Of a stretch of DNA of 64,000 bases, positions 1 through 64,000 are shown in pieces (the first letter of the stretch is position 1; the number at the start of each line of letters is the position of its first letter). The stretch covers positions 1-64,000 of the forward strand of contig JAFYWF010000076.1 of the NCBI GenBank assembly GCA_017558145.1, in the 5' to 3' direction. The translations under genes were made by a program, and so were the position numbers. Under the pieces are notes generated by a model. That model was not told the origin of the DNA. It saw only the letters and a program-made list of their open reading frames with translations, and did not search any database. The stretch comes from Lachnospiraceae bacterium (GTDB lineage: Bacteria > Bacillota > Clostridia > Lachnospirales > Lachnospiraceae).

Positions 1-2013
1 GAATCTATGGCTTATTTATCCGGTATTACATCCAGAATGGGAAAAGTTTCTGATAAAAACACAATTAGTGACTTTGGTAAAGAAGAACAGAAAAGACAGA
101 TTTCTATTTCTACATCTGTAGTTCCAATTGAATGGGAAGGATGTAAAATTAATATTTTAGATACACCTGGTTACTTCGACTTCGTTGGTGAAGTAGAAGA
201 AGCAGTTTCTGCAGCAGATGCAGCTATTATCGTTGTATCCGGTAAAGCAGGGGTTGAAGTAGGAACACAGAAAGCTTGGGAACTTTGCGATAAATATAAA
301 TTACCACGTATGGTATTTGTTACAGAAATGGATATCGATAATGCATCTTTCAAAAATGTAGTTGAAAGCATGACAGAAACATATGGCAAGAAGATGGCTC
401 CATTCCACCTTCCAATTCGTGAAAATGAAAAATTCGTTGGTTACATTAACGTTATTTCCGAAACAGCTAACAGATGGCAAGGTAAAGATGTAGTAGAATG
501 TGAAATTCCTGACTACAGCAAAGCTAACTTAGAATTATACAAAGAAACATTAATGGAAACTGTTGCTGAAACAAGTGAAGAATTCATGGAAAGATACTTC
601 GGTGGAGATACATTCTCTGAAGCGGAAATCCGTGCAGCGCTTAGAACGAATGTTATGGATGGTTCCGTAGTTCCTATGACAATGGGTTCCAATACTCTTT
701 GCCAGGGTATCTACACATTACTTGATGACGTAGTTAAATACTTCCCAAGTCCGGAAAATAAAGAATGTAAAGGTATTTCTTTAAAAACAAATGAAATCTT
801 TGAAGCTGATTATGATTTCGCAAAAGCTAAATCTGCATATATCTGGAAAACAATTGTAGATCCATTTATTGGAAAATACTCTTTAATCAAAGTTTGTTCA
901 GGTGTAATTAAAGCTGATGATGTAATTTACAACAAAGATAAAGATGTAGAAGAAAAAATTTCTAAATTATATGTAATGCAGGGTGGAAAAGCAATTGAAG
1001 TTAAAGAACTTCACGCTGGTGACATCGGAGCTATCGCTAAATTAACAGCAGCTAGAACTGGTGATACATTATCTACAAAAGCAAACACAATTATGTTTGG
1101 TAAAACAGATATCTCTACACCATATACATATAAGAGATACAAAGCTGTTAACAAAGCTGATATCGATAAGATTTCTCAGTCCTTACAGAAAATGATGCAT
1201 GAAGACCTTACATTAAAAGCAATTAATGATGGTGAAAACAGACAGACATTAATCGCAGGTATGGGTGATCAGCACTTAGATGTAGTAGTTAGCAGATTAT
1301 TAAATGAATACAAAGTTGAAATCGAATTAAGCGATCCAAAAGTAGCTTATCGTGAAACAATTAAGAAAAAATCTGACGTAGAATATAAATACAAAAAACA
1401 GTCGGGTGGACATGGTCAGTATGGTCATGTTAAGATGACATTTGAACCATCCGGTGATGTGGAAACAGCTTACACATTTGATCAGGTTGTAGTAGGTGGA
1501 GCAGTTCCTAAGAACTTCTTCCCGGCAGTAGAAAAAGGTTTACAGGATTCTGTAGGAAAAGGACCTTTAGCTGCATATCCGGTAGTTGGTGTTAAAGCTA
1601 CATTGTACGATGGATCTTATCATCCGGTAGACTCTTCTGAAATGGCATTCAAGATGGCTACAATTCAGGCCTTCAAGAAAGGTTTTATGGAAGCGACACC
1701 AGTATTATTAGAACCAATCTACTCCTTAACAGTAGTTGCTCCAGATTCCTATACAGGAGATATTATGGGTGACTTAAACAAACGTAGAGGTCGTGTACTT
1801 GGTATGAATCCAGTAGCTGGCGGAAAAACAGCAATTGAAGCTGATATTCCAATGGCAAGCTTAAACGGATACTGTACAGATTTAAGATCTATGACAGGTG
1901 GTCGTGGTGATTACTCATACAAATTCTCCCGTTATGAACAGGCTCCAAGTGATGTTCAGGCAAAAGAAGTTGCAGCAAGAGCAGCAGCGGTTGCAGAAGG
2001 AAGCGAAGAATAA
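1..2013 (+). CDS. EF-G-like translation factor GTPase, 5' truncated by the window edge
   Basis: The reading frame is already open at base 1 (Glu-Ser-Met), so the N-terminus with the P-loop lies outside the window. About 670 residues remain. Counting from the Met at base 7, a G3 motif DTPG is at about 52-55 (DTPGYFDF, where canonical EF-G has DTPGHVDF). The G4 position reads TEMD at about 106-109 instead of NKxD. The C-terminal part has EF-G domains IV and V, including GGHGQYGHVK and the PDSYTGDIMGDLNKRRGRVLGM region. The divergent G4 and the overall sequence suit the second EF-G-like family (FusA2-type) seen in Clostridia rather than the main fusA. It is a soluble GTPase probably acting on the ribosome, with unproven role. 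A strong terminator follows directly. Confidence 0.85.
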   Translation, partial: ESMAYLSGITSRMGKVSDKNTISDFGKEEQKRQISISTSVVPIEWEGCKINILDTPGYFDFVGEVEEAVSAADAAIIVVSGKAGVEVGTQKAWELCDKYKLPRMVFVTEMDIDNASFKNVVESMTETYGKKMAPFHLPIRENEKFVGYINVISETANRWQGKDVVECEIPDYSKANLELYKETLMETVAETSEEFMERYFGGDTFSEAEIRAALRTNVMDGSVVPMTMGSNTLCQGIYTLLDDVVKYFPSPENKECKGISLKTNEIFEADYDFAKAKSAYIWKTIVDPFIGKYSLIKVCSGVIKADDVIYNKDKDVEEKISKLYVMQGGKAIEVKELHAGDIGAIAKLTAARTGDTLSTKANTIMFGKTDISTPYTYKRYKAVNKADIDKISQSLQKMMHEDLTLKAINDGENRQTLIAGMGDQHLDVVVSRLLNEYKVEIELSDPKVAYRETIKKKSDVEYKYKKQSGGHGQYGHVKMTFEPSGDVETAYTFDQVVVGGAVPKNFFPAVEKGLQDSVGKGPLAAYPVVGVKATLYDGSYHPVDSSEMAFKMATIQAFKKGFMEATPVLLEPIYSLTVVAPDSYTGDIMGDLNKRRGRVLGMNPVAGGKTAIEADIPMASLNGYCTDLRSMTGGRGDYSYKFSRYEQAPSDVQAKEVAARAAAVAEGSEE

Positions 2014-2029
2014 GAAAAAATTAAAAGTA

Positions 2030-2066
2030 ATACTCCGAATTGCGTTATGCAGTTCGGAGTATTTTT
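2030..2066 (+). terminator. Rho-independent terminator after the EF-G-like gene
   Basis: A perfect 10-bp stem (ATACTCCGAA with TTCGGAGTAT) and a 13-nt loop are followed by a run of T. It starts 17 nt after the stop codon. Confidence 0.9.
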
Positions 2067-2178
2067 GTGGAATAGAAAGTTCTTTCTAGATGATAAAACA
2101 CTCTGTGAAGATGGGTCAAAGCAGAGGAAATTGTCGTTTTACGACGCTTCAGCGGTACGGAATATGCGTGTATGTGTA

Positions 2179-2207
2179 TTGGCTTTTATAAGTATTTAAG
2201 ATATAAT
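2179..2207 (+). promoter_or_regulatory. Sigma-A type promoter for the RACo-like/HD-GYP operon
   Basis: TTGGCT at 2179-2184 and a perfect TATAAT at 2202-2207 are separated by 17 bp. Transcription would start near 2214, about 30 nt ahead of the first gene. The rest of 2067-2178 holds a small GTCGT/ACGAC hairpin and nothing else I recognise. Confidence 0.6.
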
Positions 2208-2244
2208 TTCTTTATTAAATATACTTATTACATATAGAATTCGT

Positions 2245-4044
2245 ATGGGTGATAGAAACGTGAAAATTGTCAAAGATGATATTGAAATATATATAGATGG
2301 TAATGATAAGAAATATAAGGACTGCACTTTGTTAGAAATGTTGCAGGATTACGGTCTTTATGTGCCCCATATTTGTAAAGGAAATGGAACTTGTGGCAAA
2401 TGTAAAGTTAGATTATCAAACGTAGATATTTGCATTCATGAGCAGGAGAAAAAGTCATTGTTAGAAGAGGAGTTACATCAAGGAATTCGCCTGGCATGTA
2501 AAGTGAAAATGCAAGAGTTATGGGATAAAGAAGATGTGGAAAATATTGTTGTGGAATTAATCGAATATTGTGAAGACAGTATTTGGATTGAAGGGATTAA
2601 TTGTGATAAAAGAAAGAACTCTACATTGGATAATAACATTTGTATAGAAAAAAATATAATTGATAATGTGGATAAATTACAAAAGGAATATTTCATAGCT
2701 ATTGATATAGGTACTACAACTATAGCTATGGCTTTAGTAGAATCAAGTACAGGTGAAATATGTGATACCTATGTTTCTTTAAATCATCAGAGGGCATTAG
2801 GTGGAGATGTCATTAGTAGAATATTGGCATCTAATGAAGGGAAAGGACGAGAATTAAAAAATATCATAGAAGAAGATTTGTGGAGAGGAATAAAGAAATT
2901 GGGACAACCCCAAAGCGCAAATCAAAAAGATGAAAAAGAACAGGACCTGTTAAAAATAGAAAATAAATTAAGAAATATATCTAAGATTTATCTTGTCGGT
3001 AATACGACGATGATTCACTTGCTTATGGGATATTCTTGTGAGAGCTTGGGGAAGTATCCATTTATAAGTAAGCATTTGGGACAGATAGAATGTGTTTTGT
3101 CAGAGTGTATTTCCAATGTGAATGAGTTTCAGAAAGTGACCAGAGAAGATAAAGAAGAAAGAAATAATCGTCATACAAATATTGACAATCGAAATGATAC
3201 ATTTTATGAGAATATCAGTAAAATACCGGTTACAATTATTCCTGGAATTTCCGCATTTGTAGGTGGAGATATTGTTGCAGGTATGCTGGTGTGTCCTGAT
3301 TTTGAAAAGGAAGAGATTAGCCTTTTGGTAGATTTGGGAACAAATGGTGAAATGGTATTGGGAAACAGGGATAAAATGTTGGTTTCGTCAACAGCTGCAG
3401 GACCGGCATTTGAAGGTGGAAATATTATTTGTGGAACTGCTAGTATACCGGGAAGCATTTGTAAGTTAAAAATTGAAAATCGTAAACCAATTATAAAAAC
3501 GATTGCAAATAAATTACCACCGATAGGAATTTGTGGAACAGGATTAGTATCTGCCATTTCTCAAATGAGGAAAAATAAAATATTGGATGCTACGGGGAGA
3601 TTGCAGTATCCATATGATAGGAACGGATTCGTATTAGGTACTTCACAAATGGGCAAAAAAGTGGCATTATATCAAGAGGATATACGACAATTCCAAATGG
3701 CAAAATCTGCAATCAGAGCAGGGATAGAAATTTTAATTCAGGAATATGGATGTAAAATCGAAGATATTAAATGTGTGTATCTGGCAGGTGGAATGGGGGC
3801 ACATCTTCAAGAGGAAGAAGCCATTTCTTGTGGTATTTTGCCAAAAGAATTTCAGGGTAGAACATTAATTATGGGTAATACAGCTTTGTTAGGTGCCATT
3901 GAGATGGGGAAAATGGAAAACCAGACAATATACGAGGATGATGTAAAACGAAAGTTACAGTTTATTCTTTCGAATTCTTTCTTGGTTTCATTGTCGGAAA
4001 ATAAAGACTTTGAAAAACTTTATATGAAATATATGGAATTGTAA
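2245..4044 (+). CDS. RACo-like protein: 2Fe-2S ferredoxin domain plus ASKHA (DUF4445) domain
   Basis: The family couples ATP hydrolysis in an actin-like ASKHA domain to electron transfer from a [2Fe-2S] cluster, to re-reduce inactive cobalamin in corrinoid proteins. Here the ferredoxin part has Cys44, Cys50 and Cys53 (CKGNGTCGKC) with a fourth ligand near Cys85. The ASKHA part begins near residue 150 with AIDIGTTT and continues with VGNTTM, LVDLGTNGEM, a glycine-rich AAGPAFEGG and YLAGGMGAHL. At 599 residues it has the usual family size, with a variable polar insert near 310-335. No corrinoid protein or methyltransferase is adjacent, so the client is unknown. ATG 2245 has no clear Shine-Dalgarno; the in-frame GTG at 2260 lies downstream of GGGTGAT and is an alternative start. 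The HD-GYP gene follows after 14 nt. Confidence 0.8.
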   Translation: MGDRNVKIVKDDIEIYIDGNDKKYKDCTLLEMLQDYGLYVPHICKGNGTCGKCKVRLSNVDICIHEQEKKSLLEEELHQGIRLACKVKMQELWDKEDVENIVVELIEYCEDSIWIEGINCDKRKNSTLDNNICIEKNIIDNVDKLQKEYFIAIDIGTTTIAMALVESSTGEICDTYVSLNHQRALGGDVISRILASNEGKGRELKNIIEEDLWRGIKKLGQPQSANQKDEKEQDLLKIENKLRNISKIYLVGNTTMIHLLMGYSCESLGKYPFISKHLGQIECVLSECISNVNEFQKVTREDKEERNNRHTNIDNRNDTFYENISKIPVTIIPGISAFVGGDIVAGMLVCPDFEKEEISLLVDLGTNGEMVLGNRDKMLVSSTAAGPAFEGGNIICGTASIPGSICKLKIENRKPIIKTIANKLPPIGICGTGLVSAISQMRKNKILDATGRLQYPYDRNGFVLGTSQMGKKVALYQEDIRQFQMAKSAIRAGIEILIQEYGCKIEDIKCVYLAGGMGAHLQEEEAISCGILPKEFQGRTLIMGNTALLGAIEMGKMENQTIYEDDVKRKLQFILSNSFLVSLSENKDFEKLYMKYMEL

Positions 4045-4058
4045 CAGGAAGGTTAAGT

Positions 4059-5717
4059 ATGTATAAAACAGAAAAAGCACATTATATCATAACTTTAATA
4101 GCGACGTTATTGGCAATGACACTTATTGTTGTTTATACCTTTGGAACTTTTTATGAATTAGCCAAGGAAGATGCTGTAAATATGGGAGAAATTGCAGTTA
4201 AGGAAAGAGCTGAGACTTTAGATAATTTTCTTGTAAGTGGAATGGAATCCATGAACATTACAGGTCAAGCTGTTGATTATATGTTAGCTCATGGAAGTGA
4301 TGTGCAAGCTATTGAAGAATATTTAACAGAAACTTCTGAATATTATGCAAATAATATTAATGAAAATTTTACCGGCATATACGGTTATATTGATGATACT
4401 TATGTAGATGGCGTAGGTTGGATTCCTGAAGAGGGATATGTTCCTACCGAAAGAACCTGGTATACGGAAGCTATGAAGGGAGAAGGAAAAGTTGTATTTG
4501 TACCTCCTTATGTAGATGCACAAACTGGGCAGGTGATTTTTTCTTTAAGCCGGATGTTGTCTAATGGAAAAGATGTTATTTCCTTAGATCTTGTTATGGA
4601 TGATATTCAAGTGCTTGCTGAAGGAATTCATTTAAATGAAAATGGGTATGGATTTGTTATGGATCGTGACGGATTAATTGTTGCCCATTCTAATCAGGAA
4701 GAAAGAGGGAAAAAATATATTTTGGAAGAAGCTGATCAATATTCCGATATGGAGTATTTGATTCAGAAAATTTTATATGGAACGAAAGGAGCCTTTCCTA
4801 TTACCATTTCAGGAGAAGAATGCGTTGTTTTTGTAGAAACAGTGGAAGATAATTGGTATGTTGTCATGGTTATCAACTCGGCAGATTTGTTTGAAAAGGT
4901 ACACAAGGTTCTTATAACCAATGTCATATTATCATTGATCGTATTTATGCTGGTTAGTTATTTTTGTACGACAAATTATCATAACAAAAGAAAAGCCCAG
5001 CATTATTCGGAGGAGTTAAAAAAATACCAACTTACTTTAGAGGAACGGGTTTTAGAGCAGACAGAAGAAATAAGAAAACGAACTGAAGAATTAATCTGTA
5101 TGCAGGAAGATGTCATTGAAGGTATGGCAACGTTAATTGAGAGTAGGGATGGAAATACCGGAGAGCATGTTAGAAATACCAAGAGATATGTATCTCTTAT
5201 TGTGAAACGTATGAAAGAAAAGGAATTATATAAAAATATGATAGGAGATACATACGTTAATAAATTGGTGAATGCAGCAGCACTACATGATGTAGGTAAA
5301 ATTACCATTTCAGATATGATTTTAAATAAACCGGCCAGACTGGATGCAAAGGAATATGAAATCATGAAAACCCACTCTACAGAAGGTGGAAAAATTGTTC
5401 ATCTTATTTTTGGCGAACATGCAGATGAAGAAATGGTAAAAATTGCCGGAGATGTTGCAAAATACCATCATGAAAGATGGGATGGAAAGGGATATCCGGA
5501 GGGATTAAAAGAAGAGGAGATTCCTTTGGCAGCCAGAATTATGGCAGTAGCTGATGTTTTTGATGCTTTAGTGTCTAAAAGGGTGTATAAAGAAAAAATT
5601 CCGGCAAAAACAGCTTTTTCTATGATCGAGCAGGAATCAGGTTTCCAATTTGATCCTTTGGTAGTAGAAACCTTTTTGGAACAAAAAGATGAAATTTTAG
5701 CTGGTTTAGAAGAGTAA
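4059..5717 (+). CDS. Membrane-bound Cache domain / HD-GYP domain protein
   Basis: Probable cyclic-di-GMP phosphodiesterase with an external sensor. One membrane segment lies at about 9-29 and a second at about 283-303. Between them is an extracytoplasmic dCache-like domain (PPYVDAQTGQVIFSLSRM is typical). A coiled stretch at about 315-345 leads into the catalytic domain, with HDVGK near 409 and HHERWDGKGYP near 469, so the metal-binding His/Asp set and the GYP signature are intact. A clear AGGAAGG site precedes ATG 4059. It sits 14 nt after the RACo-like gene and 65 nt before a glycosyltransferase, so it is probably co-transcribed with both. The sensed ligand cannot be read from sequence. Confidence 0.88.
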   Translation: MYKTEKAHYIITLIATLLAMTLIVVYTFGTFYELAKEDAVNMGEIAVKERAETLDNFLVSGMESMNITGQAVDYMLAHGSDVQAIEEYLTETSEYYANNINENFTGIYGYIDDTYVDGVGWIPEEGYVPTERTWYTEAMKGEGKVVFVPPYVDAQTGQVIFSLSRMLSNGKDVISLDLVMDDIQVLAEGIHLNENGYGFVMDRDGLIVAHSNQEERGKKYILEEADQYSDMEYLIQKILYGTKGAFPITISGEECVVFVETVEDNWYVVMVINSADLFEKVHKVLITNVILSLIVFMLVSYFCTTNYHNKRKAQHYSEELKKYQLTLEERVLEQTEEIRKRTEELICMQEDVIEGMATLIESRDGNTGEHVRNTKRYVSLIVKRMKEKELYKNMIGDTYVNKLVNAAALHDVGKITISDMILNKPARLDAKEYEIMKTHSTEGGKIVHLIFGEHADEEMVKIAGDVAKYHHERWDGKGYPEGLKEEEIPLAARIMAVADVFDALVSKRVYKEKIPAKTAFSMIEQESGFQFDPLVVETFLEQKDEILAGLEE

Positions 5718-5782
5718 AGATTGGATATTTGGAAGCTTACTTTTAAGTAAAAATACATAAGAGGGATGAAAAGAGTGATTTT

Positions 5783-6502
5783 ATGAAAAAAACAATCATT
5801 GTAATGCCGGTAGCAAATGAAGAAGCTACGATGGGAAAAATTTTAGATGATATTTTAGCATTACCTTATGATAATTTGTATATTTATCCGGTTATAGATA
5901 GTTATTCTAAGGATAGAACGGAAGAAATTATCCGTGAAAAAGAAAGAACAAGTGAAAAAGTAAAATGTATTTTCTATAAAGAATCTACAGGGGTAATCAG
6001 TTGTTACCTGGAAGGTTTCAGACAAGCACTTGCAGATGGAGCAGAGCAGATTTTGGAAATGGATGGTGGTGGAAGTCATCTCCCAAAAGAAATTCCACAG
6101 TTTATTGAGAAAATGGAGGCTGGATATGATTGTGTCTGGGGGTCTCGTTTTATCGAAGGTGGCTCCATGAGGGAACAGGTTCTTTACAGAAGAATTTTAA
6201 GTAAAGGTGGAACCATTCTTGCTAATTTGGTACTTGGAACTAAGCTTCAGGATATGACCAGTGGGTTTGAAGGATTTCAGCGAGAAGTATTGGAAAACTT
6301 AGATTTAGATAAATTCCTATCTCACGGTCATATGTACCAAACAGAAATGCGATATTATTGTAGAAATTTAAAGACTGTGGAAGTACCAATTCACTATGTT
6401 GGAACAGCATCCAGTTTGAAAGCAAGTTCAGTAACAGAAGCATTACGTATTTTGTTTCAACTAAAGAAAAACGAAGCACTTGTAAAGCGAGTAGGTAAGT
6501 AG
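5783..6502 (+). CDS. Family 2 glycosyltransferase, polyprenyl-phosphate mannose synthase-like
   Basis: A 239-residue GT-A fold protein resembling dolichyl/polyprenyl-phosphate sugar synthases. Such enzymes move a sugar from a nucleotide donor to a lipid phosphate on the inner membrane face. The N-terminus (IIVMPVANEEATMGKIL) and the DMTSGFEGFQREVL segment are family-typical. The metal-binding region reads EMDGGGSHLP, where the usual form is MDADxxHPP, so the second Asp is missing. There are no membrane helices. RBS AGAGGGATG lies upstream. The stop overlaps the next gene's possible GTG start, and the gene is in line with an FAD protein and a GT-C enzyme, which suggests it makes the lipid-linked sugar that the GT-C enzyme uses. 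Confidence 0.8.
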   Translation: MKKTIIVMPVANEEATMGKILDDILALPYDNLYIYPVIDSYSKDRTEEIIREKERTSEKVKCIFYKESTGVISCYLEGFRQALADGAEQILEMDGGGSHLPKEIPQFIEKMEAGYDCVWGSRFIEGGSMREQVLYRRILSKGGTILANLVLGTKLQDMTSGFEGFQREVLENLDLDKFLSHGHMYQTEMRYYCRNLKTVEVPIHYVGTASSLKASSVTEALRILFQLKKNEALVKRVGK

Positions 6503-6504
6503 TG

Positions 6505-7716
6505 ATGAAAAAAGTAAAATATTTGATTTTAGGGGCCGGTCCAGCCGGCCTTACTTTTGCTAATATGCTAAGATTAAGAGGGGAAACTTCTTTTTTAGTT
6601 CTTGAAAAAGAAGCTCAGGCAGGTGGATTGTGTCGGTCTGTAAATGTGGATGGCAGTCCTTTTGATATTGGCGGAGGACATTTTCTGGATGTAAGAAGAC
6701 CAAAAGTAAATGAATTTTTATTTCAATTTATGCCTGAAGATGAATGGCTTTTATTTGATAGAGATAGTCGAATAGAGGTTGCTAATCAGACGGTGGGACA
6801 TCCGTTTGAAGCTAATATATGGCAATTAGATATTGATTCTCAGGTTGCTATTTTGGAATCCATTGCAAAAGCAGGCTGTAATAATGGTCAACCTATGCCT
6901 GAAAAATTTAAAGAATGGATTACTTGGAAGTTAGGTGATAAAATAGCCAAGATGTATATGCTTCCTTATAATGAAAAAATGTTTTCTGATGAACTTGATG
7001 AGTTAGGGACCTATTGGTTAGAAAAATTGCCTAACGTAAGTTTTGGCGATACACTTCGTTCCTGTTTGACTCATAAGGCTTACGGACAGCAGCCTGGACA
7101 TGCATCTTTTTATTATCCTAAAGAATTTGGATATGGAGAAGTGTGGTTAAGAATGGCGGAAGCGATTTCATCCAATATTATATATCAGGCGGAAGTAGCA
7201 ACATTAGATTGCAATAGGAGAAGTGTAACTACCAGAAATGGTGAGACTTTTATGGCTGAAAATATGATTACTACCATTCCTTGGACCTGCTTTGACAGTA
7301 TTGTTGGAATAGAAGAAGAGGTGGTTAAGTCTATTGGAAAACTAAAGTCCAGTGCCATAGAAACCAGATATGTTTCTAAAAACCTGGATACAAAAGCACA
7401 ATGGATTTATGTACCGGAGGAATCTCTCCCTTATCACAGAATTTTAGTACGTCATAATTTCTGTCAGAAAAGCCGTGGATATTGGTTAGAGACAAGAAAA
7501 GAAAGAACAGATATGTATGAGGGAGAAGCAGAGTATGCTTACATGAATGATTATGCATATCCGTTAAATACCATTGGAAAGCCTGAAATTATGGAAAAAA
7601 TACTTGCTTGTTGCAAAGAACAACAGATTTATGGTTTGGGACGTTGGGGAGAACATTGTCATTATAACTCTGATGTGGTTGTAGAATTAGCGATGAAACT
7701 TGCGGAGGAAATATAA
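6505..7716 (+). CDS. FAD-dependent amine-oxidase-like / UDP-galactopyranose-mutase-like protein
   Basis: The Rossmann FAD motif LILGAGPAGLTFANML is at the N-terminus, followed by FLVLEKEAQAGGLCRSV and DIGGGHFLDV, as in protoporphyrinogen oxidase-like and UDP-galactopyranose mutase-like flavoproteins. The C-terminus GLGRWGEHCHYNSD also fits that superfamily (GRxGxWxY-type region). No membrane segments are seen. A GTG at 6502 overlaps the preceding stop; ATG 6505 is preferred. The next gene starts 2 nt after the stop. Lying between two glycosyltransferases, it may modify a nucleotide- or lipid-linked sugar, but the substrate is unknown. Confidence 0.72.
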   Translation: MKKVKYLILGAGPAGLTFANMLRLRGETSFLVLEKEAQAGGLCRSVNVDGSPFDIGGGHFLDVRRPKVNEFLFQFMPEDEWLLFDRDSRIEVANQTVGHPFEANIWQLDIDSQVAILESIAKAGCNNGQPMPEKFKEWITWKLGDKIAKMYMLPYNEKMFSDELDELGTYWLEKLPNVSFGDTLRSCLTHKAYGQQPGHASFYYPKEFGYGEVWLRMAEAISSNIIYQAEVATLDCNRRSVTTRNGETFMAENMITTIPWTCFDSIVGIEEEVVKSIGKLKSSAIETRYVSKNLDTKAQWIYVPEESLPYHRILVRHNFCQKSRGYWLETRKERTDMYEGEAEYAYMNDYAYPLNTIGKPEIMEKILACCKEQQIYGLGRWGEHCHYNSDVVVELAMKLAEEI

Positions 7717-7718
7717 GA

Positions 7719-9899
7719 ATGAAATTGATGAAAAAAATAATTTTAACCGCAGGTGTATTGGTGGCGTTGGCGGTGGCAATGTTGGTTCTTACCCATACTG
7801 CCCAGAATGGGGTAGAGACAACACAAATTCTACCACAAATCAATCCGGATCCTGTGTATGTGGAATGTGAAGAGGGGAAAGAATTAGCAATCTCTCTTGT
7901 TGCAAAAGAAGATTTTCAAATAAGTGGATTTCAGATTTTGGTAGTAAACATTTCCGAGGAAAGTAGAGGAACATTGAGAATTGCTTTAATGGATCAGGAA
8001 TCCAATCTTTTGATGAATCAAATTGTTCCTATTGAAACAGTAACTCCCGGAAAATGGGTTACGATTGCAGGTAATGTAACTTTTACAGCAGGAAATGAGT
8101 ATTTTTTATCCGTATTAGCGGATGAAAGTGAACCGTACTTTATGCAGGTGCCGGAAGGTTGGGGAAAAGAATTACCTTTTGAAGAAACTGTCTGGGAAGA
8201 GGGGCAAGCACTTGCATATGGAATTTCTCTTGGAATCAATCAGGTAGAAGCTACAACAGTTACCTATGGAGATATTTTTTATTATTCCATTCCTACTTGT
8301 ATTTTGGTAGCAGCGATTGCTCTTTTGGGAATTTGGGTTGGATTTGGAAGAATGCTGGAGGGCATAAAAAAAGTTCCTATGAATAGATTCCTTGAAAAAT
8401 ATGGCAATGATTTGTTCTTAATTTTGATATTTGGAGCAGTTTGTGTTAGTATTTATTCTAGAGCTTATTTAAAAGGGGTGTATATTTCCGCAGATTCTAC
8501 CGGATATATGAGAGAGGCCATTAACCTAGTGAACGGAAATGGATTTCAATATGACGGTATGGCAGGATACCAATCCTGGTTTGCGAACTGGCCTATTTTA
8601 TATCCTGTAATGATTGCAGCGGTTATGGCAATTACCAATACCAATGCTTATTTGGCATCTAAGCTGGTGGCAATGTTTGTTGTAGCCTGTATATTGATTT
8701 TGTTTAGAATTTTCTTTAAAAAAGATGCTTGGATTTATGCGTTATGTGTTACCAATATTGGTTTTTTGAATCTTTGTTATTATACCTGGAGTGAAATTCC
8801 ATATATGTTGTTTCAGTTGGGATTTGCTCTTGTTTTAGCAAAAATTATTAAAGAAGAAAAATCTTCTTGTTGGACATATGTAATATTGGCAACTTTTGGT
8901 ATGGGATGTTTCTTAACCAGATATTACGGTATTTATGTGTGGATTGTCACAGGAGTTTATATTCTTGGATTATATTATTTTTATAGAAAAAATAACGAAA
9001 AGGTATTGTTTCATAAAGCTGTGAAATTGACCATTACTGCTTTTGTTTCGGGAAGTTTAAGTGTGGGATATTTAGGGATGAATAAGTTAATGAATGGTAT
9101 GGCATCGGGAGTAAGTCGTACTATGTGGTGGGATGACTATAGAATTCTTACCAATGATTTGATTGAAAGTCTGCTAACAGAATTTTTTAATATCTTTTCC
9201 ATGCAGATACCGGAACTGATTGAAAATTTCCCATTTAACCTTAAGGTATTTGTAGTAGTTCTGATTTTAATTGGTTTTGGCTGGATTGTAATAAAAAACG
9301 CAAAATTGTTTTCCCGAGAAACTGTAATGATAACCATGGCGGTTATGTATTATGTGATTTTTATATGCATCCGCTATGTATCCTCCATGGATAGTTTTTA
9401 TTTTCGATTTTTTGAGCCTGCCACCTTTTTGTTTTGCATTGGTATGATTGAGCTTTTGTTGCCATATTTTAAAGGAAAAAAAGTATTTCATTATTTTGCA
9501 GGAGTAACGGCTACTTTAGTAATTCTTGCAGTCATGTCCGTATATGATAATGGAGGCATGGATCAGGATGATATTTATTATGAGGCTGTAGCAGCGCAAT
9601 GGAATCAGGCCTATGAAGAAATTCCTGAAAAATCGGTTATTATTTTTAATGATATTGATTTCAGAGCCTCCTGGTATCGTCCGGATGTAGTGGATGGAAC
9701 CATTACTCCTCTAGATACTATGGATAGTATTCGAGAAACCTATTATGGTTCAGAATATTTGTGTATCAAGGCAGAATTTGTGGAAACTATGTTGGAATCC
9801 GGAGAGTATGAGCAAAATGTGCATGCATGGTTGGAAGATGGCTTATCTGCTGTTGGACAGGAGTATGAATATGTAGTACTTTCGCTGAATAAAAACTAA
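7719..9899 (+). CDS. GT-C type integral membrane glycosyltransferase (ArnT/PMT-like)
   Basis: A 726-residue membrane protein. A first helix (about 5-22) is followed by a roughly 150-residue beta-rich extracytoplasmic domain, then a helix near 187-207. The multispan core opens with YSRAYLKGVYISADSTGYMREAINL, whose acidic residue in the first external loop is the GT-C hallmark. Several further helices reach about residue 600, and a soluble C-terminal domain (about 610-726) follows. Such enzymes use polyprenyl-phosphate-linked sugars to decorate lipids, polymers or proteins outside the cell. GGAGG lies upstream of ATG 7719. It is the last gene of the run. Its likely original terminator appears to have been split by the neighbouring element. 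Confidence 0.75.
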   Translation: MKLMKKIILTAGVLVALAVAMLVLTHTAQNGVETTQILPQINPDPVYVECEEGKELAISLVAKEDFQISGFQILVVNISEESRGTLRIALMDQESNLLMNQIVPIETVTPGKWVTIAGNVTFTAGNEYFLSVLADESEPYFMQVPEGWGKELPFEETVWEEGQALAYGISLGINQVEATTVTYGDIFYYSIPTCILVAAIALLGIWVGFGRMLEGIKKVPMNRFLEKYGNDLFLILIFGAVCVSIYSRAYLKGVYISADSTGYMREAINLVNGNGFQYDGMAGYQSWFANWPILYPVMIAAVMAITNTNAYLASKLVAMFVVACILILFRIFFKKDAWIYALCVTNIGFLNLCYYTWSEIPYMLFQLGFALVLAKIIKEEKSSCWTYVILATFGMGCFLTRYYGIYVWIVTGVYILGLYYFYRKNNEKVLFHKAVKLTITAFVSGSLSVGYLGMNKLMNGMASGVSRTMWWDDYRILTNDLIESLLTEFFNIFSMQIPELIENFPFNLKVFVVVLILIGFGWIVIKNAKLFSRETVMITMAVMYYVIFICIRYVSSMDSFYFRFFEPATFLFCIGMIELLLPYFKGKKVFHYFAGVTATLVILAVMSVYDNGGMDQDDIYYEAVAAQWNQAYEEIPEKSVIIFNDIDFRASWYRPDVVDGTITPLDTMDSIRETYYGSEYLCIKAEFVETMLESGEYEQNVHAWLEDGLSAVGQEYEYVVLSLNKN

Positions 9900-9912
9900 A
9901 AAAATATTTAGG

Positions 9913-9932
9913 TGTCAAGAAAAAATACTTGA
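9913..9932 (+). repeat. Left junction repeat (candidate attL core)
   Basis: TGTCAAGAAAAAATACTTGA is identical to 29398-29417. The outer flank here is GG, which extends the TGTCAAG arm. The inner flank TGC does not match it as an inverted repeat. Confidence 0.75.
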
Positions 9933-9960
9933 TGCATTTAATTGAAGAATGTTGATTTTA

Positions 9961-9990
9961 AGGCATCTGCGAGATTTGCAGGTGCCTTTT
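9961..9990 (+). terminator. Terminator just inside the left end of the element
   Basis: AGGCATCTGC pairs with GCAGGTGCC(T) through one G-U wobble, and TTTT follows. It would stop read-through from the upstream glycosyltransferase operon into the element. Confidence 0.75.
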
Positions 9991-10008
9991 GTGACAATTC
10001 TGTGACAA
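9987..10008 (+). repeat. Left pair of short direct repeats, candidate integrase arm sites
   Basis: TTTTGTGACAA at 9987-9997 is followed immediately by TTCTGTGACAA at 9998-10008. The same 11-mer occurs three times at the right end. The pair lies 54 bp inside the left core repeat. The remaining stretch 10009-10227 holds only the promoter listed next. Confidence 0.6.
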
Positions 10009-10101
10009 AAATAAAGAGAAGGTTGAAATTTCTATTTGAAATTGGGTTATTATTTAAAGGAATGATGAAATGATAGCGAAGTATGTTTTTACCATTTCAC
10101 A

Positions 10102-10131
10102 TTGACTCTTATAAAGATAGGTGCGTATAAT
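10102..10131 (+). promoter_or_regulatory. Promoter for the DUF3791/DUF3990 module
   Basis: TTGACT at 10102-10107 and TATAAT at 10126-10131 have an 18-bp spacer. This is about 95 bp before the first gene. Confidence 0.6.
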
Positions 10132-10227
10132 GTAGTTACAAAAGGATGAAGTATAGTTTGAAAGAATATATAGATAATAGTGAAAATTTAGTTTATAGCA
10201 GATGTGGAAAAATTGAGGTGAAGTCGT

Positions 10228-10446
10228 ATGTGTAAGGAAAGAGAATTAAGTTTTTCAATTTATATGTTATATAGTCTTGCAGACAGATGGAAGAAATCCC
10301 CGGCATCGGTTTATCAAATCTTAAATTCTACAGGAATTTTGGATGATTACATTATTGCATGTTATGATGTATTGCATACACAGGGAAAGGAGTATCTGAT
10401 CGAAGATATTACAGAATATATAAAGGAAAAAGGAATTAATGTATGA
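10228..10446 (+). CDS. DUF3791 family small protein
   Basis: 72 residues, with the family pattern FSIYMLYSLADRWKKSPASVYQIL, then GILDDYIIACYDVLHTQGKEYLIEDI. It is probably a small helical cytoplasmic protein. GAGGTGA lies 7 nt before ATG 10228. The stop overlaps the ATG of the following DUF3990 gene by 4 nt, implying translational coupling. DUF3791 and DUF3990 genes recur together in gut Firmicutes, which suggests a matched pair, perhaps immunity or antitoxin plus effector. That role is an inference. Confidence 0.75.
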   Translation: MCKERELSFSIYMLYSLADRWKKSPASVYQILNSTGILDDYIIACYDVLHTQGKEYLIEDITEYIKEKGINV

Positions 10447-10922
10447 TTGTTTATCATGGGACAACAGAGATAATAGAAAAGCCTGATGTTAAGCATTCCA
10501 AGAAATATCTTGATTTTGGAAAAGGTTTTTATTTGACCACTTTTGAAGAACAGGCTAAAAAATGGGCTATCCGAAAAGCTATGAGACAAGGGAAAACAGC
10601 TGTTGTTAATAGTTATGAGATGAAGGATAATTTAGAAAAGTATCGGGTATTATCTTTTGCAAAAGAAAATGAAAAATGGTTGGAGTTTGTTTGCGCTTGT
10701 CGAAAAGGGGAATCTTTAAATGCAGATTATGATATCATTATTGGAAGTGTAGCAGATGATGATGTATTCAAGACAGTAGATATGTATTTCAGAGGGTTAT
10801 GGGATAAGAAAAAAGTGCTAGAAGAACTTAGGTATTATAAGATGAATGACCAGATTTGTATTGTGAATCAGAATACTTTAAATGAAATCATTGCTTTTCA
10901 AAAAGCATACGAGGTGAAGTGA
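10443..10922 (+). CDS. DUF3990 family protein, ADP-ribosyltransferase-like
   Basis: 159 residues. VYHGTTEIIEKPD at the N-terminus and LDFGKGFYLTTFEEQAKKWA at about 28-47 match the DUF3990 family, which is grouped with the ADP-ribosyl fold. The His of YHGT and the Tyr of GFYLT would be the first two positions of an H-Y-x type active site. A third catalytic residue cannot be assigned by eye. There is no signal peptide. It is coupled by a 4-nt overlap to the DUF3791 gene upstream, with one base to the small gene downstream. It may be a toxin or a regulatory ADP-ribosyltransferase; activity is unproven. Confidence 0.72.
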   Translation: MIVYHGTTEIIEKPDVKHSKKYLDFGKGFYLTTFEEQAKKWAIRKAMRQGKTAVVNSYEMKDNLEKYRVLSFAKENEKWLEFVCACRKGESLNADYDIIIGSVADDDVFKTVDMYFRGLWDKKKVLEELRYYKMNDQICIVNQNTLNEIIAFQKAYEVK

Positions 10923-10923
10923 T

Positions 10924-11148
10924 ATGGTGGACAGGATACAACTTTCAGAGATTTATAAACAGAATCTGGAAAATGATATTATCAAAGCATTAGCTGATTT
11001 AAAACAGATAGAGTTACGAAAAGCTTTTGATATTTATTATTCCAGTAAATTAGCCGAACAGATTGCAGAAGGATGTTATGGTATTGAGAACATGGATGCG
11101 AAATATTTAGCTGAAGATTTGAGTGAGAATGAAAAGGAATTATTTTAG
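10924..11148 (+). CDS. Small hypothetical protein linked to the DUF3791/DUF3990 pair
   Basis: 74 residues, predicted mostly helical (KALADLKQIELRKAFDIYYSSKLAEQIAEGCYGI), with an acidic C-terminus (LSENEKELF). It begins 1 nt after the DUF3990 stop, with GAGGTGA just upstream, so it is clearly the third gene of the module. I do not recognise a named domain. Its small size and position would suit an antitoxin or accessory factor. Downstream, 11149-11423 has no gene. Confidence 0.6.
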   Translation: MVDRIQLSEIYKQNLENDIIKALADLKQIELRKAFDIYYSSKLAEQIAEGCYGIENMDAKYLAEDLSENEKELF

Positions 11149-11423
11149 AATGGTTTGCATCAAATTTACACCATTTATATGAAAAAGAGTTTTGATATGA
11201 TGAAATGAAATGAAATTCAGGAAGTGGGCGAGGAAGTCGTTTCATCATTGGTAACACTAAACAATAGTGTATGTCACATCAAAGAAGGGGTAAGCAAAAA
11301 AGCAATGTATTTATTAAAAAATGAATAAAGAAAAATTTTGTTTGAAGTTGAAACTTTTTATTTGTATCAATAGTCTAAATAATGTAAGCAAAACAGATTA
11401 CAAATGAAAAGGAGAATAAGCAA

Positions 11424-11765
11424 ATGAAAAAGTATTTAGTATTATTAGGAATGGTATTAACATTAGGATTAGCAGTTGGATGTGGAAACAAAGAGAATTT
11501 GGAGGCAGAAACAGCAACAAAGACAGCAACAAATATAGAAGAAGGAAAAGTAGTTATTGGAGTTATTGATGAAATAGCGGAAGATTATTACTTTAGCATC
11601 CAGGTTGAAGATGGGACATACTATCAGTTCCCATTTTTAGAAGAAAATGATTTTGAACTTGGTGACGCAGGTGTTGGTGATAAAATTAAGTTAATATATG
11701 ATGGTGAGCTTTCTGATGTAGATATGTTTGATGGAACATTATTAGGTTTTGAATTAGTGGAATAG
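11424..11765 (+). CDS. Small putative lipoprotein
   Basis: 113 residues with a lipoprotein signal peptide and lipobox LAVGC (Cys20), then a Thr-rich linker and a short globular beta-rich domain (VVIGVIDEIAEDYYFSIQVEDGTYYQFPF). This suggests a small OB-like or DUF3221-like fold on the outer face of the membrane. AAAGGAG precedes ATG 11424. No partner gene is evident: the upstream module and the downstream ROK gene are both separated by long AT-rich gaps. Function unknown. Confidence 0.65.
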   Translation: MKKYLVLLGMVLTLGLAVGCGNKENLEAETATKTATNIEEGKVVIGVIDEIAEDYYFSIQVEDGTYYQFPFLEENDFELGDAGVGDKIKLIYDGELSDVDMFDGTLLGFELVE

Positions 11766-12164
11766 TCTATAATTTTAATTACTTTGAATTATGGGAAAGA
11801 TATGCTTTTATGTTCGAGAACCTTTTCTATTATTCAGAATTTTTGTTTGAATAATATTATCCCCTGAAAAAGGACTCTGAGAGATTTCTGGGATTGATAA
11901 ACTTAGTTATCTTTTTCAAGGGACTAAAGAATATTAGCATCAAAAGAAATGAAATACAACAAAATTAGACAAATAAAAAATATGCTAATATTTATATTCA
12001 AATAGTTGCTATAATTTATTTTGTAAAGAAATTACATTAAATAAGATATTAAATATATTTAAAATTATTTATAAATAAAATTAAAATATGTTAATATTTC
12101 TGCGTGAAGTATTTCTTTTTTCATAAAAGAAAGCAAAAAGAACAAAAAAGAGTAAAAATGGGAG

Positions 12165-12194
12165 AGCACTTGTTTTTTTGAACAGGTGCTTTTC
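12165..12194 (+). terminator. Terminator-like hairpin in the gap before the ROK gene
   Basis: AGCACTTGTT pairs with AACAGGTGCT (one G-U), and TTTTC follows. It is about 400 nt after the lipoprotein gene. Confidence 0.55.
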
Positions 12195-12270
12195 TATTTA
12201 TAATTTGCTAATAATATTATTGAATCAAATTACTTTAAAATTTTTTATGAAATGTAGTATGTAATGAAGG

Positions 12271-12289
12271 TTGTTAAAATTGTTAACAA
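12271..12289. promoter_or_regulatory. Palindromic candidate operator upstream of the ROK kinase
   Basis: A perfect inverted repeat TTGTTAA-N5-TTAACAA, about 90 bp upstream of the -10 box of the ROK gene. The binding protein is unknown. Confidence 0.3.
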
Positions 12290-12376
12290 GTAATGAGCGT
12301 ATTTTCAAAATAAATTATATTAATTGGTAAATAAAATCCATAAATATGAAATGTAATTCTATTACAATATTTTTTA

Positions 12377-12382
12377 TATAAT
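12377..12382 (+). promoter_or_regulatory. -10 box of the ROK kinase gene
   Basis: A perfect TATAAT with no convincing -35. Transcription would begin around 12389, which argues for ATG 12419 as the real start rather than ATG 12389. Confidence 0.45.
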
Positions 12383-12418
12383 GATACAATGGGAAAAAAT
12401 AGAGAGGGGATGAATGGG

Positions 12419-13351
12419 ATGAAAAAATATGTATTTGGAGTTGATGTAGGCGGAACAGCAATAAAGTTAGGTTTTTTTACTGTTGAAGGTGAACTTCTTG
12501 AAAAATGGGAAATTCCAACAAGAACAGAAAATAATTCTGAAAATGTTCTTCCCGATATTGCAGAAGCAATTGAAAACAAGTTAAAAGAAAAAGCGATTGA
12601 AAAAGAAGAGGTTTCTGGAGTTGGATTTGGTGTTCCTGGTCCTGTTACTAAAGAGGGAATAATTCAAATGAATGCAAATCTTGGCTGGAGAAATAAACAT
12701 GTATCAAAAGAACTCGGGGAATTAACAGGACTTCCATGTAAGGGTGGTAATGATGTTAAAACAGCTGGACTAGGGGAAATGTGGAAAGGTGGAGCTGCAG
12801 AATATGATAATGCCGTGTTTATTACTTTAGGAACAGGAGTTGCAGCTGCTATTATTGTAGAAGGAAAGGTTATCTTAGGGGCCATGGGTGCCGCAGGGGA
12901 AATTGGCCATATCAAAGTTAACATGGAAGAAACAAATGCATGTGGTTGTGGAGGAGTAGGTTGTGCAGAACAGTATGCATCTGGTCCTGGTTTAGTAAGA
13001 ATGGCTAAGAAAAAATTAGAAGAAAGTGATAAAGCATCTATGCTTCGTTATGATGAAATTACAGCTAAAACTGTATTTGATGCATACAAAGTAGGAGATG
13101 AATTAGCAACAGAAGTTGTAGAAGAATTTGGCCATTATTTAGGTTACTCATTAGCTGCGACAGCTGCAGTAGTAGATCCAGAAGCATTTATCATTGGTGG
13201 TGGTGTTTCTAAAGCTGGTGATGAGTTAGTAAAAGTTGTTCAAAAATATTACAAACAGTATGTATGGCCAGGCTGCCGTAATAAAGAATTTGTTCTTGCA
13301 AAATTAGGAAATGATGCTGGAATTTATGGTGCAGCTAGCTATGTTCTTTAA
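12419..13351 (+). CDS. ROK family sugar kinase (glucokinase-like)
   Basis: Phosphorylates a hexose (probably glucose or a related sugar) with ATP in the cytoplasm. FGVDVGGTAIKLGFF is the N-terminal phosphate motif. GVGFGVPGPV and ITLGTGVAAAIIVEG follow. The ROK zinc motif CGCGGVGCAEQ is near residue 174, and IGGGVSKAGDEL is C-terminal. There is no N-terminal helix-turn-helix, so it is a kinase rather than a ROK repressor. The start at 12419 is chosen because GAGGGGATG precedes it. It is monocistronic, with its own promoter and terminator, next to the fucoside cluster, so it may act on glucose or galactose released from host-type glycans. Confidence 0.85.
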   Translation: MKKYVFGVDVGGTAIKLGFFTVEGELLEKWEIPTRTENNSENVLPDIAEAIENKLKEKAIEKEEVSGVGFGVPGPVTKEGIIQMNANLGWRNKHVSKELGELTGLPCKGGNDVKTAGLGEMWKGGAAEYDNAVFITLGTGVAAAIIVEGKVILGAMGAAGEIGHIKVNMEETNACGCGGVGCAEQYASGPGLVRMAKKKLEESDKASMLRYDEITAKTVFDAYKVGDELATEVVEEFGHYLGYSLAATAAVVDPEAFIIGGGVSKAGDELVKVVQKYYKQYVWPGCRNKEFVLAKLGNDAGIYGAASYVL

Positions 13352-13381
13352 TTAAAATATATAAACTAGTATTGAAAAGTT

Positions 13382-13450
13382 TAGTAGTTCTGCTTTAAGA
13401 GATATTTATAAATATCTCTTAAAGCAGGTAACTATTAGGCTTTTTTTTGT
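13382..13450 (+). terminator. Long-stem terminator after the ROK gene
   Basis: An 18-bp perfect stem (13390-13407 with 13410-13427) extends outward through TAGTAGTT/AACTATTA with a small bulge. TTTTTTTT follows at 13441-13448. Confidence 0.8.
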
Positions 13451-13488
13451 AAAAAAATTAGTAAATGAATAATAAGTTTTTGGCAAAA

Positions 13489-13504
13489 TAAGTAAATATA
13501 GTCC
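13489..13504. promoter_or_regulatory. Candidate regulator site, copy 1 (upstream of the sensor kinase)
   Basis: TAAGTAAATATAGTCC shares AAGTAAATATA(G/A)TCC with 17293-17308, which lies upstream of the main solute-binding protein gene. Possibly bound by the AraC-type regulator of this cluster. Confidence 0.3.
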
Positions 13505-13577
13505 GTGTTATGATTGATATAATCCTATAAATAAAAGATAGAATTATGATAAAATCAATAAAATGGGTGGAGTATAT

Positions 13578-15293
13578 ATGAAAACAAGAATAAAAAAATA
13601 TATAGAAAACAATATATGGGGTTCATTAAAAAAACCGTTACCAATCCGTAAGCAACTTTCAAGGATGATAACTTTATGTTGTGTTATTGTAGTTTGTATT
13701 CAAGCAGTTGTCATGATTGCAATGGCCATGAATCAGTATGTGACAAGAGAAAGAGAAGATACTTTGTATATATTGGAAAGTGATAATACTAGGATTGACA
13801 ATATTTTTCAATATATTGGTGAAATTGCTTTATCAATTCAACATAGTATGGCCTTGCGAAATTTTTTTAATAATGGTGCATATGACGAAGAGGTTATGAT
13901 TCAAGAATTAAAAAGTGTTTCAAATCTTTTTTCAGAAAGAAATTTGTTAGATGCGTTTGAACCTGTTGTAGAAAAAATTTATTTATATAATGAAGCTGAT
14001 AAAGCTATTTGTAACTTATATTATCCAGTAACTATTTCTGAAAGAAAACAATCTCAGGAGAAAATTGATGAATTATATAGGTTATATAAAAAATCAAAGC
14101 AAGAATTTTATTTTCAAGTGGAAGAGAAATGTCTGAATTTTTGTATGAACTTGTATGATTCGGAAATGAAAAAGTTAGGTACTTGTATTTTTGTAATAAA
14201 TAAATTTGGAATAGAAGATAATTATTCTAATTTAAAAAAAATGAAAAAACCATATTGGATTATAGAACAAAATGAGCAACTAATTTTGGGGGAAGAAAGT
14301 AGTTCTCAGTATGAATATAACAAAGTATTGGAACATAAAATGTCGACTGCGTTTGGGTTGATTCTTAAAGCCGGGGTTTCAAAATCTAATATTTATAAAT
14401 CATTGGTAGTTACTATATTTAGTATATTATTGATTTCATGTATATTAATGGTACTTTTGTCTTTAATGGGGAAAATAGTAGCAATCAATTATGTCCGACC
14501 ATTAGAAACAATTGCAGAAAAAATGAAACTAGTAGGAAAAGGGAACTTTGATGCTAAGTTAGGTAAGTATAAAGTAGAAGAGTTGCAAAATATCAGTAAT
14601 ACATTTAATGAAATGACGGATCATATTACCTATTTAGTGGAGGAAGTGTATGAAACTCAATTAATAGCACAGCAGTTACAGATTCAATATCTTCAAGCAC
14701 AGATGAATCCACACTTTATGTTTAATGTTTTAACTATGATTGAGATGAAAGCTGCCATGAATAAAGATAAAGAAGTTCAGGAAATGTTGTACAAATTGGC
14801 AGGAATATATCAAGGTAAAATTTTTAGAAAAGATGAGCATTTTATTTATCTGAATGAGGAGATGGAAATCGTAGATTTTTACTTATCACTACAAAATAGT
14901 CGTTTTGGAGATAAAATTACATACTCTATTGAATATTCGGGTGGAAAAGACGCTTATGAGAATTTAAAGGTTCCTAGATTGAGTATTGAACCAATTGTTG
15001 AAAATGCAGTATGTCATGGGTTAGAACCGAAAGAAGAAAAAGGTCATATATGGATTAAAATATCCAAAACTGACACAACTTTGAATGTTTGCATAGAGGA
15101 CAATGGGGTGGGTTTTGAATCAGAACAAATTGTAGAGAAGAAAGAGGATAAAAATCATACTCATGTAGGACTTTGGAACACAAATAAAATGATTCACAAT
15201 TTATGTGGACAGGAATATGGATTGGATATTACAAGTAAGATCGGAAAAGGGACAAAAGTTTGTATTTTTTTACCTGTAAGAAATGGAGAGTAG
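13578..15293 (+). CDS. YesM-type sensor histidine kinase
   Basis: 571 residues. One helix lies at about 28-50 and a second at about 275-300, with a large extracytoplasmic sensor between them. HAMP follows (about 300-350), then the His_kinase domain with QYLQAQMNPHFMFNVL (phospho-acceptor His near 377) and an HATPase domain (IVENAVCHGLEPKEEKGHI as N box, EDNGVG as G1). This class pairs with AraC-type response regulators controlling carbohydrate ABC importers. The start at 13578 is chosen because GGTGGAG sits 6 nt upstream; an in-frame ATG at 13563 precedes that site. The response regulator begins right after the stop, and a solute-binding lipoprotein follows in the same operon. Confidence 0.9.
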   Translation: MKTRIKKYIENNIWGSLKKPLPIRKQLSRMITLCCVIVVCIQAVVMIAMAMNQYVTREREDTLYILESDNTRIDNIFQYIGEIALSIQHSMALRNFFNNGAYDEEVMIQELKSVSNLFSERNLLDAFEPVVEKIYLYNEADKAICNLYYPVTISERKQSQEKIDELYRLYKKSKQEFYFQVEEKCLNFCMNLYDSEMKKLGTCIFVINKFGIEDNYSNLKKMKKPYWIIEQNEQLILGEESSSQYEYNKVLEHKMSTAFGLILKAGVSKSNIYKSLVVTIFSILLISCILMVLLSLMGKIVAINYVRPLETIAEKMKLVGKGNFDAKLGKYKVEELQNISNTFNEMTDHITYLVEEVYETQLIAQQLQIQYLQAQMNPHFMFNVLTMIEMKAAMNKDKEVQEMLYKLAGIYQGKIFRKDEHFIYLNEEMEIVDFYLSLQNSRFGDKITYSIEYSGGKDAYENLKVPRLSIEPIVENAVCHGLEPKEEKGHIWIKISKTDTTLNVCIEDNGVGFESEQIVEKKEDKNHTHVGLWNTNKMIHNLCGQEYGLDITSKIGKGTKVCIFLPVRNGE

Positions 15294-15294
15294 C

Positions 15295-16056
15295 ATGTGG
15301 AATGTAATGATTGCTGATGACGAAAATTATATGTTAGAAGCAATGGCTAATTTAATTGATTGGAAGAAAATGGATTGCCAATTAGTTTTTAAAGCTAAAA
15401 ATGGTCAAATGCTTTTAGAACAAATAAAGGAAAATCCACCAGATATTATAATTACAGATATTAAGATGCCATTAGTTAGTGGTATTGATGTGGCCAAATA
15501 TATTTATGAAAATGAGTTACCAATTAAGGTTATTATCCTTTCTGCCTATGCAGATTTTTCATATGCACAAGAGGCAATAAAATATGATGTATGTGGTTAC
15601 CTTATCAAAACATCAGTAATAGAGATGTTACCGGCAATGATAGATAAAGCAATTAAGCAATTATCAGGTAGGTTAGATAATAAGGAAAGTGAAGAGAAAT
15701 ATTCTGATGATTTGTTAGGACGGTTGCAAAAATATATAGCAGATCATTATACTGATAAAGTAAGTTTGGGACAGATAGCGCAAGCTATTCACGCTAATGG
15801 TAGTTATTTAAGTAGACTTTATAAAAGTAGGACAGGACAGAATTTATTTGATGTTATTAATAAAATGAAATTGGACAAAGCAAAAGAGTATATGAATCAA
15901 GGATATCGAATTTATGAGGTAGCACAAAAAGTAGGCTTTGAAGATGTGTCTTATTTTTCAAGAGTTTTTCGAAAACATGAAGGATGTTCTCCAAGAGAAT
16001 ATGAGAATAAATTAAGAGAAGAGAAACAAATACAAAATGAAGATAACAAACATTAA
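15295..16056 (+). CDS. YesN-like response regulator, receiver plus AraC-type DNA-binding domain
   Basis: The receiver domain (about 1-120) has acidic residues ADDE near the start, the phospho-acceptor Asp near 55 (IIITDIKMP), and LSAYADFSYAQEAI then YLIKTS for the conserved Lys. The C-terminal AraC domain (about 145-245) has two helix-turn-helix units, ending VGFEDVSYFSRVFRKHEGCSPREY. At 253 residues it is shorter than many YesN proteins because it lacks the long middle domain. ATG 15295 is preferred, with GGAG of the kinase tail as its ribosome site; an earlier ATG overlaps the kinase by 11 nt. It probably activates the ABC-fucosidase genes downstream. Confidence 0.9.
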   Translation: MWNVMIADDENYMLEAMANLIDWKKMDCQLVFKAKNGQMLLEQIKENPPDIIITDIKMPLVSGIDVAKYIYENELPIKVIILSAYADFSYAQEAIKYDVCGYLIKTSVIEMLPAMIDKAIKQLSGRLDNKESEEKYSDDLLGRLQKYIADHYTDKVSLGQIAQAIHANGSYLSRLYKSRTGQNLFDVINKMKLDKAKEYMNQGYRIYEVAQKVGFEDVSYFSRVFRKHEGCSPREYENKLREEKQIQNEDNKH

Positions 16057-17266
16057 AATTATTATAATTATTTGTTTTTGTTGTATCATATCAGGATGTT
16101 CTAATCCAAAAGAAGAAATAGTAGAGCTTACGATGATACATGGCTGGGGCAGCACAGAAAAAGATCATATAATTATGCGACAAATATATGAAGATTTTGA
16201 AAAAGAATATCCTAATATTCGTTTGAATTTGGTATCTATGCCGTCTTCTTCTGATGTAGTGAACAAAGTAGGGGATTTATTAACCATTGGAGAAATACCA
16301 GATATTGTTTTTACCGGGGGAGATGGAAAAGAATCTATTTATGAATTCATGGTAAAAAAAGGATATGCTTTAAATTTAATGCCTTATATTCAAGCTGATG
16401 AAGAATTTGTAAAGAATGTATCAGATGTAATTTTGGAAAATTGGACTACAAAAGATGGAGCTTTATATACCGTTTCAGATGTACTTTTGATGGGAGGATA
16501 TTGGTATAACAAAGAGATATTTAATGAAGCTGGTATAACTGAAGTACCAAAAACATGGGATGATTGGATAAAGGCTTGTGATAAAATCAAGAAGATGAAT
16601 TCTGAAATTGCGCCGGTTATTTTAGATGGAAATCATATGGCATATCTTATGACTTCCATTTTAGCAGACGAGAATTTAGTAGAATTAGAAAATATTAAAG
16701 CATCGAAGATTAATGTTAATTCTATCGCTTTTGATAATATGCTGGTACAAATAAAAGAAATATCCGAGTATGCAATTTTAGCAGGAAATTATAATTATAG
16801 AGATACACTTGATAGTTTCAATAAAGGGCAGAGTGCAATATATATCAATGGTGTATGGGCTAATTCCATGATTGATAAAGAACTTTCAGTGTCATATGCA
16901 TCATTTCCATCTAAAGATGGTAACGGAATAGGAACAATGTCTGCTTGTGTAGGTTATATTTTAGGGAATACTGGTGATGAAAAGAGAATGGAAGCAAGTG
17001 TTAAATTCCTAAAATATATGTTGAGCGAAGAAACTGCAAAAAAAATATTAGAGCAGACAGGACAAATCCCATCAAATCCTAATATTGAAATTACAGAACA
17101 AAGTTGCGGAACAAGGATGAATCAAGCTGTAGAGAGTATTAAAAATGCAGGTTTGATTATAGAGATACCAAATAATTTATGGAATCCAAATGAAAAAGAA
17201 GAATATACTGAAAATATACTTTTGTTCTTGCAAAATAAAATTACAGAAGAAGAATTTCGCAAGTGA
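16037..17266 (+). CDS. Extracellular sugar-binding lipoprotein, family 1 (cluster copy 1)
   Basis: 409 residues with a lipoprotein signal and lipobox IISGC (Cys21). The body is a family 1 solute-binding protein (MIHGWGSTEKDHIIMRQIYEDFEKEYPNIRLNLV, later DSFNKGQSAIYINGVWANSM and PSNPN). It overlaps the regulator gene by 20 nt, so it is translated from the same mRNA as the kinase and regulator. A separate binding-protein gene with its own leader precedes the permeases. This copy may therefore serve mainly as ligand presenter to the YesM-like sensor, or may share the permease. Confidence 0.85.
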   Translation: MKITNIKIIIIICFCCIISGCSNPKEEIVELTMIHGWGSTEKDHIIMRQIYEDFEKEYPNIRLNLVSMPSSSDVVNKVGDLLTIGEIPDIVFTGGDGKESIYEFMVKKGYALNLMPYIQADEEFVKNVSDVILENWTTKDGALYTVSDVLLMGGYWYNKEIFNEAGITEVPKTWDDWIKACDKIKKMNSEIAPVILDGNHMAYLMTSILADENLVELENIKASKINVNSIAFDNMLVQIKEISEYAILAGNYNYRDTLDSFNKGQSAIYINGVWANSMIDKELSVSYASFPSKDGNGIGTMSACVGYILGNTGDEKRMEASVKFLKYMLSEETAKKILEQTGQIPSNPNIEITEQSCGTRMNQAVESIKNAGLIIEIPNNLWNPNEKEEYTENILLFLQNKITEEEFRK

Positions 17267-17292
17267 TTGTCATGGATGTAATATTTATACAA

Positions 17293-17308
17293 AAAGTAAA
17301 TATAATCC
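17293..17308. promoter_or_regulatory. Candidate regulator site, copy 2 (upstream of the main binding protein)
   Basis: AAAGTAAATATAATCC matches the site at 13489-13504 with one difference in the 15-base core. It lies about 125 bp before the gene, a usual distance for an AraC-type activator. Confidence 0.3.
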
Positions 17309-17431
17309 AATAAAGGTGTAAATAAAATTCGATTTTGTGTAAATGAAATCTATTCATAGTTTAAGCCTCTCATGAGATAATTTGATAGAAGTCAGACAGA
17401 CTAAAAAATTATTTCATTGGGAGGTTTTTAC

Positions 17432-18754
17432 ATGAAAAAGAAATTAATTTCTATGGTATTAGCTTTAACCTTAGTAGCAGGAATGTTAACAGGTTGTGGC
17501 GGTGCTAAAGAAGAAACACCAGCTGCAGATAATGCAGCAACAGAAGCTCCTGCAGAAGAAGCAGAAGCTACAGGAGATCAAGAAGTATTAAAATTCTATC
17601 ATGCATATTTCCATGAAGAATCCGAATGGCCAGTAGCGGCAGTGATGAGAGACATTTATCAGCAGTTTGCAGATGCACACGCAGATGGTCCTGTTGTATT
17701 TGAACCAGTAGTTGTAGAAGATGTGTTACAGGTTGCTACAAATGAAATTGCTGGTGGTGAATTCCCAGATATGGTAGATTTTGCTGGTAATGAAGTACCA
17801 TTAGCAGCTATCGTTCAGGAATTAGTAGTTGATTTAAAACCATATATTGATGCTGAAGGTCTTCAGAGCAAAGTTGGTATCAACTATACAATGAATGATG
17901 TTGATGGAAAAGTTTACACAGTACATGATCAGTTAACAACTTTAGGTCTTTGGTACAATGCGGACCTTTATGAAGCAGCTGGAGCAGCTACACCAGATCA
18001 GTGGGCTACATATGAAGATATGGCAACTGCTATGGAAGCATTAAGAGCAAGTGGTGTATATGGATATAATGCAGGACAGGGTTCTGAACGTTTATTCAAC
18101 TCTTATATGGCAGTATTAGATGCAGAAGCTATGGCAAACCCATTAACTCCAGAAGTTATCAATTCAGAAGCTTTTGTTACAGCATTTAAAACAGTAGCTG
18201 CTATGGATCAGGCTAATGGTTCTGCTCACTCTACAAACAATGCTGGAGACTTTGGCGCAGATTTTACAGAAGGTAAATGTGCAACATGGATGAACGGTGT
18301 TTGGGCTGCAGGAAGCTTTAATGGTCTTGAAGCAAATATTTTACCAGGTATCTATCCATGCAGTGGTGCAATCGCAGCTACAGGTGGCGGATTAACAATT
18401 TCTGCTTCTTTATCTGACGCTCAGAAAGAATTAGCATTAGAATTCTTAAAATACATGACAAGTGACGAAGTACAGACAAGAATTTTCTTAGAAGTAAATG
18501 CAAACCCATGTAACCAGGATCTTGACTTAGAAGCTCTTGCAGAAGGCGTTGATAACCCTACAGTTAAATTATTAGCTCAGGCTTGTTCTTTAGCAAACAG
18601 TGCAGATTCTATTACAACTAATACAGGTTCTGCTTGGGGTGCAGATGTATACACTGCTATTATTAACAAATTGATTGAATGTTCTGTAGAAGGAACAGAT
18701 ATTGATGCAAAATTAGCAGAATTACAGTCTGAATTAATCGCTTTAATTGGCTAA
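17432..18754 (+). CDS. Extracellular sugar-binding lipoprotein, family 1 (main ABC binding protein)
   Basis: 440 residues with signal peptide and lipobox MLTGC (Cys22), then an Ala/Glu/Thr-rich linker and a family 1 solute-binding fold (YTVHDQLTTLGLWYNADLYEAAGAATPDQW; CATWMNGVWAAGSF). GGGAGG lies 7 nt before ATG 17432. Codon use here is smoother (many GCA, GAA, TTA) than in copy 1, which suggests high expression. A terminator separates it from the two permease genes, the usual way of making more binding protein than channel. It likely binds fucosylated oligosaccharides, judged from the GH29 gene downstream. Confidence 0.9.
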   Translation: MKKKLISMVLALTLVAGMLTGCGGAKEETPAADNAATEAPAEEAEATGDQEVLKFYHAYFHEESEWPVAAVMRDIYQQFADAHADGPVVFEPVVVEDVLQVATNEIAGGEFPDMVDFAGNEVPLAAIVQELVVDLKPYIDAEGLQSKVGINYTMNDVDGKVYTVHDQLTTLGLWYNADLYEAAGAATPDQWATYEDMATAMEALRASGVYGYNAGQGSERLFNSYMAVLDAEAMANPLTPEVINSEAFVTAFKTVAAMDQANGSAHSTNNAGDFGADFTEGKCATWMNGVWAAGSFNGLEANILPGIYPCSGAIAATGGGLTISASLSDAQKELALEFLKYMTSDEVQTRIFLEVNANPCNQDLDLEALAEGVDNPTVKLLAQACSLANSADSITTNTGSAWGADVYTAIINKLIECSVEGTDIDAKLAELQSELIALIG

Positions 18755-18762
18755 TTAGTAAT

Positions 18763-18800
18763 AAAGCCTGTTTTTCTCACAAGAGAAGAACAGGCTTTTT
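18763..18800 (+). terminator. Intercistronic terminator/attenuator between binding protein and permeases
   Basis: AAAGCCTG...CAGGCTTT with further pairing through TTCTC/GAGAA, then TTTTT. It is probably leaky, since the permeases show no separate strong promoter. Confidence 0.85.
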
Positions 18801-18852
18801 GTTCGATTTTAATTATTTTAGGATATAAAATAATGAGAGGAAAGGGTATAAG

Positions 18853-19764
18853 ATGAATAAAAAATCTAATAGAACAATTTTTATGACATTGTTTTTATTG
18901 CCTTCCTGTTTATGTTTCCTGATTTTCTATGCTTATCCTATTTTGCAGATTCTCGTAACATCTTTTTGTAAATGGGATTATACAAATTTGAAAAATCCAA
19001 CATTCTTCCCAGCGGGAGAATTATTGACTAACTATCAATATATTTTGACTCAGTATCCATATTTTTGGGAAGCTTTGCGTAACTCACTTTGCTGGGCACT
19101 GGTAGGTGTAGTAATTCAGGTACCATTAACACTGGTAGTAGCTATTGTAATTTCTAAGGGGTTAAAATTTTCTAAGTTTGCAAGAAACGTATACATTGTA
19201 CCAAGTGTAATTTCTTCAGCAGCTATGGGTCTTGTATTCTTACAGTTATACAATGCAAGATATGGTCCTATTCAGCAGATTATTCAAAAATTTAATCCTG
19301 AGTTTAAAGATAGTATTTTATTAGTAGAAGGTGCAAACTTCTGGGCAATCGTATGTGCATATGTATTTTTCTGCGGTACTACAGCTATTATGTTGTTAGG
19401 TCAGATTCATGGTATTGCACCAGAATTGTATGAAGCAGCTAAAATCGATGGAGCTACCGGGTTAAAGAGAGAATTATATGTTACTATTCCATTGGTTAAA
19501 CCAACAATAAAAACAGTAACAACTATGGCAGCAACTTCAGGTTTCTTACTTTACAATGAAGTGTTTTTCTTGACCAATGGTGCAGCTGGAACAAAATCTA
19601 TCAGTTTTATCATCAGAGAATTAGCAATTACAAGTAGTAGAACCCAGTATGCCAGAGCAAATACGATTGGTGCAATTCAGATTGTAATCGGTTTAATTTT
19701 AGTAGGAGTGATTAATATTATTTTCTCTGAATCAAAAGTAAGTCAGAAAGGAGGAAAAGCATAA
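18853..19764 (+). CDS. Sugar ABC transporter permease (MalF/UgpA type)
   Basis: 303 residues with about six membrane helices. The inner-membrane component MSD signature (EAA loop) reads YEAAKIDGATGLKRELYVTIPLVKP near residues 195-220. GAGAGGAAAGGG precedes ATG 18853. The stop codon shares one base with the start of the next permease (TAATG), so the two are coupled. No ATPase gene is in the cluster; importers of this CUT1 type commonly use a shared MsmX/MalK-like ATPase coded elsewhere. Confidence 0.93.
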   Translation: MNKKSNRTIFMTLFLLPSCLCFLIFYAYPILQILVTSFCKWDYTNLKNPTFFPAGELLTNYQYILTQYPYFWEALRNSLCWALVGVVIQVPLTLVVAIVISKGLKFSKFARNVYIVPSVISSAAMGLVFLQLYNARYGPIQQIIQKFNPEFKDSILLVEGANFWAIVCAYVFFCGTTAIMLLGQIHGIAPELYEAAKIDGATGLKRELYVTIPLVKPTIKTVTTMAATSGFLLYNEVFFLTNGAAGTKSISFIIRELAITSSRTQYARANTIGAIQIVIGLILVGVINIIFSESKVSQKGGKA

Positions 19765-20621
19765 TGGCAAAAGAAAAAATTAAAGAAAGTAACCCTATGA
19801 GCGTGCAAAAAGGGGAAGCAGTCTTTTGTTATATTGTAATGGCGATTATTTGTATCATCGCTTTATTCCCAATTATCTGGGTTTTTATTTCCTCATTTAA
19901 AGCTGATTTGTTGGCAGAACCAGGATTTACACTTCCAAGTAAACTTTGCTTTGACGGATATATTAGAGTATTTACGAAACTTGGTATTAGTAAATATTTT
20001 GTGAATAGTTTTATTACAGCAACAGGTGGTACTTTACTTAGTATTACAATGTTATCTATGTCTGCATATATTATTGCAAGATTCAAATTTAAAGGAAAAG
20101 GGCTGATTACAGCTTGCTTTATGGCAACTATGTTCGTTCCTTCTTCAGCATTAACATTCCCTGTTTATAACTTGATCAAAAATATGGGATTATTTGATAC
20201 GAGAGTAGGTTTGATATTTGTATATGCTTGTAGTGGTATTGCTGTAAGTTTCATGGTAATTAGAAACTATTTTGCTACAATTCCAGTTGAATTAGAAGAA
20301 GCAGCAAGAATTGATGGATGTACTTATTTCCAGACATTTGTAAAAATTATGCTTCCTATTGCAAGACCAGGTATCTTTACTGCTGCAGTATTGGCATGGT
20401 TAAATCTGTGGAATGAATTCTATTGGGCTTCCTTACTTATGATTGACAGAAGTAAGATGACAGTACCGGCAATTCTTTCTCAGTTTACTACAAGTTTTGG
20501 AACAGATTATAATGGTTTGCTTTCTGCAGTTGTTGTAACTATTATACCACCAGTATTGTTATTTACTTTTGCTAGTAAATACTTTATTGAAGCATTATCT
20601 GGTGGTGCGGTAAAAGGTTAA
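19764..20621 (+). CDS. Sugar ABC transporter permease (MalG/UgpE type)
   Basis: 285 residues, six predicted helices, with the EAA loop LEEAARIDGCTYFQTFVKIMLPIARPG near 175-200. It pairs with the previous permease in a CUT1-type importer. The ribosome site AGGAGGAAAAG is just inside the end of the upstream gene. The oxidoreductase follows 9 nt after its stop. Confidence 0.93.
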   Translation: MAKEKIKESNPMSVQKGEAVFCYIVMAIICIIALFPIIWVFISSFKADLLAEPGFTLPSKLCFDGYIRVFTKLGISKYFVNSFITATGGTLLSITMLSMSAYIIARFKFKGKGLITACFMATMFVPSSALTFPVYNLIKNMGLFDTRVGLIFVYACSGIAVSFMVIRNYFATIPVELEEAARIDGCTYFQTFVKIMLPIARPGIFTAAVLAWLNLWNEFYWASLLMIDRSKMTVPAILSQFTTSFGTDYNGLLSAVVVTIIPPVLLFTFASKYFIEALSGGAVKG

Positions 20622-20630
20622 GGAGGCAAT

Positions 20631-21887
20631 ATGAAAAAAAAATCAAAAAAAGTAACCGCTATTCTTTTAGGTGCGGGACACAGAGGTGCAGATGCATATG
20701 CTTCCTATGCATTACAGTATCCAGAAGAATTAACTTTTGTGGGAGTAGCTGAACCTAGAAAAGAACGCCGTGAGGAATTTCAGAAAGCCCACAATATAGA
20801 AGATAAATATGCAGTGGAAAGCTGGGAAGAATTGTTAGCGTTTCCTAAATTAGCAGATTTAGTATTGATTTGTACACAAGACCATATGCATATGGAACCA
20901 ATGGCAAAAGCTATGGAACTTGGATATGATATCTTAGTGGAAAAACCTATTAGTCCAGTAAAAGAAGAATTAGTTGATTTGAAAGAAAAAACGGAAAAGT
21001 ATGAAGGAATGATTAGCGTATGTCACGTTCTTCGTTATTCTCCATTCTTCCGTAAAATCAAAGAAATTATTGATGCAGGAACTATTGGTGAATTGATGAA
21101 TATCCAGCATATGGAAAGTATTGGTTTTTGGCATATGGCACATAGTTTTGTAAGAGGTAACTGGAGAAACACAGAAGAAAGTTCTCCAATCTGTCTTGCT
21201 AAAACATGTCATGACTTTGATATTTTATTATGGCTTACTGGAAAGAAATGCTTACGTGTATCTAGTTTTGGTAGCTTAAAGCTTTTCCGTGAAGAAATGG
21301 CTCCAGTCGGTGCACCAAAAAGATGTACAGATGGATGTCCTCACAGAAGTACATGTCCTTTCTTTGCTCCTAAGTTTTATTTAGAACATCCAAAAGCTAT
21401 TGTAGATGGTTTCAGAAAAGTAGTTACTATGGATGAAACTACAGAAGGCTTAATGGAAGCATTAAAAACAGGACCATATGGAAGATGTGTATATGCTTGT
21501 GATAATGATGTATGTGATCATCAGGTTGTAAATATGGAAATGGAAGGTGGACTTACAATTAGCTTTACCTTAAGTGCATTTACAAATGAATGTGAAAGAA
21601 TCATTACATTACAGGGTAGCCGTGGAGAAATTAAAGGATGGATGGAAGAAGATAAGATTGTTGTTACAGACTTTGTAACAGGTAATCAGACTGTTCATAA
21701 ATTAAATACTCCAAAAGTAGGACATAGTGGTAGTGATGCTTCTATGATGCAAGAATTAGTTTCCTTAATTGCAACAGGACGTCAGAAAGAAAACGTAAGT
21801 AATGCTACACAGGCAATTGATAGTCATTTGATTGCATTTGCAGCAGAAGAAAGTCGTTTAGCAAATGGAAAAGTAATTGAATTATAA
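20631..21887 (+). CDS. Gfo/Idh/MocA family oxidoreductase with Cys-rich insertion
   Basis: 418 residues. The Rossmann motif AILLGAGHRGADAY is N-terminal, and LVEKPISPVKEEL holds the family EKP signature with the catalytic Lys. The substrate domain carries a Cys-rich insert (RCTDGCPHRSTCPF near 227, then GRCVYACDNDVCDH near 285) that probably binds a metal. Such enzymes oxidise sugars or derivatives with NAD(P). Placed between the importer and a fucosidase, it may oxidise fucose or the sugar left after cleavage; no fucose isomerase, kinase or aldolase is nearby. AAGGAGG precedes the start. Confidence 0.85.
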   Translation: MKKKSKKVTAILLGAGHRGADAYASYALQYPEELTFVGVAEPRKERREEFQKAHNIEDKYAVESWEELLAFPKLADLVLICTQDHMHMEPMAKAMELGYDILVEKPISPVKEELVDLKEKTEKYEGMISVCHVLRYSPFFRKIKEIIDAGTIGELMNIQHMESIGFWHMAHSFVRGNWRNTEESSPICLAKTCHDFDILLWLTGKKCLRVSSFGSLKLFREEMAPVGAPKRCTDGCPHRSTCPFFAPKFYLEHPKAIVDGFRKVVTMDETTEGLMEALKTGPYGRCVYACDNDVCDHQVVNMEMEGGLTISFTLSAFTNECERIITLQGSRGEIKGWMEEDKIVVTDFVTGNQTVHKLNTPKVGHSGSDASMMQELVSLIATGRQKENVSNATQAIDSHLIAFAAEESRLANGKVIEL

Positions 21888-21909
21888 TACTGAAAATAGA
21901 GGAAATAAT

Positions 21910-23220
21910 ATGTCAAGAATGGATGAAATTAGAAATAGAACAAAGTGGTGGCAGAATGACCGCTTTGGTATGTTTATCCACTGGGGATTGTATTCTATAC
22001 CTGCTTGTGGAGAGTGGATGATGTCAGAAAAAGAAATGACAGTTGAAGAATACAAAAAGTACTTTGATTTGTTTGACCCTGTTGATTACGATCCTAAAAA
22101 GTGGGTAAAAGCAGCGAAAAGAGCAGGCATGAAATACATGGTGCTTACTGCAAAACATCATGATGGTTTCTGTTTGTTTGATTCTGCTTATACAGATTAT
22201 AAATCTACCAACACAAAAGCTGGAAGAGATTTAGTGAGAGAGTTTGTAGATGCTTGTAGAGAAGAAGAAATTAAAGTTGGTCTTTATTTCTCCATTATCG
22301 ACTGGTCACATCCAGATTTTCCAAAGTATGGTGATAAACAGCATCCAATGCGTAATAATGAAGCTTATAAAGATGAAAAGATTGATTTTGATAATTATCT
22401 TGAGTACATGCATAATCAGGTAAAAGAAATTGTTACTGGTTATGGAAAGTTAGATTTATTATGGTTTGACTTCTCTTATGATGATATGGTAGGAGAAAAA
22501 TGGAAAGCCACTGAATTAATTACTATGGTTAGAAAGTATCAGCCAGATGTTATTATTGATAACCGTTTGGAAGGTGCAGGAGATAATCATGGTAGCTTAA
22601 TTAGTGGAGAACCAACTATTTATAGTGGTGATTTTGTAAGTCCAGAACAGATTATTCCACCTGAAGGAGTTGTAGATGTTCATGGAAACCCAGTACCTTG
22701 GGAATTATGTGCTACTATGAATAACCACTGGTGCTATTGCAATTTCGACCATGAATACAAAACATCTAAGATGTTGATTCGTAAATTGGTTGAATGTGTA
22801 AGTAAAGGTGGAAACTTCCTTTTGAATGTAGGACCTGACGCAAAAGGAAATATGCCAAAAGAAAGTTTGGCTATCTTAGAAGAAATTGGACAGTGGATGG
22901 ATAAGAACTCTGAAAGTATTTATGGATGTGGAATCTGTGAACTTCCAAAGCCAGAATGGGGTAGATATACTCAAAAAGGCGATATTATCTACGCTCATGT
23001 ATTTGAAACTCCATTAGGAGCACTTCCATTAACTGGAATTGGTCCAGATCGTTTGGATAAAGTTTACTATGTTTCTGATGGTACTGAAATGAACCGTGGA
23101 GAAGCATGGAATACAGTTCTTTTCACAGATGCAGCATTTGTATCATTTGGGGATAACCCAGTATTTACATATGGTTTACCTGATGATAAAGATACTGTTT
23201 TAAAAGTAGTATTAAAATAA
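21910..23220 (+). CDS. GH29 family alpha-L-fucosidase, cytoplasmic
   Basis: 436 residues. RTKWWQNDRFGMFIHWGLYSIPACGEWMM and YMVLTAKHHDGFCLFDS are GH29 hallmarks. LDLLWFDFSYDD near 180-192 carries the expected nucleophile Asp of WFD. There is no signal peptide, so it acts inside the cell on imported oligosaccharides. ATG 21910 is chosen because GAGGAAATAAT lies directly upstream; an earlier in-frame ATG at 21877 overlaps the oxidoreductase. The product ends just after the catalytic and a short C-terminal region, without carbohydrate-binding modules. It is the last gene of the transport operon, with a terminator after it. Confidence 0.92.
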   Translation: MSRMDEIRNRTKWWQNDRFGMFIHWGLYSIPACGEWMMSEKEMTVEEYKKYFDLFDPVDYDPKKWVKAAKRAGMKYMVLTAKHHDGFCLFDSAYTDYKSTNTKAGRDLVREFVDACREEEIKVGLYFSIIDWSHPDFPKYGDKQHPMRNNEAYKDEKIDFDNYLEYMHNQVKEIVTGYGKLDLLWFDFSYDDMVGEKWKATELITMVRKYQPDVIIDNRLEGAGDNHGSLISGEPTIYSGDFVSPEQIIPPEGVVDVHGNPVPWELCATMNNHWCYCNFDHEYKTSKMLIRKLVECVSKGGNFLLNVGPDAKGNMPKESLAILEEIGQWMDKNSESIYGCGICELPKPEWGRYTQKGDIIYAHVFETPLGALPLTGIGPDRLDKVYYVSDGTEMNRGEAWNTVLFTDAAFVSFGDNPVFTYGLPDDKDTVLKVVLK

Positions 23221-23250
23221 GTTTTTGTTCTACCTTTATATTATATAGCG

Positions 23251-23297
23251 GGAACAGTCACATTTACGGGGAAGGGGTGTGGCTGTTTCTGTTTTTT
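23251..23297 (+). terminator. Terminator after the fucosidase gene
   Basis: GGAACAGTCACA pairs with TGTGGCTGTTTC through G-U wobbles, with TTTTTT at 23292-23297. Confidence 0.75.
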
Positions 23298-23339
23298 ATA
23301 GGTAAATTATTTTAAAATTAATAATTTTGAGGATGAAAT

Positions 23340-24092
23340 ATGACAGTAAATGAATTTTGGAATGGAATTAATTTACAAGAAAAGCAAAAAGAAGCTGTAT
23401 TAAAAAAGAATTTTGCTAAAGATGAATGTAATCATTTATGTGATTTATATAAGGAAAATCATAATCGTTTTTTTGAACAAATCTTGAATAAGGAAGATAA
23501 TGAACTTTGGTTTTTATGGTTGTATAGTCAAATGGCATGCAAGGTTTATGATTTGTATATAGAGGCAAATATTTCAGATAAAGTTTTTTGGGACACTTTT
23601 ATAGATATTCGTTTGTGGTGCGAGAATGCTGAAAAAGAGTATGGTGTTCTTGGAATAAAAGAATATGAATGGTTTTATAGACATATTGATATGGTATTAT
23701 TTCGTTTTGGCAGATTGCAATTTGAAGATACTGGAACGGAAATTAATATTCATATTCCACAAGGAGCTCCACTAATATGGGAAGACTGCGAGAAGTCGAT
23801 AAAAATGGCAAGGGATTATTGGGGGAATGATAAAACTTTTGTTTGCCATTCTTGGCTTTTATATCCAGGATTAGAAGAGCTATTAGACGAAAATTCCAAT
23901 ATTAAACAATTTAGAAAAAGATTTCATGTTATTAAAACAGATTATAATGAAAGAGAAGCAGAATGGCGTATTTTTGGTGAGGTTAAGAAAAATGTAACTG
24001 AATATCCAGAAAATACTATGTTGCAAAAAAAGGTAAAAAATTATTTGCTTAATGGAAAGTGTTTAGGAAATGGCTATGCCATATTAAAGTAG
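23340..24092 (+). CDS. Acyltransferase-like protein with GNAT_C type domain
   Basis: 250 residues. The C-terminal half (INIHIPQGAPLIWEDCEKSIKMARDYW... FVCHSWLLYPGLEELLDENSNIKQFRKRF... EAEWRIFG) matches a family usually annotated as acyltransferase domain-containing (NAT_N/GNAT_C) in Firmicutes. The N-terminal half is helical and Trp-rich. No signal or membrane segment. GAGGATG precedes the start. It lies after the fucosidase terminator, so it is probably expressed separately from the AT-rich gap. Substrate unknown; acylation of a sugar is possible given its neighbours. Confidence 0.65.
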   Translation: MTVNEFWNGINLQEKQKEAVLKKNFAKDECNHLCDLYKENHNRFFEQILNKEDNELWFLWLYSQMACKVYDLYIEANISDKVFWDTFIDIRLWCENAEKEYGVLGIKEYEWFYRHIDMVLFRFGRLQFEDTGTEINIHIPQGAPLIWEDCEKSIKMARDYWGNDKTFVCHSWLLYPGLEELLDENSNIKQFRKRFHVIKTDYNEREAEWRIFGEVKKNVTEYPENTMLQKKVKNYLLNGKCLGNGYAILK

Positions 24093-24207
24093 AAAAGAAA
24101 AAATATAATTTAATGCATATAATAGTGAAAGATGTAAATATAATGCAATGTAATATTAAAGATAATATTGTAAAATAAAGTAAATATGCAAAAGAGAGGG
24201 TATTTCA

Positions 24208-25914
24208 ATGAAAAAATTGACGAGGTACATGAAAGATAAATCTGTTAAGTTGAAACTAGATTTTTTGGTTAAAGTAAGTACTTGTTTATTATTTTTACTT
24301 GGTCTAGGTGCTTTGTTTGGAGCTTGGCAGTTGAATCAGGAAACAAAAGAGTTGAATGAAAGATGGATTAATGCGAATAATATGATAGCAGATTTGGATA
24401 ATTTAACAGCTTCTGTTAGATTAGAACAATATGCTCATGTTCTTTCAGATTCTAGAATAGAATTTGAGATACATGAAAATTCCATCAATAAATTAGTGGA
24501 AGAAATAGAGGGGTTAATTTCAGAATATGGTTCTTTAGTATCTAATGAAGAAGAAAGACAATATTATGATATGGCTTGTAGTGCATGGGATAATTATATG
24601 CAAGTAACAGGTGATGAGTTTATTTCATTAAGTCGTACTTTAAAAGTAGATGAAGCAAACGCTATAATGCTTGGAAAAGGGCTTGACTCTTTTACAGAAT
24701 TTCAGGAACAGTTTGATCTTTTAGTAGAGTACAATCGTGTAGGAGCCCAAAAAGCTGGTGAACTTGCAAATGTGGTTTTTTATGTGGTATGTATTTTAGT
24801 AGCTTTTTTAGTGGTAATAGCAACCGTAATTTCTAAAAATGTTGCAAAAACAATTATTAAAAGTATTACAAAACCTGTAGATGAATTAAAACATGCAGCA
24901 GCAGAAATGACTCAGGGAAGATTAAATGCAGAAATCGATTACGAATCTAAAGATGAATTAGGTTCTCTTGCTGATTCCATTCGTGAAGTACAAGTTACAT
25001 TGGGAGAATATGTTAAAGAAATATCAGAAACATTGGAAGTAATTGCCGGTGGAGATTTAACTAAAGATTTTAATCTTATTACAGAGTTTAAGGGAGAGTT
25101 TTACACTATCAAAACCTCTTTTGTTCAAATTTTGAAAGAATTTAATAATTCACTTGAAAAAATTAAAGAAGGTATCATGGATGTAGATCATAGTTCAGAA
25201 GAAATAGCTAGTGCTGCACAAGAACTTGCTACTGGAACTGGAGAACAAGCGAGTGCAGTAGAAGAATTAACAGCAACAATTGCATCAGTTAATCACATGG
25301 CTATAGAATCTGCAAAAGCAGCTAGTGAAGCAGCTCAAAAAGCTGCAGAATCTGTAAAAGATGCAGAAAGTGAAAGAATGCATATGGAAGAACTTCAAGA
25401 TGAAATGATTCGCATTAAAGAGATATCCGGTGAAATAGAAAAAATTGTTACAAGTATTGAAGAAATTGCATCACAGACAAGTCTTCTTTCTTTAAATGCG
25501 TCGATAGAAGCTGCAAGGGCAGGAGAAGCAGGAAGAGGTTTTGCAGTAGTAGCAGACCAGATAGGGAAATTAGCAACAGATTCTGCGCAAGCTGTAGTAA
25601 ATACAAAAGAATTGATTGCTAAGACAGTTGAAGCGGTAGATAAAGGTAGTGGCATGACAGAAACAGCAGCAGAAGGGTTCAGAAGAATTATTGGAGAGTT
25701 GGAAGGTTTTGCACAAATGGCTTATAGTGTAAGTGAGTCAGCTACTGCACAGGCAGGTGCTTTAGGACAAGTTGAAGATGGAATTGAACAAATTTCTGAA
25801 GTAACACGACAGAATGCGGCATCTAGTGAGGAGTGTTCTGCAATTAGTGAGGAATTAGCAGAAAAAGCTAGTAGAATGGCAAATCAAATTCAGAATTTTA
25901 AATTACATCAGTAA
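24208..25914 (+). CDS. Methyl-accepting chemotaxis protein
   Basis: 568 residues. Helices at about 20-42 and 188-212 bracket a four-helix-bundle ligand domain. A HAMP domain, apparently doubled (about 212-310), leads to the signalling coiled coil. The conserved hairpin tip [39 protein letters not shown] is near 415-455. No C-terminal pentapeptide for CheR tethering is seen. GAGAGGG lies upstream of ATG 24208. As cargo beside a sugar importer it may steer cells toward the same glycans. No flagellar or che genes occur in this window, so its partners are elsewhere. Confidence 0.9.
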
Positions 25915-26077
25915 TCAAAAATATCTTCTTAGAATTAAATAATAATGTTAAGGAGATAGATTGGTATTGATGGATAGATTTTCCTTTTTGATAATTTCCT
26001 ATAAATGATATCTTTATTCCTTTCGAAAATATGTATAGTAGAGTTTTATATTTTTAGAAATTAAAAAAGGGAAAAAA

Positions 26078-26105
26078 GAAGCACTTGCTATTTGGCAAGT
26101 GCTTC
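26078..26105 (-). terminator. Terminator for the RmlD-like gene
   Basis: A perfect 11-bp stem GAAGCACTTGC/GCAAGTGCTTC with a 6-nt loop. On the minus strand it is followed by a T-rich run. Confidence 0.75.
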
Positions 26106-26133
26106 AAACTGTATACAAAGTGAATAGAAAATG

Positions 26134-26170
26134 TAACCTCTGTGAATGTTTATTACATATGCAGAGGTTA
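26134..26170. terminator. Second stem-loop in the convergent gap
   Basis: TAACCTCTG pairs perfectly with CAGAGGTTA around a 19-nt AT-rich loop, with ATTTTAAT on the plus side. It may assist termination of the chemoreceptor transcript. Confidence 0.4.
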
Positions 26171-26226
26171 TTTTAATAATAACTTTGTCTATACTCTGAA
26201 AGTTTGTATCAGGATATTATGTGGTA

Positions 26227-27015
26227 TTACTTAAGAATTTTATAATCTTTAGCACAACATATTAGTCCTTCCAATGTATTACTGAAATGAATGCCGTATT
26301 TGTGAGCTTTTTCACAATTCATCCATAAATTATGCCTTGGTGGACAATCAAGCACATCAATTTCTTTCTTAATAATTGATAGGAATTGCTTGGTGATTTC
26401 ATACATAGAGTCTGTTGTTTCACTTCCAAAATTATAGACGCCACCGGGTAAAGAGATAGTGTTTTCCATATTTTCAGCAACTTCTTTTAAATAAGTAACC
26501 CCTCTATACATAGAAGAGCTAAAAGAAATAGAGTCTTTAGCATTTAATAAATTAATGAAATAATTACCTTTATTAGAATACATATCATACATCCATTCTG
26601 CACGTAGCATTATGGCAGATGGAAGAATATCTAATACTCTTTGTTCCATTTCTAATTTGTGTTTCCCATAAATATTAGCTGGATTTGCCATATTTTCTGA
26701 ATAAGGTCCATTTTCTGAGGTTCCATTATATACCTGATCTGAACTAAAACAAATCAATTTACGGTTTTGACAAGACTCTGCTAGGTATTGAGGAATAAGA
26801 ACATTTGCATGATAGGAAGCTTCTGGATTATTTTCGCAAACTCCAGTATCAGCAATTGCTGCAGTATGAATAATTACATCTGCATTACTTTCTTCAATTA
26901 TTTGTTTAATTTGTTCTTTTGTAGCATTATGTAGAGATGGTGCAGCTACAGAACCTTCTAAAGAATTTAGTAGTTTATTTCCAACAAATCCAGTTGCTCC
27001 GGTTATTAATATCAT
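26227..27015 (-). CDS. RmlD-like short-chain sugar-nucleotide reductase
   Basis: 262 residues, cytoplasmic. MILITGATGFVGNKLL is the NAD(P) motif, with IHTAAIADTGVCENNPE, CFSSDQVYNG and a YxxxK catalytic pair in IYGKHKLEME. This resembles dTDP-4-dehydrorhamnose reductase-like (extended SDR) proteins, though it is shorter than typical RmlD and no rmlABC genes are adjacent. On the minus strand AGGAGC sits 5 nt before ATG. It is the only minus-strand gene of the element and is divergent from the DUF932 unit. A specific rhamnose role is not supported by context. Confidence 0.75.
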   Translation of the reverse strand: MILITGATGFVGNKLLNSLEGSVAAPSLHNATKEQIKQIIEESNADVIIHTAAIADTGVCENNPEASYHANVLIPQYLAESCQNRKLICFSSDQVYNGTSENGPYSENMANPANIYGKHKLEMEQRVLDILPSAIMLRAEWMYDMYSNKGNYFINLLNAKDSISFSSSMYRGVTYLKEVAENMENTISLPGGVYNFGSETTDSMYEITKQFLSIIKKEIDVLDCPPRHNLWMNCEKAHKYGIHFSNTLEGLICCAKDYKILK

Positions 27016-27177
27016 AATTGCTCCTAAAACATTTAAAATATTTTCTGTGTATATGTATCATTATAACATTTTATTATTAACTAAGATAAAGAAAAGATAG
27101 AAATAAATGAGAATCGTATTTGTAAGTAAATCATCTATATATTCTTGAGGTAGAATATAGGAAATGGGGTGATTATA

Positions 27178-27276
27178 TTGTCAAAACGAAAGCTATTTGA
27201 TGTACTTGTAGCAGTTGTTACAGCAATTCTGGTAGTAGCTGACAAGGTAACTGACAAGGATAAAGAAATTGAATAA
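27178..27276 (+). CDS. Small 32-residue membrane-like peptide with TTG start
   Basis: The frame from TTG 27178 codes a Lys/Arg-rich start, then a hydrophobic stretch (VLVAVVTAILVVA) and a charged tail (DKVTDKDKEIE). GGGGTGAT lies 6 nt upstream of the TTG and a strong terminator follows 12 nt after the stop, which argues that it is expressed. It may be a small membrane peptide, holin-like or toxin-like; I do not recognise a family. It sits ahead of the DUF932 gene. Confidence 0.45.
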   Translation: MSKRKLFDVLVAVVTAILVVADKVTDKDKEIE

Positions 27277-27288
27277 AGGTTAAAGAAG

Positions 27289-27318
27289 AAGGGCTTCCCA
27301 TGATGGGAGGTCCTTTTT
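27289..27318 (+). terminator. Terminator after the small peptide gene
   Basis: AAGGGCTTCCCA pairs with TGGGAGGTCCTT (two G-U pairs) around TGA, followed by TTTTT. Confidence 0.75.
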
Positions 27319-27371
27319 CACATTCTTAGGTAACTATTAATTTATATAAACAAGAAAAGGAGAATTTAAAA

Positions 27372-28304
27372 ATGGCAGCAAATGTAGAAACAATGTTTTC
27401 AGTAAGGGAGAAACCTTGGCATGGACTAGGTAAGGTAGTAATGGAGGCACCAACATCAAAAGATGCATTAAAGTTAGCAGGATTAGATTGGAATGTAGTT
27501 CAAGAACCTATTTACACTGGCTTTCATAATGTGGTGGAAGGTTATAAAGCTAATGTCAGAGATTCAGATCGTAAAGTACTGGGTGTGGTATCCGATCGAT
27601 ATAAAGTAGTTCAGAATACTGATGTGTTTGGATTCACTGATGAATTATTAGGAAAGGGGGTAAGATATGAAACTGCTGGGTCACTACAGGAAGGAAAGAA
27701 AGTATGGTTACTGGCAAGACTACCAAGAGAATATATTATTGCAGGTGAAAGAATCAGTCCATATCTTGTATTCAGCAATACTCATGATGGCTCTGGATCA
27801 GTGAAAGTAGCAATTACTCCGGTTAGGGTATTATGCAATAACACATTAAATCTTGCACTTAGTACAGCTAGCAGAAGCTTTAGTATTGTTCATACTGGTA
27901 ACATTCATGACAAAATTCAAGAAGCAAAAAATACTTTATTCATGGCTGAAAACTACATGGATTGTTTAGGTGCTGAATTTGAAGAGCTGAGGAAACAGAA
28001 GATGACAGATGCACAGGTAAAGGAATATATTGAAGTACTATTGCCGCTAGAGAAAGATGCTTCAGAACTACAGAGCAAGAACATCATTAGATTACGTGAT
28101 GATATGAAAAGACGTTACTTTGATGCACCTGATTTACAGAAGGTAGGTAATAATGCTTACCGCTTTATTAACGCTGTGTCAGATTTTGCTACTCATGCAA
28201 ATCCACTGAGAAGAACTGCTAATTACAGTGAAAACTTATTTGCTAAAACTATTGATGGTAATCCGTTGATTGATAGGGCATATCAGTTACTTAAAACTGC
28301 TTAA
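27372..28304 (+). CDS. DUF932 family (phage/plasmid-like) protein
   Basis: 310 residues. NVETMFSVREKPWHGLGKVV at the start and RYKVVQNTDVFGF, SNTHDGSGSVKVAITPVRVLCNNTLNLAL further on are typical of DUF932 / phage-plasmid-like proteins. These are found mostly on plasmids, phages and integrative elements, and their biochemical role is not established. AAAAGGAG precedes ATG 27372. It lies just before the integrase fragment, which supports mobile-element origin for the right end of this block. Confidence 0.85.
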   Translation: MAANVETMFSVREKPWHGLGKVVMEAPTSKDALKLAGLDWNVVQEPIYTGFHNVVEGYKANVRDSDRKVLGVVSDRYKVVQNTDVFGFTDELLGKGVRYETAGSLQEGKKVWLLARLPREYIIAGERISPYLVFSNTHDGSGSVKVAITPVRVLCNNTLNLALSTASRSFSIVHTGNIHDKIQEAKNTLFMAENYMDCLGAEFEELRKQKMTDAQVKEYIEVLLPLEKDASELQSKNIIRLRDDMKRRYFDAPDLQKVGNNAYRFINAVSDFATHANPLRRTANYSENLFAKTIDGNPLIDRAYQLLKTA

Positions 28305-28341
28305 GTACAAAATGTGACAGTTGATGTTGTGTTGACTGCTA

Positions 28342-28446
28342 TAAGAATCCGAAATGAATTTTTCTAATCTCTTAAAAAATAAATAAACGCTAATTCATAC
28401 ATACGTATATCACGTCGATTAGAGAAAATTCATTTCGTCTTCTTAG
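28342..28446. repeat. Imperfect 28-bp inverted repeat between DUF932 and the integrase fragment
   Basis: 28342-28369 pairs with 28417-28445 (shared core CGAAATGAATTTT...CTAATC) with two mismatches and one bulge. The roughly 47-nt loop contains the palindrome ATACGTAT. No T-run follows, so it is not an ordinary terminator. It occupies the place where the missing N-terminal half of the integrase would be expected. Confidence 0.6.
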
Positions 28447-28511
28447 AACGATTGTAGAAGTAAAGGTTAATATGAAACATGATGATTATAAATTAAAACT
28501 TATTACATTAG

Positions 28512-29144
28512 ATGACGCATCCATTCTTTGTTGTAATATTTAACCTTGGGGTTAGAGTAGGTGAAGTGTGTGGAATTACTTGGGATAAAGTGGATTTAGA
28601 AAATTCTACGGTAAGAATAGAGCATTCACTTAATCGCTATAGAAAGTCTGAGTATGGATTTACCAATGCTCTTGGTACTACTAAAAGTAAAGATTCAAAT
28701 AGAATTATCGTATTTAATAATTTAGTAGCTGAAGCTTTTACCAAACAAAGAAAGTATCAATTGGCGAATGGAGTTGCTGTAAAAGCAATATCTATTGTAG
28801 ATGATTATGGGAGAGTAATTGGTGAAGCTAATAATTTAGCGTTTACACAGCTAAATGGCAGTGCTTGGAATGAACCAGGAATAATTAAACTCATTCATAG
28901 GATAGTAAAGAAGCAGAATGATTTGGCTGAAGTAAATAATACATCTAAGCTGGAATATTTCACACCACATCAAATAAGACATACATATACTACAATGGCA
29001 TTTGAAGCAGGTGTAGATAGTAAGCATGTTGCAAATCAGTTAGGACATGCATCTGATACTACCACTAGAGATACTTATACACACTTGCATGGTAAAAAGA
29101 AGAAAGAGCAGGAAGATATTGTAAATAAAATTAGAATAGGATGA
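28512..29144 (+). pseudogene. Tyrosine recombinase (integrase), N-terminally truncated
   Basis: Only the catalytic domain remains (210 residues; full-length relatives are near 380-400). Catalytic residues are present: Arg in NLGVRVGEVCGITW, a candidate Lys in TKSKDSNR, HQIRHTY (His and Arg), QLGHAS (His) and the nucleophile Tyr in TRDTYTHL. The core- and arm-binding N-terminal domains are absent. Immediately upstream the frame is closed by TAG at 28509. A short piece in another frame from ATG 28472 (KLKLITLDDA) looks like the start of the same domain, so there is a frameshift or deletion near 28500-28530. It sits about 250 bp from the right junction, the usual place for the integrase of such an element. 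Recombination activity is doubtful. Confidence 0.75.
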
Positions 29145-29162
29145 ATAATGATGAAAAGAGGT

Positions 29163-29200
29163 AAACCGGTTACACACAAGTTGTGACTGGTTTATTTTTT
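29163..29200 (+). terminator. Terminator after the integrase fragment
   Basis: AAACCGGTTACACA pairs with TGTGACTGGTTT (G-U and one mismatch), followed by ATTTTTTG. Confidence 0.65.
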
Positions 29201-29255
29201 GTGTGAGTTTTTTGATGGAGATAAATGCTATATATAATAGGAAGTAATGAAATCA

Positions 29256-29290
29256 TTTTGTGACAAATTTTGTGACAAATTTTGTGACAA
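29256..29290 (+). repeat. Right triple direct repeat, candidate integrase arm sites
   Basis: TTTTGTGACAA occurs at 29256-29266, 29268-29278 and 29280-29290, an exact 11-mer at a 12-bp period. The same 11-mer is present at the left end (9987). The cluster ends 107 bp inside the right core repeat. Confidence 0.65.
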
Positions 29291-29397
29291 TCGTGGTGAA
29301 TGATGCATAATGGTGCAACTTATAATTTTAAAGAAACCTAGAGAAAATGCAGTAATAATCAATGGTGTACAATAGTGGATAAAAAAATATTTCACCC

Positions 29398-29417
29398 TGT
29401 CAAGAAAAAATACTTGA
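29398..29417 (+). repeat. Right junction repeat (candidate attR core)
   Basis: Identical 20-mer to 9913-9932. The outer flank CACC extends the CTTGA arm to CTTGACACC, the exact inverse of GGTGTCAAG at the left outer flank. The inner flank CCC does not match. Confidence 0.75.
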
Positions 29418-29442
29418 CACCTTCTTTCTTTTCTTGTATTAT
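29414..29442 (+). promoter_or_regulatory. Sigma-A promoter of ylxM-ffh, overlapping the right core repeat
   Basis: A perfect TTGACA at 29414-29419, a 17-bp spacer, and TATTAT at 29437-29442. Transcription would start near 29449, so the ylxM ATG must be 29465 and the leader is very short. Confidence 0.85.
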
Positions 29443-29464
29443 AGCAAAGGTGAGTGTGAAGATT

Positions 29465-29779
29465 ATGGAAAAGTTAGTAGAACAAGGGCTTTTATATGAT
29501 TTTTATGGAGAGCTTTTGACAAAACATCAAAGAGAAATATATGAAGATGCTGTCTATCAGGATATGTCCTTAAGTGAAATAGCAGAGGAACATGGAATTA
29601 GTAGACAGGGGGTTCATGATTTAATTAAAAGATGTGACAAACTTTTATTAGGATATGAAGAAAGGCTTCATTTGGTAGAACGCTTCTCACGAATCAAGGA
29701 AAAGATTGAACAAATTGAAAGCCAGACTACTCAGGAAGAGATAAGAGAGTTGGCTACAAAGATTTTAGAGGAACTGTAA
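29465..29779 (+). CDS. ylxM: YlxM family helix-turn-helix protein, SRP-associated
   Basis: 104 residues, a small all-helical DNA- or RNA-binding protein with a sigma-70 region 4-like HTH ([38 protein letters not shown]). It is normally encoded directly before ffh and is associated with the signal recognition particle. Start 29465 is set by the promoter at 29414-29442, which excludes the upstream GTG at 29375. AAAGGTGAG serves as ribosome site close to the transcript 5' end. The ffh gene starts 3 nt after the stop. Confidence 0.9.
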
Positions 29780-29782
29780 TTT

Positions 29783-31126
29783 ATGGCATTTGAAAGTTTA
29801 ACAGACAAACTACAAAGTGTATTTAAAAACTTAAGAAGTAAAGGCCGACTTACGGAAGCGGATGTAAAACAGGCATTGCGAGAAGTTAAGATGGCACTTT
29901 TGGAAGCCGATGTTAACTTTAAGGTTGTTAAGCAGTTCGTAAAATCGGTAGAAGAAAGAGCTGTTGGATTAGATATCTTGAATGGTTTAAATCCGGGACA
30001 GATGGTGATCAAGATTGTTCACGAAGAAATGATTAATCTCATGGGGTCTGAAACCACCGAGATTGCATTTCAGCCGGGAAAATCTATTACGGTAATTATG
30101 ATGTGTGGTTTGCAAGGTGCAGGTAAAACAACTACCACAGCTAAGATTGCCGGGAAACTGATTAAAAAAGGAAAGAAGCCATTGTTGGTAGCATGTGACG
30201 TATATCGTCCTGCGGCGATTAAACAGTTACAGATAAATGGGGAAAAGCAGGGTGTAGAAGTTTTTGCCATGGGCGAAAACCACAATCCTGTGAACATTGC
30301 AAAGGCAGCGATAGAGCATGCACAGAAAAATGGACACAATGTTGTGATTCTGGATACTGCCGGTCGACTTCATGTAGATGAAGACATGATGGCAGAATTG
30401 GAAAATATTAAAAAAGAAGTGGAAGTTCATCAGACCTTATTGGTAGTAGATGCTATGACAGGTCAGGATGCAGTAAATGTAGCCGGTGAATTCCATTCCA
30501 GATTAGCTATTAACGGCGTTGTATTAACAAAGATGGATGGTGATGCACGAGGTGGTGCAGCGCTTTCTGTAAAAGCTGTAACAGGAATTCCTATTTTGTA
30601 TGTCGGTATGGGAGAAAAACTTTCTGATTTGGAACAGTTTTATCCGGACCGAATGGCAAGCAGAATTTTAGGAATGGGCGATGTACTTTCTTTAATTGAT
30701 AAAGTACAGGAAAATGTTACCATTGATACCCAGAAAAGCAAAGATATAACTTCTCGAATGAAAAAAGGGAAGTTTGATTTTGAGGATTATCTGGAAAGCA
30801 TGAAACAGATGCGTAATATGGGTGGTCTTGGAAGTATTTTAAGTATGATGCCGGGTATGGGTGCTAAAATGGGTGATATTGAGTCCATGGTAGATGAAAA
30901 ACAGTTGGCTAGAATGGAAGCTATTGTTCTTTCTATGACACCGGCAGAAAGAACCAATCCTAAATTATTAAATCCAAGCCGTAAGCACAGAATTGCAAAA
31001 GGTGCAGGAGTGGATATTGCAGTAGTAAATCGTTTTATCAAACAGTTTGAACAAAGCCAGAAGATGATGAAACAGATGTCTGGTATGATGGGGAAAAAGG
31101 GCAGAAGAATGCGTTTCCCATTTTAA
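29783..31126 (+). CDS. ffh: Signal recognition particle protein Ffh
   Basis: 447 residues, the SRP54 GTPase that binds signal sequences and SRP RNA and docks at FtsY. N domain helices are at about 1-85. The G domain has GLQGAGKTTTTAKIA (P-loop near 108), DTAGR and TKMDGDARGGAAL. The Met-rich M domain follows (MKQMRNMGGLGSILSMMPGMGAKM, ending in QKMMKQMSGMMGKKGRRMRF). It has the usual family length. It lies 3 nt after ylxM, with about 150 nt to rpsP. Confidence 0.97.
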   Translation: MAFESLTDKLQSVFKNLRSKGRLTEADVKQALREVKMALLEADVNFKVVKQFVKSVEERAVGLDILNGLNPGQMVIKIVHEEMINLMGSETTEIAFQPGKSITVIMMCGLQGAGKTTTTAKIAGKLIKKGKKPLLVACDVYRPAAIKQLQINGEKQGVEVFAMGENHNPVNIAKAAIEHAQKNGHNVVILDTAGRLHVDEDMMAELENIKKEVEVHQTLLVVDAMTGQDAVNVAGEFHSRLAINGVVLTKMDGDARGGAALSVKAVTGIPILYVGMGEKLSDLEQFYPDRMASRILGMGDVLSLIDKVQENVTIDTQKSKDITSRMKKGKFDFEDYLESMKQMRNMGGLGSILSMMPGMGAKMGDIESMVDEKQLARMEAIVLSMTPAERTNPKLLNPSRKHRIAKGAGVDIAVVNRFIKQFEQSQKMMKQMSGMMGKKGRRMRFPF

Positions 31127-31277
31127 GTAAGGAAGATAAGCAAGACTGTATTTGCATTTAAAATCTGTATCAGATTTGCGAATAGTAGCATAGATTGCAT
31201 GAGCAGTCGGCTTTCTAAAATATAAAACTAAAGGATACGGAGAAATATCTCCACAAATAAGAAAGGAGTCATTTAAA

Positions 31278-31523
31278 ATGGCAGTTAAAATCAGATTAAG
31301 AAGAATGGGTTACAAAAAACATCCAATTTACAGAATCGTAGTAGCAGATTCTAGAGTAGCAAGAGACGGAAAATGTATCGATGAAATCGGAACATACGAT
31401 CCAAACGTACAGCCAAGTGCAATTAAAATCAACGAAGAATTAGCAAAAAAATGGTTAGCAAACGGTGCACAGCCAACTGAAACAGTTGCAAAACTCCTTA
31501 AAGTAGCAGGTATCGAAAAATAA
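31278..31523 (+). CDS. rpsP: 30S ribosomal protein S16
   Basis: 81 residues, typical S16 ([47 protein letters not shown]). An assembly protein of the small subunit body. GAAAGGAG precedes the start. The 150-nt leader from 31127 contains a small GGAGA/TCTCC hairpin close to the ribosome site, which could be regulatory, but I cannot assign a known motif. Confidence 0.97.
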
Positions 31524-31568
31524 TTGTAGTTATTTTTTGACTTGGAAAAATGCTTTTGGAGGTGGATC

Positions 31569-31796
31569 ATGAAAGAATTAGTGGAAGTTATCGCAAAAGC
31601 TCTTGTTGATAATCCGGATGAAGTAGTTGTGACAGAGAAAAAAGAAGGTAGAAACATTAAAGTTGAACTTCATGTTGCACCTACTGATATGGGTAAGGTT
31701 ATTGGAAAACAGGGTCGTATTGCTAAAGCAATGCGTACTGTTGTGAAAGCTGCCTCTGTTGGAGATAAAACAAAGGTAGATGTTGATATAATCTAA
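31569..31796 (+). CDS. khpA: KH-domain RNA-binding protein KhpA (YlqC)
   Basis: 75 residues, a single KH domain with the GxxG loop in MGKVIGKQGRIAKAMRTVVKAA. In Firmicutes it forms a complex with KhpB (Jag) and binds RNAs linked to cell elongation and division. Start 31569 follows GGAGGTGGATC; an earlier in-frame ATG at 31542 lacks a site. Position between rpsP and rimM is the conserved one. Confidence 0.93.
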   Translation: MKELVEVIAKALVDNPDEVVVTEKKEGRNIKVELHVAPTDMGKVIGKQGRIAKAMRTVVKAASVGDKTKVDVDII

Positions 31797-31799
31797 CTA

Positions 31800-31834
31800 T
31801 GAAAGGTACTTCTTAACAGGAGTACCTTTTTTAT
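31800..31834 (+). terminator. Terminator hairpin between khpA and rimM (possible attenuator)
   Basis: AAAGGTACTTC pairs with GGAGTACCTTT (11 bp with one wobble) around a 6-nt loop, then TTTTTA. Its 3' arm also belongs to a longer competing stem. Confidence 0.8.
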
Positions 31835-31880
31835 CTCATAGGGGAAGGTTATGACTGTTCTATGAGATAAAAAAGGCACT
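31821..31880 (+). promoter_or_regulatory. Candidate antiterminator stem ahead of rimM
   Basis: 31821-31841 pairs with 31860-31880 over 21 positions with a single mismatch and an 18-nt loop. It overlaps the 3' arm of the terminator, so the two structures exclude each other, as in transcription attenuation. The controlling signal is unknown. Confidence 0.45.
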
Positions 31881-31905
31881 GAGTATAAAGAAAGTTGAGA
31901 CATAT

Positions 31906-32415
31906 ATGGAAGAAAGATTTCAAGTGGGTGTAATTACATCGACACATGGTATTAAGGGAGAAGTAAAGGTTTTCCCTACCACAGATGATGCCAGACGATT
32001 TAAGAAAAATATGGAAATAATTCTCGATACAGGAAAAGAAGATATTCTTTTAACAGTAGAGAGTGTAAAATTCTTTAAACAGTTTGTAATTTTAAAGTTT
32101 AAAGGAATAGATAATATTAATGATATTGAAAAATATAAAACCAAATCCTTGTATGTTACAAGAGCAAATGCCGTAAGACTGAAAAAAGATGAGTATTTTA
32201 TTGCAGATCTTATAGGAATAGATGTATGGGAAGATAATGGTGAAAAATTAGGTATCTTTAAAGATGTCATAGAGACAGGTGCTAATGATGTATACGTAAT
32301 TACATTAGAGGACGAAAAAGAATTGTTGCTTCCTGCTATTAAGGAATGTATCTTAGATGTTGATGTTGAAAATAGAAAAATGACAGTTCATGTAATGGAT
32401 GGTTTAAGGGATTAA
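31906..32415 (+). CDS. rimM: Ribosome maturation factor RimM
   Basis: 169 residues. N-terminal beta-barrel (FQVGVITSTHGIKGEVKVFPTTDDARRF) and C-terminal PRC barrel (IADLIGIDVWEDNGEKLGIFKDVIETGANDVYVI... LLPAIKECILDVD). It binds S19 in the 30S head and helps its maturation. It is preceded by the terminator/antiterminator element and followed by trmD, the conserved order. Confidence 0.96.
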   Translation: MEERFQVGVITSTHGIKGEVKVFPTTDDARRFKKNMEIILDTGKEDILLTVESVKFFKQFVILKFKGIDNINDIEKYKTKSLYVTRANAVRLKKDEYFIADLIGIDVWEDNGEKLGIFKDVIETGANDVYVITLEDEKELLLPAIKECILDVDVENRKMTVHVMDGLRD

Positions 32416-32477
32416 TTTATCCATAAAATTTGTTATTTCAATCATATTAACAATAAAGAAGCAGAATGGAGATATCA

Positions 32478-33275
32478 ATGAATTTTCATATACTTACTTT
32501 ATTCCCGGAAATGGTATTGCAGGGATTGAATACCAGTATTATAGGCCGTGCCTGTGAAAAAGGTTTGTTGTCTATTAATGCTGTAAATATTAGAGATTTT
32601 ACCACGGATAAGCATAAAAAAGTGGATGATTATACCTATGGCGGAGGTGCAGGTATGTTGATGCAGGCTCAGCCGGTGTATGATTCCTACCAACATGTTG
32701 TTAACAACATGAAGACAAGGCAACGTCCCAGAGTGATTTATGTGACACCGCAAGGGAGAGTGTTTAATCAAGCCATGGCTAAAGAAATGGCAATGGAACA
32801 TGATTTGATTTTTTTATGTGGTCATTATGAAGGTATAGATGAAAGAGTATTAGAAGAAATCGTTACAGATTATGTGTCTATTGGTGATTATGTATTGACG
32901 GGAGGAGAACTTCCGGCAATGGTTATGATTGATTCTATATCCAGGATGGTTCCAGGTGTTTTGAGTAATCAGGAATCAGGAGAAACAGAGTCATTTAGCG
33001 GCAATTTATTGGAATATCCACAATATTCTCGTCCTGAAGAATGGAATGGAAAAAAAGTACCTGAGATTTTGCTTAGCGGTCATCATAAAAAAATAGAGGA
33101 ATGGCGATTGGAGCAATCAATTCAGCGTACAAAGGAAAGACGTCCTGATTTATATGAAAAGTATGTGGAAGAACAAAGAAGATTAGAAGCTTTAAATCCC
33201 AAAAAGAAGAGAAAATATAAAAGAAATTTAAAAATACAATCAGAAAATCAGGTAAGTAAAAATCAAGAAGAATAA
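32478..33275 (+). CDS. trmD: tRNA (guanine-N1)-methyltransferase TrmD
   Basis: 265 residues. A SPOUT enzyme that makes m1G37 with SAM and prevents frameshifting. MNFHILTLFPEM, DDYTYGGGAGMLMQ, LCGHYEGIDERV and the knot region SIGDYVLTGGELPAMVMIDS are all intact. A Lys/Arg-rich tail (KKKRKYKRNLK) makes it about 20 residues longer than usual. ATG 32478 is used because GGAG lies 8 nt upstream. Confidence 0.96.
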   Translation: MNFHILTLFPEMVLQGLNTSIIGRACEKGLLSINAVNIRDFTTDKHKKVDDYTYGGGAGMLMQAQPVYDSYQHVVNNMKTRQRPRVIYVTPQGRVFNQAMAKEMAMEHDLIFLCGHYEGIDERVLEEIVTDYVSIGDYVLTGGELPAMVMIDSISRMVPGVLSNQESGETESFSGNLLEYPQYSRPEEWNGKKVPEILLSGHHKKIEEWRLEQSIQRTKERRPDLYEKYVEEQRRLEALNPKKKRKYKRNLKIQSENQVSKNQEE

Positions 33276-33330
33276 TGGGAAAGAGCATAAAAAAGTGGTA
33301 TATTTTTGATATATTATGCTTGAAAAAAGC

Positions 33331-33359
33331 TTGATTTATTAAATAACCCATGATATACT
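33331..33359 (+). promoter_or_regulatory. Promoter of rplS
   Basis: TTGATT at 33331-33336 and TATACT at 33354-33359 are 17 bp apart. The transcript would start near 33366 and give rplS its own supply independent of trmD. Confidence 0.65.
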
Positions 33360-33365
33360 ATTACA

Positions 33366-33432
33366 GTTGTTAAGAATCGATGGTCCTCTGTTGCAATCTG
33401 CATTAAGAACATCCAGAGAAAAGGAGAAAGAC
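33366..33432 (+). ncRNA. rplS 5' leader, possible L19 autoregulatory structure
   Basis: The leader forms a CTCTG/CAGAG-closed stem around GTTGCAATCTGCATTAAGAA just upstream of the ribosome site AAAAGGAG. Its place matches L19 leaders known in low-GC Gram-positives, but I cannot confirm the consensus by eye. Confidence 0.35.
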
Positions 33433-33780
33433 ATGAACGAAATTATCAGAAGTATCGAAGCAGAACAGTTAAGAACTGACGTTGCAGAATTTGCAGTAGG
33501 TGATACTGTAAAAGTTTACGGTAAAATCAAAGAAGGAAACCGAGAAAGAATCCAGGTATTTGAAGGTATCGTGTTAAAAAGACAGGGTGGAAGCAATAGA
33601 GAAACTTTCACAGTAAGAAAAATGTCTAACGGCGTTGGTGTAGAAAAAACTTGGCCATTACACTCCCCTAACGTAGAAAAAATCGAAGTTGTTAGAAGAG
33701 GTAAAGTAAGAAGAGCTAAATTGAACTACTTAAGAGAAAGAGTAGGAAAACGTGCTAAAGTTAAAGAATTAGTAAGATAA
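33433..33780 (+). CDS. rplS: 50S ribosomal protein L19
   Basis: 115 residues ([78 protein letters not shown]). It sits at the 30S-50S interface. Start 33433 follows AAAAGGAGAAAGAC; upstream in-frame codons belong to the leader. A terminator follows. Confidence 0.97.
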
Positions 33781-33806
33781 TCTAATAATTTACACGAAAG
33801 TTCATG

Positions 33807-33840
33807 GGCTGTCACAATTAAGTGGCAGCCTGTTTCTTTT
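33807..33840 (+). terminator. Terminator after rplS
   Basis: GGCTGTCAC pairs with GTGGCAGCC (one G-U) around AATTAA, followed by TGTTTCTTTTTT. Confidence 0.85.
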
Positions 33841-33883
33841 TTGAAATTATCGTGCTATACTCTACAAGAGGTGTTAAATACAT

Positions 33884-34462
33884 ATGAGAAGTAGAAAAGG
33901 ATTAAGTTTTTCGCGTAAAAGAAGAAACATGAGTACTCATGTAATGAAAGAAATCATGAGTTGGAGTGCTCACATTTTAGTGGCAATTTTTTTCGCCTTT
34001 GTATTAGTTTTTTTTGTAGGAATGCGGACCAGTGTCATTGGTGTGTCCATGGAAAATACTTTATATAATGGTCAACAGGTTTTAGTAAACAGATTATCTT
34101 ATTTGATTTTTGGACCTAAGGAAGGTGATATTATTGTATTTACTCCGAATGGTAATAGAAATACTCATTTTTATGTAAAAAGAGTAGTTGCGACTCCTGG
34201 AGATACTATTAGTATTAAAGATGGAAAGTTGTATGTGAATAATACAATTTCTGATTATGGTTATGATAAAATAATGGATGAAGGTATCCTTGAAAATGAG
34301 TTAACCTTAGATGCAGGAGAGTATTTTGTTATGGGAGATAATTGTAATAATAGTGAGGATAGTCGTTCGGGGAATATAGGTCCTGTATCTAAGGAAATGA
34401 TAGAAGGAAAAGCCTGGTTTGCATTAGGAAAAGGCGTTTCTTATTCTGGTTTTATAAAATAG
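33884..34462 (+). CDS. lepB: Signal peptidase I (first copy)
   Basis: 192 residues, SipS-type. A basic cytoplasmic N-terminus precedes one membrane helix (about 33-55). The catalytic Ser is in VIGVSMENTL, the catalytic Lys in FYVKRVVATPGD, and GEYFVMGDNCNNSEDSR is the conserved box D/E region. It cleaves signal peptides of exported proteins on the outer face. An extended -10 (TGCTATACT, 33853-33861) lies upstream. It is separated from the second copy by rbgA. Confidence 0.93.
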   Translation: MRSRKGLSFSRKRRNMSTHVMKEIMSWSAHILVAIFFAFVLVFFVGMRTSVIGVSMENTLYNGQQVLVNRLSYLIFGPKEGDIIVFTPNGNRNTHFYVKRVVATPGDTISIKDGKLYVNNTISDYGYDKIMDEGILENELTLDAGEYFVMGDNCNNSEDSRSGNIGPVSKEMIEGKAWFALGKGVSYSGFIK

Positions 34463-34478
34463 AAGGGAAGAATGTAAC

Positions 34479-35324
34479 ATGAATTATCAGTGGTATCCCG
34501 GTCATATGACAAAAGCAAAGCGTATGATGCAGGAGGACATTAAGTTAATAGATTTATTGATAGAATTGGTAGATGCGAGAGTTCCGTTAAGCAGTCGAAA
34601 TCCTGATATTGACAAGTTGGGGGCAAATAAAGGGAGAATGGTACTGTTAAATAAATCTGATTTAGCAGATCCAAAAGGAAATCAGGCGTGGATGGAATAT
34701 TTTAAGAGTCAGGGAATTACGGTTTTAGAAATTAATTCCAGGACCGGTAGCGGATTAAAATCTATCCAGAATGCAGTAAATGAAGCTTGTAAGGAAAAAA
34801 GGGAAAGAGATAAAAAACGAGGAATTTTAAATCGTCCTATCAGGGCGATGGTTGTAGGAATTCCAAATGTAGGAAAATCTACGTTTATTAATGCTTATGC
34901 AGGAAAAGCATGTACAAAGACAGGAAATAAACCTGGGGTTACAAAGGGAAAACAGTGGATTCGTTTAGGAAAGGGATTAGAACTTTTAGATACACCGGGA
35001 ATTTTATGGCCTAAATTTGAAGACCAGGAAGTAGGAATGCGCCTTGCATTTATTGGTTCCATTAATGATGAAATTTTAATTGAAGATGAATTAGCGATTG
35101 ATTTGATTAAATATTTGAAAGAGAGATATCCGTTGGCGATTGAAAAACGCTTTCAAATTGAAGAGAATGAAGATCCTGTTATGACATTGGAACAGATTGC
35201 AAAAGTAAGAGGATGTTATAAGAAAGGACAGGAAATTGATTATACAAAAGCAGCCTCTATATTGATGGATGAATTTAGAGCCGGAAAATTAGGAAAAATG
35301 ACTTTAGAATATCCTGTAATGTAA
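34479..35324 (+). CDS. rbgA: Ribosome biogenesis GTPase RbgA (YlqF)
   Basis: 281 residues, a circularly permuted GTPase needed for late 50S assembly. WYPGHMTKAKRMM is N-terminal. G4 (NKSDL, near 58) comes before G1 (GIPNVGKST, near 127) and G3 (LDTPGILWP), the permuted order. The C-terminal domain has the family ANTAR-like helices. It starts 16 nt after the first lepB with AGAAGGG upstream. Confidence 0.96.
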   Translation: MNYQWYPGHMTKAKRMMQEDIKLIDLLIELVDARVPLSSRNPDIDKLGANKGRMVLLNKSDLADPKGNQAWMEYFKSQGITVLEINSRTGSGLKSIQNAVNEACKEKRERDKKRGILNRPIRAMVVGIPNVGKSTFINAYAGKACTKTGNKPGVTKGKQWIRLGKGLELLDTPGILWPKFEDQEVGMRLAFIGSINDEILIEDELAIDLIKYLKERYPLAIEKRFQIEENEDPVMTLEQIAKVRGCYKKGQEIDYTKAASILMDEFRAGKLGKMTLEYPVM

Positions 35325-35367
35325 AATGTCTGAAAGCTTGAAATAAGGCGAGAGGAAAGATTTTTAA

Positions 35368-35907
35368 ATGAAAAGTATATTAAAAGAAATTTTAAGTACC
35401 AGTGTATATCTATTGGTGGTTTTATTAATCACTTATTTTATTGTAAATTTTGTGGGGCAGAGAACACAGGTAGTAGGAAGTTCCATGGAAAGTACCTTAA
35501 GTAATGGAGATAATTTGATTGTAGATAAAATTACATATCGTTTTCAAGATCCGGAACGATATGACATCATAGTATTTCCTTATCAGTATGAAAAAAATAC
35601 GTACTATATCAAACGTATTATTGGTATGCCGGGGGAACGTGTTCGTATTGATGGTGAAGGCATTATCTATATTAATGGTAAAGAATTAAATGAGTATTAT
35701 GGGAAGGAAATTATTGTAGATCCTGGAATTGCAAGTCAGGAGATTGTATTGGGAATGGATGAGTACTTTGTTATGGGAGATAATCGTAATAATAGTACGG
35801 ATAGCAGAGATTCCATGGTTGGAAATATTCATAAAAAAGATATTTTAGGAAGGGCTTGGTTACGAATTTGGCCATTATATAAATTTGAACTATTGGAACA
35901 TCAGTAA
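35368..35907 (+). CDS. lepB: Signal peptidase I (second copy)
   Basis: 179 residues. One N-terminal membrane helix (about 12-30), Ser in VVGSSMESTL, Lys in YYIKRIIGMPGE, and MDEYFVMGDNRNNSTDSRD. Clearly paralogous to the copy at 33884 but with a standard SipS N-terminus. It starts 43 nt after rbgA with GAGAGGAAAG upstream. Two copies may divide substrates, for instance growth and sporulation. Confidence 0.94.
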   Translation: MKSILKEILSTSVYLLVVLLITYFIVNFVGQRTQVVGSSMESTLSNGDNLIVDKITYRFQDPERYDIIVFPYQYEKNTYYIKRIIGMPGERVRIDGEGIIYINGKELNEYYGKEIIVDPGIASQEIVLGMDEYFVMGDNRNNSTDSRDSMVGNIHKKDILGRAWLRIWPLYKFELLEHQ

Positions 35908-36059
35908 AGATTGTTGTTTACAGAAGGAATGGAATTGGTGCGTACAAAATGGATGTATCAATTCCATTACTTTTATCGTAGTAAAATGTGAGAAAGATAG
36001 TGTAATAATAAAGATTATATTTATTTGAACTGGTTTTTACGAAAGGATGGAATATTAAT

Positions 36060-36815
36060 ATGGAAGAAAAAATAGGAGTTATAAAAGATATATTTGCAAA
36101 TGCACCAGTGGAGAAATTATCTGTTATTATTGAGAAGTATAAATCGGATACTAGAGCAGGTGTAAAAAAAGAAATTGAAAAAGCATATAAAAAAATAGCA
36201 GCCTGGGAAAAAGAAAAAGAAAGAATTGATGGCTTGTGGAAGTATGAAAGGGAATATGCCTCCTATGGTTATGTTTGTGGAATTGATGAGGTAGGAAGAG
36301 GACCACTTGCCGGTCCTGTGGTAGCAGGAGCAGTTATTTTACCTAAAGACTGTGATATTTTATACATTAATGATTCCAAAAAACTTTCAGAAAAGAAAAG
36401 AGAAGAGTTATATGATATTATCATGGAAAAAGCAGTGGCAGTAGGCTTAGGATATGCCAGTCCACAGCGTATTGATGAGATTAATATTTTACAGGCAACC
36501 TATGAAGCTATGCGAGAAGCTATCAGAAATTTGACAGTTTCACCCGATATATTATTAAACGATGCAGTTACTATTCCGGAAGTGACTGTAAAACAGATTC
36601 CTATTATTAAAGGAGATGCTAAGAGTGTATCTATTGGAGCGGCTAGTATTATAGCAAAAGTAACTAGAGATAGACTAATGGTAGAATATGATAAGGTGTT
36701 TCCGGAATATGGATTTGCATCCAACAAAGGATATGGTGCGGCGTTACATATTGAAGCATTAAAAAAATACGGACCGACTCCGATTCATAGGAGAACTTTT
36801 ATCAAAAATTTTTAA
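36060..36815 (+). CDS. rnhB: Ribonuclease HII
   Basis: 251 residues. The catalytic start of the domain GIDEVGRGPLAGPVVAGAVILP is near 75-95, with NDSKKLSEKKRE, DAVTIPE and SIIAKVTRDR following. An N-terminal extension of about 70 helical residues, present in Firmicute RnhB, precedes the domain. It removes RNA from RNA/DNA hybrids and single ribonucleotides. GAAAGGATGG is upstream; 150 nt separate it from lepB. The next gene starts 12 nt after its stop. Confidence 0.96.
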   Translation: MEEKIGVIKDIFANAPVEKLSVIIEKYKSDTRAGVKKEIEKAYKKIAAWEKEKERIDGLWKYEREYASYGYVCGIDEVGRGPLAGPVVAGAVILPKDCDILYINDSKKLSEKKREELYDIIMEKAVAVGLGYASPQRIDEINILQATYEAMREAIRNLTVSPDILLNDAVTIPEVTVKQIPIIKGDAKSVSIGAASIIAKVTRDRLMVEYDKVFPEYGFASNKGYGAALHIEALKKYGPTPIHRRTFIKNF

Positions 36816-36827
36816 TGGCGGTAATCT

Positions 36828-38489
36828 ATGGCAATTGATTTATTGAATTCCTTTTTGCAAAGAGGACAAAATGTATCTACAAATTCCCAAAGTGCATCTA
36901 ACATAAATGTACAAAATTTGCCTCAAAATATACAGGTTATGCGTGCAATCAAGGCATTGCAAGCGGGACAAACGTTACGTGGGGAGATTATCTCTGTAAA
37001 AGGAGATGAGGTAAGGTTAGCAATTATGAAAGATGTGTTGATTGATGCCAAGTTGGCTGGAAATATGCAGCTGACAGAAGGGGTTACTATGCCCTTTCAG
37101 GTAAAAGCCAATAATAGTAATGGTCTATCATTAATTCCATTATTTACGAATATTGCGTCAGATCCTAATGTGATGAAAGCATTGGAAATGGCAAAGTTAC
37201 CAATCAATGAGAGAAGTATGGAGATGGTACAGAGCTTGATGGAAAAAGGAATGCCAATTGACAAGCAAAGTCTACAAGAGACTTATCGCGAAGTACTTTC
37301 TTTAAAAGACACGCCGGTAAAGGACATCATTTCTTTGAAACAATTACAATTACCTGTCAATCGAGAAAATGCAAATCAGCTGTCTGCTTATGAAAATAAT
37401 CAACATTATTTAAAAGATACATTTAGCGATATGGGAAAAGTGTTTGCAAATCAGTTTGAGGAATTGGTTTTGGCAGGGAAAACTCAAGAAGTACAAGAAA
37501 TTCTTGGAAAATTGGAAGTCTTATTTCGACCTATAGTGGAGAACGGAATAAAGCAAGATGAAAATATTTTTATACGAAAAGAAGATGGTGGACTTGAAGG
37601 AGCAAAAACAATACCTGATGAAAATATGGTTTTAAGACAAACAATAGAAACGACTGTGAGTGGACAAGTGGGTGATATCAAGGATACACAAGTGCCTAAA
37701 ACAGCAATGCCGGAAGTATTTGGGAAAGTCATAGAAGATATTCCGCCCAAAACATTACAGTCGGAGGAAGAAAAACAAACAAAAGAGTTAAGTATTTCTA
37801 TTAAAAATAATCCATGGGAAGAATTATTAAATCATCTTGGAAAAGAAAAAGAGTCAGGGAAAATATCTCGGATGTTTGAAAAAATATGGAATAAAGAAAT
37901 TAGAAATCATTGGTTGATGGAACCGGAAACTTTGAAGGATAAAAATCAGGTAAAATCATATTATGAAAATTTGGAATCGCAGATACGACAACTTGAAAAA
38001 ATTTTAGAAGATACCAATCTTTCGAAAAGTCCCATTGCAAAGTTGATCCAAAATACATCATCTAATTTAGATTTTATGAATCAGCTGAATCAAATGCATG
38101 CTTACATTCAGTTACCTTTGAAAATGAGTCATCAAAATGCCAAAGGAGAATTATATGTATTCTCTAACAAAAAAAATCTTACAAAGCAGAATGGGAAAGT
38201 TACTGCTCTATTGCATTTGGACATGGAATTTTTAGGGAAAATGGATATTTATGTAGCTTTGGAAAATAGTAATGTAAGTACTAATTTTTACTTGGAAAAA
38301 GAAGAGTATTTGGAATTGATTGAAAGTCATATGGAGTTATTAACAGCCAGATTGGAAAAAAGAGGTTATAGCTGTTCTGTGAAAGCGACACTTCGAAATG
38401 AGGAGGAAGGTTCCGTAATGAAAATGATAGAAAAGCAACAAGGGCAGGCTGTTTTACTATCTACACAGGCTTTTGATGTACGTGCATAA
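36828..38489 (+). CDS. YlqG-like protein with FliK-type C-terminal domain
   Basis: 553 residues. The N-terminal part is low in aromatic residues with an OB-like segment (LQAGQTLRGEIISVKGDEVRLAI). A long central region is variable and polar. The last 90 residues (LYVFSNKKNLTKQNGKVTALLHLDMEFLGKMDIYVALENSNVSTNFYLEKEEYLELIESHMELLTARLEKRGYSC) resemble the hook-length-control (FliK) C-terminal domain. The order rnhB, this gene, YlqH matches ylqG-ylqH of Bacillus. No flagellar genes are nearby; function is not known. Confidence 0.65.
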   Translation: MAIDLLNSFLQRGQNVSTNSQSASNINVQNLPQNIQVMRAIKALQAGQTLRGEIISVKGDEVRLAIMKDVLIDAKLAGNMQLTEGVTMPFQVKANNSNGLSLIPLFTNIASDPNVMKALEMAKLPINERSMEMVQSLMEKGMPIDKQSLQETYREVLSLKDTPVKDIISLKQLQLPVNRENANQLSAYENNQHYLKDTFSDMGKVFANQFEELVLAGKTQEVQEILGKLEVLFRPIVENGIKQDENIFIRKEDGGLEGAKTIPDENMVLRQTIETTVSGQVGDIKDTQVPKTAMPEVFGKVIEDIPPKTLQSEEEKQTKELSISIKNNPWEELLNHLGKEKESGKISRMFEKIWNKEIRNHWLMEPETLKDKNQVKSYYENLESQIRQLEKILEDTNLSKSPIAKLIQNTSSNLDFMNQLNQMHAYIQLPLKMSHQNAKGELYVFSNKKNLTKQNGKVTALLHLDMEFLGKMDIYVALENSNVSTNFYLEKEEYLELIESHMELLTARLEKRGYSCSVKATLRNEEEGSVMKMIEKQQGQAVLLSTQAFDVRA

Positions 38490-38501
38490 GGGAAAGGTGA
38501 T

Positions 38502-38786
38502 TTGATGGATAGAAAGCAGGAAACAAAAGTAAAACAAGCGATAGCATTGGAATATGATCCTACGGAAGATGCTCCAAAGGTCATTGCTTCAGGAAGAGGA
38601 GTACTGGCTGAACGTATTGTGGAAAAAGCCAAAGAAGCACAGGTTCCGATTCATCAGGATAGTAAATTAGCAAATACGTTGTCACGATTAGAAATTGGGG
38701 AAATGATACCACCGGAATTATATGAAGTGGTAGCAGAAATTTTAGTTTTTGTAGATGCTATGGATAAAATAAAAAGTAAAATGTAG
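38502..38786 (+). CDS. YlqH-like FlhB C-domain homolog
   Basis: 94 residues similar to the cytoplasmic domain of the type III export switch FlhB (ALEYDPTEDAPKVIASGRGVLAERIVEKAKEAQVPIHQDSKLANTLSRLEIGEMIPPELYEVVAEILVFV). The self-cleaving NPTH of FlhB is replaced by DPTE, so cleavage is not expected. No membrane part. It starts 12 nt after the FliK-like gene, which pairs a substrate-specificity-switch receptor with its classic partner. Confidence 0.85.
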   Translation: MMDRKQETKVKQAIALEYDPTEDAPKVIASGRGVLAERIVEKAKEAQVPIHQDSKLANTLSRLEIGEMIPPELYEVVAEILVFVDAMDKIKSKM

Positions 38787-38812
38787 GATGTATAGGAGAG
38801 AAGTCGGGAAGG

Positions 38813-39166
38813 ATGAAGATGAATAAGAGAAAAACCGGAACGGCTTATGAAATCATTGCTGCAGAATATTTGAAAAAGCAGGGAATGCAAATTTTGGAAA
38901 TGAACTATATGGCTTCTCGAGGTGAGATAGATATTATAGGGAAGCAATCGGAAATGCTAATATTTATAGAGGTAAAATATCGCAAGAACGCTTCCTATGG
39001 ACATCCTTGGGAAGCGATTTCAATAGAAAAACAAAGAAAGATTTGCTATGCTGCAAAACAATATATCTTTATGAAGCAGTGGAAAAAGCAGATTCGCTTT
39101 GATGTAGTTAGTATTTGTGGAAATGATATTTTTTGGTTTCCTAATGCTTTTGAAGGTAAAATATAG
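38813..39166 (+). CDS. YraN family (UPF0102) endonuclease-like protein
   Basis: 117 residues. RKTGTAYEIIAAEYLKKQGMQILEMNYMASRGEIDIIGKQSEMLIFIEVKYRK carries the nuclease-fold GEID...xEVKxR signature. Usually encoded after rnhB in Firmicutes. It is slightly short at the C-terminus (KQIRFDVVSICGNDIFWFPNAFE). GGAAGGATGA precedes the start. Probable DNA-processing role; no established reaction. Confidence 0.9.
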   Translation: MKMNKRKTGTAYEIIAAEYLKKQGMQILEMNYMASRGEIDIIGKQSEMLIFIEVKYRKNASYGHPWEAISIEKQRKICYAAKQYIFMKQWKKQIRFDVVSICGNDIFWFPNAFEGKI

Positions 39167-39294
39167 TAGAAATTTAAAGAAATCTTAATAATTGTATTAT
39201 CTTTCTCTTAAAGAAGTAGGTTTAATATGGTAATCAGAAATAGGAGAAAAATAAGAGAAAGAGACGAATAACAAGAACAAATGGGGGAAAAGAA

Positions 39295-39987
39295 ATGTAC
39301 AATATCTTAGTATGTGATGATGAACGGGAAATTGTAGATGCTATTGAAATTTATTTAATGCAGGAAGGGTATCAAGTGTTTAAGGCCTATGATGGAGAAG
39401 GTGCCATTGAGGTATTGAAGAAACAGGAAATCCATTTGTTAATTATGGATATCATGATGCCGAAATTAGATGGTATTAGAGCTACCATGAAAATCAGAGA
39501 AAATTTTAGTATACCTATTATTTTTCTATCTGCAAAATCCCAGGATGCTGACAAGATTTTAGGATTAAATATCGGAGCGGATGATTATGTTACAAAGCCA
39601 TTTAATCCATTAGAACTGGTTGCCAGGGTAAAATCTCAGTTGAGACGTTATACACAATTGGGAAATATGGCACAAGAAAGTAATATGATTTATAAAACAG
39701 GGGAGCTGATAATCAATGACGAAACTAAAGAGGTGATGGTCGATGGCGAATCAGTTCGTTTAACACCGATTGAATATAATATTTTATTGTTGTTGGTTAA
39801 AAACCAAGGACGCGTATATTCTATTGAACAGATTTATGAAAATATATGGGAAGAAGAGGCCATTGGTGCAGATAATACGGTAGCGGTACATATTCGACAT
39901 ATTCGAGAAAAAATAGAAATTAATCCAAAAGAACCCAAATATTTAAAAGTGGTATGGGGTGTTGGATACAAAATAGAAAAAATATAA
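39295..39987 (+). CDS. OmpR-family response regulator (VanR-like)
   Basis: 230 residues. Receiver (about 1-118) with VCDDE, Asp in LLIMDIMMPKLDG and FLSAKSQ, and a winged helix (about 135-228) ending VVWGVGYKIEKI. GGGGGAAAAGAA precedes ATG. The AT-rich leader 39167-39294 has repeated TTTAAAG/ATCTTAA elements that could be autoregulatory. The paired kinase follows 58 nt later. Confidence 0.93.
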   Translation: MYNILVCDDEREIVDAIEIYLMQEGYQVFKAYDGEGAIEVLKKQEIHLLIMDIMMPKLDGIRATMKIRENFSIPIIFLSAKSQDADKILGLNIGADDYVTKPFNPLELVARVKSQLRRYTQLGNMAQESNMIYKTGELIINDETKEVMVDGESVRLTPIEYNILLLLVKNQGRVYSIEQIYENIWEEEAIGADNTVAVHIRHIREKIEINPKEPKYLKVVWGVGYKIEKI

Positions 39988-40045
39988 ATGTATCGTCATT
40001 TTTATGGCAGATAAAAACTGTATTGTGATACGAAGGGAGAAGGTT

Positions 40046-42550
40046 ATGAAAAAGAAAGCAATCAGTAATAAAAAGAAGGAGTTTTTATTGTTTATAGAAC
40101 GACTATTAGCTGTCGTGTTAGCAGTTAGTGTTACGTTTATTTTTATGAATTCTTTTTTTCATATTTCTACTTCTTATGGGACAACATACCACTATATGGT
40201 ATCTCCATTGGATCAGGAACAGTCCTTTGAAGAAAAGGAAATATTTCAAGCATTACTTTCAGGAAATATGCAGCAAATTACTCGATTTGTAGTTATTCGT
40301 CATCAAATGGAAACAAATGGTGTCTACGATGAAAATAAAATTGTTGATATTACTCAATTTGCAAATAGAGAAACAGGAACTATAGACAATCAGCCAACAG
40401 CAAAGTACTACTTGGATGATTTAATTACTTGGGGAAATTATGGATTTACGTATAAGACTGTAGTAGGAACCTGGGAAGAATTGAATGCAATGTTTGCAAA
40501 ACCAAAGGCTATTATTCCTGAAAGTGGAATGTTCGAAACGAAGGAGTATGATGCCACTTATGCAGTACAGGAATACATTGGAAATATTGAAGATAATGCG
40601 GAAGTTTTAGGATTAGAAGCAACAGATGATGATAAATATGTAATGGAAATTTTAGTAGACAGATACAAAAATGTAGATGGTAAAGATTTGATGCAGAGTG
40701 CGTCAAATGTAGAGGAGTATCTGAATTTAAAAAAGAATTTGGAAGAATCTGCAAAAAGTCTGTTTTCTAATTACACAGAATATGTTGCTATGCAAGAACA
40801 ATATAGTATGGATAATACCAACATAGGATATTGTTTTCAGGTTCCTTCGGAAAAAGGGTTACAGTATTATACGAACACAGAATTACAATTAAAAGGAAAG
40901 TCTGCGGATGACATTACAGCTTTAGTGAAGGAACAAGGCGGTAAATTTATTTACTTTAATCCTGATAAAGTACAAATTAATACCAACACAAATATCACAG
41001 CAAAAGAAATGAGAAGTATGTTGAAAGAACACGAGTATACTTTTGGTGATGATACCAGAGTGTGGGTATGGGTAGACATTAATTATCCTGTGAATGACAG
41101 TTTACAAATGGTGAAAAATGAATTAGATCAATTCCGCCCATATTTTATTACTTTGTTGGGATGTGCATTGTCAGCTTTTATTATTTGTGCATTAATTCTT
41201 CTTTATTTAAGTTATAAAGAGGGGCGTAAAATAGATGAAAATGGAAATTTAAAGTATATTATTTTGAAACAAGAACGTATTCCATTGGAAATCTGGACTT
41301 TAGTAGCTGTAGCAGTAGAAGTAGCCATTGTATATTATGGATGGCAGATGTTAAAAGGTTATCGTAACGGAACTGTCTCTTATTCTATGTTGCCGGTAAT
41401 TATCGGATTGATGGTTTTTGTTATGAATGAAGTTGGAATTCGATATTATTTTTCATTGCTTCGTAGAGTGAAAGCAAAAAGTGTATGGAAGACTACATTA
41501 GTTTATAAAATATTAAAAGAAACAACAAATGTAATTCGTAATACGATTCAAAATGGTAGTTTGTTATCCAGAACATGGATTCCATACTTGATTTTCCTGA
41601 TGATTAACCTGATTTTGGTATTATTAGGAGTAGGAGGTGTGATTGGAGCCTTCTTATTAGATTTATTAGTAGGAGCATATCTCTATCGTGAAAGTAAACA
41701 AAGGGATGAAATTGTAGAAGGAATCGAAACCATTAAAAATGGTGATTCCAAGTATCGCATTGATACTACGCCTTTAAAAGGTGCCAATTTAAGAATGGCA
41801 GAATCTGTTAACAGCATAGGATTAGGAATTCGAAATGCAGTTGAAAGCAGTATGAAAGATGAAAAGCTAAAAACAGATTTGATTACGAATGTATCTCATG
41901 ATATTAAAACACCATTGACTTCTATTATTACGTATGTGGATTTATTGAAAAGGGAAAATATATCAGACCAGAGAGTTAGGGGTTATATCGATATTTTAGA
42001 TTCTAAATCCCAAAGATTGAAACAATTAATTGACGATTTGGTAGAAGCATCTAAAATTTCTTCCGGAAATATTAACATTCAATTAGATACTATAAATTTT
42101 GCTGAGTTGGTAAAACAGGCTATTGGCGAATTCAGTGAGAAATTTGAGGAAAATAATCTTCAAATAGTAACTAAAATGTCGGAAACAGAAATGTTGATTG
42201 AGGCAGATAGTGGACAATTATGGAGAGTAATGGAAAACTTATTCCAGAATATTTCTAAATATGCAATGCACGGAACCAGAGTTTATATTGAAATGGAAGA
42301 AGAAGGAGAAGGACTCGATAAGAAGAATATCTTTTCTGCGAAAAATATTTCTGCTAAATATTTGGAAGTAGAAGCAGAGGATTTAACAGAACGTTTTATT
42401 CGAGGGGACCAATCCAGACAGACAGAAGGTAGTGGTTTGGGATTATCTATTGCCAAGAATTTAATTGAAGCTCAAGGTGGTGAGTTCGAAGTACAAGTGG
42501 ATGGAGATTTATTTAAAGTAATTATTAAATTTGATGTAGTAGAAAAGTAA
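40046..42550 (+). CDS. Large sensor histidine kinase (VanS-like), multi-span
   Basis: 834 residues. A first helix at about 22-42, then a large external region of about 320 residues, then helices near 375-395, 425-445, 455-475 and 525-555. A short HAMP-like linker precedes the HisKA box VSHDIKTPLTSIITYVDLL (His near 620). An HATPase domain (ENLFQNISKYAMHG, then GSGLGLSIAKNLIEAQGG) ends the protein. ATG 40046 is used because AAGGGAGAAGG lies just upstream. The ligand is unknown, but large external domains suggest envelope or peptide sensing. Confidence 0.9.
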   Translation: MKKKAISNKKKEFLLFIERLLAVVLAVSVTFIFMNSFFHISTSYGTTYHYMVSPLDQEQSFEEKEIFQALLSGNMQQITRFVVIRHQMETNGVYDENKIVDITQFANRETGTIDNQPTAKYYLDDLITWGNYGFTYKTVVGTWEELNAMFAKPKAIIPESGMFETKEYDATYAVQEYIGNIEDNAEVLGLEATDDDKYVMEILVDRYKNVDGKDLMQSASNVEEYLNLKKNLEESAKSLFSNYTEYVAMQEQYSMDNTNIGYCFQVPSEKGLQYYTNTELQLKGKSADDITALVKEQGGKFIYFNPDKVQINTNTNITAKEMRSMLKEHEYTFGDDTRVWVWVDINYPVNDSLQMVKNELDQFRPYFITLLGCALSAFIICALILLYLSYKEGRKIDENGNLKYIILKQERIPLEIWTLVAVAVEVAIVYYGWQMLKGYRNGTVSYSMLPVIIGLMVFVMNEVGIRYYFSLLRRVKAKSVWKTTLVYKILKETTNVIRNTIQNGSLLSRTWIPYLIFLMINLILVLLGVGGVIGAFLLDLLVGAYLYRESKQRDEIVEGIETIKNGDSKYRIDTTPLKGANLRMAESVNSIGLGIRNAVESSMKDEKLKTDLITNVSHDIKTPLTSIITYVDLLKRENISDQRVRGYIDILDSKSQRLKQLIDDLVEASKISSGNINIQLDTINFAELVKQAIGEFSEKFEENNLQIVTKMSETEMLIEADSGQLWRVMENLFQNISKYAMHGTRVYIEMEEEGEGLDKKNIFSAKNISAKYLEVEAEDLTERFIRGDQSRQTEGSGLGLSIAKNLIEAQGGEFEVQVDGDLFKVIIKFDVVEK

Positions 42551-42580
42551 TAGTGATAAATTTCTTGTAGGGAACATAAG

Positions 42581-42613
42581 AAAATGCACCGATGAAAAAT
42601 CGGTGCATTTTTT
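42581..42613. terminator. Bidirectional terminator between the kinase and prs
   Basis: A perfect 13-bp stem AAAATGCACCGAT/ATCGGTGCATTTT with a 5-nt loop and T-rich flanks in both directions. It serves convergent transcripts. Confidence 0.9.
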
Positions 42614-42641
42614 AGTGATATAAAAACAAAATTAATTCTAA

Positions 42642-43832
42642 TTAGTCAACGTCTAAAGGTAAACGTTTATTGTAGCAGTCTAAAATTTTATGAATTTTTT
42701 CTGCAGGAATCTGAACATTTTCTGTAGAAACATCATGGTTCATAAAATCAATAATAGAAGCAATGTATTTGCTCATGTTAGCCTGCACATAATAAGGACG
42801 TTCATAAATTTCTTGAGGAAGATAGTTTAAGTTTGTAGTAATTACTTTTTCAAAATATCCTTTTTCGTAAGCTTCATCAAATACTTTCAAGCCACTAGTG
42901 AAAAGACCAAAAGTACAGCAGATAAATACACGTTTGGCATTCATTTCTTTTAACTGTCTTGCAGTATCAATCATACTTTCACCGGAGGAAATCATGTCGT
43001 CTAAAATAATAACATCTTTTCCATCTAAGTTGTCGCCTAAGAATTCATGAGCAACGATTGGGTTTTTACCGTTTACAATAGTAGTATAGTCACGACGTTT
43101 ATAGAACATACCGGTATTAACGCCTAATACGTTAGCGAAATAGATTGTTCTGTTCAAAGCGCCTTCATCAGGAGAGATAACAACAAGATGATCTTTATCA
43201 ATAATTAAATCTTTTTCAACATCCAATAAAGCACGTGCAAACTGGAATGGTGTAATATAGTTGTCAAAACCTTTTAAAGGAATTGCATTGGCTACACGAG
43301 GATCATGAGCATCAAAAGTAATAAAGTTATCAATTCCCATGTTATATAATTCTTCTAACATAAATGCACAGTCTAAAGATTCTCTTGTAGAACGTTTGTG
43401 TTGTCTTCCTTCATAAAGGAATGGCATAATTACATTGATGCGATGTGCTTTTCCGGTAGCAGCTGCAATAATTCTTTTTAAATCTTGATAATGGTCGTCA
43501 GGAGATTTGTGATTAGTGTAACCATTTACAGTATATGTAAGACTGTGATTTGTTACATCAACCAAGATAAATAAATCTTTTCCACGAATGGACTCTTTAA
43601 AGACACCTTTACCTTCTCCTGTTCCAAAACGAGGGCATTCTGCTTTAGCAATATAAGAATCTTCTACATATCCCTGAAAACCGGTTTCTTTACGTAAATT
43701 GTTGTTAATACTTTTTCTGAACTCCACCAAATAATTATTGATTTCGTGTCCCATTTCCTGAGCAGAGTCCATAACAACTAATTTTAATGGTGCAACAGGC
43801 AATGCATTTTCTAGTGAGTGTAAGTTTGGCAT
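42642..43832 (-). CDS. prs: Ribose-phosphate pyrophosphokinase
   Basis: 396 residues on the minus strand. Makes PRPP from ribose 5-phosphate and ATP. ILVDVTNHSLTY, MPFLYEGRQHKRSTRESLDCAF, FDAHDPRVANAIP and the PRPP loop VIILDDMISSGESMID are present. It is about 80 residues longer than the usual enzyme, mostly at the N-terminus and an internal insert, a form known in Clostridia. ATG 43832 follows GGAGGATGAA; a TTG 12 nt earlier is less likely. Terminator and promoter are both visible. Confidence 0.92.
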   Translation of the reverse strand: MPNLHSLENALPVAPLKLVVMDSAQEMGHEINNYLVEFRKSINNNLRKETGFQGYVEDSYIAKAECPRFGTGEGKGVFKESIRGKDLFILVDVTNHSLTYTVNGYTNHKSPDDHYQDLKRIIAAATGKAHRINVIMPFLYEGRQHKRSTRESLDCAFMLEELYNMGIDNFITFDAHDPRVANAIPLKGFDNYITPFQFARALLDVEKDLIIDKDHLVVISPDEGALNRTIYFANVLGVNTGMFYKRRDYTTIVNGKNPIVAHEFLGDNLDGKDVIILDDMISSGESMIDTARQLKEMNAKRVFICCTFGLFTSGLKVFDEAYEKGYFEKVITTNLNYLPQEIYERPYYVQANMSKYIASIIDFMNHDVSTENVQIPAEKIHKILDCYNKRLPLDVD

Positions 43833-43894
43833 TTCATCCTCCAATAGTATTTATAAATTTAGAATTAATAATTTTAAATTTTACTCCTCTTTAT

Positions 43895-43923
43895 ACTATA
43901 ATCGTCAAAGGATTTAGTGTCAA
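43895..43923 (-). promoter_or_regulatory. Promoter of prs
   Basis: On the minus strand TTGACA (43923-43918), a 17-bp spacer and TATAGT (43900-43895). It gives a leader of about 55 nt. Confidence 0.8.
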
Positions 43924-44047
43924 GTTTAAGGTGACAGAATCTGTATTTTAAGATAAACTGATACTAGAGGTTTATGTGCATGAAAATGCAGAGCAATCTT
44001 ATAAGTAAAGATAACGGAAATAGAGAAAAATTAACATGGAGACGTTT

Positions 44048-45382
44048 ATGAGAAAAAATATTCATATTATAGATAAAGTATTAGAAGGTAGTATTGCAGA
44101 GGAACTGGAAATAGAAGCAGGTGATCAGTTGATTTCCATTAATAATCAGGAAATCGAAGATATTTTTGATTATCAATATTATGTAGAAGATGAATATATC
44201 GAAGTTTTGATTAAGAAACCGGATGGAGAAGAGTGGCTATTGGAAATTGATAAAGATCCGGATGAAGATTTAGGGATTGTTTTTGAAAACGGTCTTATGG
44301 ATGATTATCGATCCTGCCATAACAAATGCATTTTCTGTTTTATAGACCAGATGCCAAAAGGAATGCGAGAAACCTTGTACTTTAAAGATGATGATTCAAG
44401 ATTATCATTTTTACAGGGAAATTATATTACATTAACCAATATGTCAGATAAAGATGTGGATCGAATTATAAAATATAATTTATCTCCAATCAATATTTCT
44501 TTTCAGACTACCAATCCGGAACTTAGATGTAAAATGCTAAACAATCGTTTTGCGGGTCAGGCATTAGAAAAAGTCAAGAAATTTTATGATGCCGGAATTT
44601 TGATGAATGGTCAAATTGTATTGTGTAAAGGGGTAAATGATGGGAAAGAATTAGAAAGAAGCATTAGAGATTTGTATGAGTATCTTCCTTATTTAGAAAG
44701 TGTATCTGTAGTTCCTGTAGGTTTATCAAAGTTTCGAGAAGGATTATATCCATTAGAGCCTTTTCATAAAGAGGATGCTGTCAAGGTATTGGATATCATT
44801 CATAAATGGCAGAAAAAGGCATATGAAGAATACGAATTGCATTTTATTCATGCCAGTGATGAATGGTATCTGTTAGCAGAACAAGAATTACCGGGGGAAG
44901 AAAGTTACGATGGCTATCTGCAGTTGGAAAATGGGGTAGGAATGCTACGGTTGTTTATGGATGAATTTGTAGAAAGCTTAGATGCACTAAAAGAAAATAG
45001 CCATCAGGAAAAATTAATTCATAGGGAAGAAGTTTCTATTATTACAGGAAAGTTAAGCTTTTCCACGATTCAGGAAGCGGCCAATCGATTGATGGAGGAA
45101 GTGGATGGATTAAAGATTTATGTCCATGCAATTCGTAATGATTTTTTTGGAGAAAATATTACAGTAAGTGGTTTGCTTACCGGAACAGATATTATGGCTC
45201 AGGGAAAAGAACTTCCATTAGGAAATAGAATGTTATTACCGGAAAATGTTCTTCGAAGCGGAGAACGTGTGTTATTGGATGACTATACCGTTGAGGATTT
45301 GGAAAAAACTTTACAAGTATCGGTGGATATTGTAAAATCAAGCGGATATGACTTCGTAAAAACGATATTGAATCACAAGTAA
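44048..45382 (+). CDS. DUF512 / radical-SAM-like Fe-S protein with PDZ-like N-terminus
   Basis: 444 residues. A PDZ-like start (VLEGSIAEELEIEAGDQLISINNQEIEDIFDYQYYVEDE) is followed by a radical-SAM-like cluster motif CHNKCIFCFIDQMPKGMRETLYFKDDD, Cys spaced x3 and x2. The DUF512 C-terminal domain ends VRSGERVLLDDYTVEDLEKTL-like. It is nearly always encoded next to der in Clostridia, and der starts 48 nt later. Reaction unknown. ATG 44048 has GGAG 8 nt upstream; an ATG at 44036 precedes that site. Confidence 0.88.
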   Translation: MRKNIHIIDKVLEGSIAEELEIEAGDQLISINNQEIEDIFDYQYYVEDEYIEVLIKKPDGEEWLLEIDKDPDEDLGIVFENGLMDDYRSCHNKCIFCFIDQMPKGMRETLYFKDDDSRLSFLQGNYITLTNMSDKDVDRIIKYNLSPINISFQTTNPELRCKMLNNRFAGQALEKVKKFYDAGILMNGQIVLCKGVNDGKELERSIRDLYEYLPYLESVSVVPVGLSKFREGLYPLEPFHKEDAVKVLDIIHKWQKKAYEEYELHFIHASDEWYLLAEQELPGEESYDGYLQLENGVGMLRLFMDEFVESLDALKENSHQEKLIHREEVSIITGKLSFSTIQEAANRLMEEVDGLKIYVHAIRNDFFGENITVSGLLTGTDIMAQGKELPLGNRMLLPENVLRSGERVLLDDYTVEDLEKTLQVSVDIVKSSGYDFVKTILNHK

Positions 45383-45430
45383 CTATAAAGATATATTAAG
45401 TAATTGAAACGAATGAAAATGGAGGGACAT

Positions 45431-46768
45431 ATGGCGGATAGAAAAAGAAAGCCTATCGTAGCGGTAGTAGGAAGACCTAATGTTGGAAAATCTACACTCT
45501 TTAATGCTTTAGCAGGAGAGAAGATTGCCATTGTAAAAGATACACCGGGAATTACCCGTGACAGAATTTATGCAGATATCACTTGGTTGGATATGAATTT
45601 TACTTTGATTGATACTGGTGGTATTGAACCGGAGAGTAAAGATATTATTCTATCTCAGATGAGAGAACAGGCACAAATTGCTATGGATACTGCAGATGTT
45701 ATTATTTTCCTTGTAGATGTGAAGCAGGGACTTGTAGATGCAGATTCTAAAGTGGCAGATATGTTAAGACGTTCTCAGAAACCTGTTGTTTTAGTTGTAA
45801 ATAAAGTGGATAGCTTTGAAAAATATATGGCAGATACCTACGAATTTTATAATTTGGGAATTGGAGATCCAATTCCGATTTCTGCTGCTAACCGTTTAGG
45901 TATCGGTGATATGTTGGATGTTGTAACTTCTCATTTTGATAAAGAGGCTATGGACGCTGAAGAAGATGAAAGACCTAGAATTGCTATTGTAGGAAAACCG
46001 AATGTAGGAAAATCTTCTTTGATTAATAAATTGCTTGGGGAAAACAGATTAATTGTTTCTGATATTGCAGGAACTACTCGTGATGCAGTTGATACGGAAG
46101 TGATTCATAACGGAAAAGAATATGTCTTCATTGATACGGCCGGACTTCGTCGTAAAAATAAAATTAAAGAAGATTTGGAACACTATATGATTATTCGTAC
46201 CGTAAGTGCGGTAGAACGAGCAGACGTGGTTGTGCTTGTAATTGATGCCAGTGAAGGTGTCACTGAGCAGGATGCTAAAATTGCAGGTATTGCTCATGAA
46301 CGTGGTAAGGGAATGATTATTGCGGTAAATAAATGGGATAGTATTGAAAAAGATGACAAGACTATTTACAAATTTACCAGAAAAGTTCAGGATACTCTTT
46401 CCTTTATGCAGTACGCAGAAATTATTTTTATCTCAGCATTAACAGGACAGCGTTTGCCTAAGCTTTTCGAAACGATTGATGCAGTAATTGATAATTGTTC
46501 TCTTCGTGTAGGTACGGGAGTTTTAAATGAAATTATGACAGAAGCTGTTGCTATGCAGCAGCCACCAAGTGATAAAGGTAAGAGATTACGCTTGTACTAT
46601 ATTACACAGGCTGCGGTAAAACCACCGACATTTGTTATTTTTGTTAATGATAAAGAATTGATGCATTTTTCTTATACTAGATACATTGAAAACCAGATTC
46701 GAAATGCATTTGGATTCAAAGGTACTCCTTTGAAATTTATTATTCGAGAGAGAAAGGATAATCAATAA
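45431..46768 (+). CDS. der: Ribosome biogenesis GTPase Der (EngA)
   Basis: 445 residues with two tandem GTPase domains. The first has [17 protein letters not shown] and NKVD; the second has [12 protein letters not shown] near 185, DTAGL and NKWD. A C-terminal KH-like domain ([21 protein letters not shown]) binds rRNA. It is needed for 50S assembly. Start 45431 follows GGAGGG. plsY begins 2 nt after the stop. Confidence 0.97.
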
Positions 46769-46770
46769 GA

Positions 46771-47430
46771 ATGATTCGTTTGTTATGTTTGGTTGTAGGC
46801 TACTTTTTTGGAGCCTTCCAGACAGCCTATTTTTACGGGAAAATGCATGGAATTGATATTAGAACCATGGGGAGTGGAAATGCAGGAACTACCAATACAT
46901 TAAGAGTACTGGGAACAAAAGCTGGTATGTTGGTATTGGCAGGAGATGTGATTAAAACGGTATTAGCTATTTTGGTAGTTAGATTTTTAGTTCTTCCTAA
47001 TTTTGTAGTTGGGGATAGAGAATACTTGTATGTATTGTATACTGCTGCAGGAGCTATTCTAGGACATAATTTTCCTTTTTATATGCAGTTTAAAGGAGGA
47101 AAAGGGATTGCGTCCACTTTTGGTTTGATTTTTTCTTTTCATCCCTTATTTATTCCGGTAGGTTTTGTTTTATTTTTAGGAACCTTTATGACAACTCATT
47201 ATGTATCATTAGGATCTTTATTAATTTATGCAGGTTTTGTAATTCAGATGATAATTATGGGACAGACTGGAGCTATGGGAGATATTTCACAATCGGTATT
47301 AAATGAAATGTATCTCATTTCCATATTGTTATTAGCTATGGCTTATTGGAAACATAGAGAAAATATCAAACGTTTGTTAACCGGTACAGAAAGAAAAACG
47401 TATCTTTTTAAGAAAAACAAAGTAGAATAA
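46771..47430 (+). CDS. plsY: Glycerol-3-phosphate acyltransferase PlsY
   Basis: 219 residues with about five helices. GSGNAGTTNTLRVLGTKAGMLVLAGDVIKT, GHNFPFYMQFKGGKGIASTFG and the third motif near GSLLIYAGF are present, the conserved cytosolic loops of PlsY. It acylates glycerol 3-phosphate with acyl-phosphate at the membrane, the first step of phospholipid synthesis. The order der-plsY-gpsA is standard for the group, and gpsA makes its substrate. Confidence 0.95.
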   Translation: MIRLLCLVVGYFFGAFQTAYFYGKMHGIDIRTMGSGNAGTTNTLRVLGTKAGMLVLAGDVIKTVLAILVVRFLVLPNFVVGDREYLYVLYTAAGAILGHNFPFYMQFKGGKGIASTFGLIFSFHPLFIPVGFVLFLGTFMTTHYVSLGSLLIYAGFVIQMIIMGQTGAMGDISQSVLNEMYLISILLLAMAYWKHRENIKRLLTGTERKTYLFKKNKVE

Positions 47431-47504
47431 TATAGGGAATGATGAGTGAAACTATTCTGAAAAATCAACGATGACATAGCTTTTATGTCAGAATGGAGGT
47501 TAGG

Positions 47505-48518
47505 ATGGCTAAGATTGGTGTAGTAGGTGCAGGAAGCTGGGGAATTGCTCTTGCAAAATTATTACATAAGAACGGGCATCAGGTGTGTGTCTGGAGTATT
47601 ATTGAAGAAGAAGTAAAGATGCTTTTGGAAAAAAGAGAGCATTTAGATAAACTTCCTGGAATTAAATTACCTACTGATATGGAATTTACTACGGATTTAG
47701 AAAAAAACGTAAAAGGTAAAGATATTGTGGTATTGGCGGTGCCATCTCCATTTATTAGAAGTACTTCTCATAAATTAAAAGAATTGATTGCAGAAGGTCA
47801 GATTATTGTCAATGTGGCAAAAGGAGTAGAGGAAGCTACTTTAATGACCATGTCAGAGGTGATTAGTGACGAGATACCACAGGCAAAAGTAACGGTTCTT
47901 TCCGGACCTTCTCATGCAGAAGAAGTAGGAAGAGAAATTCCAACTACGATTGTTGTAGGTGCAAAAGAAAAAGAAATTGCGGAATATGTACAAAATGTGT
48001 TTATGAATGAAGTGTTCCGTGTATATATTAGTCCTGATATTTGTGGTATTGAACTTGGTGCTGCTTTGAAAAATGTAGTAGCTCTTGCGGCCGGAATTGC
48101 AGACGGTCTTGGATATGGTGATAATACAAAAGCGGCTTTGATTACCAGAGGGATAGCAGAGATTACAAGACTTGGAATTGCTATGGGGGGAAAAGCGGAA
48201 ACCTTTAGTGGTCTTTCCGGTATCGGAGATTTGATTGTGACTTGTGCCAGCGTTCATTCCAGAAATCGTAAAGCAGGAGTGTTGATTGGACAGGGGAAAA
48301 CCATGCAGGAAGCCATGGATGAAGTAAAGATGGTTGTTGAAGGTGTTTATTCTGCTAAAGCTGCTATTAAATTAGCTGAAAAATTTGGAGTATCTATGCC
48401 AATTATTGAGCAGGTAAATCGCGTGTTGTTTGAAAATAAACCGGCAGATGAAGCAGTAAAAGAACTGATGGTCCGTGATAAAAAGAATGAGTACGCAATA
48501 TTACCATGGGAAGAATAA
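47505..48518 (+). CDS. gpsA: Glycerol-3-phosphate dehydrogenase [NAD(P)+]
   Basis: 337 residues. IGVVGAGSWGIALAKLLHKNGH (dinucleotide motif), VLSGPSHAEEVGREIPTTIVV and the catalytic Lys in GAALKNVVALAAGIADGLG, with SGLSGIGDLIVTC. It reduces dihydroxyacetone phosphate to sn-glycerol 3-phosphate for PlsY. Start 47505 follows GGAGGTTAGG. Confidence 0.97.
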   Translation: MAKIGVVGAGSWGIALAKLLHKNGHQVCVWSIIEEEVKMLLEKREHLDKLPGIKLPTDMEFTTDLEKNVKGKDIVVLAVPSPFIRSTSHKLKELIAEGQIIVNVAKGVEEATLMTMSEVISDEIPQAKVTVLSGPSHAEEVGREIPTTIVVGAKEKEIAEYVQNVFMNEVFRVYISPDICGIELGAALKNVVALAAGIADGLGYGDNTKAALITRGIAEITRLGIAMGGKAETFSGLSGIGDLIVTCASVHSRNRKAGVLIGQGKTMQEAMDEVKMVVEGVYSAKAAIKLAEKFGVSMPIIEQVNRVLFENKPADEAVKELMVRDKKNEYAILPWEE

Positions 48519-48534
48519 GAAACGGAGAAAATTT

Positions 48535-49047
48535 ATGAAACGAATTGCACAGTTTTTCAAAGTGAGTTTTAAGCAGTTTGAAATGGGAATGAAGGATATA
48601 TTTCCGACAATGTCAGAAAAAGAAATCGAAGAATTATATATGGATATTAAGCTTCCTAAAAGAGCAACTACAGGAAGTGCTGGATATGATTTTTGTACTC
48701 CTTTTGGCTTTACTTTAAAACCTGGAGAAACTATTAAGATTCCCACCGGAATCAGAGCAAAAATGGAGGAAAACTGGGTATTAAAATTATATCCAAGAAG
48801 CGGGTTGGGATTTAAATTCCGTTTACAGTTAAATAATACCGTAGGAATTATCGATAGTGATTATTTTAATTCTGATAATGAAGGTCACATTTTTGCTAAA
48901 ATTACCAATGATAGCAATGAAGATAAAGTGTTGAGTTTGGAAAAAGGTGCCGGATTTATGCAGGGAATCTTCTTAGAGTATGGAATTACTGTAGATGATG
49001 ACGCTGACGGTATTAGAAATGGTGGCTTTGGTAGTACAAGTAAATAG
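48535..49047 (+). CDS. dUTPase-like nucleotidohydrolase
   Basis: 170 residues. DIKLPKRATTGSAGYDFCTPFGFTLKPGETIKIPTGIRAKM is dUTPase motif 1-like, LYPRSGLGFKFRLQLNNTVGIIDSDYF matches motifs 2-3, and GFGSTSK is the C-terminal motif 5-like tail. It likely hydrolyses dUTP to dUMP and prevents uracil incorporation. An N-terminal helical extension of about 35 residues is unusual. ATG 48535 follows CGGAGAA; it starts 16 nt after gpsA. Confidence 0.88.
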   Translation: MKRIAQFFKVSFKQFEMGMKDIFPTMSEKEIEELYMDIKLPKRATTGSAGYDFCTPFGFTLKPGETIKIPTGIRAKMEENWVLKLYPRSGLGFKFRLQLNNTVGIIDSDYFNSDNEGHIFAKITNDSNEDKVLSLEKGAGFMQGIFLEYGITVDDDADGIRNGGFGSTSK

Positions 49048-49133
49048 ATTCTATAAGAAATATGAGTAAAATTACTTATGGGTGATGGAAAATGTACTTA
49101 TGAAGTAATATTTTAAACTAAAACGAAAGAAGT

Positions 49134-49170
49134 AGACTGGATTTGGTTAAAAACAAATTCAGTCTTTTTT
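49134..49170 (+). terminator. Terminator after the dUTPase-like gene
   Basis: AGACTGGATTTG pairs with CAAATTCAGTCT (one G-U), followed by TTTTTT. Confidence 0.85.
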
Positions 49171-49231
49171 GATGCATAAAATTTTTTGCATTTCTAAAAA
49201 AGGAAAGAAAAACACAATTTGTTGTCGTTAG

Positions 49232-49240
49232 CATATGATA
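49232..49240 (+). promoter_or_regulatory. Possible sporulation-sigma -10 box upstream of cotJA
   Basis: CATATGATA fits the CATAnnnTA form of mother-cell sigma (E/K) -10 elements and lies 32 nt before cotJA. The -35 is not clear. Confidence 0.35.
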
Positions 49241-49271
49241 AAAGTAAGAATAGCAAGAAGAAGGTAGAAAT

Positions 49272-49445
49272 ATGAAAGATAATCTGAACGAATATACTTT
49301 GTTAAATCAGTTTCCTTTAGGTATGACATATGTTCCTATGCAGGAATTTAACAAGCTATACGAAGATTTAGAAAAAGCATTTCGCTGTGGTACCATTTTT
49401 GAAGAATTAAATAAACCATTTACCGGAAGGAGATGTGTAAGATGA
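49272..49445 (+). CDS. cotJA: Spore coat associated protein CotJA
   Basis: 57 residues. Frame from ATG 49272: QFPLGMTYVPMQEFNKLYEDLEKAFRCGTIFEELNKPFTG is the CotJA pattern. It is deposited on the spore coat with CotJC. It overlaps cotJB by the ATGA tetranucleotide at 49442-49445, so the two are translationally coupled. AAGGTAGAAA lies upstream. Confidence 0.9.
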   Translation: MKDNLNEYTLLNQFPLGMTYVPMQEFNKLYEDLEKAFRCGTIFEELNKPFTGRRCVR

Positions 49446-49702
49446 CTTGTGAACAAAAAAAGTTGTTGCATGAGATTAGTATCCTTTCTTTTACAGTGAT
49501 CGAGCTTACTTTATTTTTAGATTCACATCCATGTAATCAGGAAGCTATGAGACATTTTGATTATTATAACAGAATAAAAAAAGAAAAATGTGAGGAATAT
49601 GCCAATATGTTTGGCCCTTTAACATTAAATCAGGCAAAAGGCAGAAGTCAGGAATTTTTATGGACTATGCAGCCATGGCCATGGGAAGGGGGATGTGAAT
49701 AA
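49442..49702 (+). CDS. cotJB: Spore coat protein CotJB
   Basis: 86 residues. LHEISILSFTVIELTLFLDSHPCNQEAMRHFDYYNRIKKEKCEEYANMFGPLTLNQAKG...WPWEGGCE is typical CotJB. ATG 49442 is preferred because GGAG is 9 nt upstream; the in-frame ATG 49433 abuts the site. Its stop overlaps the cotJC start by one base. Confidence 0.92.
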   Translation: MTCEQKKLLHEISILSFTVIELTLFLDSHPCNQEAMRHFDYYNRIKKEKCEEYANMFGPLTLNQAKGRSQEFLWTMQPWPWEGGCE

Positions 49703-50307
49703 TGTGGGATTATGAAAAACGTTTACAGTATCCGGTAAATATTAAAACACCAAATGCAAAATTGGCACAATATATTATTTCACAATATGGAGGACCAGAC
49801 GGTGAAATTGGTGCATCTATGCGTTATTTATCTCAAAGATATGCTTCTCCTTATCGTGAGGTAAGTGCTTTATTAACAGATATTGGTACGGAGGAACTTG
49901 GGCATTTTGAAATGGTGGCAACCATTGTGCATCAGCTTACCAGAAACTTAAGTATGGAAGAAATTGAAAAATCTGGTTTAGGTCCTTACTATATTGATCA
50001 TACTCTAGGTATTTGGCCACAAGCTGCCGGAGGAATTCCATTTAATGCTTGTGAGTTTCAATCCAAAGGAGATGTGATTACAGATTTAGTAGAAGATTTG
50101 GCGGCAGAACAGAAGGCTAGAACAACCTATGACAATATTCTTCGCGTAATTGATGATCCGGATGTGGCAGATCCGATTCGTTTTCTTCGTCAAAGAGAGA
50201 TTGTTCATTTCCAGAGATTTGGAGAAGGATTGAGACGAGTACAAGAGGATTTGGATCCTAAAAACTTTTATCAATTTAATCCGGGATTTGATCGTTGTAT
50301 GAAATAA
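49702..50307 (+). CDS. cotJC: Spore coat protein CotJC, manganese catalase family
   Basis: 201 residues, a four-helix diiron/dimanganese-type carboxylate protein. The repeated E...ExxH pattern (DIGTEELGHFEMVATIVHQLT; EDLAAEQKARTTYDNIL; RQREIVHFQRFGEGL) supplies metal ligands. It is probably involved in peroxide protection on the spore surface. It is coupled to cotJB by a TAATG overlap. A terminator follows. This operon implies endospore formation. Confidence 0.95.
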   Translation: MWDYEKRLQYPVNIKTPNAKLAQYIISQYGGPDGEIGASMRYLSQRYASPYREVSALLTDIGTEELGHFEMVATIVHQLTRNLSMEEIEKSGLGPYYIDHTLGIWPQAAGGIPFNACEFQSKGDVITDLVEDLAAEQKARTTYDNILRVIDDPDVADPIRFLRQREIVHFQRFGEGLRRVQEDLDPKNFYQFNPGFDRCMK

Positions 50308-50318
50308 AATAATATTTT

Positions 50319-50370
50319 AAAACCTCCAGATTATAATGCTTATTAGTTGGTATTTGGAGGTTTTATTTTT
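50319..50370 (+). terminator. Terminator after cotJC
   Basis: AAAACCTCCA pairs with TGGAGGTTTT around an AT-rich loop of 26 nt, then ATTTTT. Confidence 0.75.
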
Positions 50371-50457
50371 GAGAGATTGCATGAATATGTAATGATTGAT
50401 ATAATGAGCACAAGTGGATACTCTAAAGAGGAAAAATCAAATTACGAGGTGGATAAA

Positions 50458-51420
50458 ATGTTTTGTAAAAATTGTGGAAATCAGTTAGCAGATAATGCTA
50501 AATTCTGTAAATTTTGTGGAGCAAAGATACAACAGAAAACAGGAAATACTCCATTAACAGAAACGAATGGAGAGAATAAGAAAATTAAGGTAGAGAATAC
50601 TGTTGCAACAAAGCCAAGTAGCGTGGATCATAATGTACAAGAATATTCAATTCCCAAAGCTAAGAAAAAAGGTGTAGGTAAGATTGTTATTTTTGTAATT
50701 TTGGTTGCACTGCTTTGGGGTATGATAGGATTTGCGGCTGTAAAAATATATGGAGTTATTACCAACAAAGGTGAAAACCAAGAGTATTCTGTAATAGAAG
50801 AAGATGATGATGATATGACGGAAGAATCGGAGGACGAAGAAGAAGAAAACGATGCTGAGGAAAATGATAAAGAAGATAAGACAGAGGATGGAAAGGATAT
50901 TGTTAATGATGTAACAGAAACAAATCATCTTGAATCAGCAGCGGTTGTAGAAAATGCAATGGAAGATAGTGAAGATGAAATGAATATACATACCTATCAA
51001 ATTGTGAGAGAGAATGTAAGTTGGTCTGAGGCTTACATTAGAGCAAAAGAAGCTGGTGGATATTTGGTTCGAATTAATACACCGGAAGAAATGGAATATA
51101 TATTAGAACAAATTTATAGAGAAGGGCAAGAGGATGGAATTTATTGGTTAAGCGGAATGCGTGCATCCAATTCCAGTGATTATTTTTGGGTTGATGAGAA
51201 TGGTATGTTCCTTTCAGACGTATTGAATAATTCAGAATTTTGGTTGCCGGGAGAACCTTCCTTACGAGATGACTCAACGAATCTGGATGAAAATGTAATG
51301 AATATGTTTTATGTGAAAAAACAAGGTCGATTTGTATGGAATGACACTGTAGATAATGTGTTAGAAATAGTTTCATCGTATGAGGGAAAAATCTGTTATA
51401 TTATTGAATTTGATAATTAG
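50458..51420 (+). CDS. Zinc-ribbon, single-span membrane protein with C-type-lectin-like domain
   Basis: 320 residues. Residues 2-23 form a zinc ribbon (FCKNCGNQLADNAKFCKFCG). A basic linker leads to one membrane helix (about 72-92). A highly acidic Asp/Glu stretch (about 105-145) follows. The C-terminal half resembles a C-type lectin-like fold (HTYQIVRENVSWSEAYIRAKEAGGYLVRINTPEEMEYILEQI... IYWLSGMRASNSSDYFWVDENG... GRFVWNDT). The ribbon would be cytoplasmic and the lectin fold external. ATG 50458 follows GAGGTGGA; an upstream in-frame ATG at 50347 has no site and overlaps the cotJC terminator. Ligand unknown. Confidence 0.78.
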   Translation: MFCKNCGNQLADNAKFCKFCGAKIQQKTGNTPLTETNGENKKIKVENTVATKPSSVDHNVQEYSIPKAKKKGVGKIVIFVILVALLWGMIGFAAVKIYGVITNKGENQEYSVIEEDDDDMTEESEDEEEENDAEENDKEDKTEDGKDIVNDVTETNHLESAAVVENAMEDSEDEMNIHTYQIVRENVSWSEAYIRAKEAGGYLVRINTPEEMEYILEQIYREGQEDGIYWLSGMRASNSSDYFWVDENGMFLSDVLNNSEFWLPGEPSLRDDSTNLDENVMNMFYVKKQGRFVWNDTVDNVLEIVSSYEGKICYIIEFDN

Positions 51421-51461
51421 AAACCGCGTTTATTATAAGTGAATAGATATATTTCTACTTG

Positions 51462-51515
51462 ATTTCCACGTTAGTTTGTGTAAGAATGTTACATGGTACT
51501 AACGTGGAAATTTTT
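51462..51515 (+). terminator. Terminator after the zinc-ribbon/lectin-like gene
   Basis: A 14-bp perfect stem ATTTCCACGTTAGT/ACTAACGTGGAAAT around a 22-nt loop, followed by TTTT. Confidence 0.8.
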
Positions 51516-51586
51516 GCTTGTTTTTAGGAATAGACATAGTTAGTAAGTAGTTTATAAAACATAAGAAATTTGGTTGGAGGAAATCA

Positions 51587-53068
51587 ATGAGGGGATTAGA
51601 TACGGAAGTTCGTCGTATTCGTAGACAAATTTTCAAAGAAGTTGCGAATTTGGCGTATACATCTGAGAACTTAAAAGATGATGTAGAAGCATTGCCTTAT
51701 AAAATAGTAGATTATGATGAACCTACACATAGAGAAAATGTATATCGTGAAAGAGCCATTGCTCGTGAGCGCATTCGTTTGGCTATGGGACTTTCTTTAA
51801 GACCGGAAAATATGCCGGTACATGTTACTCAGGGGTTAGAAGAAAGTAATATTTCGGAAAAATATTATGAGCCTCCTTTGATGCAAGTGATACCATCTGC
51901 ATGTAATGCGTGTCCGGAAAATATATATCTGGTAACAGATAAGTGTATGGGGTGTGTTGCGCATCCTTGTAATGAAGTTTGTCCTAAAGGGGCAATTAAA
52001 ATGGTAAACGGAAAATCCGTCATTGATCAGGAAAAATGTATTAAATGCGGAAAATGTAAAGCTGTTTGTCCTTATGATGCGATTTCACATCAAGTAAGAC
52101 CATGTTCTGCAGCTTGTGGAGTAAACGCTATTAAGAGTGATAGTAAAGGTCGAGCAGTCATTGATAATGATTTATGTGTTTCCTGTGGTCAGTGTATGGT
52201 AAATTGTCCTTTTGCAGCCATTGCGGATAAATCACAGATTTTTCAGTTGATTCGTGCAATGCAGTCAGGAAGAAAAATCATTGCCCAGGTAGCTCCGGCC
52301 TTTGTAGGTCAATTTGGACCGAAAGTAGGTCCTAACATGATCAAAACAGCGTTAAAACAACTTGGATTTGCGGATGTTTATGAAACAGCGATTGGTGCCG
52401 ATATGGGGGCTATTGCAGAAGCGGAACATTATGTGCATGAGGTAGCTACAGGAGAATTACCTTTCCTTTTGACATCTTGTTGTCCATCTTGGTCTGTAAT
52501 GGCGAAGAAGTTCTTCCCGGAAACCATTGATAAGATTTCCAATGCTTTAACACCAATGGTAGCTACTGCAAGAAAAATTAAAGAAGAACATCCGGATGCA
52601 TCCGTTGTGTTTATTGGACCTTGTGCATCTAAGAAGTTAGAGGCATCCCGAAGAACGATTCGTTCTGATGTGGATTTTGTAATTACCTTCGAAGAATTAG
52701 CAGGCATGTTTGAAGCAAAAGGTATCATCTTAGAGGAGATTGTTGCAGAAGATGAAATGCAGGATGCTACAGGAGCCGGTCGTGGATACGGAGTAGCCGG
52801 TGGTGTTGCCAGTGCCATTGAACAGTGTATCCGTGAATATTATCCTGATGTAGAAGTTAATATTGAGCATGCGGAAAGTTTGGCCGAATGTAAGAAGATG
52901 TTAATTCTTGCTAAAGCAGGTAAGAAAAACGGTTGTTTGATTGAGGGTATGGCATGTCCGGGAGGATGTATTGCCGGTGCAGGTACTAATATTGCTATTC
53001 CACAGGCAGCAAAAGAAGTAAATGCCTTTAAGAAAGCTGCAGCACAGGAACTTCCTGAATTAAAATAG
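51587..53068 (+). CDS. Monomeric [FeFe]-hydrogenase, group B type
   Basis: 493 residues. Cys-rich segments near 104-150 and 160-215 (KCMGCVAHPCNEVCP, KCIKCGKCKAVCP, PCSAAC, LCVSCGQCMVNCP) carry [4Fe-4S] clusters. The H-cluster domain has TSCCPSW, FIGPCASKKLEA (where group A enzymes have MPCxxKxxE) and EGMACPGGCIAGAG, the set typical of group B. Such enzymes probably balance reduced ferredoxin by hydrogen turnover; biochemistry of group B is limited. GGAGGAAATC precedes ATG 51587. No maturation genes (hydEFG) are in the window. Confidence 0.88.
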   Translation: MRGLDTEVRRIRRQIFKEVANLAYTSENLKDDVEALPYKIVDYDEPTHRENVYRERAIARERIRLAMGLSLRPENMPVHVTQGLEESNISEKYYEPPLMQVIPSACNACPENIYLVTDKCMGCVAHPCNEVCPKGAIKMVNGKSVIDQEKCIKCGKCKAVCPYDAISHQVRPCSAACGVNAIKSDSKGRAVIDNDLCVSCGQCMVNCPFAAIADKSQIFQLIRAMQSGRKIIAQVAPAFVGQFGPKVGPNMIKTALKQLGFADVYETAIGADMGAIAEAEHYVHEVATGELPFLLTSCCPSWSVMAKKFFPETIDKISNALTPMVATARKIKEEHPDASVVFIGPCASKKLEASRRTIRSDVDFVITFEELAGMFEAKGIILEEIVAEDEMQDATGAGRGYGVAGGVASAIEQCIREYYPDVEVNIEHAESLAECKKMLILAKAGKKNGCLIEGMACPGGCIAGAGTNIAIPQAAKEVNAFKKAAAQELPELK

Positions 53069-53158
53069 CTATAAAAACACTATGTTTTATATTTAAAGAA
53101 AACATAGTTACAGATAAAAATTGAAATTGAAAAGAAGAGAAAAGAGGATAAAAATAAT

Positions 53159-54622
53159 ATGAGCAAAGTAAGAACACGATTTGCACCAAGCCCAACAGGC
53201 AGAATGCATGTAGGAAACTTAAGAACTGCACTTTATGCATATTTGATTGCAAAACATGAAGGAGGAGATTTCCTTCTTCGTATTGAAGATACAGATCAGG
53301 AAAGACTTGTAGAAGGTGCTGTTGATATAATTTATAGAACATTAGAAAAAACAGGTCTTATTCATGACGAAGGTCCAGACAAAGATAAAGGATTTGGTCC
53401 ATATGTTCAGAGTGAAAGACAGGCTTCAGGAATTTATCTTGAATATGCAAAAAAATTAATTGAAAAAGGAGAAGCATATTACTGTTTCTGTGACAAAGAA
53501 AGATTAGCAACTTTAAACCAGAGCATTGGTGGAAAAGAAATTAATGTATATGACAAACACTGTCTTTCTTTATCTAAAGAAGAAGTAGACGCTAAACTTG
53601 CAGCAGGTGTTCCATACGTAATTCGTCAGAACAACCCTACAGAAGGAACAACAACATTTTCCGATGAAATTTACGGTGATATTACGGTAGATAACTCAGA
53701 ACTTGACGATATGATTTTGATTAAATCTGATGGATATCCAACTTATAACTTTGCAAATGTAGTAGATGACCATTTAATGGGAATTACACATGTAGTAAGA
53801 GGTAATGAATATCTTTCTTCTTCTCCAAAATACAATCGTTTATATGAAGCTTTTGGATGGGAAGTTCCGGTATATGTTCACTGTCCATTGATTACAGACG
53901 AAGAACACCACAAATTATCTAAACGTTGTGGACATTCTTCTTATGAAGATTTAATTGAACAGGGATTTATAACAGAAGCGGTAGTTAACTTTGTGGCTCT
54001 TCTTGGATGGAGTCCGGCTGGAAATGAAGAAATTTTCTCATTGGAAGATTTAATAAAAGTATTTGATTACAAACATATGTCTAAATCTCCGGCAGTATTT
54101 GACTATACAAAATTAAAATGGATGAATGGTGAATATATTAAAGCGATGGATTTTGATGCTTTCTATGAAAAAGCATTGCCATTCTTACAGCAGGCAATTC
54201 AAAGGCAAGTAGATTTCAAGAAGATTGCGGAAATGGTAAAAACAAGAATTGAAGTATTCCCGGATATCGTAGAACTTGTTGATTTCTTCAACGAATTACC
54301 TGAATATGATACAGCAATGTATGTTCATAAAAAAATGAAAACAAATGAAGAAACTTCTTTAGAAGTATTAAAAGAATTGTTACCTATTTTTGAAGCTTTG
54401 GATGACTACAGTAACGAAAGTTTATATAACACATTATTAGATTATGTTGCGAAAAAAGAATGCAAAAACGGATATGCTATGTGGCCTGTAAGAACTGCAG
54501 TAAGTGGAAAACAGATGACACCTGCAGGAGCTACAGAAATTATGGAAGTTATTGGAAAAGAAGAATCCTTAAAGAGAATTCGTAAAGGTATTGAACTTTT
54601 AGAGAATGCAGTCTCCAAGTAA
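53159..54622 (+). CDS. gltX: Glutamate-tRNA ligase
   Basis: 487 residues, class I synthetase. HIGH-type motif [15 protein letters not shown] near 17-30, GHxxD-like [14 protein letters not shown], and KMSKS-type HKLSKRCG near 256. Start ATG 53159 is followed by [12 protein letters not shown]. It charges tRNA-Glu, and in many such bacteria tRNA-Gln as well. A perfect ACTATGTTTT/AAAACATAGT stem without a T-run lies in the gap upstream. The helicase gene overlaps its end by 17 nt. Confidence 0.96.
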
Positions 54623-56501
54623 TTCACAGTTAAAAGCAATTAAACACGGGCAGGGACCTATGCTTGTATTAGCAGGTCCCGGTTCCGGAAAAACCTTTGT
54701 GATGGTACAAAGGATTCTAAATCTTATCCAAGAAAAACATATACATCCGGAAAATATTCTGGTCATTTCTTTTTCCAAAGCATCCACATTAGAGTTAAAA
54801 CAAAGATTTAAAAAACAATTTAAAGAACAAATCATAGAACCAATCTATAAAGAATTTCAAGATAAACAATTTAATTATGATAACCAAAGTATTTCAAATC
54901 TGGCAATAAATGGTGAGAAAGTAAATTTTTCAACATTTCATGCATGTTTTTTTCATATTTTAAAAGAAACCTATCATTATACTTCCAAAGACATTATTTC
55001 GGAAAAGCAAAAAAGAGATTTAATAAAAACCGTATTATCGAATCCCAAATGTGATGAAGAAAAGATAGAAGACTATCTTAAAAAAATATCCTATTACAAA
55101 AATAAAGAGAAAAAAGAATTACAAGAAAAAGAAGCAAAAGAGTTTCAACAAATATTTTATGATTACAATCAAGAAATGCACTTTTTGCATAAGCTTGATT
55201 TTGATGATATGGGATTATTGTGTTTGCAATTATTCAAGATCAAGCCTGAAATATTAAATAAATGGCAGGAAAAATTTCAATATATATTAATTGATGAATT
55301 TCAAGATATTAATATGGTTCAATTTCGTATTATTCAACTTTTAGCAGACAAATATAAAAACATATTTGTGGTAGGAGACGATGACCAATCCATTTATGGA
55401 TTTCGTGGAGCTAATCCTCAGATTATGCTAGATTTTAAAAAATATTATCCAAATACAAGTAAGGTTTTGTTGGAAACTAATTATCGGTGTAGTGAAGAAA
55501 TTGTAAAAGAAGCCTTAAAAGTCATTGAAAAAAATAAGATACGTTTTCAGAAAGAAATTGTAGCTTTTCATAGAAGTATTGATAAAAATGATAGAAGAGA
55601 TGAGGTAAAGTATAATGGTTTTGAAAATGAACAAAAAGAATATTTTTACATTGGAGAACGAATCAAAAATTTAATTATAAAAGCTAAGTTTACATATTCA
55701 GACATTGCTTGTATTTTTAGAACAAATCAGGACATGACAGGTTTGGCTGAATATTTTGCAAGGCACAAGATACCTTTCGTTATGAAAGAGTCATGTAACA
55801 GTATTTTCCAGCATTTTATTGCCAAAGATATCTTGGCATATTTACAGTTTTTTCTTGAGGGGAAAAAGAGAAATGATTTTTTAAGAATTATGAACAAGCC
55901 ATTAAGATATCTTTCCAGAAATGCATTTTCGGATAATACAAACAATATTATAAATTGGAATAATTTAAAAAAACATTATGCAAAGAAAACATATATGCTT
56001 CCTATAATAGAGCAATTAGAGAAACACGAAAAATGGATTTTAAAGATGGATTTGTTTGGTGCAGTGCAATATATAAGGAAGGTTGTTGGTTATGAACAAT
56101 ATTTAAAAGAATTTGTCAAAGAACAAGGCGGAAATTTAGAAGAATTTAAAGAAATTTTAGATTTTGTTCATGAAAGTATTAGAAATATGAGGTCTATAGA
56201 GGAGTGGAGACAACATATTTCAATTTATGAAGAAGCAATAAAAAATACGGATGATAAAAAAGAAGGGGTACAGATGATTACTATGCATGCTTGTAAAGGT
56301 TTAGAATATCCCATTGTATTTTTACCCGATTGCAATGAAGGTAAGATTCCACATAAAAAGGCAGTTACAACAGAAGAAATAGAAGAAGAAAGAAGAATGT
56401 TTTATGTGGCAATGACAAGAGCAAAAGAACATTTGGAGATACTTTATATAGAGGATAAATTAAAGAAACATTTACAAAAGAGTAGGTTTGTAAATGTTTA
56501 G
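54606..56501 (+). CDS. UvrD/PcrA-type superfamily 1 DNA helicase
   Basis: 631 residues. Motif [19 protein letters not shown] near 22, motif Ia FSKAST, motif [12 protein letters not shown] near 228, motif [16 protein letters not shown], motif [11 protein letters not shown], motif [27 protein letters not shown] and motif [20 protein letters not shown]. The set is complete but the protein is about 100 residues shorter than PcrA, with a shortened C-terminus. It overlaps gltX by 17 nt. Likely role in repair or clearing of blocked forks. Confidence 0.93.
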
Positions 56502-56547
56502 ACTATGAACTAAAAATTGTGGGCCAATAGAAAATAAAAGATAAAAG

Positions 56548-56581
56548 ATAAGACCTTATCGTAATATGGATAAGGTCTTAT
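56548..56581. terminator. Bidirectional terminator between the helicase and the HAD gene
   Basis: A perfect 13-bp stem ATAAGACCTTATC/GATAAGGTCTTAT with an 8-nt loop. The minus strand has the better T-run (TCTTTTATCTTTTA). Confidence 0.8.
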
Positions 56582-56595
56582 TTGGCAAAAATAAT

Positions 56596-57240
56596 TTATA
56601 CGTATTTCATAATTTCTTCCGGTTTGGAAATGATGGTGGTGGCACCTTGTTCTATAAGGCATTCGCGACTTCGAAATCCCCAATCAACGGCAATCATATC
56701 TAAGCCGGAATTTTTAGCAGTTGCAACATCCACATCAGAATCACCGATATAAACGGCTTTTTCTTTGGAAACTTCAAAGTGATTTAAAGCAAGATAAACC
56801 ATATCAGGAGCAGGCTTTCGTGCTACTTCAGGTCTTTCTCCAATTGCTATATCAAATAATCCCGGAAAGTACTGATCACATAATTCTAATACAGCAGGAT
56901 GAGCTTTGTTGGAAACAACGGCAGTTTTATAACCAAGAGAACGAAGCTGGCGAATTGCATCAATGATGCCATCGTAAGGTTTTGTTTCATCAGCACAATG
57001 AATTTTATAATAATCCATATAATCACGATGAATGGCATCTAAGGTTTCAATAGATGTACCGGATACAACAGCTTGTTCAATTAATCTTCGAATACCATTT
57101 CCCACAAAGCTTCGAATTTCATCTAAAGTGCGTTCAGGCATATGATGTAAGCGTAAGGTATGGTTCATACAATTTTTCAAGTCTACCAAGGTATCTAAAA
57201 TTGTACCATCCATATCAAAAACAAGTAATTCATATTTCAT
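56596..57240 (-). CDS. HAD family phosphatase (phosphoglycolate phosphatase-like)
   Basis: 214 residues on the minus strand. Motif I LLVFDMDGTILDTLVDL at the N-terminus, motif II AVVSNKAHP, and motif III-IV KPAPDMVYLAL ... YIGDSDVDVATAKNSG are all intact, with a C1 helical cap. This is the Gph-like subfamily. Substrate may be phosphoglycolate or another small phosphate ester. GGAGG sits 8 nt before ATG. Confidence 0.9.
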   Translation of the reverse strand: MKYELLVFDMDGTILDTLVDLKNCMNHTLRLHHMPERTLDEIRSFVGNGIRRLIEQAVVSGTSIETLDAIHRDYMDYYKIHCADETKPYDGIIDAIRQLRSLGYKTAVVSNKAHPAVLELCDQYFPGLFDIAIGERPEVARKPAPDMVYLALNHFEVSKEKAVYIGDSDVDVATAKNSGLDMIAVDWGFRSRECLIEQGATTIISKPEEIMKYV

Positions 57241-57262
57241 AAATTATAACCTCCAAATAAAA

Positions 57263-57300
57263 ACTTAAGTTCAGAAGCTTATGATTATCTGAACTTAAGT
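57263..57300 (-). terminator. Terminator after the symporter gene
   Basis: A perfect 13-bp stem ACTTAAGTTCAGA/TCTGAACTTAAGT with a 12-nt loop. On the minus strand TTTTATTT follows. Confidence 0.75.
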
Positions 57301-57321
57301 AATAATTAAGTATGATAAAGA

Positions 57322-58701
57322 CTATTTATTTCCTTTTTTAAATATCTGTTTTCTAAAAAGAATGATATTTAGAATTATAAAAAATATTACTAAAATTCCC
57401 ATGGTTAACTCCGGTTTAGTAGGAGCCATAGTGGCCAACAGCATAAGTGGAAATCCAAAGATAATAGCAGGGAAGTTTTGATAAACTAAGTTATCTGCAA
57501 CAGGACTATTAAAATCCGGGTCAACTTCTCTTAAAAGAATAATTCCGGTACTTGCAGTTCCTGTTAGCATTCCAAACATGGCAAGGAATTGTTCCTGGCT
57601 ATATTTTTTAAATAATATTTTTGCAACAAAATGATTGTAAATATAGGTACCAACAAGACCAAGAAGACCAAGAACAATCAGAATCCAGAGATAATTACCT
57701 AATATGTTCAATTGGATAGCAGAAATACCCGCAACAACCATGATGTCAAAGAAGAAGTTTCGTATTCTTGTCATTAAGAAAGTATTCATATATTTTTTCT
57801 TTAAAATATTTTTCTCATATAATTTTGTTACAAATGATTTGGTAACAGTTGCGGCAATGACACCTAAGAGGAAGTTGAAACCATAAATGACAGCTTTCAA
57901 ACCGGGAAGAAGATTTCCTAACACAGTCATGGCCAAATAGGTAAGAAGATAGGCACCCATAATAAAGGCAAGCTGTACGCTTAGAGTGTCCATGCTTTCA
58001 AATACAGGAACGGCATCCTCTTTGTTATTTTCATTTTTTATGGATGCATTTCTTTTTATGACATCATCTACTTTACCGGAACGGCGCAAATAACTTAAAT
58101 AAAATACACCACCAAAGCTGGCACATAAAAAACCAAAAGCAGCAATAGTTAAGCCAAAACTTTTTCCACCATAGAAACCAAATTGGGTTTCATAAATATT
58201 ACCATAGTTTAAAGCTTGTCCGGTTCCTTGTCCGAATCCAAAACATAATAATACTCCGGAAACTGGGAAGATATTTTTGATAAATTTAGCTAAGATCATG
58301 GTGAACCCCATACCTAATATGGCTTGTATTACATAAGAGGATACCGTAGTAAGACCGGTATTAAAAATTTCAACTTGTCGCTCTTTATTGAGAGTATTTT
58401 TGGAATCTGTGAATGTAGAGGCAATAAAACCTAACGCAAGAGTGTGGTAAGTAATAATTTCCAAAATACCGGAGCCGTTTCCACCATAAAAATTAGTGTT
58501 AAACATATTAATTCCAAAACAAAGCTTATAAATGGCACTAATTAATAATAGAATTGCACCTCCAAGAACAGAGGTTGGAATCAAAGATTCTTTTAAAATT
58601 CGGATATTTTTCTTTATTAAACTAGCTGCTAATAAAGCACATAAAAGCATGGCTAAAAGATTAAATGGTCCCCAAACACTAGAGTCCCAAAAATTGTTCA
58701 T
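57322..58701 (-). CDS. Sodium:glutamate symporter-like membrane protein (GltS family)
   Basis: 459 residues, about ten to eleven helices in two inverted halves. LGFGQGTGQALNYG-like glycine-rich re-entrant loop and the second-half GMLTGTASTGIILLREVDPDFNSP repeat are typical of GltS/ESS transporters. It likely imports glutamate or a related anion with sodium. On the minus strand its start overlaps the PlsC-like gene's 3' end by 23 nt, so the two are one operon with PlsC first. Confidence 0.82.
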   Translation of the reverse strand: MNNFWDSSVWGPFNLLAMLLCALLAASLIKKNIRILKESLIPTSVLGGAILLLISAIYKLCFGINMFNTNFYGGNGSGILEIITYHTLALGFIASTFTDSKNTLNKERQVEIFNTGLTTVSSYVIQAILGMGFTMILAKFIKNIFPVSGVLLCFGFGQGTGQALNYGNIYETQFGFYGGKSFGLTIAAFGFLCASFGGVFYLSYLRRSGKVDDVIKRNASIKNENNKEDAVPVFESMDTLSVQLAFIMGAYLLTYLAMTVLGNLLPGLKAVIYGFNFLLGVIAATVTKSFVTKLYEKNILKKKYMNTFLMTRIRNFFFDIMVVAGISAIQLNILGNYLWILIVLGLLGLVGTYIYNHFVAKILFKKYSQEQFLAMFGMLTGTASTGIILLREVDPDFNSPVADNLVYQNFPAIIFGFPLMLLATMAPTKPELTMGILVIFFIILNIILFRKQIFKKGNK

Positions 58702-59878
58702 AATCTAATTCTCCTTTTTGCATATTATGATAACGGAAGTAAACATTTACATATTTAAGTGCATTAAAGGATTTGTTTCCTTTAATCTGGTATACCATAT
58801 CGTTAACGTAGATATTTAATTTGTTTTTTCCTAATACCGTAATGGATGATATGTTATCGAAACTTAAATGTGAATTATCAATTTCCAATCGGTTACCATA
58901 TAATCGAAGAGTAGCTTTGTTTTTTAATTTCTTCTTATATCTATATAAGATTACATGGAAGAGACGAATGGTATCTTCGTACATGATGCTATCGTAGTAA
59001 GGTTGAAGATCAAGATGCTTCATATACTCACATTGATAATCATACCATTGCCCAATGGTAGAGAATGGGAAGTCGTAAGTAACACCTTGTAATTTTTTGT
59101 TTGGAAGATAACGGATTCTTTGATGACAGCTAAGACACTCCACCAGGTCATTTTTGCTTTTAAATATAGTGAGACCGCATTCCGGACATACATAGAGGAA
59201 ACGTTCCATATATTCTGCATTTTTTTTATGATAAAATTCATCATCTAAATTAGTTTCATCAACATAAAGTTCTTTTTGGATGAGATTAAAAAGTTCATCA
59301 TCCGAAAGTTTTGTGTATTCATCTACCGCTATAATACGGGAAGGGTAAGCATGTATAGACCCTTTTCTAACCACATCACTCCAACGAGGTTGTGCACCAT
59401 AACCGCCCTCTAATCGCATAATAGCAACAGGCAGTTTGATTAAACGAATTAATTTAACGATGGAAGGTTTGAAATAGAGGGTTTTTCCGTGAAAGGTACG
59501 GTTTCCTTCTGGAAAAAGTGCAATGGTTCCGCCTTCCTTCGCTACTTTAACACAAGATTTGATTGCATTTAAATCTGTGGTTTGTTTTTTGATTGGAATA
59601 GGAGCAACTAAAAAATCTAATATTCTGGAAATCAATCCAAGAGAAAAGATATCTTCTGTTGCAAGATAGTAAATAGGACCATCATATGCCATACCTATAA
59701 AAAATTGATCAAATGCAGTTTGATGATTCATTAATATTAAATATGGTTTGTCTTTTTTGTATTCTAATTTATCAATGGTAATATGATATTTTTGTTTTAT
59801 ATAAGGTGAACAAAGCATCACAAAAAAGTTACGCACAAACCCGTGCCATGGTTTTCGCCAATTGGTTTTTTTCTTCAT
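58679..59878 (-). CDS. PlsC-like acyltransferase with zinc-ribbon and C-terminal PH-like part
   Basis: 399 residues on the minus strand. The acyltransferase part has the HX4D motif NHQTAFD near 51, FPEGNRTFHGKT near 123 and APIPIKKQT. It goes on into a zinc ribbon (CPECGLTIFKSKNDLVECLSCH, two CxxC pairs, near 232-253) and a C-terminal beta-rich segment (RLEIDNSHLSFDNISSITVLGKNKLNIYV) resembling a PH/GRAM fold. It probably makes phosphatidic acid or acylates another glycerol lipid. Start ATG 59878 is preferred over GTG 59887 because GAGTGAT lies 5 nt upstream. Confidence 0.8.
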   Translation of the reverse strand: MKKKTNWRKPWHGFVRNFFVMLCSPYIKQKYHITIDKLEYKKDKPYLILMNHQTAFDQFFIGMAYDGPIYYLATEDIFSLGLISRILDFLVAPIPIKKQTTDLNAIKSCVKVAKEGGTIALFPEGNRTFHGKTLYFKPSIVKLIRLIKLPVAIMRLEGGYGAQPRWSDVVRKGSIHAYPSRIIAVDEYTKLSDDELFNLIQKELYVDETNLDDEFYHKKNAEYMERFLYVCPECGLTIFKSKNDLVECLSCHQRIRYLPNKKLQGVTYDFPFSTIGQWYDYQCEYMKHLDLQPYYDSIMYEDTIRLFHVILYRYKKKLKNKATLRLYGNRLEIDNSHLSFDNISSITVLGKNKLNIYVNDMVYQIKGNKSFNALKYVNVYFRYHNMQKGELDYEQFLGL

Positions 59879-60061
59879 ATTTATCACTCGTACTTGTTTA
59901 ATTTTGGAATATTCATAAACAAAATATCCCTATCATATTTTAGTGTTTTTAGAAGATAATTGCAAGAATTTGCAGTATTATAGGAAAAGTTTTCCTCATA
60001 AAATTTATTTTTTAAAAGAAGATATAACAAGAAGTTATGACAATTATAAAAGATATATATT

Positions 60062-60089
60062 TTGAAAATACCGTATCTTATGATAAGAT
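60062..60089 (+). promoter_or_regulatory. Candidate promoter of leuB
   Basis: TTGAAA at 60062-60067 and TAAGAT at 60084-60089 with a 16-bp spacer. A TATCTTATGATAAGATA palindrome covers the -10 and could be an operator. No T-box or other leader motif is visible before leuB. Confidence 0.4.
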
Positions 60090-60163
60090 ATCATAAAATA
60101 AAAAAGAAAGAATACGTTACTTGTGGTTTAGATGATTCATAACGTAGAAAAAAGGAGATAGGT

Positions 60164-61246
60164 ATGAAATTAAATATTTGTTGTATTCCTGGAGACGGAA
60201 TTGGACCTGAAATTGTAAGAGAAGCAAAGAAAGTGTTGGAAAAAGTTGCAGATAAGTATGGTCACGAAATGAACTTTACAGATATTTTAATGGGAGGAGC
60301 ATCTATTGATGTTCATGGAGTTCCGTTAACAGATGAAGCAATTGCAATTGCAAAAGCGAGCGATGCTGTTCTTATGGGATCTATTGGAGGAGACACAAAC
60401 ATTTCCCCATGGTATAAATTGGAACCATCATTAAGACCGGAAGCTGGACTTTTAAAGATTCGTAAGTCTCTTAATTTATTTGCAAATTTACGTCCTGCGG
60501 TTCTTTATCCACAGTTATCAGGAGCTTGTCCATTAAAAGAAGAAATCAGTGAAAAAGGCTTTGATATGTTAATTATGAGAGAATTAACAGGAGGTCTTTA
60601 CTTTGGGGAAAGAAAAACGATTGAAGAAAACGGTATGTTAAAAGCCATTGATACTTTAACTTATACGGAAGAAGAAATTAGAAGAATTGCTATCAAAGGG
60701 TTTGATATTGCTAGAAAGAGAAAAAATAAAGTAACTTCTGTAGATAAAGCTAATGTATTAGACTCTTCCAGACTTTGGAGAAAAGTAGTGAATGAAGTAG
60801 CGAAAAATTATCCGGATGTTACATTGGAACACATGTTAGTTGATAACTGTGCGATGCAATTAGTCAAAGATCCGGCACAGTTTGATGTTATTTTAACAGA
60901 AAATATGTTTGGTGATATTCTTTCAGATGAAGCGAGTATGGTAACAGGTTCTATTGGTATGTTATCTTCTGCAAGTTTAAATGATTCCAAATTCGGGCTT
61001 TATGAACCAAGTCATGGTTCTGCACCGGACATTGCAGGAAAAGACGTTGCAAATCCAATTGCAACTATCCTTTCTGCAGCTATGATGTTACGTTTCACAT
61101 TTGATTTAGATGAAGAAGCAACAGCTATTGAAAAGGCGGTAGAAGCTGTATTAGATAAAAATTATCGAACAGGTGATATTATGAGTGCAGGATGTACTCA
61201 GGTTGGATGTACACAGATGGGGGATTTATTAGCAGCTGAAATTTAA
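60164..61246 (+). CDS. leuB: 3-isopropylmalate dehydrogenase
   Basis: 360 residues. [37 protein letters not shown], the catalytic Lys/Tyr region and [22 protein letters not shown] are typical, with [20 protein letters not shown]. It oxidises 3-isopropylmalate with NAD+ in leucine synthesis. AAAAGGAGATAGG precedes ATG. leuA, leuC and leuD are not in the window. The next gene, ilvD, is about 165 nt away. Confidence 0.97.
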
Positions 61247-61287
61247 TGAATAGAATATTCCTTTGGACATTTTGCTACGTTAAAGGG

Positions 61288-61316
61288 TTGAATTTATAAT
61301 AAATAGTTGGTAAAAT
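61288..61316 (+). promoter_or_regulatory. Candidate promoter of ilvD
   Basis: TTGAAT at 61288-61293 and TAAAAT at 61311-61316 with a 17-bp spacer, about 100 nt upstream of ilvD. Confidence 0.5.
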
Positions 61317-61413
61317 ATCACTATTCGGGCTAAGAAAAAATGAGCCATCAAGTGTTGAATAGAATCGACATTATAGAAAGAGTGAAGTCGAAAGATAAAG
61401 AGGAGTGCTGATT

Positions 61414-63081
61414 ATGAGAAGTGATTCAGTAAATAAGGGTGCACAGCAGGCACCACACAGATCCCTGTTTAATGCATTGGGATACACAAAAGAAGAAATG
61501 GAAAGACCATTAATTGGTATCGTAAGTTCTTACAATGAAATCGTACCTGGTCATATGAATTTAGATAAGATTGCCAATGCTGTTAAAATGGGTGTTGCTA
61601 TGGCTGGTGGAACCCCTATTATGTTCCCGGCAATTGCAGTATGCGATGGAATTGCAATGGGACATGTGGGAATGAAATATTCCTTAGTTACTAGAGACTT
61701 AATTGCAGATAGTACAGAATGTATGGCTATGGCTCATGGGTTGGATGCCTTGGTTTGTATTCCAAACTGTGATAAGAATGTTCCTGGTCTTTTAATGGCG
61801 GCAGCAAGATTGAATATTCCTACGATTTTTGTTTCCGGTGGACCTATGCTTGCAGGTAGAGTAAAAGGATGTAAGACAAGTCTTTCAAGTTTATTTGAAG
61901 CAGTAGGATCTCATGCGGCAGGAACTATGTCAGATGCTGATTTATTGGAATTAGAAGAAAAAGCATGTCCAACCTGTGGTTCTTGTTCCGGTATGTATAC
62001 AGCGAATTCTATGAACTGCTTAACAGAAGCAATTGGTATGGGATTACAGGGGAATGGAACTATCCCAGCGGTATATTCTGAACGTATTCGTCTTGCAAAA
62101 CATGCAGGTATGAAGATTATGGAACTTTTGGAAAAAAATATTCGTCCAAGAGATATTATGACAGAAAAAGCATTTTATAATGCTTTAGCAGTAGATATGG
62201 CGTTGGGTTGTTCAACAAACTCCATGCTTCATTTACCAGCAATTGCTCATGAAGCAGGTGTAGATTTGAACTTAGACATTGCCAATGAAATTAGTGCGAA
62301 AACACCAAACCTTTGTCATCTTGCACCAGCAGGACATACCTACATGGAAGATTTGAACGAAGCCGGTGGTGTATATGCTGTAATGAATGAATTAAATAAG
62401 AAAAATCTATTATATACAGATTTGATTACATGTACAGGCAAAACAGTGGCTGAAAATATTGCAGGATGTGTTAACACGAATCCTGAAGTTATTCGTCCTA
62501 TCGAAAATCCATACAGTGAAGTAGGGGGAATTGCAGTATTAAAAGGTAATATAGCACCTGACTCCTGTGTAGTAAAACGTTCTGCAGTAGTAGAAGAAAT
62601 GTTAGTACATGAAGGACCTGCAAGAGTATTTGATTGCGAAGATGATGCCATTGTTGCAATTAAGAGTGGTAAGATTGTTAGTGGAGATGTAGTAGTTATC
62701 CGTTATGAAGGTCCAAAAGGTGGTCCTGGTATGAGAGAAATGTTGAATCCTACTTCTGCTATTGCAGGGATGGGACTCGGTTCTAGCGTTGCTTTGATTA
62801 CAGACGGCCGTTTCTCCGGAGCAAGTAGAGGAGCTTCTATTGGACATGTTTCACCGGAAGCTGCTGTAGGTGGACCGATTGCATTTATCGAAGAAGGCGA
62901 TATTATTAAAATTGATATCCCGGCTAATACGATTAATGTAGATGTTAGTGATGAAGTGATGAAAGAAAGAGCTGCAAAATGGCAGCCAAGAGAACCTAAG
63001 ATTAAAACAGGATACCTTGCAAGATATATGGCACAGGTAACCAGTGGAAATACAGGAGCCGTATTAAAGGCACCAAAATAA
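61414..63081 (+). CDS. ilvD: Dihydroxy-acid dehydratase
   Basis: 555 residues. The Fe-S ligands are in PNCDKNVPG (Cys near 122) and [19 protein letters not shown] (near 192). [20 protein letters not shown] and [26 protein letters not shown] complete the family pattern. It converts dihydroxy acids to 2-keto acids in Ile/Val synthesis and feeds leucine synthesis with 2-ketoisovalerate. Start ATG 61414 follows GAGGAG. ilvB starts 32 nt later. Confidence 0.97.
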
Positions 63082-63113
63082 GTAGAAAATACCGTAAGAG
63101 AGGATGCAATCAT

Positions 63114-64000
63114 ATGCAATTAACAGGAGCAGAAATCGTAATTGAATGTTTAAAAGAACAGGGGGTAGACACTGTTTTTGGATATCCGGGAGGAACTATT
63201 TTAAACGTTTACGATGCTTTATATAAACATCAGGATGAAATTTTTCATATTTTAACAAGTCATGAACAAGGAGCTGCTCATGCGGCTGATGGTTATGCAC
63301 GTGCTACAGGAAAGGTAGGAGTATGTATGGCTACCAGTGGACCAGGTGCAACCAATCTTGTTACAGGAATTGCAACAGCATTTATGGATTCCATTCCTAT
63401 GGTTGCTATTACTGCAAACGTAAATTTGCCATTGCTTGGAAAAGATAGTTTCCAAGAGGTAGATATTGCCGGTGTAACTATGCCTATTACAAAACACGGT
63501 TTTATTGTTAAAGATGTTAATGAATTAGCATCTACAATTAGAAAAGCATTTAAAATTGCTAAATCCGGTAGACCGGGACCTGTATTAGTGGATATTACAA
63601 AAGATGTAACTGCGAATTTATGTGAGTTTGAAAAGAAAGCTCCGGCACCGGTTGAAAAGAAGAATAAATTCACAGAAGAAGAAATCAAAAAAGCCATTGA
63701 ATTAATTCAGAATTCTAAAAAGCCATTTATCTACGTAGGTGGTGGTGCAGTAGCCAGTGAAGCTTATGAAGAAGTAAGAGTTTTTGCAAAAAAAATTCAG
63801 GCACCTGTTTGTGATACATTAATGGCAAAAGGTGTATTTGATGGTTACGATGATTTATATACCGGAATGATTGGTATGCATGGTACAAAGACTTCTAACT
63901 TTGGAGTAAGTCAGTGTGATTTATTAATTGCCATGGGTGCAAGATTTTCAGATCGTGTTGTAGGTAATCCTAAGAAATTTGCCAGTGATGCTAAAATTTT
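63114..64000 (+). CDS. ilvB: Acetolactate synthase large subunit, 3' truncated by the window edge
   Basis: Frame from ATG 63114 is open to the last base (about 295 codons). QLTGAEIVIECLKEQGVDTVFGYPGGTILNVYDAL, then SHEQGAAHAADGYARATGKVGVCMATSGPGATNLVTGIATAFMDSIPMVAITANV are the TPP-enzyme PYR domain with catalytic Glu (HEQGAAH). The central domain (KPFIYVGGGAVASEAYEE) begins. It makes 2-acetolactate for Val/Leu. AGAGGATG lies upstream. The PP domain and any ilvN lie beyond the window. Confidence 0.96.
   Translation, partial: MQLTGAEIVIECLKEQGVDTVFGYPGGTILNVYDALYKHQDEIFHILTSHEQGAAHAADGYARATGKVGVCMATSGPGATNLVTGIATAFMDSIPMVAITANVNLPLLGKDSFQEVDIAGVTMPITKHGFIVKDVNELASTIRKAFKIAKSGRPGPVLVDITKDVTANLCEFEKKAPAPVEKKNKFTEEEIKKAIELIQNSKKPFIYVGGGAVASEAYEEVRVFAKKIQAPVCDTLMAKGVFDGYDDLYTGMIGMHGTKTSNFGVSQCDLLIAMGARFSDRVVGNPKKFASDAKI

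Follow-up and report, generated by a model that had tools for sequence, protein, structure and literature searches.

The window analysed here comprises 64,000 nucleotides of a contig (JAFYWF010000076.1) from a Lachnospiraceae bacterium, and the block at 13563–23220 on its plus strand is a real operon for the sensing, import and de-fucosylation of host-type sugars. It begins with a YesM-type sensor histidine kinase (13563–15293; PF06580, 6e-21, and PF02518, HATPase_c), whose orthologue is also the first cassette gene in three relatives (G003, G004 and G005) and in other genera. This is followed by a YesN-type response regulator with receiver and AraC HTH domains (15283–16056; PF00072, PF12833), the substrate-binding lipoproteins SBP1 (16037–17266; PF01547/PF13416, SBP_bac_1/8, lipobox ISGC) and SBP2 (17417–18754 with a likely ATG at 17432; PF13416, SBP_bac_1/8, lipobox LTGC), two CUT1 permeases (18853–19764 and 19764–20621; both PF00528, BPD_transp_1), a Gfo/Idh-fold oxidoreductase that is a candidate NAD-dependent glycosidase (20631–21887; PF01408 and C-terminal domains) and a cytoplasmic GH29 alpha-L-fucosidase (21910–23220, ORF from 21877). 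No ATPase gene was found within the block; CUT1 systems usually have none in their own locus. Promoter scans gave results at chance level. The Pfam and NCBIfam assignments confirmed, gene by gene, the content listed in an earlier sequence-only reading, and its idea of a self-contained unit for fucosylated host-type glycans is supported as far as sensing, import and de-fucosylation are concerned, with the substrate being a prediction.

A GNAT-type N-acyltransferase with NAT_N and GNAT_C domains (23340–24092, plus strand; PF18082/PF18164) also belongs to the unit, because it is kept beside the cassette within the genus and beside the Gfo/Idh gene in other genera. It adjoins either the cassette or the Gfo/Idh gene at L067, L068, L070, L194, L196, L202, L203 and in Streptomyces (L157). 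Its sequence link to teicoplanin-type N-acyltransferases is weak, and its predicted structure was unusable (pLDDT 41). The methyl-accepting chemotaxis protein encoded further downstream (24208–25914, plus strand) is linked to the cassette only in the window genome (G000) and G005. On the other side lies a ROK kinase (12389–13351; PF00480) which scored above the curated cut-off of the ROK glucokinase model TIGR00744 and occurs genus-wide, as does the cassette. The earlier observation that a ROK kinase stands beside the cassette holds, but the gene is unlinked to it and was rejected as a member of the unit, since it resides on contigs without the cassette in four relatives.

The GH29 protein contains the catalytic domain (PF01120, E 1.5e-94) and matches the fucosidase iso1 of Paenibacillus thiaminolyticus (6gn6) with 59% identity over 417 aligned residues (E 1e-177), as expected of a GH29-A member. 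Its residues D187 (WFD) and E246 (SPE), which we take to be the catalytic Asp and the acid/base Glu, are located in motifs aligned with those of 6gn6. Starting from the likely ATG at 21910, the protein has 436 amino acids, the same length as its orthologues, which are 83–97% identical within the genus, and no signal peptide was recognised by eye. Judging from a characterised relative, the enzyme probably prefers alpha-1,2 linkages: ATCC_03833 of R. gnavus, a relative of 6gn6, favours this linkage (PMC7872956). All three enzymes are of the GH29-A type, the natural substrate of the one encoded in the window being a predicted one.

The cassette is common to most of the genus and not freshly acquired: it was present in five of seven genus genomes (split in G006) and decayed in one relative, and its divergence within the genus is similar to that of core genes. 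Other genera, as well as a Clostridium, share the gene order HK-RR-SBP1-SBP2-perm-perm-GH29-Gfo/Idh, and homologous cassettes of other genera and Streptomyces adjoin genes for the blood-group A/B endo-galactosidase GH98 (L196, L198, L195), GH36 (L194, L196, L197), GH2 (after the Gfo/Idh gene at L115) or GH4. The Streptomyces locus L157 combines GH98, GH36, GH29, permeases, Gfo/Idh and GNAT, and within the genus, G006 carries GH98 beside HK-RR-SBP1 and GH95 beside GH29. Five of 299 family genomes contain GH98, and four of these five are among the seven best of 298 Gfo/Idh carriers (p = 5e-7). For some members of the Gfo/Idh clade (L200, L201, L203–L206), no GH29 gene was present within the 20 kb examined. 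A second cassette of the window genome has GH29 followed by a GH4 alpha-galactosidase (NCBIfam above cut-off); in G233, two GH98 genes come after its homologue. GH98 is absent from the window, and neither GH98 nor GH95 was found in the 88% complete window genome. Because no GH98 gene lies beside the window cassette, the link to blood-group A/B-type substrates rests on the relatives.

The sequence-only reading had regarded the block as mobile cargo. Exact 20-bp direct repeats (TGTCAAGAAAAAATACTTGA, plus strand) delimit an interval of 19.5 kb that includes the cassette; their left copy (9913–9932) may be an att site, and their right copy (29398–29417) is the core of an element that relatives conserve upstream of ylxM. 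The homology of relatives resumes at 29396–29398, a tyrosine recombinase domain (28512–29144, plus strand; PF00589) is situated 254 bp inside the right repeat, and G006 has the genes for RACo, a UvrD-like protein and YlxM contiguous without the block. However, the recombinase is not intact, consisting only of a catalytic domain of 210 amino acids with stops upstream and lacking the N-terminal domain, and the cassette and the ROK gene occur genus-wide with identities at the level of core genes. Plasmids yielded no near match, with all GH29 homologues there below 60% identity, and viral contigs yielded no match. Carriage on a known plasmid or phage was rejected on these grounds. Mobility is thus possible in view of the repeats and the truncated integrase but unproven, and we consider it unlikely that the block was recently acquired as cargo of a 19.5-kb element integrated at the ylxM upstream site.

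The block contains no isomerase, kinase or aldolase for fucose, as had been noted before, yet the presumed lack of an isomerase fails at the genome level: the window genome encodes an L-fucose isomerase (FucI) on a different contig. This is a contig-end fragment with 96% identity to the FucI of G003, which scores above the NCBIfam cut-off. FucI is present in all five genus members with the cassette and in neither of the two without it, and at L146 its gene directly follows GH29. In the relative G003, a Pdu-type locus additionally encodes an FGGY kinase and a class II aldolase; the incomplete (88%) window genome yielded no fuculose-phosphate aldolase. Other loci of the genome would thus supply the fucose route that the block lacks, and the argument that fucose is oxidised by the Gfo/Idh enzyme for want of an isomerase falls. 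The other proposal of that reading, namely that the glycan remainder serves as food, is plausible.

The Gfo/Idh protein appears closer to an NAD-dependent enzyme that would cleave sugars of blood-group-type glycans than to a fucose oxidase. The residues K105, E162, H194, H365 and C232/C236/C242/C286 are invariant in 42 of 42 homologues, as are H, G and D of the GHxGxD loop containing H365, which is missing from 12 other Gfo/Idh paralogues of the genus. K105 and H194 align with the EKP and EKCCH motifs of the GH188 enzyme 8qc2, as counterparts of the Lys–His pair placed at the C3 hydroxyl, and the loop histidine may be likened to the acid/base His of a GGHGG-like motif, the equivalence beyond about residue 212 being one of motif likeness without superposition. 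The residues described for GH188 are Lys107, His193 and His321 (PMC10755693). A structure model built from three sequences (mean pLDDT 74) showed the Gfo/Idh fold with an NAD site, which dehydrogenases share; NAD-dependent GH188 glycosidases ranked best (Z 35; 8qc6, rmsd 3.1, 339 aligned), but true dehydrogenases followed at Z 32–34, so the ranking is not decisive. The sequence match to 8qc2 (only 1.3e-12) likewise stands amid dehydrogenases, and no GH109 entry was recognised among the best 60 of 74 sequence matches or among the fold matches listed. The protein shares the fold, the EKP lysine, the KxCH histidine and, by motif likeness, a loop histidine with glycines with GH188 and GH109 (PMC10755693), whereas it falls into a different clade, with A/Q in place of the GH188 Glu189 in a phmmer alignment, and carries an extra four-Cys insert; its glycosidase activity is a candidate one. 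RgNanOx from the nan cluster of R. gnavus (PMC4988440) is likewise a Gfo/Idh protein in a host-glycan import operon with a binding protein and two permeases, but that cluster is devoted to sialic acid derivatives and contains GH33 instead of GH29.

Sugar dehydrogenases with a Gfo/Idh fold do exist, and the missing isomerase, kinase and aldolase in the block would suit a dehydrogenase that passes L-fucose (or galactose) into a non-phosphorylating route. This is nevertheless very unlikely, given that FucI co-occurs with the cassette, that the block offers no lactonase or dehydratase partner and that ordinary paralogues lack the GHxGxD loop. A glycoside 3-dehydrogenase supplying a 3-keto intermediate to a separate lyase is still quite improbable: the fold is common to DgpA-type enzymes, and the NCBIfam models of the BT_2158/BT_2159 3-dehydrogenases match weakly below their cut-offs, but neither the window cassette nor the neighbours examined contained a partner eliminase or a xylose-isomerase-like enzyme. 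As for the substrate, the lack of GH98 and GH36 in the window, the GH2 gene at L115 and the failure to detect a GH95 fucosidase in the genome would fit a scavenger of milk or mucin oligosaccharides whose substrate is not an A/B-type trisaccharide but a fucosyllactose or a fucosyl-GlcNAc disaccharide. Sister cassettes repeatedly include GH98, GH36 or GH4, which makes this reading less likely than not.

The best explanation as a whole, to which we give about an even chance, is a sugar-responsive operon which imports fucosylated host-type oligosaccharides, removes fucose by GH29 and employs the Gfo/Idh protein as an NAD-glycosidase on the remainder, likely with an A/B-type substrate. Read from gene content, conservation, genomic partners, FucI and residue motifs, the regulation, the direction of the chemistry and the substrate would be as follows. 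An extracellular sugar would be sensed by the histidine kinase and AraC-type regulator, and the intact oligosaccharide would be imported via the two lipoproteins and the permease pair, energised by an ATPase from elsewhere in the genome. GH29 would cut off L-fucose in the cytoplasm, probably from an alpha-1,2 linkage, and the fucose would enter the FucI isomerase route encoded elsewhere. The Gfo/Idh enzyme would most likely act on the other sugar by the NAD-dependent, redox-neutral chemistry of GH109 and GH188, taking the role that GH36 or GH4 plays in sister cassettes. Among substrate classes, fucosylated galactosides liberated by other bacteria that are identical or similar to the blood-group A/B trisaccharide would be the likeliest. 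Counting against this explanation, GH29 cluster 3 enzymes are weak on natural substrates (PMC11189522).

In the pneumococcal type-2 fucose operon, GH29, GH36 and GH98 accompany an ABC importer. The importer and fucosidase of a GH98 A/B trisaccharide locus are present in the window, which differs from such loci in lacking GH98 and GH36 and in containing Gfo/Idh and GNAT. The pneumococcal operon and the GH98 operon of R. gnavus (PMC8730463) resemble the window in their fucosidases and their relation to fucosylated A/B-type host glycans, and an oxidoreductase is not mentioned in the text of the R. gnavus paper. In the part of the literature covered, no paper connected this Gfo/Idh or this GNAT protein with GH98 loci. 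A more far-reaching and rather unlikely version is that the Gfo/Idh clade represents an undescribed NAD-dependent glycosidase family with a Cys4 insert, perhaps metal-binding, which removes alpha-GalNAc or alpha-Gal from imported blood-group A/B-type trisaccharides; the organism would then possess two parallel NAD-glycosidase cassettes, GH29 with Gfo/Idh in the window and GH29 with the GH4 alpha-galactosidase at the second locus.

Blood-group-type glycans influence which gut bacteria are able to feed in a given host. If the Gfo/Idh protein is an NAD-dependent glycosidase, a widespread and so far unassigned clade of gut enzymes would gain a testable function, with a possible use in the conversion of blood-group antigens.

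All genes named in the sequence-only reading are present and had been correctly identified. The cassette (13563-23220) comprises a YesM-type histidine kinase (HK), a YesN-type response regulator (RR), two substrate-binding lipoproteins (SBP1 and SBP2), both with lipoboxes, a CUT1 permease pair, a Gfo/Idh-fold oxidoreductase gene (20631-21887) and a cytoplasmic GH29 fucosidase gene (likely start 21910, end 23220). No signal peptide was seen in GH29 or Gfo/Idh, and no ATPase gene lies within the block. The ROK kinase gene placed beside the block does occur there (12389-13351) and matches a glucokinase model above the cut-off, but it does not belong to the unit because its orthologues (79-86% identical) reside on cassette-free contigs in four relatives. 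Judging from relatives, a GNAT-type acyltransferase gene (23340-24092) is a member of the unit, because it follows GH29 in three genus genomes (G003, G004, G005) and adjoins Gfo/Idh in other genera; the sole solved-structure relatives found for it are glycopeptide N-acyltransferases. A chemoreceptor (MCP) gene (24208-25914) adjoins the cassette here and likewise in G005.

The window represents contig C35 of a genome of 2.88 Mb in 120 contigs (88% complete), and the cassette occurs in five of the seven genus genomes, the GH29 proteins of the four relatives carrying it being 83-97% identical to that of the window. In genome G001, a remnant (L071, contig C33, 14873-16497) is a fossil of the decayed cassette, in which a deletion joins HK residues 1-186 to Gfo/Idh residues 173-418 and GH29 carries an internal deletion, and no cassette was found in G002. 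The cassette of G006 is spread over two contigs, one with HK-RR-SBP1 next to restriction-modification genes and GH98, the other with SBP2-permeases-Gfo/Idh-GH29 next to GH95, and was apparently split by the restriction-modification genes. On the first of these contigs, an NgoFVII-like restriction endonuclease and a C5 cytosine methylase gene (L242, contig C65, 3975-6256) separate SBP1 from a very large GH98 gene. The chromosomal neighbours of the cassette differ in every genus genome, and the block shared with G005 extends from HK through GNAT to MCP and stops at window position 25916. This distribution fits an ancient genus trait which has since been rearranged and lost.

That the cluster is mobile cargo, as proposed, is possible. 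The sequence TGTCAAGAAAAAATACTTGA occurs in two exact direct copies (9913-9932 and 29398-29417) bounding a 19.5-kb interval which holds the cassette. No other 20-mer in 3.9-31.5 kb recurs at a distance of more than 5 kb, and among 100 base-shuffled sequences a single one contained any such repeat. The right copy corresponds to an element that is conserved ahead of ylxM in four relatives, in three of which homology to the window picks up again at 29396-29398. The catalytic domain of a tyrosine recombinase that has lost its N-terminal part lies 254 bp inward of the right repeat. The repeats and the recombinase remnant lend some support to the idea of an integrated interval that has decayed, but genes found genus-wide are part of its cargo and no cassette copies were seen on the plasmids or viral contigs searched. 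A recent transfer of the cassette is no more than a possibility. Further genes in this region are a DUF3990 gene (ADP-ribosyltransferase-like; 10443-10922) within the interval, a DUF932 gene (27372-28304) adjoining the truncated integrase, and an ORF of 726 aa without Pfam match (7719-9899), ending 14 bp short of the left repeat.

GH98 is an endo-beta-galactosidase family of blood-group antigens. Outside the genus, cassette homologues are accompanied by GH98 (loci L195, L196, L198), GH36 (L194, L196, L197) or GH2 (L115), and a Streptomyces locus (L157) combines GH98, GH36, GH29, permeases, Gfo/Idh and GNAT in one stretch. GH98 is rare (5/299 family genomes), and four of these five genomes are among the seven closest Gfo/Idh carriers (hypergeometric p = 5e-7, which is indicative as the top seven were picked after the ranking was seen; p = 0.002 with all 44 carriers). 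The window genome contains a second, GH29-led cassette on contigs C41 and C120 (L073, L072), which overlap at 93.6% identity and represent either two copies or two strains. It holds a GH4 alpha-galactosidase scoring above its own NCBIfam cut-off, and two GH98 genes come after its homologue in genome G233. Because GH98, GH36 and GH4 partners recur in homologous cassettes, A/B-type trisaccharides stand out as the likeliest single class of substrate. They are probably set free by other organisms; searches of the window genome found neither GH98 nor GH95. Fucosyllactose-like sugars are the main alternative. The window GH29 shares 59% identity with 6gn6, a relative of which, R. gnavus ATCC_03833, prefers alpha-1,2 linkages (PMC7872956), although enzymes in the same network cluster are weak on natural substrates (PMC11189522).

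It had been argued that fucose may be oxidised by the Gfo/Idh enzyme for want of an isomerase. This argument fails because L-fucose isomerase (FucI) is encoded at the end of contig C11 of the window genome, co-occurs with the cassette (5/5 cassette-bearing vs. 0/2 cassette-free genus genomes; Fisher p = 0.048, every genome being incomplete) and directly follows GH29 in locus L146. In G003, fucI neighbours an AraC regulator and a CUT2-type sugar importer, and a class II aldolase, an FGGY kinase and Pdu-type genes are grouped as expected for a fucose-to-propanediol route. An aldolase was not found in the incomplete window genome.

By sequence, the Gfo/Idh protein gave weak, general Gfo/Idh matches to solved structures, GH188 among them. 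Its model, built from three sequences (mean pLDDT 74), ranked NAD-dependent GH188 glycosidases top (Z 35), with dehydrogenases close behind (Z 32-34); therefore, this ranking is by itself no proof of a glycosidase. GH188 uses Lys107, His193 and His321, the two histidines corresponding to His259 and His404 of GH109 (PMC10755693). Across 42 homologues of the window protein, its residues K105, H194 and H365 (GHxGxD loop) are invariant, whereas the loop is missing from 12 further Gfo/Idh paralogues in the genus. C232, C236, C242 and C286, associated with an insert of low model confidence (residues 232-297), are also invariant, and their conservation suggests that they may bind metal. In sister cassettes, GH36 or GH4 could cover the same step, the attack on the sugar beside fucose. 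Because of the conserved K105/H194/H365 pattern, the GH188-like ranking and these counterparts, an NAD-dependent glycosidase seems to us more likely than a fucose dehydrogenase, the main alternative being a 3-dehydrogenase; that it represents a new NAD-dependent glycosidase family acting on A/B antigens is a speculative and rather unlikely proposition. The cassette is an ordinary kind of host-glycan operon with an interesting, testable but unassigned enzyme.

Follow-up and report, generated by a model that had tools for sequence, protein, structure and literature searches.

A conserved palindrome at the ylxM-ffh promoter as a candidate YlxM operator and integrase attachment site

The ylxM-ffh promoter and the interval beside it

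The window, by which we mean the whole 64,000-nucleotide stretch that was analysed, carries on its plus strand an operon whose first gene is ylxM (29465–29779). The product is a UPF0122 protein with an HTH resembling sigma region 4, assigned from PF04297, PF04545, NF045758 and a structural match, and we propose that it represses its own operon. The gene is followed by ffh (SRP54; 29783–31126) and then by rpsP, a KH-domain gene (KhpA-like), rimM, trmD and rplS (31278–33780), which are presumed to be the remainder of the operon. According to PMC8637298, the ylxM-rplS operon of B. subtilis has a gene order identical to that in the window.

Upstream of the conserved ATG of ylxM (29465), the window sequence contains the −35 hexamer TTGACA (29414–29419) and the −10 hexamer TATTAT (29437–29442), separated by 17 bp. 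A predicted transcription start and short leader, with a Shine-Dalgarno-like GGTGA at its 5ʹ end, would occupy 29449–29464. The window has one exact match to the pattern TTGACA-N15..19-TATNAT, yet at least one is also found in 50 of 100 shuffles, so the hexamer match alone is little proof of a promoter. The −35 hexamer is also the right half-site of a perfect 22-bp palindrome, TGTCAAGAAAAAATACTTGACA (29398–29419), which is present as a single perfect copy in the genome from which the window comes. On the strength of its phylum-wide conservation upstream of ylxM, described below, we refer to this palindrome as O1, the candidate operator of ylxM-ffh; it also contains the right core of a putative attachment site.

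The core is a direct repeat. Exactly 20 bp, TGTCAAGAAAAAATACTTGA, are found at both 9913–9932 and 29398–29417, at the two ends of the interval that they enclose, and this is above chance (two matches with at most three mismatches, as compared to 0.01 expected). The left copy, TGTCAAGAAAAAATACTTGATG (9913–9934, plus strand), is a putative attL whose first 20 bp are identical to the right core. The right core and the next two bases together form the perfect inverted repeat TGTCAAG-AAAAAATA-CTTGACA, with a spacer of 8 bp. A preliminary description of this DNA had reported TTGACA and TATTAT at 17 bp, with the first hexamer starting inside the core repeat. Both observations are confirmed: the repeat ends at 29417, and hence the −35 hexamer of ylxM-ffh overlaps the attachment core by TTGA, with CA (29418–29419) falling outside.

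The putative 19.5-kb interval between the cores (9913–29417) may be a decayed or composite element. Near its right end are genes for a DUF932/TIGR03299 phage/plasmid-like protein (27372–28304) and for the C-terminal remnant of a tyrosine integrase (28512–29144), both on the plus strand. The frames upstream of the remnant are broken, and no intact integrase was found in the window, where the open frame covers only the C-terminal 210 aa. A DUF3990 gene just inside the left core (10443–10922) has a weak match to polyvalent-protein ADP-ribosyltransferases. Genes named by eye from their translations as sensor kinase, response regulator, sugar ABC transporter, oxidoreductase and alpha-L-fucosidase-like lie between the cores at 13563–23220; this set may be cargo or may be native. 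A 726-aa gene in the left flank was found in one of seven genus genomes, namely the window's own, and there was no same-species empty site among them.

Two proteins in a set of 150 genomes of the family come closest to the window integrase (46% and 56% identity over fragments), and both are encoded just upstream of ylxM. Of five loci from a further search for relatives, we used one, L111, since the matches in the others (L112 to L115) were weak or short. The L111 integrase has 64% identity to that of the window; its gene precedes ylxM and the associated palindrome by ~1.2 kb and is full length, with a 433-aa open frame of Tn916 type (PF02920, PF14659, PF00589). Thus, all three relatives with at least 46% identity over a sizeable stretch are encoded just upstream of ylxM, like the window's own integrase, whereas matches of 36% identity or lower were not beside ylxM in the two genomes compared (G177 and G068). 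Because the closest relatives adjoin ylxM, the attB of this integrase clade appears to be the ylxM operator. Beside ylxM in two other genera there are integrase fragments, of 69 aa (L040:2651–2845) and 145 aa (L016:868–1254); from these fragments, integrase decay at the ylxM site is a repeated event.

A viral attP was not identified among 16 phage or viral stretches with copies of the core, none of which has ylxM or this integrase in the DNA examined. Several of these copies are in apparent coding sequence or in promoter-like gaps. In one viral contig (L119:2423–2441), the same palindrome occupies a promoter-like place between genes that we named by eye as HTH repressor-like and antirepressor-like.

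Conservation and position of the palindrome

Whether or not an element is present, other genera have the same 22-bp palindrome ahead of ylxM. We scored 270 unique ylxM loci over 12 fixed positions, with a threshold of at least 10; 256 loci reach this score, as compared to 171 of 5400 shuffles, and 187 have the perfect palindrome, as compared to 1 of 5400 shuffles. Similarly, 131 of 138 ylxM upstream regions score at least 12/14, a level reached by only 1 of 124 coding bodies of ylxM and by 1.3% of dinucleotide shuffles.

The exact pattern was found in 109 of 150 family genomes, which represent 150 genera (reversed-pattern control, 11/150; by-eye count), in 88 of 157 order genomes, and in 79 of 199 phylum genomes, usually in one or two copies per genome. 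Among the matches listed, 64 of 75 for the family and 64 of 75 for the order (128/150) are within 300 bp upstream of ylxM; among the 75 listed for the phylum, 52 are near ylxM, 10 are elsewhere, and 13 are in genomes for which no ylxM was listed. YlxM itself (PF04297) is present in 148/150 family, 152/157 order and 188/199 phylum genomes. Of the 11 phylum genomes that lack YlxM, not one has the pattern, as compared to 79 of the 188 that encode the protein. Two YlxM-less genomes in the family and order samples (G024 and G279) have one match each, in apparent coding sequence.

These data bear on a central claim of the preliminary description, that the element supplies the −35 region of ylxM-ffh. 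The claim is not borne out: the same palindrome and promoter are found upstream of ylxM across the phylum, and hence the hexamer is better viewed as a long-standing feature of the host, exploited by the element.

The palindrome occupies two positions relative to the promoter. It lies either over the −35, as in the window (O1), or just past the −10, ahead of the start codon (O2). By the score used for the 270 loci, 88 have O1 only, 114 have O2 only, 54 have both and 14 have neither; for loci with both, the spacing is mostly 45–62 bp. That the letters are kept while the position shifts is the behaviour expected of a repressor operator. A −10-like hexamer (at least 4/6) is found 16–18 bp downstream in 68 of 71 O1 sites.

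Three loci (L228, L235 and L237) have the variant TGTTAAG-N8-CTTAACA, with the identical change in both arms. In five others (L211–L213, L221 and L231), YlxM closely resembles the Pfam model, and these loci likewise have one or two operator-like sites, some of them N7-spaced.

The fold of YlxM and its recognition helix

The window YlxM scores 91 bits against PF04297 (cut-off 22.7) and 110 bits against NF045758 (cut-off 80). Its structural model has a pLDDT of 94 and matches the UPF0122 structures 1s7o (Z 13.5) and 1xsv (Z 12.1). The model also matches region 4 of sigmaA bound to −35 DNA (1ku7; Z 8.6, 1.7 Å over 65 residues), although a shared fold shows no function. The VIA-align comparison covers only chains ranked by Foldseek, such that the absence of a fold carries no meaning.

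We compared YlxM columns 5–74 with six symmetric pairs of operator positions, using Fisher tests whose p values ignore relatedness. The top link is between R47 and the outer G2/C21 pair, which is kept in 227 of 245 loci with R47 and in 5 of 25 without it (p 1.5e-15, relatedness ignored). D52 ranks first for the inner G7/C16 pair (p 5e-6, relatedness ignored), followed by R56. Overall, the operator is perfect in 176 of 220 loci that have the consensus residues at positions 47, 48, 52 and 56, as compared to 11 of 50 that have any change. With R47K, the outer G·C pair is mostly kept. R47P, which is confined to two families of one order (f5 and f16), pairs with sites resembling TATAAAG/CTTTATA; the best-scoring site is changed in 18 of 19 such loci, although some of these sites are weak. 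Within f5, both members with R47 keep TGTAAAG/CTTTACA, and with it the TGT/ACA ends. On the YlxM tree there are only two supported independent pairs, which leave the tree-corrected test underpowered; they go in the predicted direction but do not reach significance. A scan of every YlxM column for mutual information with operator base 4 did not make the recognition helix stand out.

Are these links consistent with the way in which sigma factors read DNA? We aligned the YlxM helix by eye to the sigma70 helix, and on this basis we take R47 to be equivalent to R584, Q48 to E585, and H51 to R588. YlxM carries R47, Q48 and mostly H51. In PMC2613000, R584 of sigma70 is described as contacting −31, where R584A prefers A:T, and E585Q and R588H are described as relaxing −33. 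The operator base equivalent to −33 is relaxed, being T in 61%, G in 23% and A in 16% of O2 sites. Together, these comparisons suggest that operator changes track the YlxM recognition helix, and that the association of R47 with the outer G·C pair matches the contact of sigma70 R584 at −31.

A proposed autorepressor, its alternatives and known systems

What is the function of the palindrome? The best reading is that it is ancient and belongs to the host, serving throughout the phylum as an operator of the SRP operon, and that certain integrases use it as a landing site; the protein most likely to bind it is the first product of the operon, YlxM. The 22 bp at 29398–29419 can be viewed as a pair of −35-like half-sites in inverted orientation, one of the pair doubling as the −35 of the operon. 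A YlxM dimer would sit on the palindrome, each subunit recognising CTTKACA just as sigma recognises TTGACA; in this position it would compete with RNA polymerase and so repress ylxM-ffh-rpsP-khpA-rimM-trmD-rplS. A Tn916-type integrase would take O1 as its attB and, because the core of the element carries the left half-site TGTCAAG, integration would leave the 22-bp operator and the promoter whole. What we observe are the conservation, dyad symmetry, position and rarity elsewhere of the palindrome, the sigma-region-4 fold, and the matched changes in helix and operator; that YlxM binds, dimerises and represses, and that this integrase carried out the integration, we infer. We consider it probable that YlxM is a sigma-mimic autorepressor acting through O1, and that a Tn916-type integrase uses O1 as attB and rebuilds it. 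More tentatively, and with slightly more doubt than confidence, we propose a wider role: YlxM may be a phylum-wide sigma mimic, either descended from sigma region 4 or converging on it, that reads mirrored −35 hexamers, occupies the promoter when in excess over SRP, and thereby matches supply to demand, with mobile elements having adopted the operator and rebuilding it. The idea of an excess over SRP draws on PMC8546722, in which the S. mutans protein is described as an accessory of the SRP, with Ffh and the small SRP RNA as its binding partners.

That same described role in SRP itself could be taken to favour an alternative, that the palindrome is a real operator bound by a regulator other than YlxM. 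We consider this unlikely. Among the matches listed, the site is nearly confined to ylxM; it is missing from all YlxM-less genomes of the phylum sample; and it varies with those YlxM helix residues that match sigma-DNA contacts.

A second alternative, which we judge slightly less probable again, is that the symmetry acts in RNA, with O1 forming an intrinsic terminator for upstream genes, or O2 a translational hairpin in the leader. Consistent with this, the arms of 31 of 71 O1 sites extend into a longer stem (outer pairing of at least 3 bp), as compared to 7 expected, and the joined flanks of the interval fold at −15.0 kcal/mol. However, the other 40 O1 sites have no extra stem, the letters within the inner half-sites are themselves fixed, which pairing alone would not require, and the ylxM mRNA contains O2 but not O1. 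Moreover, Rfam gave two matches, both far under their gathering scores, and hence no family at threshold, and changes in the site track the YlxM helix. Part of the O1 symmetry may nonetheless serve a termination or hairpin function at some sites.

The preliminary description also suggested that integration tunes ffh expression by swapping the region upstream of the core, which we consider just as improbable as a role in RNA. The swap itself stands: the sequence 5ʹ of the core is not the same in the integrated site as in the rejoined flanks, the outer hairpin would be weaker after integration (−7.6 kcal/mol at the right end), and transcription arriving from upstream would differ. However, the consequence for ffh is weakened because the element core bears the same left half-site; integration changes neither the promoter nor the 22-bp operator, nor any base downstream of about −51.

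It is very unlikely that the palindrome is an attachment site and nothing else, conserved through repeated integration of related elements. The palindrome does contain the core repeat in the window, and the closest integrases adjoin it, but the site is also found in genera with no second core nearby, it is shifted to O2 or doubled at many loci, and its distribution is phylum-wide. Finally, we reject the idea of divergent promoters that share back-to-back −35 hexamers, the least probable of all: each arm reads TTGACA outward, but a −10 of at least 5/6 follows in 57 of 71 O1 sites in the forward direction and in only 1 of 71 in reverse.

If the autorepressor reading is correct, a conserved operator at the head of ylxM-ffh-rpsP-rimM-trmD-rplS would give a regulatory job to YlxM, a protein known mainly as an SRP accessory, and would link protein export to ribosome production across a whole phylum. 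It would also explain the choice of site by the integrase, since an operator can hardly drift and the element restores it on insertion. Given the match between helix and operator, a single protein and a single DNA fragment would suffice to test the proposal directly. In the literature searched, in which few subscription journals were represented, we found no earlier description of this ylxM operator and no operator or regulatory role for YlxM.

The proposed system resembles several that are known. The protein encoded beside the site shares its family and fold with YlxM/UPF0122 (PF04297, NF045758; 1s7o, 1xsv); the role described for it in PMC8546722, an SRP accessory that binds Ffh and SRP RNA, is unlike the regulator that we propose. 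Sigma-70 region 4 on −35 DNA (1ku7) shares the fold (Z 8.6), the recognition-helix arginine and a −35-like half-site. In contrast to sigma-70 region 4, YlxM is a stand-alone protein that would face two inverted half-sites, the places of E585 and R588 are taken by glutamine and mostly by histidine, with relaxation at the −33-like base. The plasmid repressors KorA and ArdK (7bcb, 5clv) have a related HTH fold (ArdK, Z 8.5) and bind operator DNA; they are plasmid-borne, whereas ylxM is a chromosomal gene bound up with the SRP operon. Lastly, the likeness to Tn916-type tyrosine integrases lies in the PF02920, PF14659 and PF00589 domains of the L111 relative. The window clade differs from these integrases in that it is found at one fixed site, the ylxM operator, where the window copy persists as a remnant.
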